In this document: positions 1-64,000 of the stretch, in pieces
Position numbering within the stretch: the stretch's first letter is position 1
How the letters are laid out: every line of letters begins with the position of its first letter
Assembly: GCA_003963305.1 (NCBI GenBank)
Contig: RXJR01000023.1
Span: 124,001 to 188,000 of the forward strand
DNA length: 64,000 bases
Reading direction: 5' to 3'
Source: Candidatus Melainabacteria bacterium
GTDB taxonomy: Bacteria; Cyanobacteriota; Vampirovibrionia; Obscuribacterales; Obscuribacteraceae
The notes under the pieces: generated by a model
Database searches by the model: none
What the model was told of the DNA's origin: nothing
The model's input: the letters and a program-made list of their open reading frames with translations, nothing else
Translations under genes and position numbers: made by a program

Positions 1-1634
1 GTAATCCATGGATGACCGGTCTCGAACAACATCGACAGCATCTTCCGCCACAATGAAACAGCCGGAACCTTCTTGAACAGTTTCAGTTGACCAGCTTGCG
101 CTTTCGCTTCGTACTCTTCGTACTTGTCCTTGAACGCTGGTCCAAATAGATTATGCAGGTCCGGAGTCTCATCCGGGCTGAACAAAGTCCACTCAGAATC
201 TGACAGCAAGCGCTCCATGAACAAATCTGGAATCCAGTTTGCCGTATTCATATCGTGGCAACGACGGCGATCATCGCCCGTATTTTTGCGCAGTTCCAGA
301 AACTCCTCGATATCGAGGTGCCATGTTTCGAGATAGCTGCAAACAGCACCCTGCCTCTTGCCACCCTGATTAACAGCAACAGCAGTGTCATTGACGACTT
401 TGAGGAACGGCACGACGCCCTGGCTCTTGCCGTTGGTGCCTTCGATATGAGCGCCGAGGGCACGAACAGGAGTCCAGTCGTTACCGAGTCCGCCGCTGTA
501 TTTAGACAGCAATGCATTTTCCTTGATCGAATCGTAGATTCCAATCAAGTCATCGCTAACGGTGGTCAGGAAGCAAGAAGATAGCTGCGGGCGCTGGGTG
601 CCGGAATTGAACAGCGTTGGAGTCGACGAAACGAAATCGAAGCTAGACAACAAGTTATAGAACTCGATAGCACGTTCTTCTCGTTCAACTTCGTTGAGCG
701 CCAGACCCATGGCTACGCGCATCCAGAAAGCTTGCGGCAGCTCGATGCGAGTTCCGTCAATGTGGATTAAATAACGGTCGAACAAAGTTTGCAAACCGAG
801 ATATTGGAAATTCAAATCGCGATCTGGCTTGATTGCTGCACCAATTTTAGCGAGGTCGAATTGTCCGAGACGGGCATCGATACGGCCGGCAGCAACTCCT
901 TTTGCAACGTATTCAGCAAAATAGGATGGGTAGAGCGCCTTCATCTGCTCATGAGTGGTCGGGGCGCCAATCACTTCCAGACGAATCTGATCGAGCAACA
1001 AACGGGCAGTCGCATAAGCGTAGGCAGGATCATGCTCAATCAACGCCCGCGCACTAAGAATGGCTGATTTGTAGACTTCAGCCTGAGGTACACCGTGGTA
1101 CAAACTGGCAATTGTGGCATCGAAGATTTTCTCGACAGACACCGCATTGCCCAACGATGAACACGCTTCTTCAATAACTGTTTTCAGACGGGCAACATCC
1201 AATGGTGCGCTTGTACCATCCGGGTTCGTAACGTCGATTGCGAAACTCGGTTGGCGCACGTTGTCGTGGGCACGTTCTCTGGCGCGAGCTTCGCGATAAA
1301 GAACATAACTTCTCGCCACTTCATGCTCACCGGCACGCATCAAGGCCAGCTCGACCTGGTCCTGGATATGCTCGATATGCAAGATGCCGCCTTCAGGCAA
1401 ACGACGCTCGAGCACTGAACAAACCTGCGCTGTCAAACGCTGCACTATATCGCGCACCTTGGAGCTAATGGTGCCACCACTCTCGCCCTCAACGGCGATA
1501 AAGGCCTTGGTAATCGCAACTGAAATCTTGGCTGGATCGAAGTCGACAACTGTTTGATCGCGCCTCAAAACCTTGTATTCAACTGCCGTTTTTGCCGCCG
1601 AATCAGGCAATTTGTTTGCGGTTACTTGACTCAT
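1..1634 (-). CDS. nrdA: Class Ia ribonucleoside-diphosphate reductase alpha subunit (NrdA, tandem ATP-cone type), 3' end outside window
   Basis: This gene makes deoxyribonucleotides from ribonucleoside diphosphates. 544 N-terminal codons are visible and the frame runs off the left edge. Residues about 18-120 form an ATP-cone allosteric domain, and a second cone-like segment follows to about residue 220, as in the NrdAz subtype. The core then begins; the SSCFL motif carries the first redox-active cysteine (Cys354). The WHLDIEEFLELRKNTG block and the FKKVPAVSLWRKMLSMLFE block are typical of class I alpha subunits and not of B12-dependent NrdJ. The ATG at 1634 is the first start after the leader. 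A cobalamin riboswitch and terminator precede it. The small-subunit gene would be expected beyond the left edge. Confidence 0.93.
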   Translation of the reverse strand, partial: MSQVTANKLPDSAAKTAVEYKVLRRDQTVVDFDPAKISVAITKAFIAVEGESGGTISSKVRDIVQRLTAQVCSVLERRLPEGGILHIEHIQDQVELALMRAGEHEVARSYVLYREARARERAHDNVRQPSFAIDVTNPDGTSAPLDVARLKTVIEEACSSLGNAVSVEKIFDATIASLYHGVPQAEVYKSAILSARALIEHDPAYAYATARLLLDQIRLEVIGAPTTHEQMKALYPSYFAEYVAKGVAAGRIDARLGQFDLAKIGAAIKPDRDLNFQYLGLQTLFDRYLIHIDGTRIELPQAFWMRVAMGLALNEVEREERAIEFYNLLSSFDFVSSTPTLFNSGTQRPQLSSCFLTTVSDDLIGIYDSIKENALLSKYSGGLGNDWTPVRALGAHIEGTNGKSQGVVPFLKVVNDTAVAVNQGGKRQGAVCSYLETWHLDIEEFLELRKNTGDDRRRCHDMNTANWIPDLFMERLLSDSEWTLFSPDETPDLHNLFGPAFKDKYEEYEAKAQAGQLKLFKKVPAVSLWRKMLSMLFETGHPWI

Positions 1635-1662
1635 TAATCGAACTCCCGAATGTGAAAGCTGA

Positions 1663-1696
1663 GAAATAAAAATCCTTCTGGTATGAGCCCAGAAGG
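1663..1696 (-). terminator. Intrinsic terminator between cobalamin riboswitch and nrdA
   Basis: On the minus strand an 8-bp perfect stem (CCTTCTGG with CCAGAAGG, 7-nt loop) is followed by ATTTTTATTT. It lies after the riboswitch aptamer and about 30 nt before the nrdA start, the position of a transcriptional expression platform. Read-through would be expected when cobalamin is scarce. Confidence 0.8.
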
Positions 1697-1734
1697 AAAA
1701 ATCATCGGCACGGATATGTATCCGCTGCATATGA

Positions 1735-1885
1735 CGTTTCCCTTCTTGCCTCGAGAAGGTTCGTCCGTTATCTGGCATTCAGGTGGGTAGCCTGGCTTCT
1801 CAATCTCAATGGACTGAAGTTACAGTTGCGGGACAGCGGTGGAATCTCACCACACTTCCCCCACCAGATCTCAACTACACGCTGT
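1735..1885 (-). promoter_or_regulatory. Cobalamin (adenosylcobalamin) riboswitch
   Basis: On the minus strand the order of conserved elements is that of the cobalamin family. They are a GGGGGAA segment, GGTGAGATTCC, the B12-box-like GTCCCGCAACTGTAA, then GAAGCCAGGCTACC. The only notable departure is CAACTG in place of the usual GCCACTG. It leads into a hairpin plus U-tract and then nrdA. Binding of adenosylcobalamin is expected to shut off the B12-independent class Ia enzyme, as documented for Streptomyces nrdABS. Confidence 0.9.
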
Positions 1886-2270
1886 ACATGTAATTCGATC
1901 CCTGACGTTGCTGAATGCTCAGCAAAGGAATTTTATTGTTGCGCTCCTTTTGGATTTACAACTCAGTAACAACACTTGCGTATTGCACGATTTGAAGGTA
2001 ACACTCAGGCAAACTTTAGGCAAGCGGCATATTTTCCCGAAAGCCAGATCTAATCTTGCAATGCCGCATCCTTGCTCGATCATGATTTTGGATTTATTGG
2101 ACGGAACCGCCAAATATCTAGCGATTCGGGATCCCAGACTGGCGCATTTCGATATGCCTGACACATACGAGTGAGGCAACCGCATACTGTATCAATACTC
2201 AATATACGCTTGCGCACTCGAGGATATAAGACCGCCAAACGTATCCGTTCGACATATCTGGCAAACGGGA
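1886..2270. other. Intergenic stretch without convincing genes
   Basis: About 380 bases between the riboswitch and the tandem repeat. The nrdA promoter should lie here on the minus strand, but no clear -35/-10 pair stands out. Open frames on both strands have no family-like features and I do not consider them genes. Confidence 0.5.
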
Positions 2271-2271
2271 T

Positions 2272-2402
2272 CAGTCTACATATCAGGTCTTGCCAAACTG
2301 CTCTACATATCTGTCGTACCGAACTGCTCTACATATCTGTCGTACCAAACCGCTACATAGCTGTCGCACCACACCGCTCTACATGTCTGTCGTACCGAAC
2401 TG
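2272..2402. repeat. 26-bp tandem repeat, about 5 units, overlapping the 3' end of a gene
   Basis: Units of 24-29 bp starting CTCTACATATCTGTCGTACC lie head to tail. The unit at 2377-2402 contains the stop codon and last residues (QFGTTDM) of the minus-strand YbjQ-like gene, and the other units continue downstream of it. The array therefore looks like repeated duplication of the gene's 3' terminus. Confidence 0.85.
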
Positions 2403-3530
2403 CTGACTAATCGCAGCACTGAAAGTCGGCACTTTATTCGTAAACGTATCCACGTCTTTGATAATTGCCTGCGGTATCAGTTGAGGACTGCGCGGTCTCA
2501 TATTCGGCATTTTTTTGATTGCAGTTCCAATTGCAAGCAATTCAATCACGCCACCACCAAAATCGTAGACGTAAGTTTTTACGCCGACCACATCGTCAGC
2601 ATCAACAGTCTGCGCATCTTCAGCAATCATCGACAGGGCTCTAACGCGTGCCTGATAGATCAGGTAGGTCAACTCTGAAATTTCGCCGCGCACGAAACTC
2701 TTGAACATCGCTTTGACACCACCAGCGAAACCAAGAGAAAAGACTGAAACTCCGAGCACGAGTTTAACAGGACAATAACCAGAATGAATTACATTCCACA
2801 TCTCTTCATTGGTCAGGTCGCTGGTAATCGGAGCCTCATTGAATCTAGCCGGCAAATCAGAATTGTGAGATGCAGTGCCCGTCATCAACATTTCCTGCAT
2901 TCCACTGATCGGCGTGATCACAGTGTTGATACCAAGCACTGCGTTAGCTCCGACCGCTTTCGCTTCCGCAGTAATTCGCTCCAGTGCGAGGTGCCTGGTG
3001 TGATTAAGCATATTGGAATATTCAATTACTTCACCGCTTTTTAAACTGCGAAGTGCACCTTTGATACCACCACCGACGCCGATAGAGTAGGCGACATTGC
3101 CAAAAACGAATTGCAAGGGCTCAAATCCGCAATCAAGCTGACAATACAATTCCTGCCCGTTAGCAGAAGTAGACCAGAGGTGATCTGAATTTGGAGGATC
3201 GCCAGCTTCTGCGTGCACAGCGGACCCTATGGACAAATACTCAATATTGGCGCTGTGAAAAATAAGTTGACTGGCTACGCCGGTTACACCGACGCCAACG
3301 TGACGCCTGGCTTCTTCAATCATCCGTAAATAAGCAAGAGAGCGCCCATCGCGAATAATTTCCGTAATCTGATGTACTTCCCCGCCTCCGAGAGTTTTCA
3401 GCCCGGACACGACACCACCTGCAAAACCAAGTGCAAAGACACTATTGCCAATGACGAGATTGCCCGGGGAATAGCCCTTCTCTTTCAAACAATACAATTC
3501 ATTTCCAGAAAGTCCGGTAATTATCGCCAT
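2379..3530 (-). CDS. Triple YbjQ/UPF0145-like domain protein
   Basis: 383 residues built from three similar modules (about 1-115, 120-235, 240-350). Each has an E-x-x-x-L-T/N-x-x-x-x-x-A-R-x-x-A-L core, a G-A/V-x-x-V-x-G-V segment and an IGTA/IGSAV end. This matches the YbjQ (heavy-metal-binding-like, PF01906) fold, which normally occurs as a single domain of about 105 residues. Its biochemical role is not established. Each module also has a glycine-rich segment (GFAGGV, GVGGGI, GFAGGV). ATG at 3530 has GAGGA upstream. The C-terminal codons lie inside a 26-bp tandem repeat. No signal peptide is visible. Confidence 0.7.
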   Translation of the reverse strand: MAIITGLSGNELYCLKEKGYSPGNLVIGNSVFALGFAGGVVSGLKTLGGGEVHQITEIIRDGRSLAYLRMIEEARRHVGVGVTGVASQLIFHSANIEYLSIGSAVHAEAGDPPNSDHLWSTSANGQELYCQLDCGFEPLQFVFGNVAYSIGVGGGIKGALRSLKSGEVIEYSNMLNHTRHLALERITAEAKAVGANAVLGINTVITPISGMQEMLMTGTASHNSDLPARFNEAPITSDLTNEEMWNVIHSGYCPVKLVLGVSVFSLGFAGGVKAMFKSFVRGEISELTYLIYQARVRALSMIAEDAQTVDADDVVGVKTYVYDFGGGVIELLAIGTAIKKMPNMRPRSPQLIPQAIIKDVDTFTNKVPTFSAAISQQFGTTDM

Positions 3531-3558
3531 TTCAGTTGGTCCTCATTCCTCACCTAAA

Positions 3559-4098
3559 TCAAATTCCACACAAAATTGTCGGCACGATCATTGATATTCC
3601 CACCGCGTAGATTGCGTCAAACCAGAAGATACTTGCCAATCTCGCCAGCGAAAAAGCTATGCGCATGGAAGCTGAAAACACACGAAGCGGCGTGATTCCT
3701 TTTCCTGCTTTAATTTGTGCATGAAAGTTATCCAAGTCTTGTTTGCTAGGGAAAGCGTGCATCCCGATTGAAATACCAAGCCACAGTTGGAACAACGATA
3801 ATGGAGTTCCGGCTAGAGCATAGTCTTTTAAAATTAAGACCGGCACGAGCACTGAGAAACCAATCAGTGCACAGACGAAAGAATTGATGAAAAAAGGTCC
3901 GACTGCAATTAGAAAGGCGCTTTTCAAATCGGGTACCGGACCATGTACGACATAGCCACTCGGATCACCAAGTCTGAAGTAGACAGCCTTGTAGACAGGC
4001 ACTTTTGCCAGGTCGCAGAAAACTCTATGCGCGATTTCATGAACAATGACGCCGGGAAACGTCAGCAGGGCGATCAAGAAGCCAGGAATAAAGAACAC
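3559..4098 (-). CDS. Small membrane zinc metalloprotease-like protein (HEIAH motif)
   Basis: 179 residues with about four hydrophobic segments. The first contains HEIAH (residues about 21-25), an HExxH zinc-binding motif inside a membrane helix, as in M50/site-2-protease-like and DUF3267-type families. The usual second motif is not clear, so proteolytic activity is only inferred. GTG start with a GGGG run upstream. It ends before, and runs co-directionally with, the YbjQ-like gene. The upstream TPR gene is 19 bp away, so the three likely form one transcription unit. Confidence 0.65.
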   Translation of the reverse strand: MFFIPGFLIALLTFPGVIVHEIAHRVFCDLAKVPVYKAVYFRLGDPSGYVVHGPVPDLKSAFLIAVGPFFINSFVCALIGFSVLVPVLILKDYALAGTPLSLFQLWLGISIGMHAFPSKQDLDNFHAQIKAGKGITPLRVFSASMRIAFSLARLASIFWFDAIYAVGISMIVPTILCGI

Positions 4099-4117
4099 TA
4101 CGCAAACCCCACTGCAA

Positions 4118-4567
4118 CTACTCTGTCACTTCATTCTTGACTACATAATCATCGTAATGACCGATTGGTTCAAAAGCACGTTGATACTTTTCAGGCATCA
4201 CCTTTTTAAGGTCTTCCCACTGGTACTTGTCCAGTTTTGAAAATCGAAGCATTTCGAATGCTTGTTTGGCAGATTCTTCGTTGTTCTGAGCAAACAACCC
4301 CTGTGCCACGCCTACTCTAGCAGCGAACGCATTGGGATATTTCTTAAAGACATCCCGGTAAATCGCCAATCCCTCGCTGAAATCGCCTTTGAGATATGCA
4401 CGTTCTGCCTTATAAACCTGTCTTCCGGCAATTAAATATGGAGGAGCGGAGATCAAAGACGCCAGAACAACGACACACACCACAGCACCAAAGACCTTTA
4501 TCAAAATTGGATACTGATGCGGGTTCAGGGGCGTGGCGTCATAACCAGCTGGAACACTTTGGCACAT
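4118..4567 (-). CDS. Membrane-anchored TPR protein
   Basis: 149 residues. One transmembrane helix lies at about 22-45, followed by a tetratricopeptide-like segment (AERAYLKGDFSEGLAIYRDV and its partner helix). The ATG at 4567 is preferred over an upstream TTG because GAGG lies 6 nt before it. It is probably a scaffold facing one side of the membrane. It sits 19 bp upstream of the HEIAH protease gene and may be its partner. No enzymatic domain. Confidence 0.6.
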   Translation of the reverse strand: MCQSVPAGYDATPLNPHQYPILIKVFGAVVCVVVLASLISAPPYLIAGRQVYKAERAYLKGDFSEGLAIYRDVFKKYPNAFAARVGVAQGLFAQNNEESAKQAFEMLRFSKLDKYQWEDLKKVMPEKYQRAFEPIGHYDDYVVKNEVTE

Positions 4568-4721
4568 ATCAACCTCGAACAAAAATGCCAGTAAGTTCGG
4601 ATACCAATGAATTCAACATTACACTAATCTGTGCAAAGTACAACCTTAAAACAGTGACTGCTTGAGTTCGTGTCAGGTCAGTAAACCGACTGACACTACA
4701 TGTGGTGCACGCAGTTTAGCG

Positions 4722-4830
<109 letters not shown>

Positions 4831-4964
4831 CATGCGTGCATTCACGAATGCAATACGTCAAGGAATGAATGAAACAACTAAGGACGTACGCAAGTCAAAT
4901 AAGTAAGTGATCGAGCGCGTGTGTAAACTAAAACTCCTCGGCCAAACTCACTAAATCAAACTCA

Positions 4965-5196
4965 AAAAAAACAAAACAAAAACACCGTCCAGATTGCTCT
5001 CGGACGGTGTTTTCGCTACTGCCTGACTGCCCCTTGCGATATGGGCTCAGTATCTATGTATGCTTCAGTCAGTCCTTCACATACATCGGGCTACTTACTA
5101 ACGTTTCTGGTCAGCGCCGACCTGTCGTTTCCGTAAAGCCCCTCGGCTCAAAGCGCTTATCATTTAAGTAAGCCGCTCACCGTTGATGCCATTAGT
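4965..5196 (-). ncRNA. Putative structured ncRNA, copy 1 (new family?), ending in an intrinsic terminator
   Basis: This segment is closely similar to 9945-10165. Three helices are supported by compensatory changes between the copies. The first is 5056-5062 with 5080-5086, where T-A became C-G. The second is 5095-5098 with 5133-5136, where A-T became G-C. The third is 5153-5159 with 5169-5176, where C-G became T-A and T-A became C-G. GGTC/GACC at 5109-5122 forms an invariant hairpin. On the minus strand the element runs into a 12-bp stem (4979-4990 with 5002-5013) and a T-rich tract, so I place the gene on the minus strand. Ends are inferred. It matches none of the RNA families I can recognise by eye (tmRNA, RNase P, SRP). 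Confidence 0.6.
4979..5013 (-). terminator. Intrinsic terminator of ncRNA copy 1
   Basis: The 12-bp stem AAAACACCGTCC / GGACGGTGTTTT has an 11-nt loop. On the minus strand it is followed by a long T-rich tract (4962-4978). The plus-strand T run is only four bases, so the minus orientation is favoured. Confidence 0.8.
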
Positions 5197-5199
5197 GTA

Positions 5200-5232
5200 T
5201 CCGATCGCAAAATATATTCCAGTACCCCATTG
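5200..5232 (-). promoter_or_regulatory. Conserved promoter-like block of ncRNA copy 1 (sigma-54-like -24/-12 spacing)
   Basis: On the minus strand TGG (5221-5219) and TTGC (5210-5207) put GG and GC exactly 10 nt apart, the -24/-12 spacing of sigma-54 promoters. The preceding GGGGTA block is also conserved. The same arrangement occurs at copy 2 (10190 and 10177). Whether this organism has RpoN is not visible here, so the sigma assignment is speculative. Confidence 0.35.
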
Positions 5233-5239
5233 AGTATTT

Positions 5240-5610
5240 AACGTTTGCATCCTTGGCATCACCAAGAACCGCTTTCAATGACCGCATCAAATATCGAATT
5301 CGATTAACAAGCGCTTGATCAACTGAAAGGCGCATGGAAAGCGGCATCGCATATAGCATCGATATACGGACGCCAGAACTCAGAATGTTGGATAAGCGAC
5401 AAGTCGATCCATACGCATAGCGACCAGATAGCCTTTGCATGCTACTATCGCTGCCATCCCTTCGACGCCTTGGCGCGCAAGGGATTTCGCGACCCGAGCG
5501 AAGGACCCGTTGCCCAGAGCCTACGTCCGCCCGAGCGAGGACTCGACGCCCGATAGCCCCCACCGCCCCAACGCCAAAGACCCCTTCCTAAAAAAGAGGA
5601 TTCAGCTCCG
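5240..5610. other. Intergenic leader upstream of the FAD oxidase gene
   Basis: About 370 bases without a convincing gene. The first 100 bases still share patches with the corresponding flank of copy 2 (for example CAAGCGCTTGATCA against CAAGCGCTCGATCA). The remainder is GC-rich and ends in an AAAAAAGAGG ribosome-binding region before 5611. Confidence 0.5.
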
Positions 5611-7209
5611 ATGACTACCAACGAAAAAAATATTGACTCTGAGAAAGCAGCAGGGCGTTACAGCCAATGGCGCGGCGGTCTGAGCAGACGTCGATTCCTT
5701 TCATCAACTGCAGCAGTCACCGGAACTTTTTTTCTAGCCAAGATAGATGTTGTTGCCAAAGGATTAAACGCACTGGCCGGAACAAAAATTGCGGTGGCAA
5801 AAACAATTGATTACTCGGTACTACAAAGCAAGATAAAAGGAACGCTAGTTGCAGCAGGCTCACCAGATTTCGCGGCAAAAACAGCGGCTATGGTTTGGAA
5901 TGAGGTCAAGCCCGATCGTTCGCCTGATGTAATCGTTTCAGTAAAGAACGACGACGATGTTGTTGAAGCCGTGAACTTCGCCAGAGAGCATGGTCTCAAA
6001 GTCGTAGTGCATGGTGGTGGACATACCTGGTGTGGTCTGGCAGTTCGCAACGGTGGTATGACAATAGATCTAACAGAACTAACCGAAGCGAAGATCGATA
6101 AAGAGAATAGTAAAGCAGTCATCCAACCAGTAATCAGCAATAGAGACGTTGCGAAAATGCTTGGCGAGCAAGGCTTAGCGTTTCCAATTGGTCACTGCCC
6201 AACGGTCAAAGCGAGCGGATATCTTCTCAATGGCGGCATGTCATGGAACATGGGTCACTGGGGTCCAGCAGTATTCAGTGTAGAAGCGGTCGAGTTCGTA
6301 ACCGCTGATGGAAAAAAGGTGAAGGCAAGTGCGACAGAACATCCCGATTTATTCTGGGCTGCGCGCGGCTGCGGACCAGGCATGTTCGCAGTGGCAACTC
6401 GATTCCACCTCAAGTGCTTCCCGTTGCCAAAAGCTATCATGACAAGCACATACGTATATTCGCTTGACGACTTGAAAGAAGTCGCGCAGGAAGTGACCGA
6501 CATCGGCTGGAACAAAATGCCGGACAAAGTAGAACTTTCCATATTTATGATCAAAGCTCCAGCGGAACTTGCGGAGAAGTGCAAAAAATACAACGGCATG
6601 TGCTGCATGATCTCAGCTGTGGCATTCGCCGACACGGAAGAAGAAGGCAAGGCCGCACTGGCACATCTTGAAAATGGAAAAGTGGCAGCCAAGGCCCTCT
6701 CCAAGACGCTCAACGAAAGAAGCAATTTCGCAAAATTAGCCGAAGTTTCTGGTGCAACTTGGCCGGAACGACATCGCAACTTCTGTGAAAACCAGGGCTC
6801 GAACAAAAACCCCGTCGACATCTTGATGGCTCTGCGCGACAAATTCGTTGAGGCGCCATCGCATAAATCTGTCGTTGTTTTCTGCCAGAGCACTGGTGGT
6901 CACAACCTCGTGCAGACCAGACCAGACATGGCACTCTCTATGAATGCACGTTCGTATGGTGGCATCTGGACGATCTGGGAAAACGCAGCAGACGATGCGA
7001 AGAACAAGAAATGGCACAACGAAATGACCGCCATTCTCCGACCATTCACAGCCGAACACTACATTGGTGAGACTGACATAGTCGAAGATAACAGCCGAGC
7101 AAAAGGCTCATACTCGCCGGAAAAATGGAAGAAACTCAGCGACATACGAGCTAAATACGATCCTCAAGGCGTATTCTTTGGGTTCCTTGGCGGAATCAAA
7201 AAGTCCTAA
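5611..7209 (+). CDS. Tat-exported FAD-linked oxidase of the BBE / PCMH family
   Basis: 532 residues. The N-terminus has a twin-arginine signal (SRRRFLSS, residues 25-32) and a hydrophobic stretch, so the folded flavoprotein should be exported. The PCMH FAD-binding domain spans about 100-290. GGGH at 135-138 supplies His138, and GHCPTV at 194-199 supplies Cys196. These are the two positions that carry the bicovalent FAD link in berberine-bridge-enzyme-like oxidases. The C-terminus (about 440-530) is a BBE domain. The substrate is unknown; family members oxidise sugars or alcohols with O2. It is a single gene, and a long inverted repeat follows its stop. Confidence 0.88.
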   Translation: MTTNEKNIDSEKAAGRYSQWRGGLSRRRFLSSTAAVTGTFFLAKIDVVAKGLNALAGTKIAVAKTIDYSVLQSKIKGTLVAAGSPDFAAKTAAMVWNEVKPDRSPDVIVSVKNDDDVVEAVNFAREHGLKVVVHGGGHTWCGLAVRNGGMTIDLTELTEAKIDKENSKAVIQPVISNRDVAKMLGEQGLAFPIGHCPTVKASGYLLNGGMSWNMGHWGPAVFSVEAVEFVTADGKKVKASATEHPDLFWAARGCGPGMFAVATRFHLKCFPLPKAIMTSTYVYSLDDLKEVAQEVTDIGWNKMPDKVELSIFMIKAPAELAEKCKKYNGMCCMISAVAFADTEEEGKAALAHLENGKVAAKALSKTLNERSNFAKLAEVSGATWPERHRNFCENQGSNKNPVDILMALRDKFVEAPSHKSVVVFCQSTGGHNLVQTRPDMALSMNARSYGGIWTIWENAADDAKNKKWHNEMTAILRPFTAEHYIGETDIVEDNSRAKGSYSPEKWKKLSDIRAKYDPQGVFFGFLGGIKKS

Positions 7210-7234
7210 AAAGCTGGAATTCTAAGGTCAATTG

Positions 7235-7278
7235 GCGCTCAGAACAAATGTCAATATGGAAACATTGATTCTGAGCGC
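7235..7278 (+). terminator. Long inverted repeat after the FAD oxidase
   Basis: The 10-bp perfect arms GCGCTCAGAA and TTCTGAGCGC enclose a second inner stem (AATGT/ACATT). It begins 25 bp after the stop codon. There is no T-tract on either side, so it may be an RNA-stabilising or Rho-linked 3' structure and not a classical terminator. Confidence 0.45.
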
Positions 7279-7357
7279 TAACGCTGCGTTTCAAGCGCGG
7301 TTGTGCGCTACGGGTTGCGGGTTGCCTTTCCTTTATTGCCACTACTGAGATCCTGAC

Positions 7358-9844
7358 GTGCGAATAAATTTCTCGAGAAAAACGTTTAGAGCGTTGTTTT
7401 GCCTTTTGTCTTGCGCGTCAATTCTGATGCAACAGAGTTACGCGGCTATATCGCCTCAACTGCGCGGAGCGGCGCCGCCTGAAGAAGCAGTGCAAATGGC
7501 GGAAATTCTGGGAATCAGATCTCAATTCGATCGGCTGCACGCTCTGTCGGCAACGGCCGATTCAGACGGGCAAGAAGCTCTGGCACTCAGAGGACAGATC
7601 CTGCAAAAGGTGCTGACTGGATTTTTAGAAGTTCGACGTGCCAGCGACAGAAATTTTCGAGAGCTGTCATACACATTCAACATAATGCGTCGTGAACAAC
7701 GAAAGCAAGACTTGATCAACCAGATGTTCACGTTCGCAAACTTTGCGCAGCTTGGAACTCTGTACACGATGGAACCATTTTTCCGTCTTCATACTCACTT
7801 CAAAACCTCAGCAATCTGCACCACAACCGGAGGGGGACTCGGACTCACGCTTCCCACTCTCAACATACTGCAGCAGAAAACGGCGCATATTAAACACATC
7901 GAGCCACCACCCGCGATGCGCAATGTAATCGAAGGGGGTCCTGTAGATGCAAGCGGTTTACCGCTATATGTCGATAGATTCCTTGACACACCGGTTCCAG
8001 GAAGCGCTCAGTCACGACGTTCCGAGATGTTTGCTCTCTGGAAGAAGCGCTACGGAGTCGACCCATCCAACAAGGCAACCTTGTGCAGCCTGCATAACGA
8101 GGGAAAACCTCAAAAGATGGGAATGCTGCGAACCCGAATCTTACTACTATTCTCATTGCAAACTTACGTCTTGCAAATGGACTCGGCACTACTGGCATTG
8201 CTGAAACAGATTGAGCCAGCTGGAGTTTACACTCCAGGCGGCGCCAACGACAGTTCCCAATTAACGGCACTTGGATTCAATGCCCGAGCCATCGAAGCAG
8301 CCAAACTGCTCGACATCCAGTCACCTGTTGCTCGACTCTGCACGATAAACAAGGGTGGTGCCGGGCTCGACAATCCAGAGAGACTTCGACTGGAATCTAC
8401 CGTATTGGAAAGACTGATTGCAGGCTCGCTTGAAGTGCGCGCAGCAACTGACGAAATCGACGCAGAGTTGAATTATGCTTCTGACGTAGTGCTTGCTGAA
8501 CTGCTGGCAAAACGTGGAAAAGCACTTCAATTGAATTACGAGATCAACTTTATCCAAGCCGGCACATTTGGTTCAACGGCCGGTCTTCTCTATCTGAACG
8601 GGTACACCAAAGCCGGAAACGACATGTTCGTCATTAGCGGCGGCATCGGTACCTGTCTTTCAACGATGGCCTTGCGCCTGATGCGTGGCGGTTCGAGAAA
8701 AATTGATACCGAACCAAACATGCTGGCAAATATTTTTGATTTCCGCCAACGGGGCGAATATACTTTCTCGCCCTTGATCACCGCTTATCTAAACTCACCT
8801 GACCCGACATCAAAAAACGGAAAATCTCGACGAGAAGAACTATTTCAATATTGGAAAGAGCACAAAATTACTTCTGTCGATCTTGGCAAGGAAAAGACCT
8901 TGAACAATCTTGCTGCCATGCCCGGCGCGAAACCGGACACAATCAAGATCGTCACCAATCGTATTGCCATGCTGCATGCAGTGGAATCAAAACTGGAGGC
9001 TTTCGACGGCATCCTGCTGGAACTTCTAAACGCAACACAGCCTTCCGCACCCCTGTCTGCGGATCAGTCAGTGGCAACCGTAACGCTCACTCCTGAAGCC
9101 AATGAAACGGCAAACCTGATCGGAGCACAATCACTGGTCAGCAAAGTAAGAGCCAATCCGAACAACCCGACCTACACATTGGCACTAGTGCGCACGGTGT
9201 TCGCAACGGCGCTCGATGTTCGCGCTACCGAAGATACTCTCGATGGCGAAATTTCTTACGAGTATGATGTGCTGAACCGCATGGTTAGAGCACGCGACAA
9301 GGTGGTCGCCATGACTAACAACGCAAACTTCTACCAGCTCAATATTCTGGCATTGATAATCGACGGTTTGCTCGGTCAAAGCCACAAGCCAAATAACGTC
9401 CGCGCCTCAAACATCCTGAACATCGTTTCAGGGCTTTCAGTTGGAACTTTAGCGGGGCTGACGCTAATCGAACAACACGGCGGTAGCCGACCTCTGCCAG
9501 CCAATCCAAACATGCTGGGACAAACTATCGGGGTCTCGCCGCCCGAAGATTACCGCTTCTCTCCGGTTATCTGGCAATACATTAACAACGTGCCGCCAGG
9601 CTCAAGCGACGGACAAACGCGCGTCGAGCGAATGAAACTAGCCTGGAAGCAAGCCAAGACAATCAATATCAACATGGACAAACAATCAAATCGTGAAAAG
9701 GTCGCGGCTTTCGGACCAGCGCACTCTCAGCACTCCGAATCAATCAAGTTGATTAAAAACCGGCTGAATATGCTCTACGACGTCGAAGGACTGGTTGGGC
9801 AATTCAACCGCGGACTAGATGAACTTATGCTTGCTGCGGGCTAA
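7358..9844 (+). CDS. Large secreted/membrane protein of three internal repeats, unknown function
   Basis: 828 residues. A signal peptide (about 1-30, ending near QQSYA) precedes three related modules of about 250 residues (about 45-290, 310-560, 575-828). Each module starts with a helical segment (L-E-V-R-A-x-D). It continues with a hydrophobic pair of segments around ISGGIGTCLSTMAL, then an RREELFQYWK-type motif and an NRI-x-ML-x-x-V-E end. I recognise no known domain. GTG start at 7358; no strong Shine-Dalgarno. It stands alone between two hairpin-bounded intergenic regions. The module architecture suggests a lineage-specific envelope protein. Confidence 0.75.
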   Translation: MRINFSRKTFRALFCLLSCASILMQQSYAAISPQLRGAAPPEEAVQMAEILGIRSQFDRLHALSATADSDGQEALALRGQILQKVLTGFLEVRRASDRNFRELSYTFNIMRREQRKQDLINQMFTFANFAQLGTLYTMEPFFRLHTHFKTSAICTTTGGGLGLTLPTLNILQQKTAHIKHIEPPPAMRNVIEGGPVDASGLPLYVDRFLDTPVPGSAQSRRSEMFALWKKRYGVDPSNKATLCSLHNEGKPQKMGMLRTRILLLFSLQTYVLQMDSALLALLKQIEPAGVYTPGGANDSSQLTALGFNARAIEAAKLLDIQSPVARLCTINKGGAGLDNPERLRLESTVLERLIAGSLEVRAATDEIDAELNYASDVVLAELLAKRGKALQLNYEINFIQAGTFGSTAGLLYLNGYTKAGNDMFVISGGIGTCLSTMALRLMRGGSRKIDTEPNMLANIFDFRQRGEYTFSPLITAYLNSPDPTSKNGKSRREELFQYWKEHKITSVDLGKEKTLNNLAAMPGAKPDTIKIVTNRIAMLHAVESKLEAFDGILLELLNATQPSAPLSADQSVATVTLTPEANETANLIGAQSLVSKVRANPNNPTYTLALVRTVFATALDVRATEDTLDGEISYEYDVLNRMVRARDKVVAMTNNANFYQLNILALIIDGLLGQSHKPNNVRASNILNIVSGLSVGTLAGLTLIEQHGGSRPLPANPNMLGQTIGVSPPEDYRFSPVIWQYINNVPPGSSDGQTRVERMKLAWKQAKTININMDKQSNREKVAAFGPAHSQHSESIKLIKNRLNMLYDVEGLVGQFNRGLDELMLAAG

Positions 9845-9944
9845 GTAAAGCTGTAATCCGCTCAGTTTTTTGTGTTCCGCTCAAACTGTGGTCCGGGCGC
9901 GCCCCCGCTCAGTTCGGCATTCCGCCCCGCTAACACCCACGAGA

Positions 9945-10165
9945 CACTAAAAGACCACCCAGATAAATCTGCGGTGGTCTTTTAGCTATTGCCTGACTGC
10001 CCCTTGCGATGTGGGCTCAATATCTATGCACGCTTCAGTCAGTCCTTCACATGCATCGGGCTACTTGCTAACGTTTCTGGTCAGCGCCGACCTGTCGTTT
10101 CCACAAAGCCCCTCGGCTCAAAGTGCGCATCATTTAAGTGAGCACTCACCGTTGATGTATTTAGT
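9945..10165 (-). ncRNA. Putative structured ncRNA, copy 2
   Basis: Second copy of the element at 4965-5196. The helix partners are 10026-10032 with 10050-10056, 10065-10068 with 10103-10106, and 10123-10129 with 10139-10145. Two plus-strand C/A mismatches (10031/10051 and 10068/10103) become G-U wobble pairs when read on the minus strand, which favours a minus-strand transcript. One 4-bp helix (around 5038-5054 in copy 1) would argue the other way. The terminator hairpin at 9947-9985 has a different sequence from copy 1 but the same relative position, as expected when structure is selected and sequence is not. Confidence 0.6.
9947..9985 (-). terminator. Bidirectional intrinsic terminator of ncRNA copy 2 and the upstream plus-strand gene
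   Basis: The perfect 13-bp stem CTAAAAGACCACC / GGTGGTCTTTTAG has a 13-nt loop, with four T in the stem in both directions. It can end both the plus-strand three-repeat gene and the minus-strand ncRNA. Confidence 0.75.
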
Positions 10166-10205
10166 TTATCCCACTGCAAAGAATATTCCACTACCCCATT
10201 TTGTT
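10166..10205 (-). promoter_or_regulatory. Conserved promoter-like block of ncRNA copy 2
   Basis: TGG (10190-10188) and GC (10177-10176) are again separated so that GG and GC stand 10 nt apart. The GGGGTA block is conserved just upstream. The spacing is identical to copy 1 although several intervening bases differ. Confidence 0.35.
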
Positions 10206-10209
10206 TTTA

Positions 10210-10647
10210 AGGATCGAATTTTCGGATCACGCAAAATGGCTGATGAACAGTCGATCCACGGATCGATTTTATTACCAAGCGCTCGATCATTTGCAGGCAT
10301 AAATAAAAGCAGACCGAGATATAGAAGAGATACACAAAAAGGAACCTCAAAATCTCGGCGTCAGACACTTTCGAGTTGTCATGCCTGCGACACAAGTAAT
10401 TTCGTATTGTTTTTGTGTGAGGCGCAGCGCACAAACCAGATAAGCCAAGCGCACAAGATTTTCAATTTTGAAGAAAGGGGCGGGTGCCATCAAGCGATTG
10501 ATGGCATTCTTCTTTTTCAGCTCGAACTCCCTGATAGCGGAAAGTTAGGAAATACAAACAGTTGCTCATCGGAGCTTAACCATGAAGCGGTTTCATACAA
10601 GAGAGAACATCTGTCCTCCGAACATTCATTCATTCAGGTGAAATCAT
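10210..10647. other. Intergenic stretch upstream of the small membrane protein and two-component genes
   Basis: About 440 bases. The part to 10300 shares patches with the flank of copy 1. GGATCGAATTTTCGGATC and nearby palindromes stand out. The hairpin-like segment CATCAAGCGATTGATG sits at about 10488-10503. No convincing gene. Confidence 0.4.
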
Positions 10648-10896
10648 ATGGGTCAGTGCGAGCGAGAGCGCCAGCAAGAGCGAGAACGAGAGCAAGCACG
10701 AGTTCAGAAAGCAAGAACCGCACGAAAAATCGGGCTATCAAAGCTTAAAGAACGTCCCGAAAAACTTAAAATCCTACTCGCAGCACTAATACTGGTAGTC
10801 GCTTTCTCGATAAACTTCTATTGGTTCACCAGATCGTCGCTGCCGGCACCAATTGATTACAACGCCGTGTACGACGCCCTACATGCTCGGGACTAA
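10648..10896 (+). CDS. Small single-pass membrane protein with charged N-terminus
   Basis: 82 residues. A strongly basic/acidic coiled-coil-like head (many E, R and Q, residues 4-40) is followed by one hydrophobic helix (about 43-62) and a short tail. AGGTGA lies 8 nt before the ATG. It is placed 77 bp upstream of the response regulator gene and could be an accessory of that system. No known family recognised. Confidence 0.5.
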   Translation: MGQCERERQQEREREQARVQKARTARKIGLSKLKERPEKLKILLAALILVVAFSINFYWFTRSSLPAPIDYNAVYDALHARD

Positions 10897-10906
10897 AATG
10901 CAAACA

Positions 10907-10944
10907 TTCCTTTGCAAAGGAAATCTTTCCTTTACAGTTCCGTA
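10907..10944 (+). promoter_or_regulatory. Candidate operator of the two-component operon
   Basis: The 16-bp perfect palindrome TTCCTTTGCAAAGGAA (10907-10922) is followed by a further direct TTCCTTTA half-site 20 bp on and by TTCC at 10938. OmpR-family regulators bind direct half-sites in helical phase. The site is 30-67 bp upstream of the response regulator start, so autoregulation is plausible. Confidence 0.5.
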
Positions 10945-10973
10945 GTTCAATACAGACAGAAAAGAGAAACGTA

Positions 10974-11699
10974 ATGGTTGACTTCCCGTCTGGTCAAAGA
11001 AGCGAGCCGATGCAATTGCTTATCGTCGATGACGATATAAAATTCTGTCGTTTAATTTCTGAGTATCTATCGAAGCATGACTTTGTAGTTTCATTTGTGC
11101 ATGACGGCGCTAATGCGCTACAAACCGCAGCAGCCAAACCATGGGATGCCGTTATCCTCGACGTAATGCTGCCCGGAATGAGCGGTTACGACATTCTTCG
11201 CAAGCTACGTGAATTTTCCAATGTTCCGGTTTTGATGCTGACGGCGCTGAGTGACGAAACTGATCGCATTGTCGGTTTGGAAATTGGCGCAGATGATTAT
11301 CTCCCAAAGAGTTTTTCGCCGCGAGAGCTTCTGGCGCGACTGAGAGCGGTTCTGCGTCGCACTGCGAGAACGCAAAGTTCATCAACAAATGAGATCGTCG
11401 TTGGTTGCATTCAGATCGATTTGCTAACCCGACGCGTGACAGTGGAGAATACTCCGGTAACTCTTACAGCGGTCGAATACGATCTGTTATTGGCACTCGC
11501 TCAAACTCCACATCGCATCAGATCTCGGGAGCAAATTCTGAATGATATTCGCGATCGCACGTACGACATCACCGACCGTTCGATCGACGTACACATTTCA
11601 TCGCTGAGAAAAAAAATGGGGGACGACGCAAAAAACCCTCGTTTCATCAGAACGATTCGTTCTGCGGGATACATGCTTGTTGATTCATCCAGGGGTTGA
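10974..11699 (+). CDS. OmpR/CpxR-family response regulator
   Basis: 241 residues. The receiver domain (about 13-125) has an acidic pocket in LLIVDDD, a phospho-acceptor Asp in VILDVMLPGMSG and a switch Lys in DDYLPK. The winged-helix DNA-binding domain lies at about 140-238 (DRSIDVHISSLRKKMG). The start could be this ATG or the internal one at MQLLIVDDD. It overlaps or abuts the sensor kinase gene, forming a two-gene operon. A palindrome and direct repeats upstream suggest autocontrol. Confidence 0.9.
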   Translation: MVDFPSGQRSEPMQLLIVDDDIKFCRLISEYLSKHDFVVSFVHDGANALQTAAAKPWDAVILDVMLPGMSGYDILRKLREFSNVPVLMLTALSDETDRIVGLEIGADDYLPKSFSPRELLARLRAVLRRTARTQSSSTNEIVVGCIQIDLLTRRVTVENTPVTLTAVEYDLLLALAQTPHRIRSREQILNDIRDRTYDITDRSIDVHISSLRKKMGDDAKNPRFIRTIRSAGYMLVDSSRG

Positions 11700-11701
11700 G
11701 C

Positions 11702-13630
11702 TTGAAAGTTGCTCACTCACTCTACATGCAAACTCTCAGCATGGTGCTTTTGTATTTAATTGCGCTAAACGCAATAGTTTTCATCTGCTTCAATGCGCAA
11801 TTTGGAATCGGCTGGGAAGCAATGCTGAAGAGCCCGGCTGGCGATCGAATTGACACAATTGCCGATGCGATAAGCAGCCAGCTTCAATCATCAGACAAGA
11901 AACACTGGACAGCAGTTTTACAGAATTTCGACAAGTTATACAACGCACAATTCTATGTGTTCAACGTTCATGGCGAACAGCTAGCCGGTAAGCCTTTAAC
12001 ACTGCCTAAAGCGTTAAAGGACAAAGTAAACGAGTTTCCTCTGGGTCTGCCGCCCAATATGGCAGGACCGCACGGCAATCATATGTTCGGATTCAGGACT
12101 CCAGTGGTCCATGATGAACACGGATGGCATCCTGAACAGGGCTTCGGGCCCATGCCGCAGGGTGGACAGAACATGCCCCCGCCGGAGAGTGGCGGACCAG
12201 GCGGACCAAGCGGACCTGGACCTGGCTTCCACGGTGGACCCGGCGGACCCGGACCTGAACCTGGCTTCCACGGTGGACCCAGCGGACCCGGACCTGAGCC
12301 TGGCTTCCACGGTGGACCGGGCGGACCCGGACCTGAACCTGGCTTCCACGGTGGACCCGGCGGGCCCGGACCTGAACCTGGCTTCCACGATGGACCCGGC
12401 GGACCCGGACCTGGATCCGGCTTCCACGATGGACCCGGCGGACCCGGACCTGAACCTGGCTTCCACGGTGGACCCGGCGAACCTCCAAACGATTTCCAGC
12501 AGGCTGGCATGGACGGAAACTTCCATAACGGCTCTCTCGGCAATGGCGATTTGCCTCGGTTCGTGCATGAATTTCGTCCGCCCCCGTTCATGCATGCGCA
12601 AGGTCGTTTTATCGTTCACACAGAGAATCCGGATACCTTTTTCATTGGGACTAAAATCATGCTGTTCGATACCGAACGCATGCATCCCGAACCATCTTAC
12701 GTTCTCGCCTCGACCAGTAATATCTGGCAAAGCACACTACTCTTCGATTTCAAATTTCTGCTCCTGGTCGGCGGATTGATCCTGCTTTTGTCACTACTAT
12801 TCTGGTGGCCGTTTGTCCATCAAATCGCTCGTTCAATAGGCGAACTAACAGCCGTCACAGAGAAAATTGCAGACGGAAAATTTGATGCACGTATTATTCG
12901 AGCACGTCAAGACGAGATAGGGAGGCTCGGCGACGCAGTCAACACTATGGCCGAAAAGCTCAACGAATATGTGCTCACTCAAAAACGCTTTCTTGCCGAT
13001 GTTTCGCACGAACTGTTCTCGCCACTCGCTCGATTACACATGGCAATAGAGCTTCTCGAAGATTGCAAACCGGAAGACTCATCTCGTCACTTCAAAGAAA
13101 TCAATGAAGAAATCGATGAAATGAAAAGTCTCATCACTGAGTTACTTGCCTACTCGAAAGCAGGTCTGATTCAGTCAGAGCGTCAGCTCGTCGCGATTGA
13201 TTTAAAACCGATTTTCGATGACCTAGTTGCAAAATTCAACGACCAGATGGAAATCAAAGTAGAACTTGATCAAACATCGACAGTCGAAGGCGACGAAACC
13301 TTGCTTTCGCGCTCGTTTTCAAACATCATCAGAAACAGCATTCGATACGCAGGCGAAGCTGGACCTTTAACGATTCAGTCAAAACACGATGGACCCGATT
13401 TATTTGTTTCATTTTCAGACTGCGGACCCGGTGTTCCAGAGGAAACTTTGAAATATCTGGGACAGCCATTCTTCCGCCCTGAGTTCTCGCGCAATCGTAA
13501 TCTCGGAGGCTTCGGCTTAGGTCTGGCAATTGTCAAAAGCTGCATCGAAGCTTGCAATGGCTCCGTCACATTGTCGAACCTACCTGCAGGCGGGCTCAAT
13601 GTTCAGATCAGACTCAAGTCCGTCCATTAG
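11702..13630 (+). CDS. CpxA-like sensor histidine kinase with histidine-bearing collagen-like sensor region
   Basis: About 642 residues. An N-terminal transmembrane helix precedes a periplasmic region of about 330 residues that contains seven 13-residue Gly/Pro-rich units, each with a GFH triplet. A second membrane helix follows (about 345-365), then HAMP, HisKA (DVSHELFSPLARL) and HATPase_c (NSIRYA, DCGPGVPE, GFGLGLAIVK). A TTG at 11702 with AGGGG 6 nt upstream is the likely start; another TTG lies at 11696 overlapping the regulator's stop. The regularly spaced histidines could bind metal ions, which is an inference. It is the partner of the preceding regulator. Confidence 0.88.
   Translation: MKVAHSLYMQTLSMVLLYLIALNAIVFICFNAQFGIGWEAMLKSPAGDRIDTIADAISSQLQSSDKKHWTAVLQNFDKLYNAQFYVFNVHGEQLAGKPLTLPKALKDKVNEFPLGLPPNMAGPHGNHMFGFRTPVVHDEHGWHPEQGFGPMPQGGQNMPPPESGGPGGPSGPGPGFHGGPGGPGPEPGFHGGPSGPGPEPGFHGGPGGPGPEPGFHGGPGGPGPEPGFHDGPGGPGPGSGFHDGPGGPGPEPGFHGGPGEPPNDFQQAGMDGNFHNGSLGNGDLPRFVHEFRPPPFMHAQGRFIVHTENPDTFFIGTKIMLFDTERMHPEPSYVLASTSNIWQSTLLFDFKFLLLVGGLILLLSLLFWWPFVHQIARSIGELTAVTEKIADGKFDARIIRARQDEIGRLGDAVNTMAEKLNEYVLTQKRFLADVSHELFSPLARLHMAIELLEDCKPEDSSRHFKEINEEIDEMKSLITELLAYSKAGLIQSERQLVAIDLKPIFDDLVAKFNDQMEIKVELDQTSTVEGDETLLSRSFSNIIRNSIRYAGEAGPLTIQSKHDGPDLFVSFSDCGPGVPEETLKYLGQPFFRPEFSRNRNLGGFGLGLAIVKSCIEACNGSVTLSNLPAGGLNVQIRLKSVH
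12185..12480 (+). repeat. 39-bp coding minisatellite, 7 units, in the sensor kinase
   Basis: Units like GGACCCGGACCTGAACCTGG plus GCTTCCACGGTGGACCCGG repeat with few substitutions and encode the 13-residue GPGPEPGFHGGPG motif. Strong identity between units implies recent expansion or homogenisation, so copy number may vary between strains. Confidence 0.92.
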
Positions 13631-13748
13631 ATTTCCATGGCTCTGTAGAGAGAACTGCTGCTAAAAGCGCCGCGGTATAAGTCAAAATCACAACGGCCCC
13701 GACTATAGCGGCAAACGGGAAAACTATAACTCTAACAATCGTGCGCAT
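13614..13748 (-). CDS. Possible 44-residue single-helix membrane protein
   Basis: An ATG at 13748 opens a 44-codon frame: MRTIVRVIVFPFAAIVGAVV, then a further hydrophobic stretch and a short charged tail ending at 13614. It is antisense to the last 17 bases of the kinase gene. No strong ribosome-binding site (GAAG only). It is supported only by its clean helix, so it remains tentative. Confidence 0.3.
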   Translation of the reverse strand: MRTIVRVIVFPFAAIVGAVVILTYTAALLAAVLSTEPWKSNGRT

Positions 13749-14104
13749 GGCTTCAGGCTGGTTTCGATGTCATCGCTTGGGTTGAACAATGCGATCTAAC
13801 CACGGTAATGTTAAGCATACGTTTTGAATTATAAACAATGTAAAACGATCCGAACTCGCAGATTTAATTAGCAAGCGATCAGTAGCATATATGGTGGCAC
13901 TACCACACTCAACGCCGCATCAAATCTCAATTACAGTGAACTCAAAACTTTTTCGACAAATCAAATATCTTCCGCTTTCATCTCCAGGGACTAGCCGGAT
14001 CCGAGAGTTCGGAGTAAGGTGAGATAAGTGATAGCGAGAGACCGAATTTGGGCATTCTTTATAGTGTGACTATTTGAATCTATCAGAGGAGAGGATTCGA
14101 GGTA
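13749..14104. other. Intergenic leader of the pseudopilin operon
   Basis: About 355 bases. The small hairpin GTGGCACTACCAC is at about 13893-13905. There is no convincing coding frame. The promoter of the TadE-like operon should be here; no single -35/-10 pair is clearly best. Confidence 0.4.
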
Positions 14105-14602
14105 GTGAAGCAAGCGACCCGTCCCAGGTCAAGAAAGGGGTCCGCATTAAGCGAATTTGGTCCGGCATTTTTCCTGCTGTTGACCTTCGGCTTGCTGCCC
14201 CTTATCGACGTTGTGATGATTGGAATCGACTATGCATCAGCCTTCTATCTCAACGAAATGCAATTGCGGGAAGCTCAGAAGCTGCCCAAGTCTCTTGCCA
14301 CTAGCCCAAAGGGACCCGTGATTGAGACCGTTCCGCGCCTCTGGCGAGCCGGTCTGATCGGCGGAATGACACCTGCTGACACTCAAATCACTACAATAGT
14401 CGACTATAAGCCCGTTCCCTGGCAGCCGGTCGGCGAAAGCCAGACTCTCAATTTCTGGTTCGTTACCGTTACCACTACCGCTTCATTCAGACCTCTTCTT
14501 ACTATCCCGTTTTTAAATGGCATTCCCGGATTAGGAGCGCCGATGACTTTTACGGTAACTGGTAGACGACCTGTCGAGAACAATCGCTTCTTGAATGAAT
14601 AG
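14105..14602 (+). CDS. TadE-like pseudopilin
   Basis: 165 residues. A short basic leader is followed by the prepilin-type site KG|SALSEF, with Glu at +5, and a hydrophobic helix (about 17-38), as in TadE-family minor pilins processed by a prepilin peptidase. The rest is a small extracytoplasmic domain. GTG start with GAGG upstream. It overlaps the next gene by 8 bp, so translational coupling is likely. The motor and platform genes of a Tad system are not in this window. Confidence 0.75.
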   Translation: MKQATRPRSRKGSALSEFGPAFFLLLTFGLLPLIDVVMIGIDYASAFYLNEMQLREAQKLPKSLATSPKGPVIETVPRLWRAGLIGGMTPADTQITTIVDYKPVPWQPVGESQTLNFWFVTVTTTASFRPLLTIPFLNGIPGLGAPMTFTVTGRRPVENNRFLNE

Positions 14603-15023
14603 AGAAAAAAATAAAACGCTAAATACAAGCCGAAAGACTTCGAAGGGTAGCGTCCTCGTCGAAGCGCTGTGCGGATTTTTCATATTCATCCCGTTGGCAT
14701 TTACAATCGCCGATATCGTAGTCGTCACAAACGCAGCCCAAGCCAATGAAGAATTCGCAGAGCAGCTGGCTCGGCTTTGCGCCACCGTACAGACGCAAGA
14801 TAACGCCAAAGCCGCCTGTCGCGACGTAATCAGACAATACCAGCCCGCGTCGAACGTAAAGTCAGTCAATTTGGATCAACTAGTATTCGACGTCGGCTCA
14901 AAACGAGTCAGCTTGACGACATCAATGGTAGTGGCATTGCCGGTACCAATACCGGGACACAGCACTCAAGTTGTGACAGCTAGCGTGACACAACCGATTG
15001 TTTCATTTCCAGCAGAGCAGTGA
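14595..15023 (+). CDS. TadE-like pseudopilin 2
   Basis: 142 residues. It has the same plan as the preceding protein: a basic leader, the cleavage-like site KG|SVLVEA with Glu at +5, a hydrophobic helix and a globular tail with a Cys pair (LCATV, AACRD). It probably forms a heteromeric tip or surface structure with its neighbours. It starts inside the end of the previous gene. Confidence 0.72.
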   Translation: MNREKNKTLNTSRKTSKGSVLVEALCGFFIFIPLAFTIADIVVVTNAAQANEEFAEQLARLCATVQTQDNAKAACRDVIRQYQPASNVKSVNLDQLVFDVGSKRVSLTTSMVVALPVPIPGHSTQVVTASVTQPIVSFPAEQ

Positions 15024-15101
15024 GGAAATCAAAGTGTCCAGAACGCTGTCAACCATTCGGACGGATCGAGAAATGACTCGAATTAACGAGGATCAACTCG
15101 C

Positions 15102-16691
15102 ATGAATCGAAGAGACACTCGAACCAATCGCGGATCTACGCTCGGACTTGTAGCTATGTGTGCGTTGTTAGTTATACTCGCGCTCGTAGCTGGCTTTCAA
15201 CTGATGATCTATTTTGGTAGCTCCCAGGAGCTGAAAAACTCTGTTGATGCAGGCTCTCTAAACGTTGCCATGCGCGCCACAGAAATTCGAATCCCGGCAC
15301 CACCGGTTACCGGCTATGACGATGTCGCCGACTGCAACGGACGCATCGGCATATCAAACATCAACCGAGTCTGGGGCAAAGCTTACTTAATCAATGCAAA
15401 CGCTGAGGAAATGAACAACTCCGGATATTCTACATCCGCATCGGCAGACTCGGCGAAATCTGCATACACCCTTGCCACCAAGCTAAACGATCAGCTTTAC
15501 AATGCTTTGACCAGCGGGGCTTCGGCTGATGTTCACTTCAATCAGCTAGCGGCAAATAAACCGGCAAAATTGCTAAAGAGCGGAGGTGATGTCTCGTCCA
15601 ATCACGACATCGACTGGTCCACCGCCTGCATGTACCCAGGTGAAGAGTCAAACATCAGCTTCGATCCAGCCAGTCTTCCACCTGGTGCACATCCGAATCA
15701 GATCAATATGAACAATAAGACCTATCTGCAAGGCTACAACGCGATGGATGCAAACGGCAACAAATTCGTTTTCACAACGTTTCACAGCAACGAGGCACCT
15801 CACCTGATCACGGTCGGAACATTCGAGCGAGCCAAAAATAGTACCATAGGCAGTGCCACAAATCCGATACCGAACGCATTCAAAACAGCAGGGCAGATAA
15901 ACGGAAAACTGGCTCTAAATGCAGCCGCTGCAGCAGTTGCCAACCCAATGCTCACCTATCAACTGCAACTACCTCGTGCCTATGTAGAAGTTGTAATTAC
16001 AAACCAGGCGACAGGCAAAGTACAGGGAGTTCCACTTCAACCAGTCTGGTACTCCCCCTCAACTGGAAAGAAGTTGATGATTCCGAAGAGCATACAATTA
16101 AAGCCGCCCGCTCAAGGGAAGCTGACCGCATACGGTATCCTCGGAGAGGAGTATACGGATTTGACACTGTGGGGAGCAATCCATGCGATCAAAGGAGACA
16201 AGACCACGGTGCTAAGCAAGCTATTGCAGCGAGTGCGAGAGATGCGACCGGGGTTCACAGACAGTCAGTTCAGAAAACTTCTGCAAAAGATTCCGATGCC
16301 ATCTGATGCCGCAAAGCTCTACGCATTTATTTGGTGCAACGATGGCTGCAATGCGGCTGGCAATCTCCCCGATCTACAATACGGAATGACCTGGGAAGAC
16401 GATTCGGGAGACATGCACTCTTTAAATATGCCTTCGTTCATTCCTATGACTGGCGCCGAATCGATGGCGGACGGTTCAAGCAAGGAAGTCGGCACGGAGC
16501 AAGACGAACCAAATGGACATAACACCGCATTCAGTACCATTCTCGGACCGTACCCGACAGATATACACGGCGCCGGCGAGTGGGGAGTTGTATCCTGGCA
16601 GCCCGGAACAGGCTTTAACAGCAATTTGGGCGTTGTAACCATTAACCGCACTACGAATCTCACCTTTACGGGGCTGAATCCGAACAAGTAA
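15102..16691 (+). CDS. TadG-like Flp pilus assembly protein
   Basis: 529 residues. After a basic leader, RG|STLGLV and a long hydrophobic helix (about 14-38) resemble TadG/TadE-type N-termini, here without Glu at +5. The segment FGSSQELKNSVDAGSLNVAM is typical of the TadG N-terminal region. The large remaining domain has several Cys (DWSTACMYPGEE, WCNDGCNAAG) but no recognisable von Willebrand motif. AGGA lies 10 nt before the ATG. Third gene of the pseudopilin operon. Confidence 0.72.
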   Translation: MNRRDTRTNRGSTLGLVAMCALLVILALVAGFQLMIYFGSSQELKNSVDAGSLNVAMRATEIRIPAPPVTGYDDVADCNGRIGISNINRVWGKAYLINANAEEMNNSGYSTSASADSAKSAYTLATKLNDQLYNALTSGASADVHFNQLAANKPAKLLKSGGDVSSNHDIDWSTACMYPGEESNISFDPASLPPGAHPNQINMNNKTYLQGYNAMDANGNKFVFTTFHSNEAPHLITVGTFERAKNSTIGSATNPIPNAFKTAGQINGKLALNAAAAAVANPMLTYQLQLPRAYVEVVITNQATGKVQGVPLQPVWYSPSTGKKLMIPKSIQLKPPAQGKLTAYGILGEEYTDLTLWGAIHAIKGDKTTVLSKLLQRVREMRPGFTDSQFRKLLQKIPMPSDAAKLYAFIWCNDGCNAAGNLPDLQYGMTWEDDSGDMHSLNMPSFIPMTGAESMADGSSKEVGTEQDEPNGHNTAFSTILGPYPTDIHGAGEWGVVSWQPGTGFNSNLGVVTINRTTNLTFTGLNPNK

Positions 16692-16716
16692 AACCAGGCA
16701 GAACAAAACAGACATC

Positions 16717-17496
16717 ATGCACCAAATATCAAAGCTTTCCAAGAAACTGTTAATCGCTTTCACAATCATGACTGTGACAAGTCCAGCATCAAATGCCGAA
16801 GCGAACGAATTTCAACTGGGCATGGACAACTATAGAAAACATGATTGGGAAGAAGCACTAAGTCATCTGGGCGCGGCGCTACCCGATGAATTCAATAATG
16901 CCAACTTGCACTACCACATGGCAAACTGCATGGTGCATATGAGACAAAAAGAGTCTGCGATCCGAGAATATCGCATTGCATATGCACTCGATCCCCATGG
17001 CAAAATCGGCAGCTACAGCAAACAATGCCTGTATCTCTTTGGTATCGATGCGGCTGGCTTTTTGCCCATGCCTGAAGCACCGCCAAAACTTGAGAAAGGA
17101 AAGGAAGTCGAAACATTAGCAAAGCGAGATTCAAAAGATTCAAAGGATCCAAAAGATTCCAAAGATGGAAAAGATTCAAAAGACTCAGGGCTGGCCAAAG
17201 TTGCTAAGTACGTAACAGAGGAGGATCGAGTTCGACAAAATCTGCAGGATTTGATGCAATCGAAGCCGCGTCCGGGTTCAGCACACCTACAAGAAATTGG
17301 CACCAACGTTTTTGTACGCAACTACAAAGATCCTTCCCATCAACAAACAATCGCGACAGACGCAAGAAACAAATCAGACAACAAGCCCGGTTCAAGCACA
17401 AACAACAAATCAGACAACAAGTCAGGTTCAAATGCACAAAGCAAAAGCACCGAAAAAAGTGGCGCCAAGCAAGACGCAAAGCCAAGAAGCAAGTAG
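16717..17496 (+). CDS. Exported TPR protein with low-complexity Lys/Asp/Ser tail
   Basis: 259 residues. A signal peptide (about 1-28) precedes one or two TPR units (about 30-105). A KDSKDPKDSKDG-type run lies at about 138-155, and NKSDNKPGSS-type repeats lie near the C-terminus. It lies 25 bp after the TadG-like gene and is probably part of the same operon, perhaps as an envelope assembly factor. The charged tail may bind nucleic acid or cell wall; this is only a guess. Confidence 0.65.
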   Translation: MHQISKLSKKLLIAFTIMTVTSPASNAEANEFQLGMDNYRKHDWEEALSHLGAALPDEFNNANLHYHMANCMVHMRQKESAIREYRIAYALDPHGKIGSYSKQCLYLFGIDAAGFLPMPEAPPKLEKGKEVETLAKRDSKDSKDPKDSKDGKDSKDSGLAKVAKYVTEEDRVRQNLQDLMQSKPRPGSAHLQEIGTNVFVRNYKDPSHQQTIATDARNKSDNKPGSSTNNKSDNKSGSNAQSKSTEKSGAKQDAKPRSK

Positions 17497-17550
17497 CTTA
17501 CAGCTATCCTTCCGGGGGATGAGGCACCAAATTTGAATAGATATTACGGC

Positions 17551-17566
17551 TCATCCTAAAGGCTGA
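17551..17566 (+). promoter_or_regulatory. Candidate site of the shared 16-bp palindrome (desaturase promoter)
   Basis: TCATCCTAAAGGCTGA matches 13 of 16 positions of the perfect palindrome at 51277-51292. It lies 55-70 bp upstream of the desaturase ATG, a reasonable activator or repressor position for a gene whose enzyme needs O2. Confidence 0.35.
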
Positions 17567-17620
17567 TAACAACAAATCTTGACCCGCATAGAATCCTTGC
17601 AAACGTACAAGGAAAACTAT

Positions 17621-18472
17621 ATGGCACCCTTTATTGCAGCCCTGGCCATCTTCTATGTCTATCACGCCCTCGGCATCACTGTTGGTTATCACAGACTGTT
17701 ATCGCACCGCTCGTTCAAAGTACCTAAATTAGTCGAGTACTTCATCGTTTCGGGCGCATACCTATCGCTTGAAGGCGCACCAATTTTCTGGGTGACCACC
17801 CATCGCCTTCACCACAAATACTCTGACCACAAAGGCGATCCGCACTCTCCGCTCGATGGATTCTTTCACTCCTTTGTCAAATGGATGTGGAATCCGATCG
17901 TAAAAATTTCAGATGCCGAAAGCCGACAGCTGGCACCGGACCTATACAAAGATCCTCTCTATAGATTCCTTCACTGCAAACATTCGAATCTGGACGGGCT
18001 GCTTTGCCTGGCTTGCTGCATTGCATATCGAGCGGTTATCTACTTTGTATTCGGACCAACAATTCTGTTAGCGAATCTGATCGCATCGTTCTTTGCTTTC
18101 CTCGGTCCTCTGCTTGTCAATTCTGTAGGGCATCTCAGGCAGTTCGGCTACGAAACCTATCCATGTAAAGACAACAGCCGCAACGTTTGGTTCGTAGCAA
18201 TGTTTTCGATGGGCGAAGGTTGGCATAACAATCACCACGCGTTCCCCTTTTCCGCTCGTCACGGTTTGACTCGAACCGAATTCGACCCCAGCTGGTTGGC
18301 GATCAAGCTACTGAATACAGTGGGACTGGCGAAGGACATTCTCCTTATTGGCAACGGAGAATGCGCGCGGTCAAGAGTTTCTGAAGCCATCTCCAGGAAT
18401 GATGTCAGCGAGGTAACCATCCCTGAAGATTCAAAATTGTCAACTGAAGCGACTGAACTAACACGCAAATAG
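17621..18472 (+). CDS. Acyl-CoA/acyl-lipid delta-9-type fatty acid desaturase
   Basis: 283 residues of an integral membrane di-iron desaturase that introduces a double bond into fatty acyl chains using O2 and reduced carrier. The three histidine boxes are HRLLSH, HRLHH and HNNHH, separated by paired membrane helices. The ATG at 17621 is chosen because AAGGA lies 7 nt upstream; an upstream TTG at 17579 lacks this. The gene follows the pseudopilin operon but has its own leader containing a copy of the island palindrome. Confidence 0.9.
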   Translation: MAPFIAALAIFYVYHALGITVGYHRLLSHRSFKVPKLVEYFIVSGAYLSLEGAPIFWVTTHRLHHKYSDHKGDPHSPLDGFFHSFVKWMWNPIVKISDAESRQLAPDLYKDPLYRFLHCKHSNLDGLLCLACCIAYRAVIYFVFGPTILLANLIASFFAFLGPLLVNSVGHLRQFGYETYPCKDNSRNVWFVAMFSMGEGWHNNHHAFPFSARHGLTRTEFDPSWLAIKLLNTVGLAKDILLIGNGECARSRVSEAISRNDVSEVTIPEDSKLSTEATELTRK

Positions 18473-18505
18473 CATTCAATAAAAGCAGACTAATCGGAGT
18501 TCAAA

Positions 18506-19666
18506 GTGGACACAGCTACACCAATCCCAAATTATCAACCATTGCCTTTTCCGCTTCCGGTTTGGCTAATGCAGACACTTTTGGTGCTCGGGTTCTTCCT
18601 GCATGCTCTGCCGATGAACGTCATCCTGGGTGGCGGGTTCATTTGCGCAGTGCTGTTTGCGATGTCAAAAGACAAGAAGTCATACCAGTTCCGCGCCGCC
18701 AAAGCGCTCGCTGTGTCTCTGCCCGTGTTTATTTCGTTTGCAGTGACCCAGGGAATCGTACCGCTTCTATTCCTGCAATTGCTTTACGGTCCAGCATTCT
18801 ACACTTCATCTATTTTGATGGCTGTGCCCTGGATTTGCTTATTGCTAGTCGTAATGACGTCTTACTACCTGTCGTACATAACTATTTACAGGGTGCTTCG
18901 TAAAGATGACGACGGTGTTGCCACCAGAGCGGCAATGATACTACTGGTAATGGCAATTGGTTTTGCCATCGTCGGGTACGTTTTCAGCAACAACATGACA
19001 CTCATGCTCAGCCCGGAAAAGTGGCTGACGATGTATCAAGCCAGTCCGAACGGACTCAACCTGAACAACTCCGAACCGTCATTGCATGCTCGTTACCTGC
19101 ACTTCTTCATATCCGCGTTTGCCGTGGCAGGAATGACACTGGGATGTTTCGGACTTTTCGTAAAACATGACGAGCAGTACTCGCAATGGCTCATTAAGAC
19201 AGGGTCCAAAATCTTCGTTGCTGCAACAGTTATTCAGATTCCAGTTGGACTCTGGTTCCTAAAATCCATTCCAGCACAGTTTGCAGCAAACTTTATGGGC
19301 GCAGACAAAATAGCCTCGCTGGTATTCGCGGCTTCCATGGCCCTGATGATTGTTGCGCTGCTGGCCTCGTGCATAGCTGCTGTAAGCGCCAACCGCATGG
19401 CATTTCTGGGAGGGTTGATCGCCAACGCACTGCTCATCCTGGCGATGATCGTGAACAGACATCAACTCAGACTTTTTCATCTGCAAAATTATGTCAAACC
19501 AGATTCGATATCTGTTTCAACTCAATGGGATCTTCTGGCGATCTTTCTAGTTTCGACAGTTGCGCTCATCTTTTATCTGGTCTGGCTGTGCAAGCTCGTC
19601 TACCGCGCTCTCATGCCTCAAAAAGAGTCCGCAGCACCACTGTTAGTAGGAATGCCCAATGACTGA
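18506..19666 (+). CDS. CydA-like (bd-superfamily-related) polytopic membrane protein, paralogue 1
   Basis: 386 residues with about nine transmembrane helices. It is visibly related to the protein at 21438-22844. Shared features are the LGGG/VGGG end of helix 1 with a preceding His (FFLHAL here, IIHVFISH there), an L-T-x-M-L-S/T-P-x-x-W-L segment, a P-S-L-x-x-R segment and an IWFL/LWFL-K/T helix. That places both in the bd-type CydA-like fold; heme content is inferred. GTG start with GGAG upstream. It overlaps the Rieske gene by 8 bp. It is probably a membrane subunit of a Rieske/cytochrome b complex. Confidence 0.65.
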   Translation: MDTATPIPNYQPLPFPLPVWLMQTLLVLGFFLHALPMNVILGGGFICAVLFAMSKDKKSYQFRAAKALAVSLPVFISFAVTQGIVPLLFLQLLYGPAFYTSSILMAVPWICLLLVVMTSYYLSYITIYRVLRKDDDGVATRAAMILLVMAIGFAIVGYVFSNNMTLMLSPEKWLTMYQASPNGLNLNNSEPSLHARYLHFFISAFAVAGMTLGCFGLFVKHDEQYSQWLIKTGSKIFVAATVIQIPVGLWFLKSIPAQFAANFMGADKIASLVFAASMALMIVALLASCIAAVSANRMAFLGGLIANALLILAMIVNRHQLRLFHLQNYVKPDSISVSTQWDLLAIFLVSTVALIFYLVWLCKLVYRALMPQKESAAPLLVGMPND

Positions 19667-20330
19667 AGACACTAAAAAAGCAACTGCAGAATCCGCAGAA
19701 ACTACAGCCGCTACTGCCGGCGCAGAAGCTACTGCCAGCTCAGAAGCTGCCGCAACGGCAGAAAGTAAAGCCACTGGCGGTGCAGAGACTGCAGCAACCG
19801 CAGTTTTGTCCGAAAGCAGCAAAGACGAATGCGAATGTACCAAAAAGTGTGAGGGTTGCCCTTCCGCCGGACATGACGATGACGACGTGCCGCCGATGAC
19901 GAGAAGCGACTTCACGCGCACACTCTTCGCTCTGGTGGCATTGACCTGGGGCGGTCTGACCTCCTTTCCCATTTTCATGTACCTGAATCCACCCGCCAGC
20001 GACCAGGAAGAACACTCGAAGGTAACAAGCATCGAAGTTTGCAAAGTCGCCGATCTGCCGCCTGGAACCGGCAAGAATTTCCGCTTCGGATCATTCCCCG
20101 CCATCCTCATTTGCACAGAAGACAAACAACTGCACGCATTCAAAGCGATTTGCACCCACCTTGGTTGCACTGTGCAGTTCCGCGCGGATAAACAGAACGT
20201 CTACTGCGCCTGCCACGGAGGAGAATACGATGCTGCGACCGGAAAGAATATTGCCGGTCCGCCGCCCAAGCCTTTAACGGCACTAAAAGCCGAAGTCAAA
20301 GACGGCAAAATTATAGTTTCACTTGCGTAA
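19659..20330 (+). CDS. Rieske [2Fe-2S] protein of a cytochrome bc/b6f-type complex
   Basis: 223 residues. An unusual Ala/Thr/Glu-rich N-terminus (1-50) leads to a Cys cluster (ECECTKKCEGCPSAG) and an acidic run. One transmembrane helix follows (about 85-108), then the Rieske domain with CTHLGC and CACHGG as cluster ligands. The canonical second motif is CPCHGS; the Ser that raises the redox potential is Gly here, which suggests a low-potential (menaquinone-type) centre. It accepts electrons from quinol at cytochrome b, whose gene follows 19 bp downstream. Confidence 0.92.
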   Translation: MTEDTKKATAESAETTAATAGAEATASSEAAATAESKATGGAETAATAVLSESSKDECECTKKCEGCPSAGHDDDDVPPMTRSDFTRTLFALVALTWGGLTSFPIFMYLNPPASDQEEHSKVTSIEVCKVADLPPGTGKNFRFGSFPAILICTEDKQLHAFKAICTHLGCTVQFRADKQNVYCACHGGEYDAATGKNIAGPPPKPLTALKAEVKDGKIIVSLA

Positions 20331-20349
20331 AGGATGGACGGTCAGAATC

Positions 20350-21441
20350 ATGGTTTACAATCCCATCGTCAGTTCCAAAAACAGCATCGAGCAGTTCTTG
20401 AAAGAGCGCTTGCCTGTTGCGGAGATGTCTGAACTGGCTGAAAAGAAAAAAGTTCCCATTCACAAGCACTCTATCTGGTACTACATGGGTGGTATCGCAG
20501 GCATTCTGCTCGGCATCCAGATAGTCACAGGCATCCTCTTGATGGTTTACTACGTTCCTGAGCTGAATGCCGCTCATGCGAGCATTCTTAAAATCAACTC
20601 GCAAGTCACCTTTGGCTGGTTCATTCGCTCGCTTCATAGCTGGAGCGCCAATGCCATGATCTTTGTAGTGATCGTACATCTCTTCAGCACTTACTTTATG
20701 AAGGCATATCGAAAGCCGCGTGAAATCACCTGGTTTTCCGGTCTGGCACTGCTGGGACTTTGCCTCGCATTCGGTTTTACCGGATACCTGTTGCCGTGGG
20801 ATGACGTTTCATTCTTTGCCACCAAAATCGGTCTGGACGTAGCATCGAAAGTGCCGCTGATTGGCGATTTCCTCGCTCATGCTTTGCGCGGCGGTGACAC
20901 AGTTTCGCAAAACACCATTTCAAGGTTTTTCATGATTCACGTGGCGGTGCTGCCGGCAATTTTGCTTGTTGCAATGGGCGCGCATCTTCTCATGGTGCAG
21001 TTCCATGGCATCTCAGAACCCGACTTCTTCAAGAAGCTGCCAGATGCCAAAAAGACTTACGAGAAGTTTTTCCCGCAATTCTTCTATAAAGACATTCTGG
21101 TCTGGATTCTGGCTGTCAATGTCCTTTTCATCCTGACCATGTTGAGCCCATGGGGAATCGGTCCAGAAGCCGATCCATTCGCAGCCGCACCAATCGGCAT
21201 CAAACCCGAATGGTATTTCCTGGCGCCATTCCAATTCCTGAAGATGATACCGGCCATGATTGGACCAATCGAGGGAGAGCTAGCAGGAATAGCTGTGATG
21301 TCGTTGGTCGCTCTGGCGATGATCTTCGTCCCCTTCTACGACACAGGGGAGTCCAAAACTCGTTCTAACATTGCCACTGCTTTTGGTGCAGCAATTCTAA
21401 TTGGCGCAGTCGTCTTAACATTAATGGGAGCACTATCATGA
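20350..21441 (+). CDS. Cytochrome b, b6-type spacing, fused to subunit-IV-like part
   Basis: 363 residues. Helix B has SLHSW...VIVH with 13 residues between its two histidines. Helix D has MIHVAV...MGAH with 14 residues between, the cytochrome b6 signature (13 in bc1). The GYLLPWD quinol-site motif and PEWYFLAPF (the PEWY motif, normally in subunit IV) are both present, so b6 and IV are one chain. The cysteine that binds heme ci in plant/cyanobacterial b6 is replaced. The ATG at 20350 is chosen over an upstream TTG that overlaps the Rieske stop. It overlaps the next gene by ATGA. Confidence 0.93.
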   Translation: MVYNPIVSSKNSIEQFLKERLPVAEMSELAEKKKVPIHKHSIWYYMGGIAGILLGIQIVTGILLMVYYVPELNAAHASILKINSQVTFGWFIRSLHSWSANAMIFVVIVHLFSTYFMKAYRKPREITWFSGLALLGLCLAFGFTGYLLPWDDVSFFATKIGLDVASKVPLIGDFLAHALRGGDTVSQNTISRFFMIHVAVLPAILLVAMGAHLLMVQFHGISEPDFFKKLPDAKKTYEKFFPQFFYKDILVWILAVNVLFILTMLSPWGIGPEADPFAAAPIGIKPEWYFLAPFQFLKMIPAMIGPIEGELAGIAVMSLVALAMIFVPFYDTGESKTRSNIATAFGAAILIGAVVLTLMGALS

Positions 21442-22844
21442 ACTATCCGCTCTGGGTCGTACCAACCCTTGGTGGAACCTGGGTTATAGGAATTATCTCC
21501 ATTATTCACGTCTTCATCTCGCACTTCGCAGTGGGCGGTGGAATATTCCTGGCCGTGGCAGAGAACCTGGCTTACAAAAAACAAGATGACAAAATGTACG
21601 ACTTCTTGAAGCGACATTCGAGATTCTTCGTTCTCTTAACCACCGTAGCAGGGGCCGTAACTGGAGTCGGTATCTGGTTTTCAGTCAGCCTTGTCAGCCC
21701 GGACGGACTGGCGTCATTGATCCAAAGTTTCACGCTGGCTTGGGCGGAAGAGTATCTGTTCTTCGTTGCTGAGATTGCCACAGCAATTGCGTACTACTAC
21801 ACCTGGGACAAGATCACCAAGAAACAACACCTGCTTCTAGCCAACCTTTATGCAGTGTTTTCAGTCTTCACGCTCGTCATCATCAATGGCATTTTGACAT
21901 TCATGCTCACGCCAAGCCGCTGGCTGGAAACTCACAACTGGCTTGACGGGGTATTCAACGCAACTTACTGGCCATCGCTGGCAGTGAGACTCCTGATCAT
22001 GCTTGCAATCGCCGGAATGTACGCGCTGGTAACATCTTCGAGAATCGAAGAAACAAGATTTCGTGTGTTCATGGTGCGTTATTGCGCCAAATGGCTGTTG
22101 CCTGTGTTCTTCCTCGGTCCGATCTGCACCATCTGGTTCCTCACTCAGGTACCCCAATCTACTCTCACCACAATCTTCACCGGCATTCAAAACTCCGGTG
22201 TGGGCAACTTCTCGATTCTGGCACGGGCGCTTTATACCAGCCTAGTCCTTTCAGGAACGATTCTTCTCTTTGCATTCTTTGGACCGTACCTCAATCCGAA
22301 GGGATTTACGTTTCGCATCGCACTGCTGTTCATGATTTGTGGACTGGCTGCAACCGGAACAACTGAGTGGATGCGCGAGATGTTGCGAAAGCCATATGTG
22401 ATTTATGGCTACATGTACTCAAACGGCATCCATAAAGATCAAATCGCTGATCTGCAGAAAGCCGGATTTCTCTCCCAGGGTGTCTGGGCGCATGCGCTGA
22501 CTGAAGGCAATGCCGATGACGTCAAAAAAGGCGAAATGATTTTCCGCTATCAGTGTATGGCATGCCACACAGAAACAGGCTACCGGAGCATGCGTAAGCT
22601 GCTTGGTTCGCGTGATGAAGAAGCGATCTGCAATTTCTTGCAAATCCTGAAAGAAACAGACAAAACAAAAAACAACTACGCCAATATTATGCCACCGCTA
22701 GCAGTGACAGAACCGGAGCTGAAATATCTGGCAAAATATCTCGCCACCATCAATGACAATGGGAAGCTCGAAACGGCACACAAGTTTAACTCCAAACCTG
22801 TGCTCGTACAGAGCACAGCCAAACAGGGCGACAACTTGCACTGA
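21438..22844 (+). CDS. CydA-like membrane subunit fused to a C-terminal cytochrome c domain, paralogue 2
   Basis: 468 residues. About nine transmembrane helices (1-345) are of CydA-like type, with histidines in helix 1 (IIHVFISHF). A C-terminal c-type heme domain follows (about 360-455) with CMACH. The start overlaps the cytochrome b stop. The heme c could serve as the missing cytochrome c1/f of the complex and hand electrons to the bd-like module. Whether O2 is reduced is unknown. No CydB is present; the paralogue at 18506 may take that place. Last gene of the operon, followed by a strong hairpin. Confidence 0.75.
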   Translation: MNYPLWVVPTLGGTWVIGIISIIHVFISHFAVGGGIFLAVAENLAYKKQDDKMYDFLKRHSRFFVLLTTVAGAVTGVGIWFSVSLVSPDGLASLIQSFTLAWAEEYLFFVAEIATAIAYYYTWDKITKKQHLLLANLYAVFSVFTLVIINGILTFMLTPSRWLETHNWLDGVFNATYWPSLAVRLLIMLAIAGMYALVTSSRIEETRFRVFMVRYCAKWLLPVFFLGPICTIWFLTQVPQSTLTTIFTGIQNSGVGNFSILARALYTSLVLSGTILLFAFFGPYLNPKGFTFRIALLFMICGLAATGTTEWMREMLRKPYVIYGYMYSNGIHKDQIADLQKAGFLSQGVWAHALTEGNADDVKKGEMIFRYQCMACHTETGYRSMRKLLGSRDEEAICNFLQILKETDKTKNNYANIMPPLAVTEPELKYLAKYLATINDNGKLETAHKFNSKPVLVQSTAKQGDNLH

Positions 22845-22942
22845 GAAATCAGAGATAGCGGCGCAGACAAGTTGCACAAAGGAAACTCTGAGAACTTGCA
22901 CTGCCCCAAAAGTCAGCAAGTCTGCACTGCGAACATAAACTA

Positions 22943-22970
22943 CGAGCCTGGTCGCTAAAAACCAGGCTCG
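22943..22970. terminator. Bidirectional terminator hairpin
   Basis: The 10-bp perfect stem CGAGCCTGGT / ACCAGGCTCG has an 8-nt loop. It lies between the convergent respiratory operon and the Spy-like gene. T-runs are short on both sides. Confidence 0.7.
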
Positions 22971-22992
22971 CAATCTTTCGCTGTCAAACTAG

Positions 22993-23814
22993 TTAGCTAA
23001 AAGGCATGGCGTCTTCCGGAGGAGGCGCAGCCTGCGGTCCAGGCGGAACGGGCAAGGCACCCCTTGGTCCACGACCAGGCTTCGAGCCCATTCCTTCAGG
23101 CCGCAATCCTGGAGGAACACCCATCATCGGCGGAGGACCGAAAAGATGGGGTGGGGGTGGCCCAAAGCCTGGCGGAACACAAGTGGGCGACAGTCCAGGT
23201 CCAGGAGGTGGTGGACCGCCAAAACCCATGTCAGCACCAAAAGCAGCATCGAGAAGCAGATGTTTGCGCATCCTTTCTTTTGCTTCGGCAGGCATGCCAT
23301 CAGTTACGTCTAGCTGAAAAGTCAGCCTGCTGTTAGCAATATCAGCTTGAACATTATTGATGCGAGTTTGCAACTGCATCACCTGAGCACGGTCAATAGA
23401 TGTCTTCGCCATCGCCAGCTTCTGTTGTCTCTGCAATGAACGAAGCTCAAGCATTTTGGGCGCCAGGCTGTCTTCCAACTTTCCCTTCAGCTCAGCCAGA
23501 CGCAAAAGCTCAGCTTCACTCAGTCTGGGCGGACCGTCCGAGCGGTCGGGTCTGGCCTCGCTGGAGCCTTCATTTAAGGTCAACTTCAACTTCGTTAGAG
23601 ATTTGCGTGCCGACGCATTTTTGACGGATTCCTTTGTCCCGTAGAACTTTGACTCAGACCGCTTTGGCTGACTCAACTTTGACTCAGAGAACTTTGACTC
23701 AGAGACCTTTGGCTCAGACACCTTGCTCGCGCCAGATTCAGCATGACACGGCAAAAGATTCAGGCTGCCAGCCACGATCGCAACTTGTAGAAAAAGGGTC
23801 TTTTGCGAAATCAT
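22993..23814 (-). CDS. Spy/CpxP-like periplasmic protein with Ser/Lys repeats and Pro/Gly-rich tail
   Basis: 273 residues. A signal peptide (1-25) is followed by short SExKxSESK-type repeats (30-60). A helical core at about 90-185 (long charged helices, LRSLQRQQKLAM, MPAEAKERMRKHLL) resembles Spy/CpxP/zinc-resistance-associated proteins, and the rest is a Pro/Gly-rich tail to the end. In enterobacteria such proteins buffer misfolded periplasmic proteins and are Cpx-controlled. Three 10-bp-spaced TTCYTT repeats upstream resemble those before the Cpx-like operon at 10.9 kb. GAGGAG precedes the ATG. Confidence 0.6.
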   Translation of the reverse strand: MISQKTLFLQVAIVAGSLNLLPCHAESGASKVSEPKVSESKFSESKLSQPKRSESKFYGTKESVKNASARKSLTKLKLTLNEGSSEARPDRSDGPPRLSEAELLRLAELKGKLEDSLAPKMLELRSLQRQQKLAMAKTSIDRAQVMQLQTRINNVQADIANSRLTFQLDVTDGMPAEAKERMRKHLLLDAAFGADMGFGGPPPPGPGLSPTCVPPGFGPPPPHLFGPPPMMGVPPGLRPEGMGSKPGRGPRGALPVPPGPQAAPPPEDAMPFS

Positions 23815-23883
23815 CAGTGCTCCTCACATCGACTGCTACCATTGAAAAGCAAGCGCGTAAAGTCATGATGAAAGTGCTGCGAA

Positions 23884-23915
23884 GAACGTTAAGGAACGCC
23901 AAAGAATTGTAAAAG
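23884..23915 (-). promoter_or_regulatory. Three 10-bp-spaced direct repeats upstream of the Spy-like gene
   Basis: On the minus strand TTCTTTGGCG, TTCCTTAACG and TTCTTCGCAG follow one another in helical phase, 70-100 bp before the start codon. This is the geometry of OmpR/CpxR-type boxes and is similar to the half-sites at 10907-10944. Confidence 0.35.
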
Positions 23916-23936
23916 CGAGATTAGCGAAGGCGCTTC

Positions 23937-24695
23937 TCAAGCCGATTGATCGCGCAAAACTTCGAGAAGTTGGGGAAGAATCACACCGGAAGCGCCTTGC
24001 AAAAAGAAATCCACCTCTCTCGTCAATGGAGTTTCCTCCGGATTGATTTCAATCAATCTGGCGCCGCGTCTTTTAGCGACAAATGGAAATGATGCAGCCG
24101 GTTGCACCAGTCCCGATGTACCGATTATTAGAAAGACATCAGCGCTCTCTGCAGCGGCGTAAGAATCAGCAAGATTTTGCGGACCCAGCGCTTCTCCGAA
24201 CCAGACCACATCGGGGCGAATCAAAGATCCACAGTGGCACTTCGGTGGTTCAGGTAGATCGCTCTCAACTTCTTCCGAAGCGACATGCCCGTGCTTCAAA
24301 CATTTATGACGTGAGATGTTGCCGTGCAGTTCAACGATGTGCCTGGATCCGGCCAAACGGTGCAAACCATCAACGTTTTGAGTAATCAAAGTAAACTTCG
24401 GCACCAGCTGTTCCAACTCAACGAGAGCAAAATGTCCCGGATTAGGCTTCACATTCGATACCATCTTTCGGCGCCAATCGTACCAGGTCCAAACCAGATT
24501 GGGATCGCTCACAAAACCTTCAACCGTAGCCAGCTTCTCAGGCTCGTAATTAGCCCAGAGCCCGGTTTGAGCCTCGCGAAAGGTAGGAATGCCGCTCTCT
24601 TTTGAAACACCGGCACCGGTCAAAACAGCTACCGCAGCAGCCTGTTTTATCAACCTGGCACCGCGCACAATGTCATCGCTGTAAAGCATATCCAC
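23937..24695 (-). CDS. cobB: SIR2-family NAD-dependent protein deacylase (CobB-like, class III)
   Basis: 252 residues. The Rossmann motif GAGVSKESGIPTFR, the catalytic NVDGLHR...VELHG (His) and the small zinc module are visible. The WYDWRR segment supplies the Tyr and Arg (YxxR) that mark class III sirtuins able to remove succinyl/malonyl groups. The first zinc pair is unusual (CLKH in place of CxxC), and the second is CHC. An ATG two codons in (24689) is an alternative start. It is followed upstream by the co-directional acetyltransferase gene, 5 bp away. Confidence 0.9.
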   Translation of the reverse strand: MDMLYSDDIVRGARLIKQAAAVAVLTGAGVSKESGIPTFREAQTGLWANYEPEKLATVEGFVSDPNLVWTWYDWRRKMVSNVKPNPGHFALVELEQLVPKFTLITQNVDGLHRLAGSRHIVELHGNISRHKCLKHGHVASEEVESDLPEPPKCHCGSLIRPDVVWFGEALGPQNLADSYAAAESADVFLIIGTSGLVQPAASFPFVAKRRGARLIEINPEETPLTREVDFFLQGASGVILPQLLEVLRDQSA

Positions 24696-24700
24696 GTTTT

Positions 24701-25294
24701 CTATTGGATTCGAGAATTCGACTGATTGCCGATTCTTTCAAAGAACGTACTACGGTCGACAGAGTAAACGAGGGTGTCCCGGTAAGTCCCCTTCATGTAT
24801 TTGTCGCGAATCAACTTCTGCTCTTGATGCATGCCTAACTTTTGCATCACCGCTTCCGAGGCAGAGTTCTGCGCATCACAAGTAGCCATCAACTTTTCCA
24901 TTCCAAGCTCATCAAAGGCAAATCGCGCCAGCGCGCACGCTGCTTCAGTGGCATAACCACGTCGCCAGAACTTGCTATTGAGAACGTATCCAATAGCCCC
25001 GAGCTTTTTTTTCGAATCCAAAACTGTGACGCTGCAGGCTCCGACCAGACGCTGTTCGGTGTCGGAAATAATAGCCATATCGAAAGTGACGCGCGGCTTT
25101 TCCGTCTGAAATCCCATGGACTCGTTTAAGAAGACGCTAGTCTCCCGCAAAGTATTCGGACCCCACTCCAGATACTTAGTCGTTTCAGCATCTTGCGCGT
25201 AATCGTGAACGGCGGCAAGGTCGCCTTCCTGAAATTCACGAAGCGTCAGACGATCAGTCTTTATGGTTACACAATTGAGATCTTGCTGATTCAT
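24701..25294 (-). CDS. GNAT acetyltransferase (RimJ/RimL-like)
   Basis: 197 residues. The architecture is that of RimJ-type N-acetyltransferases: RLTLREFQEGDLAAVHDYA at the N-terminus, IGYVLNSKFWRRGYATEA as the acetyl-CoA pyrophosphate loop, and NSASEAVMQKLGM near the C-terminus. The substrate (ribosomal protein or small molecule) cannot be told. It lies 5 bp upstream of the sirtuin gene on the same strand, so an acetylation/deacylation pair in one transcript is likely. Confidence 0.85.
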   Translation of the reverse strand: MNQQDLNCVTIKTDRLTLREFQEGDLAAVHDYAQDAETTKYLEWGPNTLRETSVFLNESMGFQTEKPRVTFDMAIISDTEQRLVGACSVTVLDSKKKLGAIGYVLNSKFWRRGYATEAACALARFAFDELGMEKLMATCDAQNSASEAVMQKLGMHQEQKLIRDKYMKGTYRDTLVYSVDRSTFFERIGNQSNSRIQ

Positions 25295-25520
25295 AGTCAA
25301 TAAAGCGGAGCGATTTGTTTAGCCTACCGCAAACCTGTCTCATTGTCCTGATGACGATTCAAAGAAGCTCGTCCAGATTACAAGTTGCTGCTACCGGCAC
25401 CTGTAGCGTTTGTTGCAATTTAATGCACGGAGACGCACTTAATCTGCGGTAGCGATGTGGGCGAATCCTTTATTGATACACTGACAGCCTGAGGAATTTT
25501 TTCAAGGAGGAATAGATTCG

Positions 25521-25937
25521 ATGGCACAGGTAACAGTAAAGTCGAACACTAGCAAGAAGTATCAACAAGAGATAAAGTCAGCAGCCCACTCTTTTGTTTC
25601 TGATGCGCCGGAAGCGGTAGGTGGTCTGGCAACAGGTCCAGACCCGCATGAATTGCTTTTAGCCTCCCTGGGCTCCTGCACAGCTATAACTCTAGAGATG
25701 TATGCCGCCAAGAAAGGTTGGGATCTGAAAAGCATCAACATCGATTTGCAAGAAGAATCGGTCGACGATCCAGCCAATCCCGGCAAGAAAGTCTTGAAGA
25801 TTACGAGAGACATTAAGGTGGAAGGCGATTTTGATGCTGAACAAATCGAAAGCCTCAAATCAGCCGCCGATCGATGCCCTATTCACAAAATTCTGAACGG
25901 ACCAAAACACATCGACACAGTTTTGAACAAAAACTAA
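25521..25937 (+). CDS. OsmC/Ohr-family peroxide-reducing protein
   Basis: 138 residues. GPDPHELLLASLGSCTAITL carries the peroxidatic cysteine and DRCPIHKIL the resolving cysteine of the OsmC/YhfA family, which reduces organic hydroperoxides. AAGGAGG lies upstream of the ATG. Its stop codon abuts the BirA start (TAA-ATG), so the two are co-translated. Confidence 0.9.
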   Translation: MAQVTVKSNTSKKYQQEIKSAAHSFVSDAPEAVGGLATGPDPHELLLASLGSCTAITLEMYAAKKGWDLKSINIDLQEESVDDPANPGKKVLKITRDIKVEGDFDAEQIESLKSAADRCPIHKILNGPKHIDTVLNKN

Positions 25938-26768
25938 ATGACCGCGCCGGTTGACGTTCTAGATCTGGAAAAGATCGAGCCGCGATTGCGCACGAAATTG
26001 ATTGGGCGCCAACATGGCGGCAAAAATGAGCTCTGGCAGACGATAGATTCAACGAACACTCGCGCCGTTGAGTTGGCCGCTGCCGGCGGCGTGCATGGCA
26101 CGCTCGTTCTTGCTCGACAGCAAACCGCAGGTCGTGGAAGACTGGGCAGGCAGTGGGTTTCCCCCAGCGATTCAGGAATATATGCAAGCTTTCTGCTGCG
26201 TCCGGAAGCTGAATCGATACAGAATCTCTCGACCATTACACTGGCAGTCGGGGTAGCGGTCGCAAAAGCGGTACGCACCACTGCTGGTATCGATATTGGA
26301 TTGAAGTGGGTAAACGATCTGGTCGTAGATGGCAGAAAGCTCGGCGGAATTCTTTGCGAGATGCCAGCCAGTAAGACCGGCAAGGCACTTGTCATAGGCA
26401 TCGGCATTAATGTCAGATTTCACGAAAACGAACTGCCGGACGAGCTAAAAGAAAAGATGACCTGGCTGGAAAAAATAACCGGTCAACCAATCGATCCAAA
26501 TTTAGTCATAGCCGAAATCGCAAACGAACTCGAGATTGTTTACGATGAGCTCTTGCGCGGGCAGTCCGAGAAGGTGCTGGCGGATTGGAGACGCCGCTCA
26601 ATAACTCTGGGGAAGAGAATCATAGCCACCTCAGGGGAGCGCAGTACGGAAGGCACGGCGATTGATATTGCTTCGAGCGGCGCCCTCATAGTTGACACAG
26701 GCAGCGAAAGAATCGAGCTTCATGCGGGTGAAATCTCAATCCGCAACGCAGATGGAAGCTACTGCTAG
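25938..26768 (+). CDS. birA: Biotin--[acetyl-CoA-carboxylase] ligase, without repressor domain
   Basis: 276 residues. GRGRLGRQW is the biotinyl-AMP binding loop, and LKWVNDL and GILCEM complete the ligase core. A short C-terminal SH3-like domain carries GTAIDIASSGALIV. The N-terminal winged helix of repressor-type BirA is absent, so this is a group I enzyme that only attaches biotin to carboxylase subunits. It directly follows the OsmC-like gene. Confidence 0.93.
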   Translation: MTAPVDVLDLEKIEPRLRTKLIGRQHGGKNELWQTIDSTNTRAVELAAAGGVHGTLVLARQQTAGRGRLGRQWVSPSDSGIYASFLLRPEAESIQNLSTITLAVGVAVAKAVRTTAGIDIGLKWVNDLVVDGRKLGGILCEMPASKTGKALVIGIGINVRFHENELPDELKEKMTWLEKITGQPIDPNLVIAEIANELEIVYDELLRGQSEKVLADWRRRSITLGKRIIATSGERSTEGTAIDIASSGALIVDTGSERIELHAGEISIRNADGSYC

Positions 26769-26861
26769 CCATTCAATGGATAGCAGTATCATCCGAACAA
26801 CTACATTCTGAGAACTGCATTATTGAGCGCAGAATCAGCGGTCGTTAGTTAGTATCGTTAG

Positions 26862-27443
26862 TTAGTAGGTAATCAGCGAGAACAACTCGGCGTCATGTGG
26901 CAAATTGGCGCGTCCATTCAGGAAAGCCAACTCAACAATGAAGCCGATGCCGACGACGTTTGCACCCAGTACTTTCATGAGCTTATCAGCGGCACCAGCA
27001 GTGCCACCAGTGGCGAGCAAGTCATCAATAAGAACAACTCGGTCGTCTTTTTCGACCGCGTCAGCATGCACTTCAATACAGTCGCTGCCGTATTCCAGGG
27101 CATACTCCAATTTCTGAACTTCGTAAGGCAGCTTGCCCGGCTTGCGAATGGGAATAAAGCCGACTCCCAGGTTGTAAGCGATGATTGGTCCGAGGATGAA
27201 ACCGCGGGCTTCAATACCAGCAATATATTTAGGCTGCAGCGAACGACACTTTTCAGTCAACGCCTGCATCGCGAAAGTGAAAGCCTCAACGTCTTTGAGC
27301 AGCGGGGTCAAGTCTTTGAACATGATTCCTGGCTTGGGGAAATCAGGAATGTCGCGAATTTTGCTTTTAAGGAGTTCTTGACTCTCGTCGTTAAGCGGAA
27401 GGCTTAACTTGGCCAACTTGCTCTTGTCCAATTGGGTACTCAT
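26862..27443 (-). CDS. apt: Adenine phosphoribosyltransferase
   Basis: 193 residues. Adenine salvage to AMP. It has IPDFPKPGIMFKD at the N-terminus, a GIEARGFI segment and the PRPP-binding loop VVLIDDLLATGGTA. The start at 27443 is chosen because GGAG lies 7 nt upstream; it lies inside the last 53 bases of recJ, so the two are translationally linked. Confidence 0.95.
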   Translation of the reverse strand: MSTQLDKSKLAKLSLPLNDESQELLKSKIRDIPDFPKPGIMFKDLTPLLKDVEAFTFAMQALTEKCRSLQPKYIAGIEARGFILGPIIAYNLGVGFIPIRKPGKLPYEVQKLEYALEYGSDCIEVHADAVEKDDRVVLIDDLLATGGTAGAADKLMKVLGANVVGIGFIVELAFLNGRANLPHDAELFSLITY

Positions 27444-30219
27444 TCGTGTGCTCCATCTCATCTTCGTCGTCCGACTGAAGCAACTCCAGTGCGTCCGCTT
27501 GGGAACCCAACCCTATCTGGTTAGGCATGACGGCTAATTGTACTTCTTTCAAGGATGCTGTCGAACACCAGTCTCTAAACTCTTTCGCAGCTTTAAGCGA
27601 CAAGACGAGCTGTTTGAACTCGGGCAGCTCTTCAGCGTTACCGGTGGCTGGACCGACGAGGTCGAGATTGATGTAGCCAGCCTCGGCAAACCAATCAATC
27701 AAATTGACTTTCTTCAAGATAGTTAGCCCAAGGGCTACTGACATCTTGGTGCTGGCGAGAACCGAAGCCAACTTCTCACCCTCGACCTGGCCGTCCTTTT
27801 TGTTGATAGCGTACTTAACCAGCCCATAAAGCTTCTTAAGGAAAGCATTTGGCTCATAAACATCGTCATCTTCCAGGGTGCCGACCAGATAGATATTTTG
27901 AGCACCACTGCTGGCCAGGAGTTCCTGGAAGACAACATTGCTAGGCGGGATCTGCCAGACAATCAGGTGCTGCTTACGAGACACAGACATGCGATCTACA
28001 AACTGAAATGCCAGCTGCTTGGGACTGCTTTCTGCAAAGATGCTGACGGTGCTGCCAAGCTTTTCAACCGCTTTCGCCAGAATGTCGGCAGCCTTCGTAT
28101 GGTTGCGCAAGTCTTTCCAGACGAGCTTGGCACTGTAGCTTGAAAAATCACGCACGGCAAGCTGATCGTGCTCTTCTGCGTCTACCGTTTGAGCTGTTCC
28201 TTTATTACCGCCGTCAGGAGGAGTAGAGTCTTCGCCTGAAATCGCCTCCGCCACAACATTTGGTTTAGACGCCGTATGCTCAGCCATGACATTTGGTTTG
28301 GACGCCATCGGCTCAGCCATAGCACTTGGTTTGGACGCCACCGGCCCGTCCATAGCATTTTTTGCTGGTGTTGTATTTGATACCACTGTAGCCTGCGGTG
28401 CTGGTGCAAATACCATTGATAGACTGTCACGCCAATCGCAGAGCACCAACTGCAACCGTTCTCTGTTATTGAAGACATTGATTTCAGGAGTAAACACAGC
28501 GTCGACAATTTGCCGCTCGCCTGGAACTATGCCGCGAGTATTCCACATCACACACTCGAATGTACTGTGCGTCTCTGTGTCTTCCAACATGACGCGGTGA
28601 TGCTTGCCGTCTTTGCCTAAAACACGAGTACCAACGCACACCAACGACTTCATGCATAAAGTCGGCTTTTTGTTCCACATACCAAACGGTGCCAATTTGG
28701 TCAGCAGCTTGGCCATTTGCTCCGTTACGGAGGAGGGCTGAACTTGCATATCGATTTTTACAGTTGCTTGCAATGGCTTATCGACAAGCATACGATTACA
28801 AGTGTCAGTCAATCCACGGCAGAGAGCCTCAGCTTTTCCGGCTTCTACTGTGAATCCGGCTGCCATTTTATGGCCACCATATTTAGCAAGCAAATGGTCG
28901 TTATTCTTCAAAACCTCATACAGGTCGATTGCATCAATGCTGCGAGCTGAGCCTTTTACAATGCCCTCGGCTGGGTCGAGTTCACCAATGAAAACGGGGC
29001 GGTGATATTTTTCCACGAGCCTGGAGGCAACTATGCCAACCACACCATGGTGCCATCCCTCGTCGTAGATAGCGATGCATTTATCGCGCTCGAGATCGAT
29101 CTTTCTAGAGATCAATAATTCTGCCCGGGCAAAGATTTCTTCGCACAATTCCTGCCGCCGCAAATTATCAGTTTGCAATTGACGGGCAAGTTTGTCGGCA
29201 TAGTCTTCGTCTTCAGTAGTGAGCAACTCGACAGCAATTTTTGCGTCAGCCAGACGACCGACGGCATTAATCCTGGGGGCCAATCCAAAACCGACAAGGT
29301 CAGTATCATCTGATTTCTTAACCTGGGCGAGAAGCGCCTGAATTCCAGGTCTAGCGGAGTTGACGAGAATTGGCAAGCCCACTTTGACGAGATATCTATT
29401 CTCTCGAATCAATGGCACAAGGTCGGCAATCATTCCCAAGGTCACGTAATCAAGCAGAAGTGGCACTTCGTCAGGCATATTGCGATCAATCAGCAGCGCC
29501 TCACAAACTTTGTACGCCACACCAACGCCAGGCAAGTGGAACAACGGATGGTCTTCCGGAAGCCGCTTAGGATGCACGATGCCAACGGCAGGAGGCAACA
29601 TCTCAGGCATAGAATGATGATCGAGAACGAGCGTGTCCACGCCAAGCGATTTTGCAAACTGAATCTCGGCAAAATTTGAAACACCGCAATCACAAGAAAT
29701 TATCAGCTTAGTTCTGTGCTTGCTTGCCAGAATACTGACGGCTTTTAGATTTAATCCGTATCCTTCTCCGGCACGATTGGGTATGTAGAAATCCACCTCG
29801 GCGCCAAGTTTACGCAAAACCGTCAGCAAAACCGAGGTCCCAGTGACGCCATCAACGTCGTAGTCACCATATACAGTTATGCGTTGACCCTTTTCGATTG
29901 CCTCGGTGATGCGGACAATTGCCTTATCAACATCCGGCAGTTCCATCGGACCGGTGGCAGTATACAAATCTGTGTTGAGAAAAGTTTTGACTTCACCGGG
30001 GTCACCGATGCCGCGAGCCTGCAATATCTGCGCAAGCAGCTGCGACCCCTCGGCGGCTTCTAAAAACTCGGCACTGATTTCACCGGCTTCGTGTATCTGC
30101 CAGAATTTGCCCAGCGCCGATAATCTGGCTTTTTCATCACCAAAAGCGAAACCGGCATTACTAGCTAAAGATGTAGTCACCAAATCCCCCGATACAACAT
30201 CGATATGTCCACAAGACAT
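27391..30219 (-). CDS. recJ: Single-stranded-DNA-specific exonuclease RecJ, long form
   Basis: 942 residues. DHH phosphoesterase motifs are YGDYDVDGVTGT, a DCG, the DHH of LVLDHHS, and then DHHA1 (GGHKMAAGFT). An OB-like domain and a long C-terminal extension of about 280 residues follow. RecJ digests single-stranded DNA 5' to 3' in recombination and repair. The extension begins with three 11-residue units (ASKPNVMAEHT type). It ends inside the apt reading region. Confidence 0.95.
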   Translation of the reverse strand: MSCGHIDVVSGDLVTTSLASNAGFAFGDEKARLSALGKFWQIHEAGEISAEFLEAAEGSQLLAQILQARGIGDPGEVKTFLNTDLYTATGPMELPDVDKAIVRITEAIEKGQRITVYGDYDVDGVTGTSVLLTVLRKLGAEVDFYIPNRAGEGYGLNLKAVSILASKHRTKLIISCDCGVSNFAEIQFAKSLGVDTLVLDHHSMPEMLPPAVGIVHPKRLPEDHPLFHLPGVGVAYKVCEALLIDRNMPDEVPLLLDYVTLGMIADLVPLIRENRYLVKVGLPILVNSARPGIQALLAQVKKSDDTDLVGFGLAPRINAVGRLADAKIAVELLTTEDEDYADKLARQLQTDNLRRQELCEEIFARAELLISRKIDLERDKCIAIYDEGWHHGVVGIVASRLVEKYHRPVFIGELDPAEGIVKGSARSIDAIDLYEVLKNNDHLLAKYGGHKMAAGFTVEAGKAEALCRGLTDTCNRMLVDKPLQATVKIDMQVQPSSVTEQMAKLLTKLAPFGMWNKKPTLCMKSLVCVGTRVLGKDGKHHRVMLEDTETHSTFECVMWNTRGIVPGERQIVDAVFTPEINVFNNRERLQLVLCDWRDSLSMVFAPAPQATVVSNTTPAKNAMDGPVASKPSAMAEPMASKPNVMAEHTASKPNVVAEAISGEDSTPPDGGNKGTAQTVDAEEHDQLAVRDFSSYSAKLVWKDLRNHTKAADILAKAVEKLGSTVSIFAESSPKQLAFQFVDRMSVSRKQHLIVWQIPPSNVVFQELLASSGAQNIYLVGTLEDDDVYEPNAFLKKLYGLVKYAINKKDGQVEGEKLASVLASTKMSVALGLTILKKVNLIDWFAEAGYINLDLVGPATGNAEELPEFKQLVLSLKAAKEFRDWCSTASLKEVQLAVMPNQIGLGSQADALELLQSDDEDEMEHTNEYPIGQEQVGQVKPSA
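28240..28345 (-). repeat. 33-bp coding repeat in recJ, 3 units
   Basis: Three near-identical 33-bp units containing ATTTGGTTTGGACGCC encode ASKPSAMAEPM, ASKPNVMAEHT and ASKPNVVAEAI. They form a flexible linker between the nuclease core and the C-terminal extension. Confidence 0.85.
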
Positions 30220-30578
30220 ATATTCAGACGGACTTATACCTACTCACAGCGCCACCAGATGCGATGCAAGACAACACAGCTAGAATACTGCATCCCCTCT
30301 GCCGGATCTACGTTCAATCAGCGGCAGCAATCCTCCCGAGAGGCGCTTCTATATCCAATGCGCAAGCTTTGGATCACCTTCGCATAGAAGAGTGTTCATA
30401 AGATTTATGCGACATTTCGGTTCTTGCTTCCAAACACCTATACGTATGAAAACTCAAAAAAGTTCAATACTAAATTGAAGTTGCGGCAGACAACGATTCA
30501 TACCACCAACCGAAATACAAAACAGCCCCGTGAAATATCCAAATGCGGTCATTTCTAAATAGCAATTCGTTTGCCGCT
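30220..30578. other. Intergenic stretch upstream of recJ
   Basis: About 360 bases, AT-richer than the surroundings. The recJ promoter should lie here on the minus strand. No conserved element or gene recognised. Confidence 0.4.
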
Positions 30579-30821
30579 TTACTTATTCAATTTTGGATCG
30601 CGATATTCGAAAATCTTCTTGGGTTTGGGTGGCCAGTTTCGCAAGTCCCATTCTACAATCGTGGTTATCACAGGTGGTTTCGGCCAGGGCAGCGCCCAAC
30701 CAATCACCCACAAAACTGGCAATGCCACCACATGCAAACTGAGAGCGACAAGAAACGCCTCGAACAGCGGAACGGTCTCGACCAGGAAATTTACGATAGT
30801 TTCGCGGAGCGGTTTGTGCAA
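30579..30821 (-). CDS. Small membrane protein, TonB-N-terminus-like
   Basis: 80 residues. A hydrophobic helix (about 22-44) is followed by a Trp/Pro-rich segment (WALPWPKPPV, NWPPKPKK), reminiscent of the membrane anchor and proline spacer of TonB-type proteins but without their C-terminal domain. It starts with TTG and lacks a clear Shine-Dalgarno, so the start is uncertain. Kept because its composition is strongly protein-like. Confidence 0.4.
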   Translation of the reverse strand: MHKPLRETIVNFLVETVPLFEAFLVALSLHVVALPVLWVIGWALPWPKPPVITTIVEWDLRNWPPKPKKIFEYRDPKLNK

Positions 30822-30942
30822 GGCGGCTTCTTCACATCAAGTTGAAGTGCTGATCTGAGCATGTATAGGGTGGTACTATGTTTAACTAAGATTCAGCATA
30901 CACTTTGAATACCTGGCTTAGCTCGACATTTCCAGGCGTTGA

Positions 30943-31656
30943 ATGATACTCGACTCGACCAAACTACGCTCGATCATTGTTAGCACTGTTTTTGCAGCCG
31001 TTTTTGGGGCTGCTGCGGCACAAGCTGAAGAATATGGTCCACCAAATCTGCTCAAGACCATGAAAACCCCTTTTGGCAGTGCCGGCAAAGACGAAGCCGA
31101 GACGCAAGAAACATCCAAATTTGCGCCCATCGCCATCACAGGCGGCAACAACAGGCGTCTGAGCCTTTCACAGCGGCTAGTGCCGACCCGGCTTTACCTG
31201 CCCGGGCGCATGATTCTTGGCAGGTCATGTGAATTCAGTGTAAAAGCCAAGCCCGGAAGCTGGGTGGCGCTCGCCATGGCCGACAAAAATTCAGGCGCCA
31301 AACCGATTTTAGGACACACAGTCAAACTGGGCGCTGACCGCAAACTGGTTGCCCTCGGTCAGGTGCCGGAGACCGGCGTGATCAGCCTGAACGTCGAGAC
31401 CCCCGTTCAGGGAGATCTGATCGGGCAATATCTGTATTTTGAGGCGGTGATCTGGTCCAAGCCCGACTTCAGCGACGTAGAATTCGCCACAGCCGTGCGG
31501 TACGACGAGCAGGGCAAAGAAAACGACAACGGAGTGCTGATCGCCGCCGAGGGAGACACCAAAAAAGGCATTAAAATCGTTCCAAACACAGCGCCCCTGA
31601 GCCCATTGCTGAAGAACGCCGGAACAAGCCTCGGTAACAACGCCGGACGACCATAA
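30943..31656 (+). CDS. Exported protein of unknown function
   Basis: 237 residues. A signal peptide (1-28, AAAAQA/EE) precedes a mature domain rich in beta-type segments (SCEFSVKAKPGSWVALAMAD, LYFEAVIWSKPDF). I recognise no family. Directly after the stop a 12-bp tandem repeat reads KPES in a different frame, so the C-terminus may have been altered by frameshift. It lies 121 bp upstream of the DUF4127 gene. Confidence 0.65.
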   Translation: MILDSTKLRSIIVSTVFAAVFGAAAAQAEEYGPPNLLKTMKTPFGSAGKDEAETQETSKFAPIAITGGNNRRLSLSQRLVPTRLYLPGRMILGRSCEFSVKAKPGSWVALAMADKNSGAKPILGHTVKLGADRKLVALGQVPETGVISLNVETPVQGDLIGQYLYFEAVIWSKPDFSDVEFATAVRYDEQGKENDNGVLIAAEGDTKKGIKIVPNTAPLSPLLKNAGTSLGNNAGRP

Positions 31657-31675
31657 CAAAGCCAAACCAGAAGGT

Positions 31676-31730
31676 CAAACCTGAATCAAAACCTGAGTCA
31701 AAACCTGAATCAAAACTTGAATCAAAGCTG
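31676..31730 (+). repeat. 12-bp tandem repeat after the exported-protein gene
   Basis: Four to five units of AAACCTGAATCA with few changes. In one plus frame they encode (KPES)n and that frame stays open across the upstream stop region, but it is not the frame of the preceding gene. Confidence 0.8.
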
Positions 31731-31777
31731 GAAGCAACCTGTAGAACCCAAAAGACCATAAGGAGACCTTTTCACTA

Positions 31778-33298
31778 ATGCGAGCTGTACTACTCCCCCT
31801 TGACGACAGACCGGTGACGTATGGCTTCCCCCAGCTGATAGCCAGGGTCGCGGGAGTGGAAGCTCTGGTGCCGCCGCGCAGTCTCTTCGGGTCTCTCAAT
31901 ACAGCAGCAGACATCGAGGGAATCACCGAGTGGATTCAAAACACTATTCAAAAAACCAATCCCGATGTGCTTCTACTTTGTCTCGACACGCTCGCATATG
32001 GCGGATTGATCAATTCGAGACGATCTACTGATTCAGCAAAAATGGTGCAGGACAGAATTGCAGTACTGCAGAACTGGCAAAAGAAGCCGGGCGGCAAACT
32101 GCCGATTTACGTCCAAGCCAGCATCATGCGTATTTCGGACAACTATGATGCAACGGAAGAGAAAGCCTACTGGGCTCGCTACGGGCGCGAAATATACGCA
32201 TGGTCGTCGCAAATGCACCGGCTCGCTAAGGGCGACAGCCTGGTGTCGGGCAGTCTGGCAGCATCCGAAGCCCGTATTCCGGCTGAAATTCGCCAGGACT
32301 ATCAACAAACACGAGTGAGAAATTTCCAGGCCAACCAGAAATTGATTGAGTTCGTACAACAGGGCGTGATCAGTCGATTGACGTTTAGCCTTGATGATTC
32401 GGGACCGACCGGATTAAATATGCTCGAAAAGGAACGACTGGTCTCGATGGTGCAGCAAGGCAATCTGCAGAAGAAAGTTGCCACCTATGCTGGTGCTGAC
32501 GAGGTACTCTGTGCACTGCTGGCGCGCTGGCTGGTCGATTCGAAAAATCCGTCAAGAACTGGTCCCACAGCGCTTGTTCGTTATAGTCCGGAAGATGGTG
32601 CAAACTGCCCGAGCCGCTACGAAGGGCAGAACATCGGCGATACGATCACTTCCCAGATGCAGGCGTGTGGCATCGACGTACAAAAGGAAGACGACCGCCC
32701 GAACCCGGTCGACTTCATGGTCATTGTGCACACCGGTGGCGATGCTCAGGGCGACCACATTCAGTTGCCTGGTCACTCTGACTTGAGGCGAATGGATACA
32801 TCGAAATCGATCAAACGGACGATCGAACTGCTCGAGGAAGCGCAGCATCCTTGCGTACTTTGCGATGTAGCGTATGCAAATGGTGCCGATCCGGAATTAA
32901 TTGAAACCTTGCTGCAAAGACCAGAGTTGCTGGCTAAGTTATCGGCTTACTCGGGCTGGAACACGACCGGAAACAGCACCGGTTCAGCGCTGGCACTGGC
33001 CGTTGCGCAATGGTATTCCGGCACCGCATGCGACACCAACGCCAATCTTAAGGCTTGCCTCTACGTTAGATTAGCTGATGATTACGCCTACCAATCTCGA
33101 GTGCGCTCGACTTTGAATTCGGCGCCGTCATATGAAACCTTGCGCGACAATATGAAACCGTATCTAGAAAGAATCAGCCAGGCGCTTTCTTACAAACCGG
33201 ATAGCCTGACATTGGGATTTCCCTGGAATCGCACTTTTGAGGTCGAAATTGGCTTGCCGTCAGATACCAACAGCGGTTCGCTATCGTACGCAAAGTAA
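31778..33298 (+). CDS. DUF4127 family protein
   Basis: 506 residues. The N-terminus LLPLDDRPVTYGFPQLIA and LCLDTLAYGGLINSR are hallmarks of DUF4127, a cytoplasmic family of about 500 residues with unknown activity; conserved Asp, Arg and Tyr suggest an enzyme. Further conserved blocks are ASIMRISDNYD and DVAYANGADPELIE. AAGGAG lies 12 nt before the ATG. It forms a likely transcription unit with the exported protein upstream. Confidence 0.85.
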   Translation: MRAVLLPLDDRPVTYGFPQLIARVAGVEALVPPRSLFGSLNTAADIEGITEWIQNTIQKTNPDVLLLCLDTLAYGGLINSRRSTDSAKMVQDRIAVLQNWQKKPGGKLPIYVQASIMRISDNYDATEEKAYWARYGREIYAWSSQMHRLAKGDSLVSGSLAASEARIPAEIRQDYQQTRVRNFQANQKLIEFVQQGVISRLTFSLDDSGPTGLNMLEKERLVSMVQQGNLQKKVATYAGADEVLCALLARWLVDSKNPSRTGPTALVRYSPEDGANCPSRYEGQNIGDTITSQMQACGIDVQKEDDRPNPVDFMVIVHTGGDAQGDHIQLPGHSDLRRMDTSKSIKRTIELLEEAQHPCVLCDVAYANGADPELIETLLQRPELLAKLSAYSGWNTTGNSTGSALALAVAQWYSGTACDTNANLKACLYVRLADDYAYQSRVRSTLNSAPSYETLRDNMKPYLERISQALSYKPDSLTLGFPWNRTFEVEIGLPSDTNSGSLSYAK

Positions 33299-33372
33299 GA
33301 GCAATTTTTATTCAGACTGCTCGACAATCCGAGACAAACCGAAACATTATCAGCAGTTGGTCGCGAGTTTTC

Positions 33373-33618
33373 TTAACCAGTGATCGGATTTACGCTAGCT
33401 GAAAGCGGGTTAACGATCATCTGTGTTCCGCGAACAATACTGGCATTTGGCTGACCTGTCGCGTGATTCGGACCACACGGGAAGATTTCCAGCACCTGAC
33501 CGTCTCGATAGATTGTGATACACCCACAATTGACTATCGAAGAAGTGACGGTCTGCGGGGGCGCAAACGATTGCTGCCCGGCAGCAGGGTTACCGATCGC
33601 TGTACACAATATACACAT
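33373..33618 (-). CDS. Small cysteine-containing protein of unknown function
   Basis: 81 residues starting MCILCTAIGN, with further Cys in NCGCITIY and FPCGPNH. The start has AGGAAG upstream. The pattern CxxC, CxC and C could bind metal. It stands alone, convergent with the DUF4127 gene. Confidence 0.5.
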   Translation of the reverse strand: MCILCTAIGNPAAGQQSFAPPQTVTSSIVNCGCITIYRDGQVLEIFPCGPNHATGQPNASIVRGTQMIVNPLSASVNPITG

Positions 33619-33858
33619 TCGATTTACTCTTCCTAGTGACTTTCAGTGCCGAAGGCGCGTTGTCATTGCATTGTATTTCCTGCTCACAACAACTGCATTG
33701 AAAAAAAACCTAAGAATCCAAGCTGTACGAAATGCGCGTCAAAGCAAAGGCTATATGTCCGCGATATAATGCGAAAAGACGGAAACGAGGCTAGGGCTTC
33801 CATCGACAGGCATAATCAATCCTCATTCAGCTGGAATATTCGAGCCAGGACTCGCCGA

Positions 33859-34944
33859 ATGGATACCCGCACGGGCGCTGCGGCAATTTGCCTCCTGAGC
33901 CTGAGCTGGTCGAGCATGCTTCCAGTCAAAGCTCTGGATAACTGGGAAAAAGTAGATAAACGAGTCAAAAGTCAGATATACGAATTGAACGTTGGTTTGA
34001 AACTTCGTGTGCGCGATAACTTATGGGCACAAATTGCGGATCTATCGCCCAAAGGACACTTTCCCGTTTACAGCACCTCAAAAGACGATAAAGGATTCCG
34101 CGTCATCAGCCTCGGCTCCAGTTTTCCGGTGCGCACCAGTCAAACTGACAAAACTTATTTTTTAACGAGCGCGCACGTAGTAAATGGTGGTGAAAACATC
34201 GTCAAAGAATGCGAAAGATTTTTCGCGGCGATGCGCCTATATGCCGAGCAACAAGACAAAGACAACTGCGAAGCGAAATACAAAGAGCTATTGCAAACGG
34301 TCAATCTTGCTTTAAAAGGAAAGGGTCTGGTAGGTTCCGAGTTGCAGACATATCGTGCCACCGTGGATGCCATCTGGGACTGCTATGAATCTTACCTTTC
34401 AGTAAGAGCAGATCCTGGACGTGTCATGTTCAAGAAGTATTTGAAGCAAGCCGGTGTCGAATCGCAATTCGGCTATTTCCTGCATCCTCCGGGTCCAGTG
34501 ACAGTGCCACCATTAGAGGGGCGGATCTACAAGACAGCGAAATCAGACAAAGAACCCGACCTTGCCATTCTCACCGCATCTGGTGCCACAAGCCCGGGAC
34601 TAGACCTGGATACTCTGCCTGCATCGGAAGGGCAGGAGGTGCAGGTAATGGGCTATCCGGTCGCATCTGAAATTATCGACAAAGACGCCGACAAACATTA
34701 CTCTCCCACATTGAACAGCGGTCGCATCAGCCGCGTCACACCATCGCTTCTGCAGGTCGATGCGCCAGTCTCGCGCGGTAACAGCGGCGGACCAGTAGTA
34801 AGCATCCGCGGTAAGGTACTGGGGGTGGTGGCACTGCGCGCCATTCTAAATGGAACGGAACTGCCCAACTTTGCCGGTGCCGTCACCACACAGTCGGTGC
34901 AGAACTTTGCACCGGAGCTGTTTTCACACTTGTCGGTAAAATGA
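33859..34944 (+). CDS. Exported trypsin-like serine protease
   Basis: 361 residues from the ATG at 33859, which has AGGA 8 nt upstream and opens a clean signal peptide (1-25); longer upstream frames lack this. The triad is His106 (TSAHVV), Asp234 (EPDLAIL) and Ser309 (RGNSGGP), as in DegP/HtrA-type proteases. Between His and Asp there is a helical insert of about 110 residues that is long for the family. No PDZ domain. It probably acts in the periplasm on unknown substrates. Confidence 0.85.
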   Translation: MDTRTGAAAICLLSLSWSSMLPVKALDNWEKVDKRVKSQIYELNVGLKLRVRDNLWAQIADLSPKGHFPVYSTSKDDKGFRVISLGSSFPVRTSQTDKTYFLTSAHVVNGGENIVKECERFFAAMRLYAEQQDKDNCEAKYKELLQTVNLALKGKGLVGSELQTYRATVDAIWDCYESYLSVRADPGRVMFKKYLKQAGVESQFGYFLHPPGPVTVPPLEGRIYKTAKSDKEPDLAILTASGATSPGLDLDTLPASEGQEVQVMGYPVASEIIDKDADKHYSPTLNSGRISRVTPSLLQVDAPVSRGNSGGPVVSIRGKVLGVVALRAILNGTELPNFAGAVTTQSVQNFAPELFSHLSVK

Positions 34945-34945
34945 G

Positions 34946-35040
34946 GTGGTGCACCCGGGACGGGTGCGTTCCATGTTTTGGCACCCGGGACAGTGCGTTC
35001 CATGTTTTGGTGCACCCGGGACTGGTGCGTTCCATGGTGT
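34946..35040 (+). repeat. About 30-35-bp tandem repeat, 3 units, after the protease gene
   Basis: Units of the type GCACCCGGGAC-n-GTGCGTTCCATG repeat three times starting 2 bp after the stop codon. In the first unit GCACCC/GGGTGC makes a perfect hairpin, so the array may also act as a 3' end structure between convergent genes. Confidence 0.85.
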
Positions 35041-35063
35041 GCGTTTACGTGGAGCCGTGCGTA

Positions 35064-35921
35064 TTACTTTGATTTGAACATGTCAAAAAATCCGCCGGGT
35101 TTCTTGGGCGGCGGGGCCACAGGCGCGGGCGCCTTCACGGGTGTTTTTGGCATGGCATCGAATGATTCATCATCATCGGCGCCGGCATCATCACTTTCAT
35201 CAAGCATCATCGCCATCTCGTCTTTGACCTTCTTGTAACCGGTCAAAGGTACAAAATCCGATGCTTTCACTTCAGTTTTGGCCGCCTTGTAGCAGTCCAT
35301 AACCATGACCATCTTGTTGCTTGTTTTGCCCATCTGGAACACTCTCATCGGCGTACCCGAATCGATCGGAATGTCAAGCATAGTCTTCATCATGCTGTTA
35401 AATTGAGGAGGTGCCTGGATATCCTTGGCAATCCAGGCTTCAGCCATGGTAATTTCGTTCTTGGACTTGGCATCTTTTCGTTTTACAACAACCTGATAGC
35501 AGGGAACCCCGAGAATAGACTGCTTCTTGCCGGTCTTCACCGGCGTCAAGACAACCGACTTGTCAGCGACTCGTTTTCCTCGCAGCAAGAACTTAGCCTT
35601 CCAATGCTCATAGGGAAGGTCCACATAATTCTTGTTGCTCTCGTTGTATACAAGGGCGTTCCATTTGGGCGCCTTGATAATCATCACCAGCCCGAGCTTA
35701 TCGAATTTCACCCGCACAGCATTCGGCGTGATGCAGTAGAGAACGGTGCCAGCGAAATTGCTATTGACGTTAATCACCCAGGCTGGAATCAGCTTCTCTG
35801 AAGAGGCTTTGCTGTCGGCTACTGGAGTTTTACCGGCGTAAATGGGAAGCGGCAACGCCGTTGCGCTGCTTACGATCAAGGAAAGAGCGAGGCAAATCTT
35901 TTGTACGAAACGCTTATCCAT
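35064..35921 (-). CDS. Exported protein of unknown function with Asp-rich and Pro-rich C-terminus
   Basis: 285 residues. A signal peptide (1-29) precedes a beta-rich middle (about 45-230) that resembles lipid- or polymer-binding secreted domains only in a general way. An acidic stretch (DESDDAGADDDESFD) and a Pro/Lys tail ending GGFFDMFKSK follow. No family recognised. It lies 57 bp after the TPR gene on the same strand. Confidence 0.65.
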   Translation of the reverse strand: MDKRFVQKICLALSLIVSSATALPLPIYAGKTPVADSKASSEKLIPAWVINVNSNFAGTVLYCITPNAVRVKFDKLGLVMIIKAPKWNALVYNESNKNYVDLPYEHWKAKFLLRGKRVADKSVVLTPVKTGKKQSILGVPCYQVVVKRKDAKSKNEITMAEAWIAKDIQAPPQFNSMMKTMLDIPIDSGTPMRVFQMGKTSNKMVMVMDCYKAAKTEVKASDFVPLTGYKKVKDEMAMMLDESDDAGADDDESFDAMPKTPVKAPAPVAPPPKKPGGFFDMFKSK

Positions 35922-35978
35922 GTCAGACCCTTCACACTGAATTTCGTTAATGACTCGAAAGCTAACTATAGCAGTTGT

Positions 35979-37490
35979 CTAAAGCAAAGGCATCTTGGGC
36001 GAGTCGATCTCGAACGACCAGACGTTGGTCGGCGCGCCGGGCGAGCGAAGATTAAGCACGAATTTAATCGCTTCGTTAACGGTCAAAACGGGCTCGCTTT
36101 TCGTCACCGAAAGATCGACCGACTGTGCTTTCTCGACAGTTTTAAAAGCCTGCTCGGTTCCCAACGACTGGTCGACGAGAAGAACACCTGCAAGAGGTTT
36201 TTCTTTCTTAGTAATAGCGGCAAATTTTATGCCGTTCTGACGATTCAATTCAAATTCCAGAACATTGAGTTTGCACAGACACTTCAAGTTCTCTACGGAA
36301 AAATCATCTCTGGCTAAGTTGAGCCGATAAGGCTTTTCTGGTACACCAACCAGTTTCTCACGCAATCGCCCAGCCAGATCGTTATCCGCTGCTTTCACAC
36401 AAGCCACCAGATATGATGGCAATGCGTCAGACGCGTTCAGCGATGCCGCTTTTGACAACATAGCTGTCATGTCACTTGTCTGCCCCTTGCGATCGAAAAC
36501 CGCTGCCAACGCCAGATAGAACTTTTCTTCAGCGGGCGCAAGCTTTATTGCATGCCTGTATGCGGCTTCAGCCAGCTCGAGCCAGGCATTGCTCAGGGAT
36601 GAATCAATAGCTGGAGCAATAGATTTGTTCTCGAACTCAAGACCCAACTTATAGTATCCGTCCGGCGACGCGAGCCCAACTGTAATTGCCTGATCGAGCA
36701 ATTCCTTACCGCGTTTCGTATCAGCTGGTGTGCACAAGGCGGATAGTACTTGCAGATAGACCTGGTCATCCTTGGGCTTAGAATTGAGCGCCTCATTCTG
36801 AACTATTCGTGCACGGTCGAGCTCATTGGCACGAATCAATTCAATCAGCAACGTTATATTTGCACGCGACTTTTGTTCACTGCTCGTGGCTGCGGCAACA
36901 GCTTTCTCGGCTGCATCTGCCGCTTGCTTCGGCTTGTCTAGCTTAGAGTAGGACACAGCCAGGTTGTACCACCAGTTAAACGTGCCGTTTTCAGCTTTAC
37001 TCATCTGATTCAAAACTTCAATCGCGTCAGCCGGCTGTGCGTTTGCAATCAAAGATTGACTGAGTCCGATTCTTGCAGACCAACTTTCAGGTGCCACCTT
37101 GACTGTCTTTTTGAAAGCCGGAATAGCCTTTTCGTAATAACCAAGCATCTGATTCATCTGTGCCAGATTGAGGTTAACGAGTTCATTATCAGGGGCAAGT
37201 TTCACAGCTTCCTGCGCCTCAGCCACTGCTTCATCGAAAAGATTGCCTTTCCATTTGAAAATTGACAGCACGCAATGAGGCAGCCAATAGCGCGGTGCGC
37301 TCTTAATTGCCTGGTATTCAAGATCGATTGCATCCTGAGATTTATCTGCAGCGAAAAGCGACATCGCCTTCTTAGACAACTCATCAGCCGATGAGGTCTT
37401 GCCTGCAATCACCGGCAAAACGGTCATCGACGAAAGGACGAAACACAGGGCGGCTCGCGTCACTCTATCGATTAACAATGGTCCAGTCAC
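35979..37490 (-). CDS. Exported TPR-repeat protein
   Basis: 503 residues. A signal peptide (about 1-29) is followed by about six to eight TPR units, such as ALFAADKSQDAIDLEYQAI and KAIPAFKKTVKVAPESWSAR. A C-terminal domain (about 400-503) without TPR follows. It is probably a periplasmic scaffold. GTG start is likely. It precedes the secreted protein gene at 35064 on the same strand. Confidence 0.75.
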   Translation of the reverse strand: MTGPLLIDRVTRAALCFVLSSMTVLPVIAGKTSSADELSKKAMSLFAADKSQDAIDLEYQAIKSAPRYWLPHCVLSIFKWKGNLFDEAVAEAQEAVKLAPDNELVNLNLAQMNQMLGYYEKAIPAFKKTVKVAPESWSARIGLSQSLIANAQPADAIEVLNQMSKAENGTFNWWYNLAVSYSKLDKPKQAADAAEKAVAAATSSEQKSRANITLLIELIRANELDRARIVQNEALNSKPKDDQVYLQVLSALCTPADTKRGKELLDQAITVGLASPDGYYKLGLEFENKSIAPAIDSSLSNAWLELAEAAYRHAIKLAPAEEKFYLALAAVFDRKGQTSDMTAMLSKAASLNASDALPSYLVACVKAADNDLAGRLREKLVGVPEKPYRLNLARDDFSVENLKCLCKLNVLEFELNRQNGIKFAAITKKEKPLAGVLLVDQSLGTEQAFKTVEKAQSVDLSVTKSEPVLTVNEAIKFVLNLRSPGAPTNVWSFEIDSPKMPLL

Positions 37491-37549
37491 AGAAAAACCA
37501 GATTTACAGTGGGCGGAGACTGATTACGGATTACTCTCTATAGCCTCAA

Positions 37550-38224
37550 CTATATCAACTGTTCAGAGCCGAAGCGATGAGGAACCTCTTGAGTGTCAAA
37601 TCTAGAAAATTCATTGAGCGGCATGAATTGAGCTTCTTTCGGATCGAAATAAAACACGGCTCCTGTCTCGATTTTGTAAACCCAGGCATGCAAGTTAAGC
37701 TCACCGCGAGAAAGTTTCGCCGCCACGGCGGGATGCGTGCGAAGGTTTTCCAACTGAATCAGCACATTTTCTTGCACTGCCACACTGCGCAAATCTTCTT
37801 CGCTGTAATCGACATAATTTTCAGTAGCAATTCTGCGTGTAGCCTCGGCATGATTGAGCCATGCTGCCAGTGCAGGCATATTCTTGATTTTCGAAGGATT
37901 CAAAAGAGCATCCATGGCACCACAAAGCGAATGACCACAGACGATAATATCTTTCACGTTGAGACCACCAACAGCAAATTCGATGGTGGCACCTTCTCCG
38001 CCATTAGATGCACCATAAGGCGGAATGATATTGCCTGCGTTTCTCAGAATGAAGAGTTCGCCTGGTTCTGTTTGGGTAATCAAATTCGGGTTGATTCTAG
38101 AATCCGAACAAGTGATAAACAAGGCGTCAGGAGACTGCCCCTTCGACAAACGCTCGAACAATTCTTTCTGTGAAAGAAATATCTGAGTCTTGAATTGGTG
38201 AAGACCTGAAACTAATTTCTTCAC
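37550..38224 (-). CDS. Beta-class carbonic anhydrase
   Basis: 224 residues. The zinc site is Cys and Asp in ITCSDSRIN plus His and Cys in [12 protein letters not shown], the standard beta-CA pattern. It interconverts CO2 and bicarbonate in the cytoplasm. GTG start with AAGGAG 8 nt upstream. It lies 293 bp downstream of the complex-I-like operon on the same strand. Confidence 0.95.
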
Positions 38225-38516
38225 GGCTTGTCTCCTTAGCGTGCTGTCAGGCGTGTAGTTAAGGCTCTAAGTTATCTCGAACTGAGAATCTTACCCTCTT
38301 GGCAACCACACGGCTTGCATTCCACTATGGCATAGATATCTTGCACACAGCTTTAATGACCAGGCGCGGGCGGCCTCATGCTTCAAGACGAGTAACAATC
38401 AGCATTAACAGAGCGATCGCCCGAGCACGTAACATTAGCTCAAACAAAGGCTGTTTTGAAAAGGCTCCAGCCTACATCCTGACATCAAGACCTGCTCAGT
38501 ACAAGCCCTCAACAAC
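38225..38516. other. Intergenic gap between carbonic anhydrase and complex-I-like operon
   Basis: About 290 bases with no convincing gene. A single GCGATCGC octamer (about 38416) is present. No terminator is obvious, so read-through from the operon into the carbonic anhydrase gene is possible. Confidence 0.4.
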
Positions 38517-39296
38517 TCAAACCCCCTCGCGCCCCATCAACCGGAACAATCCTTCCACTATGCTCCACGGATGCGGCGGGCATCCAGGTATATAAAAATC
38601 GACCGGCAGCACGTCGGCAACACCGTTAGCCTCGGCGTAACCGCCGCGATGTACGCCGCCAGAGCAAGCACATGTTCCCACAGCGACAACTTTACGAGGT
38701 TCAGACATAGCCATGTAGCAAGATTTCAAAGCTTCATGCATGGCTTTCGGCACCGGACCCGTAACAAGCAAGACATCAGCAAATCGTGGGGAAGCCACAA
38801 CTGTAATTCCGAATCTCTCCATATCGAAAATTGGATTACCGGATGCAGAAAGTTCCAAATCACAAGCGCTACAGCCAGTAGAGACTACTCGGCAAGCGAT
38901 TGATCTCTTGAACAAATTCCTCTGGGCAGGCACCGTACTCGATGCCGGCTGAATTGCAGTTCTTGCAGTCGACAAAAGTAAATCATCTTTAGTGGCACGT
39001 GCAACGCTGATCCGTTTATCACTGACTATCGTCTTAGACGGGCATGCAGATATGCACAAAGAGCAGTTGATACAAGCGCTCAAGTCGATAGTGACCGCAG
39101 CGCCATCTCCTGAACGATCGCGAGCGATAGCATTAGTCGGACAAATTTTTTCACAAATATCGCACTCTTCCGACACGCAGGGGGTATCGGTAAGTTTTGG
39201 CAGGCACCGCGTTTCATCAGAAAACGCGTCGGGCATTTCTCTGGCTGTGACTACACCTTCGCCAAGCAAATAAGCAAGCATTTTAAGCACAATCAC
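38517..39296 (-). CDS. Fused ferredoxin (2x4Fe-4S) and NuoB/HyfI-like subunit of an Ehr-type complex
   Basis: 259 residues. The N-terminal half has two cluster motifs: CVSEECDICEKICP with irregular spacing and the canonical CINCSLCISACP. The C-terminal half is NuoB/HyfI-like with GCSACDLE, GTCACSGG and PGCPP, keeping four cysteines for the proximal 4Fe-4S cluster. HyfH and HyfI functions are thus fused. A second GTG (39290) has better spacing from GAGG. Last gene of the six-gene operon. Confidence 0.85.
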   Translation of the reverse strand: MIVLKMLAYLLGEGVVTAREMPDAFSDETRCLPKLTDTPCVSEECDICEKICPTNAIARDRSGDGAAVTIDLSACINCSLCISACPSKTIVSDKRISVARATKDDLLLSTARTAIQPASSTVPAQRNLFKRSIACRVVSTGCSACDLELSASGNPIFDMERFGITVVASPRFADVLLVTGPVPKAMHEALKSCYMAMSEPRKVVAVGTCACSGGVHRGGYAEANGVADVLPVDFYIPGCPPHPWSIVEGLFRLMGREGV

Positions 39297-39299
39297 ACC

Positions 39300-40778
39300 T
39301 CACAAATCGTGCCCCCCGTAGGAGAGCGCAAAGCTCTTGTTGCACAGAGGAAAGTCTGCAAGAAGATTATTCCGAACAGCGATAGCTAGAGCAGTCCAGT
39401 TGTTGACACTCGGATCTTTGATCGCATAGCGCTTTACTGCACCGTCTGCGTCGGTAAAGACCATGTGTATAAGCTCTCCACGATAAGCTTCCACGACAGA
39501 CACACCGACACTGTCTTTTTTCAGATGCTCAGGAGGCTCTTCGAAAAACTTACCGGGGGGCATTTCATCGATAAACTTTTCAATTAACATCAGACTCGTC
39601 TCAATCTCGCTAATGCGAACCTTTGATCGACTGAGGATGTCGCCTTCGTGTTCTACTGCAACAGCGGGTTTGATCCGAGGATAAACACCATGGGCGAAAT
39701 AACTACGCGCATCATAATCCTGATCGCTGGCACGTCCAGAAGGTCCAGTCAAGCCGAAATCAAAAGCAAGGCGTTTCGAAACACGACCCACACCAGAAAA
39801 CCGATCGACAGAAACTTGATTTGAGAGCATCGACTTCAGAGGTGGTGCCAACTTTTTCCTCAGTTCCACCGCTTGTTTCTGAATCTGAGCCAGACGACTA
39901 TCGGGATCGTGGAGCACGCCACCCGGGCAGACAAATCCACGAATCAAACGGCTGCCGCTGAGTAACTCGCCCAGTCCCAGCGCTACTCCTCTCAATCGAC
40001 TCAGTGAAGCGGCGACGCCCAGATAACCGATATCACCAGCAAGACCACCGAGATCGCTTACATGCATGGCAACGCGCTCAATCTCCAGAGCCAGACTGCG
40101 CAGATAAAGAGCTCGTTCAGGAACCGCAATATCTGAAGAATTTTCGAGAGCAGTAGCGTTTGCCAGGGCGTAAGCAGCCGCGCTGTCACTGGCAGCCGAC
40201 TCCGCGAGGAATCTCAGCTTCTTCCACGGCACCTCTGTCATGCGCTTTTCGATACCGCGATGAAGATAACCAAGGCGTATTTCCAGGTTGTAAACCACTT
40301 CTCCCAGACAGCTAAAGTGAAAGTGCCCCGGTTCGATGATACCGGCATGAATAGGACCGACAGGTATTTCATAGATACCGCTTCCACTCACACGCATCGA
40401 TGAATAAGTCCGGAACGGAGAATCCGGATTTTCAGCAGCATCTGGCAGTAATGGAAAGAAGGATTCCCTGTACGATTCATGCAAAAGGTTGTGCTTGAGT
40501 CGGGGATGCCCTTCTGGTATCAGGCCAAACATATCCCATAGCGTTCGCTCTTGCCAGTGCGCCTGCGCTATGTGCGCGGTCAGAGAATGGTAGCGATTTG
40601 TCTCCATCGGTGTGTACCAGAGCTCAGCATCGCCTGACTCCGTATTCAGTATCAAAGTGACAATCTGCCTTCCGTCAACCGAAGTGATCGAGCCAAGACG
40701 AGTGTCGGGATGCTGCAGTCGCTTCTGCAGCAGCGCCAATCGTTCTCCATCGGGTACAGTCAAAACCTGGAGCTTCAT
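39300..40778 (-). CDS. NuoCD/HyfG-like large subunit without NiFe ligands
   Basis: 492 residues. The NuoC-like domain (1-about 150) contains ERTLWDMFGLIPEGHPRL, and the NuoD/HyfG-like domain follows with LGYLHRGIEK. The two CxxC motifs that hold NiFe in hydrogenases are missing: the first site reads AESAASDSAA and the second DPSVNN. It is therefore not a hydrogenase but an energy-converting-hydrogenase-related subunit. The start overlaps the previous gene's stop (ATGA). Confidence 0.88.
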   Translation of the reverse strand: MKLQVLTVPDGERLALLQKRLQHPDTRLGSITSVDGRQIVTLILNTESGDAELWYTPMETNRYHSLTAHIAQAHWQERTLWDMFGLIPEGHPRLKHNLLHESYRESFFPLLPDAAENPDSPFRTYSSMRVSGSGIYEIPVGPIHAGIIEPGHFHFSCLGEVVYNLEIRLGYLHRGIEKRMTEVPWKKLRFLAESAASDSAAAYALANATALENSSDIAVPERALYLRSLALEIERVAMHVSDLGGLAGDIGYLGVAASLSRLRGVALGLGELLSGSRLIRGFVCPGGVLHDPDSRLAQIQKQAVELRKKLAPPLKSMLSNQVSVDRFSGVGRVSKRLAFDFGLTGPSGRASDQDYDARSYFAHGVYPRIKPAVAVEHEGDILSRSKVRISEIETSLMLIEKFIDEMPPGKFFEEPPEHLKKDSVGVSVVEAYRGELIHMVFTDADGAVKRYAIKDPSVNNWTALAIAVRNNLLADFPLCNKSFALSYGGHDL

Positions 40779-42205
40779 AAGATTCCCAGAATCTCCTGCG
40801 TGAGTCCTGTAACGCCCATGAACAGTGAGCCACAGCAAAGCAGCAGTGGAATAAGAACGTTAGCAGCCGACAACAAAATCCGAGATTCGTGCTTAGGTGT
40901 GCCAAGAACCATATTGCAAACGTGCACGCTAACGGCAATAAAACCCAAAGCGAGCGAAGCCATCAAACAAATAGCAAAGAGAATCTGTCCCGAACTCATT
41001 GCCTTCATCAATATCAACCATTCAACGACAAAAGAGCCGAAAGGCGGCATCCCTGTCACAGCAGCAGCAGCGAGGATAAGCGCCAGAGCACAAGCAGGCG
41101 AACTCTTCAGCACGCCACGAATCTTTGACAACTCTTTTGTGCCGCCAAGCTGAATGATGTTACCGGAAAGAAGAAAGAGAGCCACTTTTGCAATGCTATG
41201 GTTGATAGCCTGCAGCAAGAAAAGTGATGGCGCACCAAGACCAATTGCAGAGAGCATGATTCCGACATTTTCGATGCTTGAATAAGCCCAGAGCCTCTTG
41301 ATTCCAATTTGATTAACGAGAAATAGAGTCGAGGTAAAGGTGGTCAGCGCGCCCCAGAATATTGGCACGTTCGTAGCCAGCGTGTGGTAGTCAGTCAACT
41401 TGACCAACTCGGTCAGTCGGCATATTGCAAACAGGGCGCAATTCAACAAACTTCCTGAAAGCATTGCCGAAGCCGGTGCCGGAGCTTCCGAGTGGGCATC
41501 AGGCAACCAGGTGTGCAGGGGAAAAAGACCGGCTTTAGTGCCATAGCCCAGCAAGCAAAAGACGTATCCAAGCTGCACGAATTTTGGCTGCAAGTGTTTC
41601 GCCGCCGCAGTCAACAAGCGGATATCGAGTGTACCGGCAGGAATGAAATGTTGACTGGCAGCGAAAAATAGAATAGTACCGAGCAGAGCGAAGGCAATAC
41701 CGACGCTGCAAACGATCAAATATTTCCAGGTTGCTTCAAGGGCGTGCTTGTCGCGTCCATAATAGACAAGCGCCGCAGAAAACAACGTCGTCGCCTCGAT
41801 TGATATCCACATGAATCCAAGGTTTTCCGATAGAAAAACAAAGTCCATGGCACAAAGAAAGAGCGCTGCGTAAAAGTAAAACCAGTTTTCGTTTTTTGGA
41901 ACGGTCAAATTTCCGAGCTTGCTTTCGTTGGTGAAAAATACCGTCGCATGACTCAAGGAACTAGCTGCCACCACATTTGTAAGTACGACAAAAGCAGCGG
42001 ATAGATGGTCAAGCCCGAAATCGACTGGCAATTTGAAGTGCAGATTAGCGTCTCGAAAGACCGGCGCCGTCAGCGCAATGACAGCAGCTAACTGCCCCCA
42101 CATCAAAATGGGAACCAACTTTCGCAGAACCGTATTAGGCACACTGAAAAGACTGAGCAAACAGATAATTAACGGAATAAGGCAGAATGCAAGTAATTCG
42201 TACAT
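40775..42205 (-). CDS. Proton-translocating NuoN/HyfF-like membrane subunit
   Basis: 476 residues, about 14 helices, of the antiporter-like family. KAGLFPLHTWLPDAHSEAPA is the conserved block with the proton-path Lys and His, and LWAYSSIENVGIM is the second. AAGGAG precedes the ATG. It lies in the operon between HyfE- and HyfG-like genes, as in hydrogenase-4-type clusters. Confidence 0.9.
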   Translation of the reverse strand: MYELLAFCLIPLIICLLSLFSVPNTVLRKLVPILMWGQLAAVIALTAPVFRDANLHFKLPVDFGLDHLSAAFVVLTNVVAASSLSHATVFFTNESKLGNLTVPKNENWFYFYAALFLCAMDFVFLSENLGFMWISIEATTLFSAALVYYGRDKHALEATWKYLIVCSVGIAFALLGTILFFAASQHFIPAGTLDIRLLTAAAKHLQPKFVQLGYVFCLLGYGTKAGLFPLHTWLPDAHSEAPAPASAMLSGSLLNCALFAICRLTELVKLTDYHTLATNVPIFWGALTTFTSTLFLVNQIGIKRLWAYSSIENVGIMLSAIGLGAPSLFLLQAINHSIAKVALFLLSGNIIQLGGTKELSKIRGVLKSSPACALALILAAAAVTGMPPFGSFVVEWLILMKAMSSGQILFAICLMASLALGFIAVSVHVCNMVLGTPKHESRILLSAANVLIPLLLCCGSLFMGVTGLTQEILGIL

Positions 42206-42214
42206 GACTGCTCC

Positions 42215-42865
42215 TTAATCCCTCAAATCGCTCAACTGAGCAATATCAATATGCTCAAAACTCTTCTGAATCTTGAAAATCAGCAGACCAGAAACCATGA
42301 CAGCAACGAGAAGGTCTAGCAGAATTCCCATTTCGACCATAAGCGGCATGCCTTTTGTTTGAGTAAGCGCGAATGTATAGATGCCATTTTCAATAACCAG
42401 AAAACCAACGACCTGACTTATTGCCAGTCGCCGCGTCAACATCAAAATCAAACCGGAAAGCAATAAGGAAATTCCGGCGGAAACGCCCAGCCAAGAATGA
42501 CCTGCTACTTCCGAAGATGGAATGCCTTTAGCAAGCGCAAAGCTCAGTACAAATAGAACTATGCACAAATGCATCGACAAAGGCGCAGGCAGGAAGGTGC
42601 CCATGTCACGTTGAGCCATGAGTTTTTCGCTTATCCAGGCAAGGAAAGCCGGCACAACCAGCGCCTTCAAGAGACCAATCACTGCGCCGATTACACACAA
42701 TTCCTGATCACCCGTGATACTACCTATGTTGATAGTTGCGGCAGCAATTAAAAGTGCCTGAAAAGAAAACAGCCACAGGTTCACCCTCAGATGCAGCGAT
42801 CCCAGGGCAAGACAAGCAAGCAGAGCGGCTGACAGCAAGCAAATTTCGTAGGGCGCTAATGTCAT
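42215..42865 (-). CDS. HyfE-like membrane subunit
   Basis: 216 residues with about seven helices. The C-terminal half is NuoK-like (VVGFLVIENGIYTFAL), typical of HyfE in hydrogenase-4-type complexes. The start codon overlaps the stop of the HyfC-like gene (ATGA). Confidence 0.85.
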   Translation of the reverse strand: MTLAPYEICLLSAALLACLALGSLHLRVNLWLFSFQALLIAAATINIGSITGDQELCVIGAVIGLLKALVVPAFLAWISEKLMAQRDMGTFLPAPLSMHLCIVLFVLSFALAKGIPSSEVAGHSWLGVSAGISLLLSGLILMLTRRLAISQVVGFLVIENGIYTFALTQTKGMPLMVEMGILLDLLVAVMVSGLLIFKIQKSFEHIDIAQLSDLRD

Positions 42866-43794
42866 AAAATGGATTTCCCGCTAACAGCAACAAAAACAGC
42901 AATCAAACTAACGGTCATGATATAGGCTACAAACTCGGGGATTTTCCGCCACTGCAACTTAACAATCAAACCTTCGAGAACGCCGACCAGAAACGCCAGT
43001 AGAAAAATTCCGGCGACGCTGCAAAGCTCTTTCTCCAGCAGATTGCAACGTGCGTATGCTGGAATAGTATGCAGGAAACATTGCGCCGAGAGTCCCCAGA
43101 ACATCGCCATCTTCAATACTTGCGTAAGTTCCAGGAGAAATAGATTTTTTGCCGACGCTTCAAGAATCATAGCTTCGTGGACCATTGTGAGTTCCAGGTG
43201 GGTGGTCGGGTCATCAACCGGCATTCGACTCAGCTCAACCAGACTGGCTAGAAAAACAGCAACGCCGACGAGCAGCCAGACGACAGACATACCAGCACCG
43301 GGAGTGCTGGCAAAGATAACTGTAAGATCGGTGCTGTTGCAGGTGATTGCTAGCGCGATCAAGGCCAAACAAATGGCCGGCTCTACCAGAAAATTCAAAG
43401 TCGCTTCGCGGCTCGCACCAAACGCACCAAACGGAGAGCCTGCGTCCATCGCACCGAGCATGGTGAACATTTTTGCCAGGGCGAGAACATAAATGACCAC
43501 GAAAATGTCGGCTTGATGTGACCATGGTTTGATGGCTACCCAGGGAATAAGCCACGAAAGGGTCAACGCCGAGGACAAGCCGACAACTGTAGAGATGCGA
43601 AACACACCGCACATAGTGCCGCTTAAAGTTTCGTCCTTTTGAAAAAGCTTTGTCAGGTCCAGAAAAGGCTGCCAGATCGGTGAGCCGATGCGATTTTGCA
43701 AGCGAGCCTTAGTTTTTCGCAAAATACCAAGACAAAGTGGCGGCACAAAAGCGAGTGTAACGACAAACAGACTCCATACAAGTACCCGATTCAA
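42862..43794 (-). CDS. NuoH/HyfC-like membrane subunit
   Basis: 310 residues, eight helices. PIWQPFLDLTKLF near the N-terminus and the ELSRMPVDDPTTHLELTM loop are signatures of NuoH/HyfC, which connects the peripheral arm to the membrane arm. TTG start overlapping the previous stop (TTGA) with a GGGGG ribosome-binding run. Confidence 0.92.
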   Translation of the reverse strand: MNRVLVWSLFVVTLAFVPPLCLGILRKTKARLQNRIGSPIWQPFLDLTKLFQKDETLSGTMCGVFRISTVVGLSSALTLSWLIPWVAIKPWSHQADIFVVIYVLALAKMFTMLGAMDAGSPFGAFGASREATLNFLVEPAICLALIALAITCNSTDLTVIFASTPGAGMSVVWLLVGVAVFLASLVELSRMPVDDPTTHLELTMVHEAMILEASAKNLFLLELTQVLKMAMFWGLSAQCFLHTIPAYARCNLLEKELCSVAGIFLLAFLVGVLEGLIVKLQWRKIPEFVAYIMTVSLIAVFVAVSGKSIL

Positions 43795-45776
43795 AGCACT
43801 ACCCCCAAAAGAAGGAGCACAATCAAGGTTGTACAGACATAGAGCAAGTACAAATGTATGCTCCCGGCTTGCAGACGGGCGATCAAACGAGACGCTTGAG
43901 TAATCAAAACTACAAGCGGAGCGTAGACTTTCGTCTCAAGAATCGAAACTATTTTGGTGTCAACGTGAATGCGCTCGGGGAAGTGGCGACGATCTACGCC
44001 ATCGATTTTCGACAGATTGTGATATCGGAGAATCGGCCGAAAAATTCTGGCGGAAGGCTGTGCAAACGAGTCAGCAGTGACCTGCGCTTTGACGTTTTGC
44101 TGGCCGTAACCACAATCCCAGGTAATATACTCTCGAGTTTTTGCAGGACGCAAATAGGCGAAATAAGTTGCCAGGCATATTGCCGAGAGACTTGCAGCCA
44201 GCGGAAATATCGGCAGCTTCAAGGACACAGCCATGACTTGCAAACCACTCTGCGACAAAGCCTTGCCGATAGTTGAAACAAGCAAGCCAGCAAATAATCC
44301 CGAGGCGATACAGCATATCGCCAGGAAAAACATTGATGCGCGCATTCCCGCCGAACACTCCTTTGCGGTAGCAACACCGTGGCTGCGAGCGTTTCCGAGA
44401 AAAATGACACCTAAAGCCTTTACCAGGGCAGAAAGTGCCATCGCGCCAATCGCCGACAGAGTGCAAATGGCTAACACCGCAACGCCTTTTTCCACCAGGC
44501 CGGTGCGAGCACAAATGCCGGCAAACAACGACTGATATAGCAACCACTTGCCAGGAAAACCATTGAGAGGCGGCAAAGAGCAGAGAGAAAGGGCTCCGAT
44601 GCAAGTGCAAATCCATGTGACCGGCATACGTTTTGCCAATCCGCCCAAATGCTCAAGCTCCAGGGTGCCAGTGGACCATTGAATGGCACCAGCGGAAAGG
44701 AACAGAAGAGACTTAAACAACCCATGATTCAGGCACTGCATGATCGCAGCAATGAGAGCCATACTTGCTATCAACGGCTGACCACTGAAATTGGCGTACA
44801 TACTGAGCGAAATACACATCAGTATGAGCCCCATGTTTTCAATACTTGAATATGCCACAAGTTTCTTCAGCTGATTCTGCACAAGCGCAAAGAGTACACC
44901 CCAAAACGCGGTAACAGCACCAAGTAAAAATGCAAAACAGACTACAGAAACAGAGTTTAAATGACCAAACAGAAGAATACGAATCATTGCGAGCATGGCA
45001 ACTTTACTCATAAATCCGCTCATTAGCGCCGAAGAGGGAGCGGGTGCAGCAGAATAGGCATACGGCAGCCAGAGGTGAAACGGCCAGATGCCTGCTTTGA
45101 TACAGAGACCAAGGAGCACGAGAAAAGCCGGGCCGTGTGTCGAAGGTTGAGAAAAATCCCAGTTTGCAAAATTCCAGCTGTGTGTAACGACATACATCCA
45201 TAAAAAGCCGGATGCAAGAAACGCACTAGCCATGCGTGTCGCGCTGAGATAGATTAACGCAGCTTTACGTGTCTTTTTCTGCACGTGCTCACTTGCTACG
45301 AGCGCTGCGGAAGACAACGCCATCGTTTCCCAAAACACCAGAAATCCGATGGCATCAGCACTGCAAATCACCAGCAGCAACGACAGGGCAAATAGTAAAA
45401 ATGAAACCCAGTATTGACCTTTATGGACTTTGTCATTCATGTGGTCCAAATAGGCTGGGGTGAAAATAGCAACTGAAAAGACGAGAACTGAAAAAAGAAC
45501 GACAAACAGTCTCGTCAGATCATCCACACGAAACGAAAGCAGAAAGACGCCGACAACGAATGGTGGTGGCAGCTGGTAATAAAAGACCCGACCCCAGGTC
45601 AAAACCGCGGCTCCAAACACAGCAATGGCAAAAGCGGAGAGCAAAACACTACCGATGCGATCGGAAAGGTTATGCTTCAACGCCGCCGCAAATAATGAAA
45701 TTCCGCTTATCACAACTGCTGTGCTGAAAACAATTTGATCGCAGAGCGCTGGCGAAATTAAGGACACAAAGGCCAC
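43791..45776 (-). CDS. NuoL/HyfB-like proton-translocating membrane subunit
   Basis: 661 residues. It has the antiporter-like core with KAGIWPFHLWLPYAYSAAPA and LVAYSSIENMGLI, plus extra C-terminal helices. First gene of the operon. GTG start at 45776 has no clear Shine-Dalgarno; a second GTG at 45767 with GGTGG nearby is possible. The inverted repeat TACTAA-N7-TTAGTA lies directly before it. It faces a divergent ArsR-type regulator. Confidence 0.9.
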   Translation of the reverse strand: MAFVSLISPALCDQIVFSTAVVISGISLFAAALKHNLSDRIGSVLLSAFAIAVFGAAVLTWGRVFYYQLPPPFVVGVFLLSFRVDDLTRLFVVLFSVLVFSVAIFTPAYLDHMNDKVHKGQYWVSFLLFALSLLLVICSADAIGFLVFWETMALSSAALVASEHVQKKTRKAALIYLSATRMASAFLASGFLWMYVVTHSWNFANWDFSQPSTHGPAFLVLLGLCIKAGIWPFHLWLPYAYSAAPAPSSALMSGFMSKVAMLAMIRILLFGHLNSVSVVCFAFLLGAVTAFWGVLFALVQNQLKKLVAYSSIENMGLILMCISLSMYANFSGQPLIASMALIAAIMQCLNHGLFKSLLFLSAGAIQWSTGTLELEHLGGLAKRMPVTWICTCIGALSLCSLPPLNGFPGKWLLYQSLFAGICARTGLVEKGVAVLAICTLSAIGAMALSALVKALGVIFLGNARSHGVATAKECSAGMRASMFFLAICCIASGLFAGLLVSTIGKALSQSGLQVMAVSLKLPIFPLAASLSAICLATYFAYLRPAKTREYITWDCGYGQQNVKAQVTADSFAQPSARIFRPILRYHNLSKIDGVDRRHFPERIHVDTKIVSILETKVYAPLVVLITQASRLIARLQAGSIHLYLLYVCTTLIVLLLLGVVL

Positions 45777-45779
45777 CCG

Positions 45780-45825
45780 TACTAAGTCATTTTTAGTATA
45801 AAACTAATTGCACAAATACGCAATT
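45780..45825. promoter_or_regulatory. Two inverted repeats in the hyf-like/arsR divergent promoter
   Basis: TACTAA (45780-45785) with TTAGTA (45793-45798), and AATTGC (45806-45811) with GCAATT (45820-45825), are perfect dyads in the 147-bp gap. ArsR-family repressors bind such dyads, so the neighbouring regulator may control the operon. Confidence 0.5.
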
Positions 45826-45923
45826 TCGCAACTATGATAAACTCTAAGCAAGTAAAGAAATCCCTGAGGCGCGCAATTATTTATGAACGATAACTGGCGA
45901 ACTCTTCCTAGAACCGTGCTGTG

Positions 45924-46244
45924 ATGACAGAAAAACTAGTTGCCTTCAAAGCGGAATTCTTCAAAGCTCTATCCAATCCCCTGCGGATTCGCATTTTAAA
46001 CGAATTGAGAGACGCAGAGTTAACAGTTTCTGAACTGAGAGACCGTCTCAGTGTCGGATTGCCAAATCTTTCGCAACAACTCTCGGTGTTGCGTTCAAAG
46101 AATCTTGTAATTGCCAGAAAACAGGGCAACAACATTTATTACTCATGCAGCGATTCCAATATATTTTATCTGCTTGATGTCGCCAAAAAGATCTTCAACA
46201 ACCACCTTATCGATTTGCAGAAAACACTTAAGGACATGAGCTAG
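45924..46244 (+). CDS. ArsR-family winged-helix regulator
   Basis: 106 residues. The helix-turn-helix KALSNPLRIRILNELR and LSVGLPNLSQQLSVLRSKNLV, and the wing VIARKQGNNIYYS, are clear. The metal-sensing alpha-3 motif ELCVCDL is ELTVSELRD here, without cysteines, so it senses something else, perhaps redox through no obvious thiol. Divergent from the complex-I-like operon and convergent with the stress-protein gene at 46241 (4-bp overlap). Confidence 0.85.
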   Translation: MTEKLVAFKAEFFKALSNPLRIRILNELRDAELTVSELRDRLSVGLPNLSQQLSVLRSKNLVIARKQGNNIYYSCSDSNIFYLLDVAKKIFNNHLIDLQKTLKDMS

Positions 46245-47152
46245 ACAATCACGTGCATCTTCGCCTTTTTCATCGAGTAATGTTTGACAATTTCAACCGA
46301 ACATTCGGCATGCGATGAAACCGCATCAGCAACACTTCCGAACACAATATCCTTATATGTACGCTGGGAGTGACTGCCCAGGACAATCAATCCCGCTTCG
46401 AACGCTTGAGCCGCATTGATTATTTGTTCACGCGCATCGCCGTACACTATTTCATAGCAAGCACAGTTGTCGCCAAACTCTGAATTCAGACGCGCCACAT
46501 GATTTCGCAACGCTTCTTCCACACCGGCTTTCAATGATTTCTCTTCCTTCAGGAGCGTCTCTCCAGAGTTATGCTTCGACAGAACAGCTCCATGTTCATT
46601 TTTTAGCGCCGTAACACACTTAAATCTGACGCCATCAGGCCAGGAAGCCTTCAAAACATGTTCTATTACGTACTCAGTCTGTTCCGATCGGGCGGGCGAT
46701 TCGTCTAGAGCGATCACTACATTTTTCGGCGATCGGGCTTGATGTCCATTCTTAACAATGCGAACAGGACACGCTGCATTCAGGGCAACAGCACGCGATG
46801 TGCTGCCCCACAAAAATCTCGTCAACGCGGATCGTCCATGCGAACCAATAACAATCAAATCGGCTTTAAATGCTGCTGCAGTATCGATGATTACTTGATC
46901 AGGATAACCAGCTAACGACTCTGCGGAGACCTTGCAATAGGGAAGATGCTGCAAAATTGTAGCTGCCACAGATCGCACATGGGCTTGCGCTTGTTCAGCA
47001 GCCTCTGCCGCATGCACAGCCAGGAACGGTTCAAAAAGCTCAACGACTGTCAGCACCTTGATTTCATCGTTGCGTCCATAACGCATTGCTATCAGCGCAT
47101 CTGCGCTTGCTTGAGAATGCGGTGACAGGTCGGCGGCAAATAGGATCCTCAT
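46241..47152 (-). CDS. Tandem universal stress protein (two UspA domains)
   Basis: 303 residues from the ATG at 47152 (GGAG upstream). Domain 1 carries the nucleotide loop GSHGRSALTRFLWGSTS and domain 2 GSHSQRTYKDIVFGSVA, so both should bind ATP. First of six Usp genes in the island. It lies 25 bp downstream of another Usp gene. Confidence 0.92.
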   Translation of the reverse strand: MRILFAADLSPHSQASADALIAMRYGRNDEIKVLTVVELFEPFLAVHAAEAAEQAQAHVRSVAATILQHLPYCKVSAESLAGYPDQVIIDTAAAFKADLIVIGSHGRSALTRFLWGSTSRAVALNAACPVRIVKNGHQARSPKNVVIALDESPARSEQTEYVIEHVLKASWPDGVRFKCVTALKNEHGAVLSKHNSGETLLKEEKSLKAGVEEALRNHVARLNSEFGDNCACYEIVYGDAREQIINAAQAFEAGLIVLGSHSQRTYKDIVFGSVADAVSSHAECSVEIVKHYSMKKAKMHVIV

Positions 47153-47176
47153 TAGATTCTCCGAAAGACTGATCAA

Positions 47177-47653
47177 TTACTTCGAAACATTCGCGGCTTC
47201 AGCAACAGTTTCAGCTGCTGCGTTTTTGCTCTTCTTCAATCTGACAATTTGCACGGAGCAAGTGCTATTTTGCGGAATGGATTGAGCAATCTTTCCAAAG
47301 AAGCGATTAGGCGAATTGCCATGCGCACCGATCAAAATGCGATCAGGCATCCACTCAGCAGCGCTGTAGATTATCTCCAGGTGCGGTTCTCCGCATCGAA
47401 CTTCAGCATAGACCATAGATTGAGGGCAAGATTCGGAAATTTGCTGCCTTGCCTTCATTACCAGATCATTGGCAAACTTTTTCCTCTTTTCCAATTGTTT
47501 CGCAGTCTCGGCAGCAGCTTCTGCTTCGGAACTCAAGGAGCCAACCACAGTCAGAATCTTGATCTGTGTATCAAGCGGCCATTCTGTCGTCGCCACTTCA
47601 TTAATGATCTGATTTGCAAACTCTGTCTGGTCAATTGCGACTATTACTTTCAT
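47177..47653 (-). CDS. Universal stress protein, single domain
   Basis: 158 residues from the ATG at 47653, which has AAGGTG upstream; the longer frame to 47713 is less likely. The loop GAHGNSPNRFFGKIAQS is a somewhat altered ATP site. It forms an operon with the tandem Usp downstream. Confidence 0.88.
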   Translation of the reverse strand: MKVIVAIDQTEFANQIINEVATTEWPLDTQIKILTVVGSLSSEAEAAAETAKQLEKRKKFANDLVMKARQQISESCPQSMVYAEVRCGEPHLEIIYSAAEWMPDRILIGAHGNSPNRFFGKIAQSIPQNSTCSVQIVRLKKSKNAAAETVAEAANVSK

Positions 47654-47740
47654 TCCTGCACCTTGCTCCTGTCTGACTACATCCAACAAATCATAACGGC
47701 ACCAGCATGACACTAAAATGCAGCAGGCACCACGGGCATC

Positions 47741-48022
47741 TCAATTCTTCTGAGAACTACAGTTCTTACGCCAGGTAAGATTCAAGAAGCGACTGAATGC
47801 CCAACCGACAAAACCACCGATGCATAGAGCCATCACAGCCATCACTGCTTCACCGTAAAACCGTGTGCAGGCTAAAAAGAAAAGTGCTGTGAGGAGAGCG
47901 CTAAAAATAGTCACTCCAAGGAAGAAGTGCCCCATCCGCTCATTTACATCTCTGAAACATTCGAACAGAATGCCGAAAAACAATCCTACGCATCCGGCTC
48001 CGACTATCTGCATGATCATCAT
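47741..48022 (-). CDS. Small two- to three-helix membrane protein
   Basis: 93 residues from the ATG at 48022 (several alternative ATGs follow; a longer frame reaches 48085). Two hydrophobic hairpins (IVGAGCVGLFFGIL; FSALLTALFFLACTRF and beyond). No family recognised. A palindrome of the island type lies 114 bp upstream. Confidence 0.5.
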   Translation of the reverse strand: MMIMQIVGAGCVGLFFGILFECFRDVNERMGHFFLGVTIFSALLTALFFLACTRFYGEAVMAVMALCIGGFVGWAFSRFLNLTWRKNCSSQKN

Positions 48023-48135
48023 CTCACTAAACCTCGAAAAACCGTTGCTTGCACAATCAGTTTGCACCAAAACACGAGCTGGCACCTCCGTCTAAGGGCT
48101 TAAAGCTCCGTTTCAGGTCACACCGAACTGAAAAG

Positions 48136-48151
48136 TCATCCCAAAAGATGA
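48136..48151. promoter_or_regulatory. Island palindrome, site A
   Basis: TCATCCCAAAAGATGA differs from the perfect site at 51277-51292 at two positions. It lies between the small membrane protein gene (minus) and the Xre gene (plus). Confidence 0.55.
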
Positions 48152-48331
48152 TACTTTCGAAGCCGATCCGGCTAATCCTTTTGATTGATCTGGTATGAGT
48201 CTTGAATGATTTAGCATGAGTCGATGGAGCGATGTTTTGACGCAGAATCTGCACCATAATAGGCATCATAGTGAAGAGCAGAGAATCGCAAAATAATCAG
48301 AATCCACTCAAAATTGGAATAGTTATCAACC

Positions 48332-48613
48332 ATGACTAACAACAGTACATTTTTGAAAACATTTGGAGACACGATTACATCGCGTCGGAAACTCCTACAG
48401 ATCTCTCAGAAAGATCTATCTGAGCGATGTGGAGTTGATCGCGCTTACATCTGCCATTTAGAAAGCGGCAGACGAAACCCAAGTATCGAGCTATTCAATC
48501 GAGTCGCAATTGGGTTGAAGATGAAGCCGTCCAGGCTTTTAGCAATGTGTGAACGCAACGCAGAAATTACTGTCCCGCTCCCCACGACCAGCAATGGTGC
48601 GGAAGCGAGCTGA
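48332..48613 (+). CDS. Xre-family helix-turn-helix regulator
   Basis: 93 residues. The HTH spans about 13-65: LLQISQKDLSERCGVDRAYICHLESGRRNPS. The short C-terminus (TSNGAEAS) lies in a GC-rich direct repeat. It may regulate neighbouring stress genes; no operator is assigned. Weak ribosome-binding site. Confidence 0.85.
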   Translation: MTNNSTFLKTFGDTITSRRKLLQISQKDLSERCGVDRAYICHLESGRRNPSIELFNRVAIGLKMKPSRLLAMCERNAEITVPLPTTSNGAEAS

Positions 48614-48663
48614 GCGTCCCGCTCGCACGGTAAGCAATGCTGCGGGCGAGCTCAACGTCCCGC
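48590..48663 (+). repeat. GC-rich direct repeat at the 3' end of the Xre gene
   Basis: Two units of about 33 bp starting AGCAATG and ending CGTCCCGCT. The first contains the last codons and stop of the Xre gene, the second lies downstream. Confidence 0.75.
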
Positions 48664-48673
48664 TAACTTTTGG

Positions 48674-51184
48674 TCACCGAAGGCTCCCCCTGGCATAGAA
48701 TCTGGTGCTGACTACGGCAACTATAGCCAGATATATAACAGCGATAATTCCAAGCATGATGAAGAATGAGAGCGGAAGCGCTGTAAATTGAAGCAGCGCT
48801 CCAAGCCTCGTCTGCGTCAGGAGGCAAGCCACTATTAGAGTGGCGACGCTGGCAATCGCAAGCGGAGCGCTCGGGGTACTCAGCCAGAACTTCCGCCTCG
48901 TACGAATGACGAAGATGACCAGTATTTGTGTCGCTAACGATTCGATAAACCAGCCTGAACGGAAGAGGGTTTGATCCGCTTTTAAAACTGCAAGCAGCAA
49001 AAAGAAAGTAATGAAGTCGAATATCGAACTGATTGGACCAACACTGAGCATAAACTTCTGGATGCTCGACATGCTCTCGCGACAAGGTTTTGCCAGTAAC
49101 TCCTCATCCACATTATCGGTCGGCAGAGCCAGTTCAGAAAGATCGTACAGGAGATTGTTCAGCAAAATTTGAAAAGGAAGCAGCGGCAAGAAAGGCAAAA
49201 TCAAACTTGCTGCGGCCATGCTGACCATATTTCCAAAGTTGGAACTTGTCGCCATCATTATGTATTTGTGCACATTGGAAAAGGCTCGCCGTCCTTCGCG
49301 AATACCAGCGTGCAACACGCGCAGGTCGTGCTCCAACAAAACCAGGTCGGCAGCTTGTTTCGCCACATCAACGGCACTGTCGACCGAAACTCCGACATCA
49401 GCTGCGTGCAACGATGGCGCATCGTTAATTCCATCGCCCAAAAATCCAACAATCTTGTCCCGTCCACGCAAAAGGATAATAATGCGATTCTTTTGAGATG
49501 GGTTGACACGGCAAAACAAATTCACCTGGTCGATCTTCAAGCTCAGGCTGGCATCATCCAGAGCGTCAAGGTCTGCGCCCGTAAGACTGCCTGTAACTGT
49601 AAACTGCAATTCATTGCAAACGTAGCGCGCCACCAATTCATGATCGCCGGAAAGGATTTTTACATCAACTCCATCGTCTTTCAAAGCACGAAGTGCTGCC
49701 GAAGCTGACTGTTTAGGTGGGTCCAGAAAAGCCGCGAAACCCAGAAATGTAAGTTTCTCTTCGTCGGCAACTGTCAGTCCAGACAATCGCTCCGAATTTA
49801 CCCGACAAGCGACAGCAAGAATATGAAATCCACTGGACGCCAATTCAGAGAATAGATCATTGATACGAGTCCGATATTCAGATATCGGATACAAACGACC
49901 ACCTACTTTGCAGTCCGAACAGACAGAGACGACTTCTTCAACAGCACCTTTGACGCACAGAAACTGGCGATCGTTCTGCTCTAGTAAGACAGACACACGC
50001 CTTCTCTCGAAATCGAACGGCACTTCATCGATTTTGTGGTACAGGGCTTTTTCACCGCGGTCCTGAAACGCACGCATAATTGCATCATCAAGCGGGCTCT
50101 TAATGCCTGTCTCATTGGCACTGTTCAAGTACGCGAAGCGGAGCACCTCATCACACGACTTCCCATCCAGATCGATATGTTTAAACAGCTCAATCTTGCC
50201 TTCAGTCAATGTTCCAGTTTTGTCGGTGCACAGAACGTCCATAGACCCGAGGTCTTGTACAGCAGACAGGCGTTTGACAATCACCTTTTCTTTCGCCATC
50301 AACAAGGCGCCACGCGCCAGAGTGACAGTGACAATCATGGGCAACAACTCGGGCGTCAAACCAACAGCCAGAGCAACGCTGAACAACAACGATTCCAACA
50401 ATGGGCGGTGAAACGAGATGTTGATGACAAATGCAAAGACTACAAGCACTATGGTGAACCGCAATATCAAATTGCCGAAACTTTGCAATTCCCTGTCAAA
50501 TGAAGTTGCAGAGCGCTGCTGCGCCAGGCTGAGACTGAGTTCACCAAATACAGTGCGAAGCCCGGTCGCAGAAATCAACAGTTTTGCTGTTCCGCTGCTG
50601 ACAGAGCTTCCTGCGAAGCACTTAGTTTCACTGCTCAAATCAGACGACTGAGCGGCATTTTCCAGATTCGACGAAACTGAGACAACCTTTTCCACCGGAT
50701 AGGACTCGCCTGAAAGGCTCGATTGATCGACGAATAAGTGTTTAGCCTCAAGAAGTACGCCGTCGGCGGGAATCAGATCTCCGGCTGACAGCAAGACAAC
50801 GTCACCGGGCACGATACTGTCGCTAGGTACACGAACTTCATGCCCATCTCGAAGCACACGAGCACTCAAGGCCACACTTGCCGATAACCTTTCCACGGCA
50901 TCGTCAGCTTTCCTCTGTTGGCAGATGTCCATTGCGATGCTAATCGAAACGACCATCAGGATTATGGCAAAGCTGCCGGTCTCGCCCGTCAAAGCCGAAA
51001 TGAAGCCGGCTGCCAGCAAGATACAGACAAGCGGATTTCGCAATCTATCTAGTATGGATTTGAGCCAGTGGGACTTTGCCTTCTTGCCAAAGCTGTTTTT
51101 GCCCCAGCGTTCAAGAAGTGCTGCGGCTTCGCCGCTGGTTAGCCCGACGTTAGATTGATTGGCGAGGGCTTCGGTGAAGGACAT
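48674..51184 (-). CDS. mgtA: MgtA/MgtB-type magnesium-translocating P-type ATPase
   Basis: 836 residues. The phosphorylation motif is CTDKTGTLTEG, the hinge GDGINDAPSL, and the type IIIB membrane block NFGNMVSMAAASLILPFLP with LLYDLSELALPTDNVDEE. It imports Mg2+ using ATP. P-type ATPases of this kind recur in anaerobic-stress islands next to Usp genes. The perfect palindrome (site B) is about 95-110 bp upstream of the start. Confidence 0.93.
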   Translation of the reverse strand: MSFTEALANQSNVGLTSGEAAALLERWGKNSFGKKAKSHWLKSILDRLRNPLVCILLAAGFISALTGETGSFAIILMVVSISIAMDICQQRKADDAVERLSASVALSARVLRDGHEVRVPSDSIVPGDVVLLSAGDLIPADGVLLEAKHLFVDQSSLSGESYPVEKVVSVSSNLENAAQSSDLSSETKCFAGSSVSSGTAKLLISATGLRTVFGELSLSLAQQRSATSFDRELQSFGNLILRFTIVLVVFAFVINISFHRPLLESLLFSVALAVGLTPELLPMIVTVTLARGALLMAKEKVIVKRLSAVQDLGSMDVLCTDKTGTLTEGKIELFKHIDLDGKSCDEVLRFAYLNSANETGIKSPLDDAIMRAFQDRGEKALYHKIDEVPFDFERRRVSVLLEQNDRQFLCVKGAVEEVVSVCSDCKVGGRLYPISEYRTRINDLFSELASSGFHILAVACRVNSERLSGLTVADEEKLTFLGFAAFLDPPKQSASAALRALKDDGVDVKILSGDHELVARYVCNELQFTVTGSLTGADLDALDDASLSLKIDQVNLFCRVNPSQKNRIIILLRGRDKIVGFLGDGINDAPSLHAADVGVSVDSAVDVAKQAADLVLLEHDLRVLHAGIREGRRAFSNVHKYIMMATSSNFGNMVSMAAASLILPFLPLLPFQILLNNLLYDLSELALPTDNVDEELLAKPCRESMSSIQKFMLSVGPISSIFDFITFFLLLAVLKADQTLFRSGWFIESLATQILVIFVIRTRRKFWLSTPSAPLAIASVATLIVACLLTQTRLGALLQFTALPLSFFIMLGIIAVIYLAIVAVVSTRFYARGSLR

Positions 51185-51275
51185 TGGTGGTTTAACTGGA
51201 GATTCCTATATCTTCTCACAAAGCCGCCAGCTGGGGTTCCTGACCTTGTTTCCTACCAGAGCATGACCAGTGCGC

Positions 51276-51293
51276 CTCATCCCAAGGGATGAG
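51276..51293. promoter_or_regulatory. Island palindrome, site B (perfect)
   Basis: CTCATCCCAAGGGATGAG is a perfect 18-bp palindrome in the 292-bp divergent gap between the MgtA-type gene and the resolvase-like gene. It is the best-conserved copy and the reference for the other sites. Confidence 0.6.
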
Positions 51294-51476
51294 TTTTAAA
51301 GGGTGAACGGCAAAACTCGGGCTCGGCACGTCGACTAAATACTACTCGCGACGGATGCACATACAGCTCAGAACTGTTCAAATGATAGTACGAGCTTTTT
51401 CTAGCAATTCGATTACTAACGTAAACGGCTCACACTTTTCAAATCAAAGCGAAAGTCACGTTTCCGGAGGGGAATC

Positions 51477-52016
51477 ATGGGTACCGTTGATAACGATAAT
51501 AACGATCGAAGTCTGATGGCGACAATACTCGCAAACAGCAAAAGCTACCGTCCGCATGGTCGAGTGCAGTCCGCAAATTGTATCTGCAGCACTTCTGGTT
51601 CGCTTGCCGATGTGTTCTTCGGCAAACCGAAGAGTGAATCTCTCATCGCATACATAAGGTCCCCGAATCACGATCACATCGACAATCACTGGCGAGAAAT
51701 TGCTAACTATTGCCAAAAACATTCATACCAGGTCGTCCATCTCTTCACCGATATAGGCGATCGCCCCTCGTTTGGTCTACAGTCTGCGTTTGATGCGCTG
51801 GAAGTCGTAGATGGGCTTATATCATGCGATATGACCATGTTCATCAAGGACAATGGGGACCGAGTTAGAGAACTCCGGCCTTTCATTCATCATTTCTTCT
51901 GCCTCTACGAAAAGCACTTGATCACCATATTCGATGGCATCGATACAAGTACATCTTTTGGGCAGGAAAATGCCATCGAACTAATGTGCCAAACCAAACA
52001 AGGCTTCGATACATAA
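51477..52016 (+). CDS. Resolvase-fold protein without DNA-binding domain (probably domesticated)
   Basis: 179 residues. After a 50-residue N-terminal extension, the segment SLIAYIRSPNHDHID, then LFTDIGDRPSFGLQSAFDAL, DRVRELRPFIHHFF and DGIDTSTSFGQENAIELM follows the catalytic domain of serine recombinases (YARVS..., FTD..., DR..R, DGIST/DGIDTST). The nucleophile position of YxRVS reads YIRSP, so the Ser is shifted or lost. No C-terminal helix-turn-helix. GGAGGGG precedes the ATG. Recombination activity is unlikely; a regulatory role in the stress island is a guess. Confidence 0.6.
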   Translation: MGTVDNDNNDRSLMATILANSKSYRPHGRVQSANCICSTSGSLADVFFGKPKSESLIAYIRSPNHDHIDNHWREIANYCQKHSYQVVHLFTDIGDRPSFGLQSAFDALEVVDGLISCDMTMFIKDNGDRVRELRPFIHHFFCLYEKHLITIFDGIDTSTSFGQENAIELMCQTKQGFDT

Positions 52017-52065
52017 TTCGCTAGCCAGCCAGCCAACAATATGGAACCTCTGGTCTCCAGGTAAA

Positions 52066-52479
52066 ATGCTCAAATTCCCCAACGCACGACTGCTAATTCA
52101 CAACCTCATCGCTGAGCGAAAGCTAAGCGGAGAAGATGCAATTGCAGCAGGCGCATGCGAACTCGGATTAATGAGCCCGGTCGAAATTGAATCAGTTCGA
52201 GGGCAATCTGCAGCTCAGTCAGATATGTGCGGATGCTCACGAACAGCGAGACTAATCTTGAAGAAATACTTTGACAATAACGATACCGACGCGGCCGAAG
52301 CATTTCAAAAGAGCTGGGAGAGTCTTCAAGAACGCTCAAAAAAACGCCTGGGACCAGAGGCTATTCAGGCTACCGCAGAGAGTCACGATGCTGCTGCAAC
52401 GGATCAAAATAAATCCTGCTCTCAACATGCACCTATAATTTTTGACTACTTATTGCAAGAAGTAAATCGGCACTCTTGA
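52066..52479 (+). CDS. Conserved-looking protein of unknown function
   Basis: 137 residues, mainly helical, with a small Cys pair (MCGCSRTAR) and a C-terminal CSQHAP. No family recognised. It lies 49 bp after the resolvase-like gene on the same strand and is likely co-transcribed with it. It is convergent with the globin-coupled kinase gene. Confidence 0.55.
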   Translation: MLKFPNARLLIHNLIAERKLSGEDAIAAGACELGLMSPVEIESVRGQSAAQSDMCGCSRTARLILKKYFDNNDTDAAEAFQKSWESLQERSKKRLGPEAIQATAESHDAAATDQNKSCSQHAPIIFDYLLQEVNRHS

Positions 52480-52536
52480 TCTGGAACCATTCTTGATCTG
52501 GACCCCTCCCGATCCGGTCTCGCAACAAAATGGTCG

Positions 52537-54138
52537 TCACTGCGAGGGCAGTTCTACTGTAAATTGACTGCCCTTGCCAATCTGGCTTTCACACCAGATT
52601 TGACCGCCGTGCCCTTCAACAATCTTGCGGGAGAGATAGAGTCCCAACCCCGTACTGGCGTAGTAGCGCCCACTCGATCCCGCTTGCCAGAAGCGCTGAA
52701 AGAGCTTAGCCATATTTTCAGGTGGAATGCCTTTTCCGGTATCAGATACGGTGAGTGTGGTGACGTCGTCATTTTGAAAAAGTTCGACTTGTATTCTGCC
52801 ACCACCAGGGGTGAATTTGAGCGAGTTATCGATCAAGTTCTGAATCACTCTTCTGATTTCTTCCTTGTCACAGGGAATTTCTTTGATCCGGTCAGGAAGC
52901 ACAGTAATCAACTGAATCTTGCGTTCCTCTGCCAGTGGCATGACCTCAGTGACGAACTGTGTCACAATCGATGACAGATCGCAGGGCGTCATCCGCATCT
53001 CTTTGACGCCACTATCAAACCGATAGACATCGAGCAGCGTCTGCACCAATCCGTACAGGGTCGTATTACTCTGCAACAAAGTGGACAAAATCTCACGCTG
53101 CTCGGCATTTACTTCGCCAAAGTCGCCATCCAGCAGTAGCTTGACAGCTCGATTGGTTGCCGAAACCGGAGTTTTCAAGTCGTGCGTAAGCGTTGCCACG
53201 AAGTCTTCTCGCTGCTGTTGCAGTTGCACCCGATCGGTCGCATTAGCGAACATGGCAACCAGACCGGTTGTGGCGCCGCTTCCATCTTTGGTCGGCCAGA
53301 CTGCCCAATCCCAGTATGAAACTTCCAGCGTCTTCTCCGATGAAAGATTCAAAGCGTTTGCTGAAAAACGTGCTGGGGTGGCTGTTAAAAGAACATCTTC
53401 AAAGACCTTGCGCGGAACAAAGGGCGAAAGTTCAAAGAATGATTTACCGATTACTTCTCTGGTGCTTGCGCAAGACAAAAGCTTGGCAAACTCTTCATTG
53501 CATTCGAGACAGACGAAATGCTCGTCAAGGTTGACAATACCGATTGGAGCGCTTTCTAAAATACTCTTCGTGACGCGCTTCTCTGTTTCGAGCTCGCGAA
53601 TCGCATCGCGATGAATCAAGAGAGCAAACTCTTTAGACTTGATGTAGCTCTCGATCGCCAGGCTCATATCGAAAAAAATCAACCGCATCATCGATGCCAT
53701 GGTTTCACATTCGGTGCCGGGCTCACATTTCTCCAGCAGCCGGGGAAGTAGCCATGAGACAGCCTTGTTATAGGCGCCGATGTACCACTTCGGTTCAAGG
53801 TCGATGCGATGATGGGTCAAACCCACCTTTAGCCGATCAGCGACATAAGCTCGATCATGAGCACCATGAGCTAAACGCAGAAAATATTGCTTCTGAGCTT
53901 GCTTGGCGCGCTGTATTACATGCTCGTTCGGGAAAAAATCTCGGGTCTCTGGAAAACTCAAAAAATGTTCATACATAGCGTCCATGAGATCATCGACGCA
54001 ATTCTGCAAAAGAAGGTCGATTGCCTCCAGCTGGCCCGGTTCAATCTTTTCGAACTCAAGCCATTTTTGTCTGGTATCGATTTCCTGCTCGGTGAGCGGC
54101 TCTAGAAATTCCTGCTCTATTGCATCTTTTCGAGTCAT
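52537..54138 (-). CDS. Globin-coupled sensor histidine kinase with PAS domain
   Basis: 533 residues from the ATG at 54138, chosen for AAGGTGAGG just upstream. The protoglobin-type sensor spans about 20-175. VGLTHHRIDLEPKWYIGAYN is the HemAT-like F-helix block with His109 as likely heme ligand. A PAS domain (about 190-310), HisKA (LTHDLKTPVSATNRAV) and HATPase_c (NLIDNSLKFTPGGG, DTGKGIPPE, GLGLYLSRKI) follow. No membrane helix, so it is a soluble O2/NO/CO sensor. It diverges from the NarL-type regulator gene 102 bp away, its probable partner. Confidence 0.9.
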   Translation of the reverse strand: MTRKDAIEQEFLEPLTEQEIDTRQKWLEFEKIEPGQLEAIDLLLQNCVDDLMDAMYEHFLSFPETRDFFPNEHVIQRAKQAQKQYFLRLAHGAHDRAYVADRLKVGLTHHRIDLEPKWYIGAYNKAVSWLLPRLLEKCEPGTECETMASMMRLIFFDMSLAIESYIKSKEFALLIHRDAIRELETEKRVTKSILESAPIGIVNLDEHFVCLECNEEFAKLLSCASTREVIGKSFFELSPFVPRKVFEDVLLTATPARFSANALNLSSEKTLEVSYWDWAVWPTKDGSGATTGLVAMFANATDRVQLQQQREDFVATLTHDLKTPVSATNRAVKLLLDGDFGEVNAEQREILSTLLQSNTTLYGLVQTLLDVYRFDSGVKEMRMTPCDLSSIVTQFVTEVMPLAEERKIQLITVLPDRIKEIPCDKEEIRRVIQNLIDNSLKFTPGGGRIQVELFQNDDVTTLTVSDTGKGIPPENMAKLFQRFWQAGSSGRYYASTGLGLYLSRKIVEGHGGQIWCESQIGKGSQFTVELPSQ

Positions 54139-54240
54139 CAGCCTCACCTTGAAAACGTCGAACATCGATGCTCAACAAGCAAGCTCGTTCTACAAGCGTC
54201 AATGTCGAGGCAAAGTATATATAATTATCGAGAAGGAATC

Positions 54241-55137
54241 ATGATTTCGGATATAAGCGACAAATCGGTCGCAACTAAAAGCAAACTAAATCAAGCGAGT
54301 ACTTTGGAAATGAGTGTTGAAAAAGAAGCAAATGGACATCAGATCCGAATTTTACTCGTGGAAGACCACGCCCTGACACGGGTCGGAATCAAGACAGTCT
54401 TAAAACGTGAAGCCGATTTGCAAGTCGTTGGTGAGGCATCCAATGGTGAAGAAGCCGTCGAGCAAGCCGAACTCTTGAAGCCAGATGTCATCCTCATGGA
54501 TGTTGGCATGCCGATAATGGATGGAATCCAGGCGGCCAAGAAGATTGTCGAACACGGCAACGCCGCCAGAATTATTATGCTTACACAACATGATAACGAC
54601 CAGGACATCCTCGCTTCCTTTTCCGCCGGTGCCTCGGGATACTGTTTGAAAGATGTCGAAGAGTCTCGGCTGTTCATGGCGATCAGAACAGTCTTCGCGG
54701 GCGATGCCTGGCTGGATTCAGCAATCGCAGGCAAAGTATTGAAGCTTCAAAGACAGATCAACCAGGCCCAGCAGCAAAACGTTCAATCAGCTCAACCAAC
54801 AGAGTCTTCGGCGCACGAGTCGCCTGAGGAGCACGCCGAACACGGTACTCATCACGACAGAACAGATCATGAGGTTGTGCCTTCCTCAGATTTAGCTGCT
54901 CATTCGGGAGCGGGAAATCCGCAAAAGCTAGATCGTCCCTATGCCGAACCACTCTCACCCCGAGAATTGGAGGTGCTTGGTCTGATCGTCGAAGGAATGT
55001 CAAACCAGCAAATTTCAGACAAGTTGATAATCTCGCTGCCAACAACCAAAACACATGTCCGAAACATTTTGAACAAACTGGCGGTTGACGATAGAACTCA
55101 AGCGGCAGTGCACGCGATGCGGCGCGGTTTAGTTTAA
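54241..55137 (+). CDS. NarL/FixJ-family response regulator with long His-rich linker
   Basis: 298 residues from the ATG at 54241 (AAGGA upstream). The receiver domain spans about 35-155 with phospho-Asp in VILMDVGMPIMDG. The LuxR-type helix-turn-helix lies at the C-terminus (LSPRELEVLGLIVEGMSNQQ). The linker is unusually long and contains HESPEEHAEHGTHHDRTDHE, eight charged and histidine-rich turns that could bind metal. It is probably phosphorylated by the divergent globin-coupled kinase and is the best candidate to bind the island palindrome. Confidence 0.9.
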   Translation: MISDISDKSVATKSKLNQASTLEMSVEKEANGHQIRILLVEDHALTRVGIKTVLKREADLQVVGEASNGEEAVEQAELLKPDVILMDVGMPIMDGIQAAKKIVEHGNAARIIMLTQHDNDQDILASFSAGASGYCLKDVEESRLFMAIRTVFAGDAWLDSAIAGKVLKLQRQINQAQQQNVQSAQPTESSAHESPEEHAEHGTHHDRTDHEVVPSSDLAAHSGAGNPQKLDRPYAEPLSPRELEVLGLIVEGMSNQQISDKLIISLPTTKTHVRNILNKLAVDDRTQAAVHAMRRGLV

Positions 55138-55216
55138 GGCACACGAATCTTTCGCCAAACATTCAAGAGGCGAGCATAATCATTCAACTCGCAGGAAATA
55201 CATCCGTCAAGGAAAT

Positions 55217-55666
55217 ATGCACGTAGTAATCGCCATAAACGAGGCAAAATACGCCGAAGCAATTGCAGACTTCGTCATCAATCACGATTGGAAAGATGAC
55301 ACTACATTCGAAGTCATTTCAATAGTAAAGCCCATGAAAGTAGCTTCCTTCGAAGCAGTTCTACCAGGCCCGATACTGGACGAAATAATGCAAAAGAAAA
55401 CAACGGCTGCCGAAAGCCTTGTGCAAACTTTCGTGCGGTCAATCACTAAAACAATAGATCAGGCGAGAATCAAAACATCGGTGCGCGAAGGGTTTCCCAC
55501 CGACGAAATTATGGAAACGCTGAAAGCCAGCCATGCAGATATTCTGATTGTGGGTAGCCATGCGCGGCACGGTCTTGAACGAGCCTTCCTGGGAAGCGTT
55601 TCTCACTATCTTGTTTTTCATGCCGAATGTTCGATTATTGTGATACGGCTTCCAAATCATCAATAG
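55217..55666 (+). CDS. Universal stress protein, single domain
   Basis: 149 residues. The nucleotide loop is GSHARHGLERAFLGSVS. AAGGA lies before the ATG. It lies 79 bp downstream of the NarL-type regulator and is possibly co-transcribed. It overlaps the FtsH gene end by 32 bp on the opposite strand. Confidence 0.9.
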   Translation: MHVVIAINEAKYAEAIADFVINHDWKDDTTFEVISIVKPMKVASFEAVLPGPILDEIMQKKTTAAESLVQTFVRSITKTIDQARIKTSVREGFPTDEIMETLKASHADILIVGSHARHGLERAFLGSVSHYLVFHAECSIIVIRLPNHQ

Positions 55667-57575
55667 GCTGCGCGGTAGGTGCAGCTGTAGTTGCAACGGT
55701 AGATTCAGCTGTAGTTTTGGCAGTTGCAGGGGTACATTCAGCCGACGCCGATGCTGCGATCTTTTCGAGTTCCGTAGAGTTCAGGGTCTCATTCTGCAGC
55801 AACTTTTCTGCGATCGCCGTCAGGACGTGGCGCCTTCCTTTTAAAATTTGGATTGCTCTTTCAAAAGCCTCGGTAACGAGGTCTTTTACCGCGGCATCTA
55901 TCTCTCGGGATGTCTGTTCGCTATGGTATCTAGTTTCTGGAACTACGGCTCCGCTCAGAGAAGTTACAGGAGTGGGCTCATTGCTGTATGTCACGGGTCC
56001 CAGGAGCTGCGACATACCATATGTGGTGACCATGGCGCGCGCTATATCGGTTGCCTTAAGTAGATCGTCGGCAGCACCAGTCGAGAGTTCATCGAAAACG
56101 AGTGTTTCTGCGGCTCGTCCCCCCATAAGCGTAGTCAGTTTAGTTTCCAGTTCTTTCTTCGACATGAGAAATCGATCTTCGGTAGGTCGTTGCATCGTAT
56201 AACCAAGAGCACCAATTCCACGCGGAATAATCGATACCTTTTGTACGGGATCCGCTTCAGGCATAGACATTGATACAAGCGCATGTCCAGACTCGTGATA
56301 GGCCACAATCTGGCGTTCTCTGGGGTTGAGCAATCTGTTCTTTTTCTCCAGCCCAGCTACAATGCGCTCCAGGGCATTGGTAAAATCGGCAGGCTCGACG
56401 GCTTCAGCACCGCGCCTGGTGGCAAGGATGACAGCTTCATTAACTAGATTAGCCAGATCCGCGCCTGTGAAACCGGGAGTTGTTCCAGCGATGTCCTCTA
56501 CCTTCACACTCGTATCGGCTTTGATGCCGCGCAAGTGCACTTTCAAGATCTGCTCACGTCCAGTTTTATCTGGTCGATCGACCAGTATTTGCCGATCGAA
56601 GCGACCCGCTCGCAACAGTGCCCCGTCGAGAATTTCAGGGCGATTGGTAGCTGCCAACAAGACAACGCCCTGGCGCGGATCGAAACCATCCATTTCCACA
56701 AGCAATTGATTTAGAGTTTGTTCTTTCTCGTCAGGTCCGCCAGCGATAGAGCCCAGACCACGAGCCCGACCAAGTGCATCTAGCTCATCAATAAAAATGA
56801 TGCACGGTGCGCTTTTCTGCGCCTGGGCAAAGAGATCTCTTACCCTTGCTGCGCCAACTCCGACAAACATCTCGACAAATTCAGAGCCGCTGATACTGAA
56901 AAACGGAACTTTGGCCTCGCCCGCAACAGCACGAGCCAAGAGCGTTTTACCAGTTCCTGGAGGACCGACCAGCAAAATACCTTTAGGCATGTGACCGCCT
57001 AACCGCGAGTATCGAGCAGGTTCTTTAAGGAAACCGATAACCTCTTGCAGTTCACCTTTGGCCTCATCGACACCAGCGACATCGTTGAACGTTGTTTTTA
57101 TATTGCTTTCGCTATAGACACGCGCTTTGTTCCGCTCAAACGGCAAAAGACCTGCACCCAAAGACCCTTTCTGTCCGACCAATGAACCCAGCGTGCCGAA
57201 CAGCACGAACAAACCGAAAATAATCCAGGGCAAGTTGGCTTCCCAGAAGCCAATCTCCGGTGTGCCCTGAAAACTAGAGGAGTTGTCGGCTAATCGAGTC
57301 AGCAACTGCGGATCGTCTATGCGCACAGTGCGGAATCTTTTCGTCTTGCCATTCTCAGACAAGGTTCCCGTTATTTCCTGCTTGCTGACGCTTACATTGG
57401 CAAGCTTCTTCTCCTGAGCAAGTGCTATAAAACGACTGTAGGGAACGGTTTCGGTCAACGACGCCTGAAACAGATTACCCAGAGCGGAAATAATGAGGAA
57501 GATTAGAAAGACCCGCCAGGCAACGATGATGGGGTCCGGCGTCTTTATCTTATTGTCAACAGTCTCTTCAGGCAT
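55635..57575 (-). CDS. ftsH: ATP-dependent zinc metalloprotease FtsH
   Basis: 646 residues from the ATG at 57575 (a longer frame reaches 57641). Two membrane helices (about 20-40 and 110-130) flank a periplasmic domain. The AAA module has GPPGTGKT and [10 protein letters not shown], and the protease has HESGH. It degrades membrane and regulatory proteins. The C-terminus is Thr/Ala-rich. Cyanobacteria-like genomes have several FtsH copies; this one sits in the stress island and may be a specialised paralogue. Confidence 0.95.
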
Positions 57576-57668
57576 AACATGTCCGAACGTGGGTCCAACC
57601 ACACAACTATCGCATTGTACTATCGTCCACACCTCGGTCAAATTGATTATCGTCAGAATCGAGGCTGG

Positions 57669-57684
57669 TAGACCTAAAGGATGA
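57669..57684 (+). promoter_or_regulatory. Degenerate island palindrome, site D
   Basis: TAGACCTAAAGGATGA keeps the centre and right arm of the palindrome (11 of 16 matches to site B). It lies about 58-73 bp upstream of the cytochrome c start. Confidence 0.25.
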
Positions 57685-57741
57685 TTTCAGAGTAGGATTT
57701 CGCAGCAACTTCAGCTTTTAGATCGATAACAGGAGCACAAA

Positions 57742-58203
57742 ATGCGAGCAAAATTTATAAAGGTTCACTCGTGGATGCAACTGATGAAAATCCCCGTGCT
57801 CTCCGTACTGTTTGTGCTTTCCAGCCTGGCGCTGCCCGCCGGTGCAGGGGATTCGCATGATGCAAAGTCAACCGATGGTCAAAAGAAGCATAAACAGAAC
57901 GAGCAGCAGCGAGTGCAGCAAAACAAAGCTCAATCAATAAAACGCGGAAAACAACTCTACTACGCGAATAACTGCCAGAGCTGCCATACGATTGGAAATC
58001 GTGGCGCAAAGTTCGGACCGGCGTTAGACAAATTAGGCAAACACGCGAGCGCACTAGAGATGTCTGAAGAGATTCATGGTGGCGCAGATGAACCCGAGAT
58101 GGATTTCAAAACGCGACATCTAACCAAAGATGAGCAGCGATCGATAATCGACTTTCTGCTTTCTGTTCAAGACAAAGCAACGAAACAAGCCGGCAGCCAC
58201 TGA
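57742..58203 (+). CDS. Exported monoheme c-type cytochrome
   Basis: 153 residues. A signal peptide (about 1-34) and a Lys/Gln-rich spacer precede a class I cytochrome c domain with CQSCH. Candidate axial Met lies in LEMSEEIHGG or EPEMDF. It is a probable periplasmic electron carrier. AGGAG precedes the ATG. It lies 34 bp upstream of a Usp gene, a likely operon. Confidence 0.88.
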   Translation: MRAKFIKVHSWMQLMKIPVLSVLFVLSSLALPAGAGDSHDAKSTDGQKKHKQNEQQRVQQNKAQSIKRGKQLYYANNCQSCHTIGNRGAKFGPALDKLGKHASALEMSEEIHGGADEPEMDFKTRHLTKDEQRSIIDFLLSVQDKATKQAGSH

Positions 58204-58237
58204 ATGTAGTACTACCCACCCAACCAAGGTTATCGCC

Positions 58238-58744
58238 ATGAATGTACTTTTAGCTGTATCAGATCGCTTTTTCGGGGACGCACTGGTGAAGTTCGCACGC
58301 CACCACCATTGGGAAGAGAATGCCCACTTCAAGGTGATCAAAGCAGTTTTGCCTGCGGAGCATCAACCTGGGGCAACCAATGAAGACCGCGAAATTTCGT
58401 TTCAAGAAGAAATGAAACTAGCCGATAATTTGCTGAAAAAACTTTGCGCGATGCTCGGCAAAAACAAAGAAGGCTGCGATATTTCGCCTGAAGTAATAAT
58501 CGGAAGCCCGGCAAAAGTAATCATCGAATACGCCACCAATTGGCCGGCTGATATCATCATTCTCGGAGCCCATGAGCAGAGCAACTTTGAAAAGCTGATA
58601 CTCGGAAGCGTCTCGAAATACATATCAGAACATGCTCCTTGCTCATTCACCATCGTGCGTATCGCCAATGACGAGGCGCTTGATTTGAGCCTGGAAGAAG
58701 ATGAAGTGCTTGAAGAGCTGGGCATACCGTTAGCCTCATCTTGA
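58238..58744 (+). CDS. Universal stress protein, single domain, acidic tail
   Basis: 168 residues. The loop is GAHEQSNFEKLILGSVS. The C-terminal tail is acidic (SLEEDEVLEELG). The leader CCAACCAAGG before the ATG is also found before the hydrolase gene at 61209. Confidence 0.88.
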   Translation: MNVLLAVSDRFFGDALVKFARHHHWEENAHFKVIKAVLPAEHQPGATNEDREISFQEEMKLADNLLKKLCAMLGKNKEGCDISPEVIIGSPAKVIIEYATNWPADIIILGAHEQSNFEKLILGSVSKYISEHAPCSFTIVRIANDEALDLSLEEDEVLEELGIPLASS

Positions 58745-58791
58745 AACTCTTCGAGTTACAAGTCATAGACTCCGAATTCACATCACAGTGC

Positions 58792-59121
58792 TTATTCTTC
58801 TAACAAAATCTTGAGCTTTGCTTGTGCTTCCACGCCAAGAATAACATTGGTCGGTTCCGTGAGCGCACGCGGAAATATCAACATCACCTTGTCGGTTTTG
58901 CTCAAGCGCAACCCTTCATATTTCGTACCAGCCAGCCCCCAGTTGCTCAACACGAACAACCAGAATGCAGCGGAGTCGTGATCGATCTGCTCACAAATCT
59001 CTCGCTGCATTTCTATATTGTTCAGCAGACAAGTCGACTTCCAGTAGACCAGCAAAGACTGACCTGTTTTGCGGACTTGAAGCCCTTCCTGCAGGCTCTC
59101 TGCTGCGCCATCACCTGTCAC
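58792..59121 (-). CDS. Small protein of unknown function downstream of a BCAM0308-like gene
   Basis: 109 residues. No domain recognised; central WLFVLSNWGLAGTKYEGLRL. GTG start 2 bp after the preceding gene's stop, so translation is coupled with it and a shared role is likely. Confidence 0.55.
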   Translation of the reverse strand: MTGDGAAESLQEGLQVRKTGQSLLVYWKSTCLLNNIEMQREICEQIDHDSAAFWLFVLSNWGLAGTKYEGLRLSKTDKVMLIFPRALTEPTNVILGVEAQAKLKILLEE

Positions 59122-59123
59122 AA

Positions 59124-59642
59124 CTATTCTTTGCTCCAGCGAACATGAACACTTGGTTTTTCCGGCAACGATGTGACATCTAATTTTCCACCGTATGCTT
59201 TCTCAATTGCTTTACCAATTCGTTTGGCAAGCCACATACTGGTGGTTTTGATTTCGATTTTAGAAGCTCCATCAATTCTACTCAAGATCCTCGATGCCGG
59301 ATTGTCTTGCCGGCACTCCGACTCGATGTTAGCGATGAGATTATTCATTTCCTGGAGAGCAGCAGGTTCGAACTCGCCGGTGATATCGACCGTTCCTTCC
59401 CACACATTTTTCTCTACCATAGAACAGCCAGGGCAAAGGGTTTCGACCAGATGCTCCGGTAATCCTTTCTTTAGAGACTCGTCTTCGGTGTACCAGTGCT
59501 TGTCATGATGAACCGCCCGGCATTCCGTGCAAATCATATATCCTTTTTGTGCTTTCGCATTTTTGACAGTTGTAGAATCAATGTGTTGACTTGCTTCATA
59601 TCGTCCCTGCTTGAACGATATGTTGGTTGGTTTCTTATTCAT
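59124..59642 (-). CDS. BCAM0308-family zinc-ribbon protein
   Basis: 172 residues. CTEC (MICTECRAVHH) and CPGC (LCPGCSMVEKNVWEGTV) form a zinc ribbon, followed by a helical domain and a basic C-terminus, like the BCAM0308 family found in low-oxygen loci of proteobacteria. Molecular role unknown; the fold recalls RNA/ribosome-associated NMD3-like zinc proteins. AAGGAG precedes the ATG. Confidence 0.75.
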   Translation of the reverse strand: MNKKPTNISFKQGRYEASQHIDSTTVKNAKAQKGYMICTECRAVHHDKHWYTEDESLKKGLPEHLVETLCPGCSMVEKNVWEGTVDITGEFEPAALQEMNNLIANIESECRQDNPASRILSRIDGASKIEIKTTSMWLAKRIGKAIEKAYGGKLDVTSLPEKPSVHVRWSKE

Positions 59643-59664
59643 AGTCTACTCCTTTATCCGTGTA

Positions 59665-60990
59665 CTACAGCGCTTTCGCCTGAAGTTTCGAACCGGTAAT
59701 TTCTAAAGCTCTTGAAAGATCCCCAATAATGTCGTTAACGTCCTCCAGTCCGATGGAGAGTCTGATACCACCGGGTGCCAGCGCGGCTACGTCCTTAATA
59801 GCGTCGGGCAACGCTGAGTGAGTCATCGAATATGGTTCTTCTATGAGGGTACGCGTTTGACCCAGGCTGACAGCGAGCGTAATGCTTTGCGAGGAGCGGG
59901 CAATTGCATCGATGAAGTGCGCGGCTGCAGCCTGTGCTTCGCCGGAACTTCCCTTTAGCACGAAATAAATCATTGAGCCGGGCGCAAATCTTCCGTCGTA
60001 ACTAATCATCTGGCGGTGCGCAAGATCTGATTGCGCAAATGAATCAAGTCCAGGGTAAGAAACGTGATCGATGAGTGGATGATTTTCCAAAAATTGTGCA
60101 ATCGCTATTGCCGAACGCTGTTCCTGTTCGAGCCTTGTTGCAAGTGTCGGCAAGCCATAAACAAGCAGCGGCCAGGCAGAGCGCGCCGCTAATGTGCCAC
60201 CAAAATCCTTCCTGTACAAAAGCAATGATCGATGATACCGACCGGCACCGATGACGACACCGCCCATATCAGTGCCGAAGCCACCAATATTCTTGGTCAA
60301 GCTGTGAACAACAAAATCTGCGCCGTGGCTGATTGGTCTCTGACAAAATGGCGTAGCAAAGGTATTGTCTACAATCAATACAATTCTTTCGTCTTCTTTT
60401 CGATGCTTATTAGCCTCGTCAACGCAAGATTTGATAGCCCGGATATCGAGTAATTCAAGCGTGGGGTTAACAGGTGTCTCAAAGTAAACCACGCGAGTCT
60501 TACTGGTGATGGCACCGGCAAGCGCCTCCATATCACGCAGATCAATAAATTTCGTCGACACGCCCTGCCTGATCATCCAATTGCTCAGCAAGCTGTAAGT
60601 GCAGCCATAGAGAAGTTGGTGAGCGATGATCTCGTCGCCGGAAGTCACGTTGATGCATAATGCTGCGCTTACTGCAGCCATGCCGGTCGCGAAACAGACT
60701 GCAATGTCGGCATCCTCAGCAAGTGCCAGCTTCTCCTCAAGGATTCCACGGGTTGGTTCGTCCAGCCGTTCATATACATAGATTGGAGCTTCACTTCCGT
60801 TCTCATCAGAAGCGAACTGTGCGAAACCCTGCATGCCTCTCTGCACCGAGTCCAGCCGATAGGCGCAAGAAACGTTCATCGGAGGAACGAGCGGGTGATT
60901 ATATTCCCAGTGCCGACTGTCATAATCGTTATGGATCATGCTAGTGCGTATCGAATAGTCTTTATGTCGCTTCTGACCTTTTCTGGACAT
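59665..60990 (-). CDS. Cystathionine gamma-synthase/methionine gamma-lyase-like PLP enzyme
   Basis: 441 residues from the ATG at 60990, which has GGGAGA upstream; the frame is open further but lacks a good start. The trans-sulfuration PLP family is clear from PIYVYERLDEPTR, CFATGMAAVSAAL, VDNTFATPF and the Schiff-base Lys in HSLTKNIGGFG. It may act on cystathionine, homocysteine or methionine; the exact reaction is not resolved. It is next to the BCAM0308-like gene (22 bp). Confidence 0.9.
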   Translation of the reverse strand: MSRKGQKRHKDYSIRTSMIHNDYDSRHWEYNHPLVPPMNVSCAYRLDSVQRGMQGFAQFASDENGSEAPIYVYERLDEPTRGILEEKLALAEDADIAVCFATGMAAVSAALCINVTSGDEIIAHQLLYGCTYSLLSNWMIRQGVSTKFIDLRDMEALAGAITSKTRVVYFETPVNPTLELLDIRAIKSCVDEANKHRKEDERIVLIVDNTFATPFCQRPISHGADFVVHSLTKNIGGFGTDMGGVVIGAGRYHRSLLLYRKDFGGTLAARSAWPLLVYGLPTLATRLEQEQRSAIAIAQFLENHPLIDHVSYPGLDSFAQSDLAHRQMISYDGRFAPGSMIYFVLKGSSGEAQAAAAHFIDAIARSSQSITLAVSLGQTRTLIEEPYSMTHSALPDAIKDVAALAPGGIRLSIGLEDVNDIIGDLSRALEITGSKLQAKAL

Positions 60991-61099
60991 TACGAATTCT
61001 CCCGGTGCGTCTATAACGTCCCTATTATTCTTCAAAATCGACGAACAAAGCGCATCGTCCCACTGAACTTTTCGACTGCCTGATTGGCTGATTTTGTTG

Positions 61100-61115
61100 T
61101 CATCCAAATGGATTA
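61100..61115. promoter_or_regulatory. Island palindrome, site C
   Basis: TCATCCAAATGGATTA has the same 5-6-5 arrangement as sites A and B with one arm mismatch. It lies in the divergent gap between the PLP-enzyme gene (110 bp) and the hydrolase gene (94 bp). Confidence 0.4.
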
Positions 61116-61208
61116 GTATCAGTTCGAAAAAATCAGCCGCAATACTCATGCCACCCGAGTGCATTGCGCAGAAAATGAATATTGATGCTCCAACCAAGGG
61201 TTACGACT

Positions 61209-61877
61209 ATGCAGTCACATTCGAAAACCTCAGCTGTAAAACAGGCTGTATCCATTCCCGCGTCCGGAAGTGTATTGTCGGGCGATCTCGCCGTTCCACC
61301 AAACGCGCTCGGGTTGGTGTTGTTCGCGCACGGAAGCGGCAGCAGCCGACACAGCCCAAGAAATAAAGCTGTAGCGGCAAAGTTGAACGAGATGCACCTG
61401 GGTACTTTACTGATGGACCTGCTCACAGCCGAAGAAGAAGTAATTGACGAACAAACTTCTGCGTTACGCTTCGATATACCAATGCTGACAGATCGGCTGG
61501 TCGAAATCGTTGACTGGCTGATTGTTAATCCGGCGACAGAAGGCATGAAGCTGGGAATCTTTGGCGCCAGTACTGGTGCAGCTTCAGCGATCGGAGCAGC
61601 TGCCAGACGCGGCAAATGGGTAAACGCTGTCGTCTCACGTGGGGGACGACCGGACCTCGCGAAAGATTACCTGAGCGAACTAGAAGCACCGACGCTTCTG
61701 ATTGTCGGCGGACAAGATTATACGGTGATTGAACTCAACAAACTGGCTTTTGCTGGAATGACTTGTGTCAAGAAATTATCGATCATCGAAGGCGCCACAC
61801 ATCTGTTCAGCGAACCTGGAGCGTTAGAGCAGGTATCTGTCGAAACTGGTGAGTGGTTCCAGAAGTATCTGCGATAG
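61209..61877 (+). CDS. Dienelactone-hydrolase-like alpha/beta hydrolase
   Basis: 222 residues from the ATG at 61209 (AAGGG upstream). It has LFAHGSGSSRHS (oxyanion region), a nucleophile elbow altered to GIFGASTGAAS, an acid in VGGQDYTV and a His in EGATHLF. Members of this type often sit beside phosphoribosyltransferase or Usp genes in stress islands; substrate unknown. It is divergent from the PLP enzyme. Confidence 0.8.
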   Translation: MQSHSKTSAVKQAVSIPASGSVLSGDLAVPPNALGLVLFAHGSGSSRHSPRNKAVAAKLNEMHLGTLLMDLLTAEEEVIDEQTSALRFDIPMLTDRLVEIVDWLIVNPATEGMKLGIFGASTGAASAIGAAARRGKWVNAVVSRGGRPDLAKDYLSELEAPTLLIVGGQDYTVIELNKLAFAGMTCVKKLSIIEGATHLFSEPGALEQVSVETGEWFQKYLR

Positions 61878-61980
61878 CCTGGAAATCGAAGCGGAATCGA
61901 AGCGGAATGAATGCTCAATCTGGCAGAGCGAAGGGCAAGACCGAACCATCGCTCTGCCCATCGCTCTGCTCGTGGGTTGT

Positions 61981-62451
61981 TTAGGCCGCCTCACTCGACT
62001 TGGTTTTCACAATTTCGACTGAACACTCTGCATTGTTGGCAACAGCTTCGGCAACACTTCCGCAAAACATCTTCGCCAGACCACGCCTGCTGTGCGTACC
62101 GCAGATTATCAAGTCAGCGCTCCACTCACGGGCTTCGTCCAAGATCTTCTCACTGACAATACCAGTCAAAACATCTCCAGTAACTTCAGCGGCCACCAAA
62201 TGGTGCTTGAGCAACTCGACTGCATCATTGACGTAAGTTTGCTTGCCCAGAAACTCTTCATGCTCTGCCTTTGCAATAGCATCACAAGCATCCGGTGTGT
62301 ACAGACCCGGGCTGTAGGCTGTTAGAACCTGGCTGGGTTCAAACACAGAGATGATGCGAAATAGCGAACGATTGGGCCAGCATCGATCGAGCACCGACTC
62401 CAACACTCTCTTCGAGCAATCAGACTCTTCTATGGCAATTAGAACTCTCAT
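61981..62451 (-). CDS. Universal stress protein, single domain
   Basis: 156 residues. The loop is GTHSRRGLAKMFCGSVA. The start at 62451 has GAGGAAG upstream and overlaps the previous stop (ATGA), so it forms a pair with the next Usp gene. Confidence 0.9.
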   Translation of the reverse strand: MRVLIAIEESDCSKRVLESVLDRCWPNRSLFRIISVFEPSQVLTAYSPGLYTPDACDAIAKAEHEEFLGKQTYVNDAVELLKHHLVAAEVTGDVLTGIVSEKILDEAREWSADLIICGTHSRRGLAKMFCGSVAEAVANNAECSVEIVKTKSSEAA

Positions 62452-62894
62452 ACAATTGCTTCCTCTTTTGCAGTGTCTTTCGCCTTCGCGCCACCACCTG
62501 TATGGAAAGGAGGTCTGATGATCACGATGGAACATTTCTCTAACTGTGCTAGCGACTCAGAAACAGACTTATGACTTTCCGCATGAGCTGGGTCGTGACC
62601 CATGATCACCATGTCGGCTTTGGCATATTCACTGACACGCAAAACCGCGCTGACGGGCTCACCCTCGTCGACAACGGAGGAGACGTCGTCACTACCTGTA
62701 TTCTTTTTGACATTTTGTACAAAACTATTCAAAAATCGTTCCAAATATTCTCGCTTCGTCGTACTCGTACACTCATGCGGATGCAACACATGAACCACCT
62801 TGAATTTTGATTTCGCAGGCCACTTGTAGTTCGACACAAAATCGAGAATCAACTTGGAATCCAATTCTTTCTGGAGGGCAATTACAATATTCAT
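62448..62894 (-). CDS. Universal stress protein-like, degenerate nucleotide site
   Basis: 148 residues from the ATG at 62894. The Usp fold is recognisable at the N-terminus (MNIVIALQKELDSKLILDFV), but the usual G-x-x-G loop is GHDPAHAESHKSVSESLAQ without the Gly-Ser end, so ATP binding is doubtful. It may act as a partner of the co-transcribed Usp. Confidence 0.8.
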   Translation of the reverse strand: MNIVIALQKELDSKLILDFVSNYKWPAKSKFKVVHVLHPHECTSTTKREYLERFLNSFVQNVKKNTGSDDVSSVVDEGEPVSAVLRVSEYAKADMVIMGHDPAHAESHKSVSESLAQLEKCSIVIIRPPFHTGGGAKAKDTAKEEAIV

Positions 62895-63112
62895 TTTCTC
62901 TACCCGCTTAATATCCAATGCTGGTGCCGGGTTCGCGCCGGAAGACCAACGACCGTGTACACAATATGAAACTCTGCGGAGAGTCTTGCCTTGCACGGTC
63001 GGTTGGTTTTCATGGGTGTTAATCGCTTCACCCCTGCATCTAAATTCTAGTGCTGCTCAGAGTCAGGGACATCATTCTTTGGACGGAAAAGTCAGTTTAA
63101 TGCGCACTACCA

Positions 63113-63892
63113 CTACTTGATCTGACCGTGCACGACTTTTTCACCGTGCTTACCGAGACGTTCCAAAACCAGATTGTAGTTAGTTCGTACATACCTGTTC
63201 ACTTCTTCCATATCAGAATTCTCAGGCAATATTTCAAGAGCGTTTTTGAGAAGTTTCTCGGCAGCCTGGAAATTCCCGTTATACATATAAAGTTCGCCCA
63301 GGCTACTGGAAACAAGACCTACAAGCGGATGCTCGCTGCCAAGCACGCTCTTCAACAAAACCAGACAATGCTTCAGATAATACTCTGCTGCACTATTTTT
63401 TCCGGCATAAAGCTCCAGCCAGGCCTGATTGTGTTCAATGACTGCTTGTTCAACAGCGAACTCACGTCCATTTGCCTTGTAAATCTTCAACGCCTTAAGA
63501 TTGGCTATGCGTGCCAATTCACCCTGATCGACATGACTGTAATGCACGGCTAGTCGCTCATACTCTACAGCCAGTTTAGGAGAATTCTTCGGCAAACACA
63601 TGTTCATCAAGCGAATAGCCACTAGATAACAAACTTCAGCGTTTCTGTGATCAAGCTCCTGCTCATACAACTTCGCAACCGCATCAAAGCTGTTTGCCAG
63701 CTTTTCAATATCGGCAGAAGTCGTACACTGATCCAGTAAATCTTGCAACTTGTCCTCTGGTCTTCCGATCACCATGTCACTGTGCGAGCGAAGGAATCCA
63801 GGCTCAAGGACTGGCGTAACGGGTACAGGGCTAAAGGTAGGTCCTGTGAAAAGTACCAGCGAAGCAAACATGTTGATCAATGGATTATGCAT
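63113..63892 (-). CDS. Exported TPR protein
   Basis: 259 residues. A short hydrophobic N-terminus (probable signal) precedes four to five TPR-like helices pairs (for example YEQELDHRNAEVCYLVAIRL, GELYMYNGNFQAAEKLLKNA). Kinesin-light-chain-like TPR pattern. Scaffold role likely. It stands apart at the right edge, and its upstream region runs off the window. Confidence 0.65.
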   Translation of the reverse strand: MHNPLINMFASLVLFTGPTFSPVPVTPVLEPGFLRSHSDMVIGRPEDKLQDLLDQCTTSADIEKLANSFDAVAKLYEQELDHRNAEVCYLVAIRLMNMCLPKNSPKLAVEYERLAVHYSHVDQGELARIANLKALKIYKANGREFAVEQAVIEHNQAWLELYAGKNSAAEYYLKHCLVLLKSVLGSEHPLVGLVSSSLGELYMYNGNFQAAEKLLKNALEILPENSDMEEVNRYVRTNYNLVLERLGKHGEKVVHGQIK

Positions 63893-64000
63893 TTCGATGC
63901 GCCTTGAAAGGGAGTGTATTTAATTCGTAATCCGCTGGAGTGCACCAGAACAACCAGGACGCACAACAACCAGAAGGCAGACTTCAATCGCCTGCACTCC

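Follow-up and report, generated by a model that had tools for sequence, protein, structure and literature searches.

Two complete poplar-1 RNA genes from an Obscuribacterales genome: predicted transcription unit, covarying structure and order-level distribution

The stretch of DNA analysed here (64,000 nucleotides of contig RXJR01000023.1 from a Candidatus Melainabacteria bacterium; hereafter, the window) carries two intergenic copies of a structured RNA gene about 5 kb apart. In a self-comparison of the window, 4976–5241 aligned with 9946–10210 over 266 columns at 84.6% identity. The original prediction, made from the letters of the sequence, had located both copies correctly but gave the similarity as about 170 bases; the homology is longer because the promoter region is common to both copies. 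The description as a duplicated RNA gene likewise holds but is an understatement, as the source genome has five copies and relatives have up to 14. The protein of 828 amino acids encoded between the two copies (7358–9844) had no match in Pfam. At the edge of the window, an open reading frame (3–1778) that runs off the sequence, and which by eye resembles the large chain of ribonucleotide reductase, is overlapped at its 5′ end by a cobalamin riboswitch on the minus strand (RF01482, 61.2 bits; 1729–1886). Two tandem repeats also occur in the window: a tetranucleotide array (AGTA, ~22 copies; 4727–4816) directly past the terminator of copy 1, which degenerates into related 4-mers up to ~4900, and a 39-bp repeat (7.4 copies; 12194–12483) inside a sensor kinase gene (11696–13630), where it encodes a Gly/Pro-rich stretch.

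Both copies matched the Rfam family RF03041 (poplar-1) over model positions 1–141 of 141 using cmscan (copy 1, 5012–5152, 137.7 bits; copy 2, 9982–10122, 137.5 bits; gathering cut-off, 110.5 bits), and no other Rfam family had a meaningful match to either copy at E-values up to 10. On the strength of these matches, the two copies are almost certainly complete poplar-1 genes on the minus strand, and nothing in the sequences speaks against their membership of the family. The original prediction had recognised no known family and had proposed an Rfam search; that search places the RNA in a family that is already catalogued and so not new, for which no paper on function was found in the literature searched. 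The strand implied by the original prediction was also the wrong one. The RNA is assigned to the minus strand because three features agree: the terminal hairpin, when the minus strand is read, leads into a U-tract (~4970–4982 in copy 1), a promoter-like element lies opposite the terminator end (5194–5241 in copy 1), and cells of paired columns in the family alignment, read on the minus strand, contain an excess of G-U over A-C (136 vs 32). Folding energy alone did not discriminate between the strands (z, −4.7 vs −4.1).

From 5′ to 3′, the poplar-1 gene is composed of a promoter, the hairpin P0, a linker, P1 and P1b, an internal loop, P2, P3, P4a and P4b, and a terminator. P0 (minus strand, 5152–5177 in copy 1 and, from pair counts across homologues, 10122–10146 in copy 2) lies within and beyond a conserved GGTGAG and falls outside the Rfam model. 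It is separated from P1 by an unpaired and highly conserved linker, GAGCCGAGG. The internal loop that follows P1/P1b is 10 by 10, with GAAAC on both strands, P2 is a hairpin, and P3 is a hairpin with a long loop that pairs with a strand 3′ of P4b to form a pseudoknot. The 5′ and 3′ strands of this pseudoknot, which had been anticipated, occur on the minus strand at 5067–5072 (CUGACU, in the P3 loop) and 5023–5028 (AGUCAG) in copy 1, the register adopted here, and at 10037–10042 and 9993–9998 in copy 2, where pair counts across homologues identify them. A base-by-base check of the compensatory differences between the two copies confirmed 5059:5083 (T-A to C-G), 5097:5134 (A-T to G-C) and 5158:5170 (T-A to C-G) as first described; the change at 5154:5175 (C-G to T-A) is real but needs a 1-base indel, with 10124:10144, not 10145, as the partner pair. 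A second paralogue group (L207, L220, L221, L224, L233 and L240) has a P3 loop without its GAAGGA part, yet still forms the pseudoknot, there from strands of very different sequence.

Across 50 diverse homologues, standard pairs occupied 94.4% of the cells at 43 structural pairs, compared to 30–40% for all of the slid controls, and double changes were found at 35 of the 43. Every consensus helix was paired in 89–99.6% of cells with compensatory changes present. Against a phylogeny-aware null simulated on the tree, and with testing restricted to the structure proposed beforehand (the Rfam helices and the pseudoknot of the original prediction), covariation was significant at 28/43 pairs, distributed over all eight helices. 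A strict test of all possible pairs returned 4–5 individually significant pairs and none outside the proposed structure. Both elements that are absent from the nested Rfam consensus line were covered by this signal: P0 had double changes at 7/8 pairs (six of the eight significant) and the pseudoknot was paired in 96.3% of cells, with double changes at 5/6 pairs (three of the six significant). At the level of sequence, the structural signal of the two copies exceeds chance, and the claim of selection on RNA structure is supported; independent variation at paired positions, the pattern that would have spoken against it, was not seen among the 50 homologues.

An intrinsic terminator (stem-loop and T-run) was present on the RNA strand of all 103 collected copies. 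In the window it occupies 4970–5013 (copy 1) and 9945–9983 (copy 2) on the minus strand, and the terminal hairpins that had been thought unrelated in sequence are variants of this single family-wide element. At the other end of the gene, 72 non-redundant copies aligned on their G-run share a motif consisting of TTAAATG, variable bases, TGGGGTA[C/G]TT and a −10 box (TAAACT/TATACT); in 69/72 the first G and this box are spaced 29 or 30 nt apart. By this motif and, for copy 1, its fixed spacing, the putative promoters in the window are at 5194–5241 for copy 1 (minus strand; TTAAATA, 5235–5241; GGGGTACT, 5221–5228; −10 box TACACT, 5194–5199), with a predicted transcription start near 5187, and at 10163–10210 for copy 2 (minus strand; TTAAAAA, 10204–10210; GGGGTAGT, 10190–10197; −10 box TAAACT, 10163–10168). 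A strict form, TTAAATG-N6-GGGGTA[C/G]T, occurred 59 times in the 53 Obscuribacterales genomes and its reversed control did not occur in the same genomes. By coordinates, and among the matches listed, 54 of the 59 sites are directly upstream of poplar-1, and the remaining five are at contig ends, where two visibly enter poplar-1 sequence and three end too early. The strict promoter is apparently exclusive to poplar-1 genes, or to contig ends truncating one. A looser pattern recovered the five poplar-1 promoters of the source genome and four sites without the spacing. A scan for consensus sigma-70 promoters found none, because the −35 region is unlike TTGACA; the lack of a −35 hexamer of this type hints at control by an activator or by a sigma factor of an unusual kind.

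Together, P0, the pseudoknotted core and the terminator constitute a predicted transcript of ~215–225 nt, and its free-standing transcription is suggested by the terminator in 103/103 copies and by a dedicated promoter motif with fixed −10 spacing. The Rfam model has the same strand sense and identical nested helices, whereas its 141 nt are without the 5′ hairpin, promoter and terminator and its printed nested line is without the pseudoknot; the ~215–225-nt unit, with its covarying 5′ hairpin, pseudoknot, terminator and promoter, is what the present analysis adds to that model.

Within the Obscuribacterales, poplar-1 occurred in 47/53 genomes and 22/25 genera, with 1–14 copies in each carrier. 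The fifth copy of the source genome falls across an assembly break, with one part on contig 9 and the other on contig 41; these contigs have exactly 57 bases in common where they overlap. Of 386 genomes sampled from the phylum as a whole, the source genome alone was positive (0/385 for the others). Plasmid and phage collections, and 38 viral contigs that contain the 16-mer used as a query, had no poplar-1, and an origin as a mobile element, phage or plasmid was rejected. The collection scan with this 16-mer, a query too short for the purpose, returned mostly chance matches in unrelated bacteria, and profile matches among its records were limited to the cyanobacterial lineage and one metagenome-assembled genome (MAG) labelled ‘Actinobacteria bacterium’. 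This MAG (L062, L067) has full-length poplar-1, and its record name is probably wrong, as its coordinates resemble those of an Obscuribacterales genome (G005).

At one locus, shared by 13 genomes, poplar-1 precedes a (peptidase M16)-dut-dapB-asd-dapA-RNase J operon that is encoded in the same direction, at a distance that ranges from overlapping the first listed operon gene to ~630 nt or more. These dap-operon copies belong largely to one clade and the other copies group with those of their own genus or genome; the dap-operon copy appears to be ancestral and kept in many genera, with the others as putative lineage-specific duplications. A tRNA gene is divergent beside the ancestral copy (L206, 7461–7533; L236, 7190–7262). 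In the source genome the dap operon has no adjoining poplar-1. The neighbouring genes and their orientation vary from copy to copy. The unit of duplication is a discrete block of ~270–385 bp that includes its own control region, mostly ~350–385 bp inside clusters, where it extends from promoter to terminator with some additional upstream sequence. Between two relatives of the same genus, flanking genes are ~66–79% identical and poplar-1 units ~91%, so that the copies may have been made recently, or homogenised, or may simply be more constrained. In some clusters (L203, L204, L237), directly oriented copies are separated from one another by single unrelated genes (a PALP enzyme, an EamA transporter, TPR, DUF1254 and reverse transcriptase), and the genes between clustered copies share no common function. 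At the same site of a sister genome (L201), two copies lie side by side without intervening genes. Such sites are possibly a recombination hot spot. Sensor kinase genes, a recurring cluster of neighbours (21/60 loci), were set aside as background; they were commoner in control regions (10/20) than at poplar-1 loci (23/60).

These observations favour poplar-1 as a dedicated, regulated and trans-acting small RNA, a reading that we consider probable while leaving its mode partly open. Action in trans is the firmer part and is quite likely, because neighbouring genes and their orientation differ between copies. Against a small RNA of this kind counts the apparent lack of its two most familiar partners in the source genome: Hfq (PF17209) had no Pfam match, and CsrA/RsmA (PF02599) had none in a search that recovered its positive controls. 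The negative sigma-70 scan and the chance-level number of perfect antisense sites to the linker also count against it, the latter weakly. Cyanobacterial Hfq is divergent in sequence.

Three known systems offer points of comparison. The Yfr2 RNAs of photosynthetic cyanobacteria are multicopy within a genome, with loci that are not conserved and with their own promoters, are ~80–95 nt long and carry a repeat in a hairpin loop (PMC1242208, PMC2662882, PMC6778093), the family being defined by a GGAAACA repeat in its 5′ hairpin loop (PMC1242208). Poplar-1 is likewise multicopy, at non-syntenic loci, with its own promoters and a repeated, unpaired GGAAAC-type motif, but it is ~220 nt long and pseudoknotted and presents GAAAC twice, once in each strand of an internal loop and not in the 5′ hairpin loop. 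No Yfr family gave a covariance-model match at E-values up to 10 in a library that may not include a Yfr2 model. With the motif in a different structural place and no match, membership of Yfr2 was rejected, and the likeness is limited to how the two may work. The CsrB/RsmY RNAs resemble poplar-1 in their several unpaired GGA motifs and multicopy regulated genes, but the source genome is without CsrA/RsmA by Pfam, and titration of CsrA was ruled out there, as PF02599 is missing. Although 6S RNA (RF00013) is in the same size class and is an independent transcript, poplar-1 is multicopy with a different fold, and its copies did not match RF00013; a 6S candidate at a separate locus of the genome (G000:C33:101302–101518, L255; 40 bits, slightly short of the Rfam threshold) further excludes poplar-1 as a 6S replacement.

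As a dedicated small RNA, poplar-1 would be switched on at all copies together by a dedicated activator, or else a sigma factor, recognising TTAAATG-N6-GGGGTA. The pseudoknotted core would hold out the unpaired linker and the pseudo-symmetric internal loop, both strands of which carry GAAAC. These exposed, conserved elements would most likely bind a protein, which the RNA may then titrate or guide at a dose set by copy number. Protein binding is put forward tentatively, at somewhat under even chances. The weak preference for it over long antisense pairing derives from the conserved structure and internal loops, the lack of Pfam-detectable Hfq and antisense sites at chance level.

Antisense pairing is the next most likely mode, in which the unpaired segments would pair with many mRNAs, as in the multicopy Qrr or Yfr2-type RNAs. 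The high conservation of the unpaired linker and the variable loops of the paralogous copies are both common signs of such families, yet Hfq was not detected by Pfam and perfect 11-nt antisense sites to the linker, outside the copies, numbered one, which is not above chance and speaks weakly against long pairing; we regard this reading as possible but rather unlikely. A cis-acting leader (riboswitch or attenuator) is improbable. A structured RNA with a terminator before an operon has that form, and 13 genomes, largely of one clade, have a same-strand copy before the dap operon, but a position before genes of one pathway is consistent for this ancestral copy only. Most copies elsewhere precede unrelated or oppositely oriented genes. 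In the window, copy 1 has its closest downstream neighbour on the same strand (4118–4582) ~400 bp away, past the tetranucleotide array, and copy 2 is followed by a gene on the opposite strand (7358–9844), while the source genome retains dapB with no adjoining poplar-1. Least probable of all is a selfish or recombination-driven repeat (a cassette boundary) whose RNA has no cellular role, for although one cluster (G002 C7) packs five copies into ~4 kb, this cluster and those of G015 have single unrelated genes between direct copies, and many contigs end in a copy, no transposase is recurrently linked among the neighbours, compensatory changes keep the structure in paralogues, one locus is retained orthologously over many genera, and poplar-1 was absent from the sets of phages, plasmids and viral contigs that were scanned.

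To our knowledge, little has been established on the regulatory RNAs of these mostly uncultured cyanobacterial relatives. Its boundaries, pseudoknot, apparently exclusive promoter and ancestral locus turn poplar-1 into a testable system: the analysis defines the strand, size and start to seek in transcriptomes, the DNA with which to bait a regulator, and the genera to compare. It is conceivable, though somewhat doubtful, that poplar-1 is the output of an order-specific circuit in which one transcription factor or sigma factor, targeting only poplar-1, drives its 1–14 copies, and the pseudoknotted RNA in turn controls a global process via a protein. Were that so, the circuit would parallel the Yfr2 network of cyanobacteria in non-photosynthetic bacteria, having arisen independently of it.

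Follow-up and report, generated by a model that had tools for sequence, protein, structure and literature searches.

Ech-hydrogenase-related (Ehr) complexes, such as those of Geobacter, are called unknown or uninvestigated in function in the available portions of published work. A 2013 report, in the part available, noted that hyfBCEFG of A. caldus adjoins a β-carbonic anhydrase gene and suggested a role in pH/CO2 homeostasis (PMC3826726). A statement linking Ehr and carbonic anhydrase across phyla was not found in the open-access literature searched. Here, a stretch of 64,000 nucleotides from a Candidatus Melainabacteria genome (the window) was analyzed. Six overlapping or closely spaced genes were called on its minus strand at positions 38517 to 45776, encoding HyfB-, HyfC-, HyfE- and HyfF-type subunits together with a NuoCD-like large subunit (L) and a ferredoxin:NuoB fusion (S). 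Pfam and NCBIfam matches identified HyfB-, NuoH-, HyfE- and HyfF-like proteins and, in L, the 30 kDa and 49 kDa (NuoCD) families.

43791..45776, minus strand: HyfB-like (NuoL-type) membrane subunit, 661 aa (Pfam/NCBIfam; channel residues E/K/K/K)
42862..43794, minus strand: HyfC-like (NuoH-type) membrane subunit, 310 aa (Pfam/NCBIfam)
42215..42865, minus strand: HyfE-like membrane subunit, 216 aa (NCBIfam hydrogenase 4 membrane subunit, 8.5e-18)
40775..42205, minus strand: HyfF-like (NuoN/M-type) membrane subunit, 476 aa (Pfam/NCBIfam; channel residues E/K/N/E)
39300..40838, minus strand: NuoCD-like large subunit L (EhrL-type), 512 aa as listed (profile and sequence/structure comparison)
38517..39296, minus strand: fused ferredoxin:NuoB subunit S (EhrS-type), 259 aa (Fer4 and Oxidored_q6)

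Translation of L may start after its first ~21 listed residues, a stretch that overlaps hyfF. The hydrogenase-4 subunit order proposed in the original prediction was found in that the genes follow the order of E. coli hyf, but HyfA and HyfD are absent and HyfH and HyfI are fused. At the positions of E. coli NuoM that we take to be functionally relevant, channel residues were present in HyfB (E/K/K/K) and in HyfF (E/K/N/E, a pattern shared with E. coli HyfF), as they were in HyfC (E138, D194, E201), in agreement with the earlier claim that the proton channels are kept.

Aligned with HycE, L has other residues at all four cysteine positions of the NiFe site.

40182..40205, minus strand: AESAASDS (L 212-219), opposite HycE SDRVCGIC; C1 is replaced by A216 and C2 by S219 (alignment)
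39303..39329, minus strand: ALSYGGHDL (L 504-512, the protein end), opposite HycE DPCYSCTDR; C3 is replaced by S506 and C4 by G509 (alignment)

At the second site, LCNKSFALSYGGHDL (L 498-512) lies opposite HycE LIIGSLDPCYSCTDR, and the C terminus of L coincides with the end of the HycE CTDR motif, with no C-terminal extension. The predicted loss of both NiFe pairs was thus correct for all four cysteines, but one of the two places given for it was not: AESAASDSAA contains the first site, while DPSVNN (L 475-480) was rejected as the second, since HycE DPCYSC aligns with the C-terminal ALSYGG instead. The two CxxC pairs of group 4 NiFe hydrogenases are therefore lacking in L. Among 80 aligned family members (a count that leaves out the fragmentary L040), C1 was kept as cysteine in 3, and C2, C3 or C4 was never a cysteine. 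Near the C-terminal site, cysteine was found at position 508 in 63/80 members and at 499 in 68/80; the window protein has G508. The family shares a conserved polar cavity set by alignment (D218, N500, K501, S506 and Y507). The canonical quinone ligands, which we take to be a Tyr and a His of NuoD, are absent, the aligned positions holding S217 and I168. In the predicted structure of L, the last 16 residues had a pLDDT under 50, so that the model does not describe the cavity.

The N2 ligands of S were present (C142, C145, C209 and C239), which bears out the claim of a retained proximal iron-sulfur cluster, as were eight ferredoxin-domain cysteines. C52, C75, C78 and C81 were each kept in 72/76 aligned S proteins, and the second ferredoxin cluster was missing in many relatives. 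The idea that the ferredoxin:NuoB fusion is peculiar to the window operon was rejected, as the fusion occurs family-wide. Direct ferredoxin input, which the original prediction had read from the fusion, is plausible, but a family trait offers no special clue to it. Two POR-family enzymes encoded in the same genome could serve as a ferredoxin source.

Ehr is widespread: at least 574 relatives were found in one scan. In a quick tree of L, in which hydrogenases were represented by two rows only (HycE and HyfG), 88 Ehr-type rows including Geobacter and Geomonas formed one clade (SH-aLRT 99), with E. coli HycE, HyfG and NuoD outside. The window L grouped with the Geobacter and Geomonas Ehr rows, as the earlier Ehr assignment predicted. 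HycE was the best PDB match and closest solved relative of L; only the HycE and complex I families were seen among the 50 matches listed, a list that does not in itself exclude other families. The third-best solved match by sequence was 6u8y_L, presumably from the archaeal MBS complex. The NADH module NuoEFG of complex I was not found among the 18 window proteins scanned. Displaced NiFe ligands and operon-specific maturation genes, named at the outset as observations that would count against an Ehr complex, were both examined, and no maturation gene was present among these 18 proteins. The genome does encode HypD, on another contig where a genuine NiFe hydrogenase gene lies ~9 kb away; a HypD match was absent from 43/46 other Ehr-bearing genomes (3/46 have one) and from all 41 same-class genomes. 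An Ehr-specific maturation system was rejected on these grounds. Collectively, the loss of the NiFe cysteine pairs, the HyfB/C/E/F-type arm with EhrL and EhrS, and the grouping with Geobacter Ehr identify the product of the operon, at the sequence level, as an Ehr complex: an assembly akin to complex I and formate hydrogenlyase but without a NiFe site.

Most of the new information lies in the neighborhood of the operon, with which the original prediction did not deal.

37550..38224, minus strand: β-carbonic anhydrase, with CSDSR at 39 and HSLC at 98 (Pro_CA 2e-47)
45806..45825, no strand: palindrome AATTGCACAAATACGCAATT, predicted ArsR operator (pattern search)
45921..46244, plus strand: ArsR-family regulator, divergent from HyfB (Pfam/NCBIfam)

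The β-carbonic anhydrase gene, one of three Pro_CA matches in the genome, lies on the same strand as S and 292 bp downstream of it. Universal stress proteins, a P-type ATPase and a protoglobin histidine kinase are encoded next door. A DosR-like island was considered as what the window locus may be.

Within the window's order, carbonic-anhydrase-type genes were found at most 10 kb from Ehr in 20/49 Ehr-bearing genomes, and 29/49 had none within 10 kb. There were 27 such genes near Ehr compared with ~0.6 expected, a ratio uncorrected for kinship and without control operons. Within 10 kb of the L gene were 16/42 stand-alone A2-type genes (0.14 expected), 6/104 canonical Pro_CA genes (0.38 expected) and 5/11 weak Pro_CA genes (0.04 expected); related genomes in these counts are not independent, and neighbors can be missed where loci end close to the operon. 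The A2 counts drop 23 SulP-fused and 6 fragmentary rows of 71, only one of which was near an L gene (a 33-residue fragment on G371:C94), and the Pro_CA counts drop 9 fragmentary rows and 1 sub-cut-off row, none on an L contig. The A2-type proteins are carbonic anhydrases by motif and profile only, with no Pfam match. SulP genes lay within 10 kb of Ehr in at least 7/49 genomes of the order; SulP proteins transport sulfate as well, which weakens them as evidence for a carbon link. Outside the order, only 11/76 Ehr loci had a gene of these kinds. In other phyla, an LCIB-like gene adjoined Ehr in 7/7 genomes having one, of 50 searched, the LCIB-like match scoring below the Pfam cut-off (23.5 versus 25 bits); a β-carbonic anhydrase gene was found in L065 and SulP genes in L103, L111 and L047. 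A planctomycete locus, L050, carried both DabA and SulP beside Ehr; it was alone among 100 loci in having DabA, which was not found among the 18 window proteins scanned. These data suggest that the Ehr pump is tied to CO2/bicarbonate handling in the window's order and in some other phyla.

ArsR kin were present near Ehr in 12/24 relatives' loci. The pattern AATTGC-N8-GCAATT was found at the hyfB start in 12/12 loci where an ArsR gene lies nearby and in 0/11 where none does; L165 could not be scored. The pattern was built from the window, L152, L167 and L038, for which it is circular as support; the nine other ArsR-linked loci are free of this circularity. In L152, L155, L158 and L160, mechanical gene calling probably set the hyfB start too far upstream, and the palindrome fell within the called ORF by 17-126 bp. 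In L153, L154 and L158, it lay between hyfB and carbonic-anhydrase-type genes. Additional exact matches were observed in L152 (18770-18789) and inside a TPR gene of the window (36684-36703). A promoter/terminator scan returned no more sites than shuffled sequence (7 versus 8.5; 10 versus 11.5). Judged from this co-occurrence, the nearby ArsR regulator probably controls the operon through the 20-bp palindrome, and the predicted site offers a handle on the timing of Ehr production.

By sequence, the operon combines a membrane arm that keeps its channel residues with an FeS wire, made up of N2 and two ferredoxin-type clusters, and with a large subunit that has neither NiFe nor canonical quinone ligands. 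We propose, with a probability of about 0.45, that it encodes a ferredoxin-fed ion pump linked here to CO2/bicarbonate handling. Reduced ferredoxin would deliver electrons to the fused ferredoxin domain of S, from which they would pass via N2 to an acceptor in the remodeled L cavity; a quinone bound in a non-canonical pocket is the likeliest candidate. The energy would drive H+ (or Na+) out via HyfC, HyfB and HyfF. Gene neighborhoods point to a partnership in which carbonic anhydrase would hydrate CO2 while the pump removed protons, so that bicarbonate would be trapped and/or pH steadied, an effect that resembles the action of cyanobacterial NDH-1MS, though the enzymes here would be separate. 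A broader and more doubtful extension would make Ehr complexes, or a single branch of the family, redox-driven machines for inorganic carbon, in which ferredoxin-powered proton pumps drive a partner carbonic anhydrase toward bicarbonate; they would be a parallel development to NDH-1MS and DAB and would have recruited different carbonic anhydrases (β, A2-type, LCIB-type, DabA) in different lineages, the emptied NiFe cavity only handing electrons to an acceptor. Because carbonic anhydrases, SulP and DabA recur near Ehr in several lineages, the question of Ehr function becomes testable.

A NiFe hydrogenase with displaced ligands is hardly credible: the occasional C1 and the frequent C508 and C499 speak for it, but C2, C3 and C4 are never cysteine in the family, the window has G508, and HypD matches are rare in Ehr-bearing genomes and absent from same-class ones. 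Reduction of a sulfur species near N2 in the emptied cavity, as in archaeal MBS, would accord with the rank of 6u8y_L and with the conserved polar set, but is very improbable, no sulfur gene having been found among the 18 window proteins scanned. Formate is an unlikely but more substantial candidate. A formate dehydrogenase encoded elsewhere would feed Ehr, which would reduce quinone and pump ions, the carbonic anhydrase merely clearing CO2. The closest solved relative of L is indeed HycE, and an FDH-Ehr complex is hypothesized for Margulisbacteria, Saganbacteria and some Melainabacteria in the available part of one report (PMC6349859). In another, as far as its available text goes, G. sulfurreducens grown on formate had abundant Ehr subunits relative to conditions that contained hydrogen (PMC7894505); a formate link fits that rise at least as well as a carbon link. 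However, the 18 window proteins scanned include no formate dehydrogenase, and formate alone leaves the SulP or DabA neighbors unexplained.

It is also conceivable, if rather less than probable, that the complex is a plain ion pump from ferredoxin to quinone or another acceptor, with carbonic anhydrase and SulP brought alongside by shared stress or CO2-responsive islands. The stress proteins, P-type ATPase and histidine kinase next door are in keeping with such islands, and most Ehr loci outside the order are without carbon genes in the stretches seen. Against this, different lineages have different carbonic anhydrase types adjoining Ehr, and in L153, L154 and L158 the palindrome is flanked by hyfB on one side and carbonic-anhydrase-type genes on the other. 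The carbon-linked, ferredoxin-fed pump remains our preferred reading.

Compared with known systems, the window operon shares its subunits, lost NiFe ligands, clade and fused S with Ehr complexes such as those of Geobacter, and differs by the adjoining β-carbonic anhydrase and ArsR genes. With E. coli hyf and hyc (hydrogenase-4 and formate hydrogenlyase) it has subunit order and fold in common, HycE being the best PDB match, but it lacks the NiFe ligands, HyfA, HyfD and the C-terminal extension, and has HyfH and HyfI fused. In M. tuberculosis, Rv0081-Rv0087 likewise combines an ArsR-family regulator, a 22-bp palindrome and a Hyc-like operon, a likeness drawn by description from the available parts of two reports (PMC6177252, PMC6901956), and kinship between the two loci was considered. 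The DAB inorganic-carbon transporter pairs a NuoL-like subunit with a β-carbonic-anhydrase-like partner, according to the available text (PMC13144422), and DabA adjoins Ehr in L050; DAB has no redox module, however, and the window proteins scanned include no DabA. Like cyanobacterial NDH-1MS, as described in the accessible part of its report (PMC6981117), the window operon would encode a pump of complex-I type that is driven by redox reactions and linked to carbonic anhydrase; the anhydrase is part of the complex in NDH-1MS and a gene neighbor here.

The operon runs from 45776 to 38517 on the minus strand, in contig C23 of a 7.48-Mb genome, and its products were assigned with Pfam and NCBIfam: four membrane proteins resembling HyfB, NuoH, HyfE and HyfF, a large subunit of NuoCD type (L), and a protein in which ferredoxin is fused to NuoB (S). 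An arsR gene lies divergently upstream, and a beta-carbonic anhydrase gene follows 292 bp after the operon on the same strand. HycE of formate hydrogenlyase was the top solved relative of L by sequence (2.7e-55) and the top fold match of its predicted structure (pLDDT 81.6, pTM 0.87; residues 497-512 below pLDDT 50), with a Z score of 41.1 and an rmsd of 3.0 over 489 residues; complex I ranked behind it (Z at most 36.6).

Consistent with the Ehr identity originally predicted, 88 Ehr rows formed a single clade (support 99) in a 92-row quick tree, with HycE/HyfG and NuoD outside. The window clustered with L035-L038, loci of its own order (support 98), and small-genome class mates formed a clade of their own; the class also includes genomes of about 2 Mb, which we take to be probably Gastranaerophilales. 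One scan with a seven-sequence alignment recovered at least 574 relatives of L across many phyla, the best 80 of which were kept; the closest named relatives among the matches listed were the Obscuribacterales MAGs L035 (52%) and L036 (50%), which makes Obscuribacterales the probable order of the window's genome. L was found in 49 of the 53 genomes of the order. Three of these genomes (G351, G371 and G372) carry two EhrL genes apiece, and a Verrucomicrobia MAG has a tandem pair of Ehr operons (L066:4021-19703). The predicted fusion of ferredoxin and NuoB is present in the window but does not set it apart, being the usual arrangement, at the same gene-order place, among relatives' loci; S is separate and upstream in L063 and L106. 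The operon is a regular member of a known, still unexplained family.

Loss of the NiFe-binding cysteines from L was borne out, although one motif had been put at the wrong place: in alignment with HycE and HyfG, AESAASDS is the counterpart of SDRVCGIC, and ALSYGG that of DPCYSC. Among 80 members (the window plus 79 loci, excluding fragment L040), the four ligand positions were occupied by A 65, S 12, C 3 (C1); T 65, S 13, M 1, A 1 (C2); S 80 (C3); and G 79, A 1 (C4). Residues D218, N500, K501, Y507 and D511 were invariant. In all 80 members L terminates at the position matching the R of CTDR, where HycI cleaves HycE. I168 and S217 occupy the aligned positions of what we take to be the NuoD quinone ligands. 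In most small-genome class mates (e.g., L012-L015, L018) the first NiFe position is still cysteine (ES[VI]CGDS), and some of these lack ferredoxin-domain cysteines.

The survey of HypD gave no sign of maturation genes dedicated to Ehr. HypD matched in 3 of 46 Ehr-bearing genomes (L match E <1e-60; window's own genome left out) and in none of the 41 of these belonging to the same class. In the window's genome HypD is encoded on another contig, C19, with a NiFe hydrogenase gene about 9 kb away; C23 itself carries a second NiFe-type gene, about 47 kb distant from Ehr.

As predicted, the ligands of the proximal iron-sulfur cluster and the residues of the proton channels are kept. Across 76 aligned S proteins (the window plus 75), one ferredoxin cluster is nearly constant (C52, C75, C78 and C81, each in 72), the other is variable (C40 in 48, C45 in 51, C48 in 61, C85 in 51), and N2 ligands are present in 69-71. 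All twelve cluster cysteines occur in the window's S, and the antiporter positions read E/K/K/K in HyfB and E/K/N/E in HyfF. The complex is proposed to accept electrons from ferredoxin and to pump ions.

Flanks were surveyed at 24 loci of the order (L035-L038 included), with the window counted separately. Ten carried A2, a 213-aa carbonic-anhydrase-like family, five had Pro_CA-type genes and five had SulP; 16 of 24 loci, or 17 of 25 with the window, had at least one of these. A2 has no Pfam match but carries the motifs C61-x-E-x-R65 and H108-x-x-C111, aligns with Pro_CA (hhalign probability 91.9, E 7.1e-7), and has relatives encoded in one frame with SulP, the products measuring about 830-900 aa. 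Single-frame proteins of ~830-860 aa with SulP and A2-type matches were seen in G304, G308, G324, G331 and G381. Assuming uniform placement and counting related genomes as independent, genes within 10 kb of L exceeded expectation for stand-alone A2 (16/42, expected 0.14), canonical Pro_CA (6/104, expected 0.38) and weak Pro_CA (5/11, expected 0.04), whereas none of the order's HypD matches listed lay that close. At least one A2 or Pro_CA gene lay within 10 kb of L in 20 of 49 Ehr-bearing genomes, SulP near Ehr brought at least 6 more, and 14 of the top 15 A2 matches were Ehr-linked. The distance from L varied (about 2 kb or 5-7 kb), which argues against a single inherited arrangement, with kinship among these related genomes ignored. 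Collectively, these data strongly tie Ehr to inorganic-carbon genes in this order and suggest that the window's Ehr may have a carbon role.

Beyond the order, the link is recurrent but far from general: a carbon-type gene occurred at 11 of the 76 loci L039-L114 or in their genomes. In a planctomycete (L050), the genes after L-S, on the same strand, encode DabA (1.9e-241), two NuoL-like proteins and a SulP:P-II fusion. At desulfobacterial-type loci, a ~393-aa LCIB_C_CA-like protein (3.8e-5; 23.5 bits, below the 25-bit cut-off) is the neighbour of Ehr. Among 50 searched genomes bearing surveyed loci, 7 contained such genes, 9 in total, of which 7 (one per genome) directly adjoin hyfB or S. L065 has a canonical beta-carbonic anhydrase, and SulP is close to Ehr in L103, L111 and L047. 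The Terriglobia MAG locus L103:2178-12184 reads ArsR-SulP-HyfB-C-E-F-L-S, all on one strand.

ArsR kin were close to Ehr in 12 of the 24 order loci, as in the window, where the following features adjoin the operon.

45806-45825, arsR-hyfB gap: predicted operator, AATTGCACAAATACGCAATT
46241-54165: genes for two universal stress proteins, a P-type cation ATPase and a protoglobin-PAS histidine kinase, which may form an island responding to oxygen or stress

The palindrome AATTGC-N8-GCAATT was present with 0-2 mismatches at the hyfB start in 12/12 ArsR-linked loci, and with 3-4 mismatches in 11/11 of the other loci (L165 left unscored; Fisher p 7e-7, kinship ignored). Once over-extended ORF starts are allowed for, it separates hyfB from carbonic-anhydrase-type genes in L153, L154 and L158. 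A different regulator, HTH_17 + PTS_EIIA_2, occurs near Ehr at 14 of 66 loci (L045:3953-4630 and 13 others; one representative domain-scanned), directly upstream in most.

Four Melainabacteria genomes were reported to carry Ehr, and the same source advanced an FDH-Ehr hypothesis (PMC6349859); NiFe-less group-4-like complexes with no assigned role were described in comammox and nitrite-oxidising Nitrospira and ammonia-oxidising archaea (PMC10284858, PMC12542776, PMC10432482); and Ehr subunits were abundant in a formate condition of G. sulfurreducens (PMC7894505). A 2013 paper remarked on a beta-carbonic anhydrase adjoining an A. caldus hyf cluster (PMC3826726), and the case has been made that SulP next to carbonic anhydrase transports bicarbonate (PMC6458275). 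The value added here lies in the neighbourhood: a carbon-gene tie in one order, recurrences elsewhere and a predicted operator. Ehr can also be compared with NDH-1MS and DAB2, as abstracts describe these systems.

Follow-up and report, generated by a model that had tools for sequence, protein, structure and literature searches.

The 18-bp palindrome at 51276-51293 of the window, by which we mean the whole 64,000-nucleotide stretch of DNA analysed, is, as judged by comparison of related genomes, a real and conserved operator. We consider it probable that this operator belongs to the two-component system encoded in the same gene island, which is composed of a globin kinase and a NarL-type regulator, and it would then mediate DosR-like induction at low O2 or by NO.

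Results

Copies of the palindrome in the window

A perfect 18-bp palindrome had been claimed at 51276-51293 in a preliminary description of this DNA, and CTCATCCCAAGGGATGAG is found there with zero mismatches; the further copies that it placed at 48136, 61100, 17551, and 57669 are also all present. The first three of these differ from TCATCCN4GGATGA by 1 mismatch each, and the last by 3. The sites, for which no strand is given because of their symmetry, are as follows:

51276..51293: operator 1, CTCATCCCAAGGGATGAG, matrix score 23.8 bits, between a Mg-type P-ATPase gene (-) and ORF 51477 (+)
48136..48151: operator 2, 1 mismatch, 20.0 bits, upstream of a 114-aa ORF-Usp-Usp run (47741-46241, -)
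48173..48188: weak second copy, 37 bp from operator 2, 13.6 bits
17551..17566: operator 3, 22.8 bits, upstream of the gene run 17579-22844
61100..61115: operator 4, 16.4 bits, between the genes of a PLP enzyme (59665-61197, -) and a hydrolase (61182-61877, +)
57669..57684: weak operator 5, 3 mismatches, 12.4 bits, between the genes of FtsH (-) and cytochrome c (+)
54488..54503: core-like match with at most 1 mismatch in the regulator coding sequence, not counted as an operator

Operator 1 occupies the gap upstream of the P-ATPase gene 48674-51184 (-), and an HTH_3 gene (48332, +) lies on the other side of operator 2. The match at 54488, which is the fifth place in the window with 1 mismatch or none, is probably driven by the protein sequence because the corresponding part of the regulator gene scores in three other genomes as well (G010, G018, and G035). 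All copies had been placed in non-coding promoter DNA, but that at 61100 falls within the first codons of the longest reading of ORF 59665-61197 and would be a promoter element only if the true start of that ORF lies further in. The layout, formerly given as 5-6-5, is better described as a NarL-like 7-2-7: the consensus WTCATCC-YWWR-GGATGAW contains a 16-bp core that can be read as two inverted heptamers 2 bp apart, TCATCCY-WW-RGGATGA. When 3 mismatches to TCATCCN4GGATGA are allowed, the window holds 31 matches against 27.5 expected, which is no excess and makes this threshold useless; the signal lies in the cores with at most 1 mismatch and in their clustering.

Enrichment in the source genome and its relatives

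The source genome (7.48 Mb) has 31 places that match the core TCATCCN4GGATGA with 1 mismatch or none, 13 of which are packed into 81 kb of the window's 222-kb contig, C23 (C23:141551-222313, partly to the right of the window; binomial P ~5e-18), and the stretch C23:1-120000 contains zero such cores. Eleven of the 13 clustered cores are intergenic, the exceptions being the 54488 match in the regulator gene and the site at 61100, and a second gene call places C23:199459, one of these eleven, in a small ORF. As for the 18 cores outside C23, 12 loci were inspected, where 4 proved intergenic or at a gene start and 8 coding.

For the comparison with relatives, 33 regions from 31 genomes (source included) were chosen solely by the presence of the globin kinase gene, with the motif not looked at. 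Each region comprises up to 20 kb on either side of the kinase gene, with a total of 991,900 bp, and the control consists of stretches of the same genomes together with C23:1-120000 (467,884 bp in total, one stretch being 1 kb long). Gene starts were taken from a custom ORF and codon-usage caller. The islands contain 13 perfect and 33 one-mismatch cores (46 in 992 kb), in contrast with 0 and 1 in the control (1 in 468 kb), although, the genomes being related MAGs, such counts do not represent independent events. Among 59 permuted palindromes with the same half-site letters, the highest number of island matches was 6, against the 46 of the real core. When exact 6-bp inverted repeats with spacers of 0-12 were counted in a seed-free manner, TCATCC-4-GGATGA ranked first, with 13 copies in 9 genomes and none in the control. 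All but one of the 13 perfect island cores are intergenic, though the DNA is 86% coding, and the 33 one-mismatch cores include 23 intergenic ones and 3 near a start.

A symmetric 18-bp matrix, which unlike the inverted-repeat ranking was seeded from the palindrome at 51276, was retrained leaving out the tested genome and applied with a site threshold of 12 bits. In the intergenic part of the islands (206 kb) it found 82 sites, as opposed to ~1 in the 105 kb of the control, with at least one site in 28 of the 31 genomes, whereas 200 column-permuted matrices gave a mean of 1.9 and a maximum of 17. Twelve held-out named loci (199,669 bp), of which three (L206, L207, and L208) nearly duplicate one another and one (L217) shares ~10% with the training regions, yielded 11 cores, including 4 perfect ones, and 25 matrix sites, all but one of which (24) are intergenic. 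The locus L233, which equals the G009 contig (overlap 1.00), was left out of this held-out count, and L171-L174, the choice of which was partly guided by the motif, were left out of all enrichment counts. L233 (JAJPJO010000433.1) is from a MAG titled Proteobacteria and carries an Obscuribacterales kinase region that overlaps the G009 region in full, and so is probably mislabelled. When one perfect site was taken per family genome and the kinase was ignored, 21 of 26 sites were intergenic. Where clear cores were missing, a de novo search turned up no other palindrome beyond hints such as TCATAC variants (G024). Compared as the preliminary description had suggested, the motif is concentrated in non-coding upstream DNA, not in coding or control DNA.

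The globin kinase and the NarL-type regulator

The heme-globin kinase and NarL-type regulator that had been recognized at the center of the island were both confirmed by their domains:

52537..54165, -: sensor kinase with protoglobin, PAS, HisKA, and HATPase domains (Pfam)
53632..54090, -: protoglobin domain of the kinase, residues 26-178, matching globin 2w31, HemAT 1or4, and protoglobin 3zom
54241..55137, +: NarL-type response regulator with receiver and GerE HTH domains (Pfam; the longest reading starts at 54202), the proposed binder
54937..55134, +: DNA-binding domain of the regulator, with a copy at least 81% identical in each of the 28 family genomes that have the pair and in none of the 8 that lack it

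In the kinase, the protoglobin domain is joined to a kinase core, as in globin-coupled histidine kinases, and His118, Tyr65, and His328, the last of which is in the HisKA motif, are invariant among 28 aligned homologues. His118 aligns with the haem histidine of HemAT, and Tyr65 is also aligned with HemAT, where these residues act as the proximal haem histidine and the distal tyrosine, respectively. By analogy, we infer that the kinase binds haem and reads O2 or NO. The autophosphorylation of another kinase of this kind, NmpU, requires haem, according to passages of PMC11841059.

The matches of the regulator include NarL 1a04 and DevR 3c3w. Most of the kinase relatives found in named records come from MAGs of Candidatus Obscuribacterales/Melainabacteria, which places the organism in this non-photosynthetic branch of the Cyanobacteriota. 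The kinase and regulator genes are neighbors in all 33 regions of the 31 genomes (source included; contig ends truncate the copies in G004 and G017), whereas the other island regulators compared are seldom common to the regions (HTH_3 in 2/33 and ArsR in 4/33). The gap between the kinase and regulator genes contains a matrix site of at least 12 bits in 0 of 33 cases, the best score being 10.8, and therefore gives no sign of autoregulation.

In a covariation scan, core matches were compared with matches to a reversed-pattern control in each genome. The 28 family genomes with the pair contain 242 matches against 24 control matches, a tenfold enrichment, while the 8 family genomes that do not have the pair are hardly enriched (18 against 12) and the other families of the class show no excess (32 against 46). 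An HTH at least 81% identical to that of the regulator exists in exactly the 28 genomes with the pair and in 0 of the 8 others. Because both the motif enrichment and the close HTH go with the pair, the regulator at 54241 is the likely binder of the palindrome. Some genomes with the pair have few core matches (G018, 0; G014, 1; G012, G015, and G029, 2 each), but in a weak set of 12 such genomes the lower-scoring sites continue to exceed chance expectation (15 against 0.5). The exception is G001, which has 5 matches and 0 controls in spite of having no pair, and whose nearest HTH is 72% identical. In f7, a different family of the class in which the nearest HTH has 74% identity, a site with 1 mismatch (G053:C1:448124) lies near kinase and regulator matches and a perfect intergenic site is found at G043:C17:3094 (L026); the f7 counts are not above control, and these sites are only a lead.

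Position of the sites in promoters

When the 101 non-coding sites were oriented towards the downstream gene, a good -10 box started +30 to +33 from the palindrome center at 12 of them against 2.6 expected, and no other interval did better. The -10 box was taken to start at -12, and the palindrome center would thus be near -42.5, which supports an activator position, i.e., the class II place, as predicted from the sequence. One such box belongs to operator 3:

17589..17594, +: predicted -10 box TAGAAT of operator 3, first base +31 from the operator center (the center then being at -42.5)

If this box is used, the translation start should lie downstream of the first TTG of the ORF. Operator 1 has just a weak -10 sequence (TAGGAA, 0.7 bits) at the class II place. 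NarL activation sites span -40 to -49 at napF and -38 to -47 at yeaR, as cited in part of PMC4549865, and a palindrome center at ~-42.5 is the NarL position at yeaR and nearly that at napF.

Genes behind the sites

A gene start lies within 500 bp of 83 of the 101 non-coding sites, which are located at a median of 97 bp upstream. Pfam was run on 109 of the 110 downstream genes, one that crosses a locus border being left out of the family scan, and on 109 random other island genes. Usp proteins are encoded by 25/109 downstream genes and by 7/109 of the random ones (P 0.0005), and P-ATPases by 8 and at most 3, respectively, a difference that is not significant alone (P 0.11); with this reservation about the P-ATPases, the enrichment upstream of Usp, P-ATPase, and respiratory genes that had been anticipated was borne out. 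The other downstream families are PEP synthase (3), cytochrome c (3), HypF (2), and acetyl-CoA hydrolase/transferase (2), together with hydrogenase genes, Hsp20, and a Rieske/cytochrome b run; among the random genes it is TPR proteins and response regulators that are abundant. For the large downstream genes, NCBIfam identified PEP synthases, HypF, phosphoketolase, protoporphyrinogen oxidase, and a tryptophanase-like enzyme. The genes next to the sites in the window include the following:

48674..51184, -: P-ATPase of the Mg-translocating type (TIGR01524 above cut-off), predicted target of operator 1
51477..52016, +: 179-aa protein with no Pfam match; homologue in 11/33 regions (source included)
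52066..52479, +: 137-aa protein with no Pfam match; homologue in 14/33 kinase regions
47177..47713, -: Usp downstream of operator 2 (domain search)
46241..47176, -: double Usp downstream of operator 2 (domain search)
57742..58203, +: cytochrome c (domain search), followed by a Usp (58238-58744); possible targets of operator 5

At homologues of the P-ATPase type found behind operator 1, no site was present in G008, G023, and G024; a second P-ATPase type has a site in 6 other regions. The gene of the 137-aa protein, which is preceded by a site in 6 of its 11 called homologues, is a candidate core member of the regulon. Operator 3 precedes a run (17579-22844) in the order of desaturase, 386-aa protein, Rieske, cytochrome b, and cytochrome bd-I-like genes, and homologues of the 386-aa gene (63-70% identity) in G001, G009, and G027 have a perfect site upstream.

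To the right of the window the island runs on for ~34 kb, where it contains further Usp genes, Hsp20, the second P-ATPase, a NiFe hydrogenase set, and nitric oxide reductase (NOR). The best-scoring site of the contig (C23:219025, 28.1 bits) precedes the NOR gene, but NOR was rejected as a conserved target since a site exists at 1/28 NOR loci, in the source genome alone (L330-L331, truncated or unrelated, being left out of the count). Outside the islands, a source-genome site (C1:450047) lies at a rubredoxin-ScdA-hemerythrin gene, a type associated with iron-sulphur repair under NO. Such iron-sulphur-repair-like genes have a site within 450 bp upstream at 9/27 loci, where ~0.1 would be expected (L360-L362, truncated or unrelated, are left out), and 6/6 of the close full-length homologues (52-100% identity) have one. 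From these counts, the link to iron-sulphur repair is conserved, whereas that to the reductase is private to the source genome. A perfect operator was also observed between an NnrS-type gene and a beta-eliminating lyase gene in another genome (L036, G010:C26:3350); NnrS points to NO.

Discussion

In the mechanism we propose, the haem globin of the kinase would sense the loss of O2 and/or the presence of NO, and the kinase would phosphorylate the regulator, a phosphotransfer suggested by the conserved, divergent arrangement of the two genes and by the invariant His and Asp. Two output domains, presumably those of this regulator, would bind TCATCCY-WW-RGGATGA, and at many promoters the dimer, centered ~42.5 bp upstream of the start, might replace the -35 region and aid RNA polymerase. 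The expected outcome would be the induction of Usp, P-ATPases, Hsp20, hydrogenase and its maturation genes, and cytochromes, along with an alternative Rieske/cytochrome b chain, PEP synthase, phosphoketolase, and the iron-sulphur-repair-like hemerythrin protein. Such a regulon might help the cells to survive and to keep their redox balance when oxygen is scarce or nitrosative stress is present.

The analogy with DosR that had been drawn in the preliminary description is correct in part, because architecture and gene content agree, while the sensor domain, the outer half-sites, and the absence of a site from the kinase-regulator gap do not. In the DosR/DevR (DosS/DosT) system of Mycobacterium tuberculosis, a NarL/LuxR-type regulator works with a haem sensor kinase, as is proposed for the Obscuribacterales island, and the DosR regulon and the island are both rich in Usp; the island also contains P-ATPase, Hsp20, and phosphoribosyltransferase/erythromycin-esterase-type genes, the latter type being DosR targets. 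DosS is, however, a GAF-haem kinase, and the island kinase is composed of protoglobin, PAS, HisKA, and HATPase domains, with no GAF by Pfam. DosR, whose host belongs to a different phylum, has an operator at its own promoter, in contrast with 0 of 33 kinase-regulator gaps having a site at 12 bits. By sensor, operator, and autoregulation, therefore, the island system is not a member of the DosR system, yet it would be DosR-like in its working. Another Usp-rich low-oxygen gene island is the low-oxygen-activated (lxa) locus of Burkholderia cenocepacia. As to the operators themselves, the DosR consensus in the part of PMC2275270 that describes it, TTSGGGACTWWAGTCCCSAA, has the same central CTWWAG as the palindrome and no further agreement, the outer half-sites being GGGA in the former and TCATC in the latter.

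Two other systems are comparable with that of the island. OsdKR of Streptomyces coelicolor, whose host is one of the Actinobacteria, also uses a 16-nt palindromic operator, AGGGCCGATCGGCCCT, which differs in sequence; its Usp genes are clustered near the regulator as in the island, and most of the sites listed in the relevant part of PMC5069765 are similarly placed, ~50-150 bp upstream, although the OsdR promoter has its own site, unlike that of the island regulator. NmpRSTU of Myxococcus xanthus, with AfGcHK of Anaeromyxobacter, likewise includes a globin-coupled histidine kinase and controls genes for Usp, P-type ATPase, hemerythrin, and oxygen use, as described in portions of PMC11841059. 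The Nmp system, on the same source, employs a phosphorelay to an NtrC-like sigma54 activator with the site GCGCA-N5-TGCGC, whereas the island regulator consists of only a receiver and GerE, and the Nmp genes carry their own sites, unlike the island kinase-regulator gap. In its form, the island regulator, a receiver plus GerE HTH protein encoded beside an operator cluster whose heptamers are 2 bp apart and span 16 bp in total, conforms to the NarL/FixJ type. The 7-2-7 operators of Escherichia coli NarL have the same layout of two inverted heptamers 2 bp apart, and the engineered NarL site given in an excerpt of PMC4549865, TACCCCTAAAGGGGTA, has the central CCTAAAGG in common with the best sites here, while the outer bases differ. 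The 7-2-7 layout and the shared CCTAAAGG and CTWWAG thus favor a NarL-type dimer. The partner of NarL itself is the nitrate kinase NarX, which has no globin.

There is some chance, albeit a small one, that the palindrome serves a paralogous NarL-type regulator, or several of them, and that the globin pair is a mere neighbor or one input. With up to 19 HTH relatives per genome, binding by a paralogue is conceivable as well. Perfect operators lie beside a further NarL-type gene (HTH 78-83% identical) at G024:C1:1694302 (L048), G033:C285:10933, and G006:C61:26336, the HTH identity in the last two being 78-81%, which possibly indicates a cascade of regulators or a shared operator; the regulator concerned in G024 (52.5% identical to the 54241 protein) begins 95 bp behind its site; G001 has the sites with the pair absent. 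This explanation has to contend with the tracking of the globin pair by both motif enrichment and the close HTH, and with the clustering of the sites round the pair in most of the 31 genomes. At G024:C1:1694302, a sigma-70-family factor gene is located on the opposite side of the operator.

The binding of a CRP/FNR-type regulator is improbable. CRP/FNR sites have a half-site spacing like that of TCATCC-N4-GGATGA, the targets are of a redox type, and a strong HTH_Crp_2 protein exists in nearly all family genomes, but genomes that show no enrichment of the motif (G020, G036, and G037) have the CRP-like gene just as the others do, no CRP-like gene was found among the Pfam-scanned island genes, and the central bases are conserved as YWWR, like those of NarL/DosR-type sites. 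Nor does the motif follow the CRP-like gene across genomes, as membership in a CRP/FNR regulon would require. Still less credible is an RNA-level or terminator-like inverted repeat, for which a perfect inverted repeat in intergenic DNA might be taken: the arms are just 6-7 bp long, the center is fixed at 4 bp of YWWR, the arm sequence itself is conserved rather than pairing alone, and the sites precede gene starts (by a median of 97 bp) and keep a fixed distance to -10 boxes. Chance or compositional palindromes, with which the 3-mismatch count in the window would agree since it equals expectation, can be dismissed given every control comparison, namely 46 against 1 cores, the first rank without a seed, and 82 against ~1 matrix sites, and given the intergenic position of 12/13 perfect cores.

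It seems slightly more plausible than the opposite that the non-photosynthetic Obscuribacterales have a low-O2/NO regulon of their own, convergent with that of DosR, which combines a globin-coupled HisKA kinase with a distinct TCATCC 7-2-7 operator in ~30 species-level genomes, and whose operator several paralogues may read. No description of the operator or of such a system in Obscuribacterales/Melainabacteria was found in searches of the open-access literature. An uncultured branch of Cyanobacteriota would thereby gain a regulatory code in the form of a binding matrix, a candidate binder, and a target list, and its behavior at low oxygen would become directly testable. The system would represent a further way of coupling haem sensing to a low-oxygen program rich in Usp, in addition to actinobacterial DosR and myxobacterial Nmp, and the promoters offer clues to the domain-less ORFs 51477 and 52066.

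Two proteins encoded in these regions deserve mention in their own right. A beta-CASP metallo-beta-lactamase protein is encoded behind sites in G028 and G008 (L130:1643-3040 (+) and C23:204261-205826), with the type VII CRISPR Cas14-like and archaeal aCPSF1 families as its best NCBIfam matches, both below their cut-offs, and an RNA-processing enzyme behind a stress operator would be unusual. In the window, a 172-aa protein (59124-59642, -) matches Pfam NMD3 above the cut-off (E 3.6e-8), a family better known from archaea and eukaryotes.
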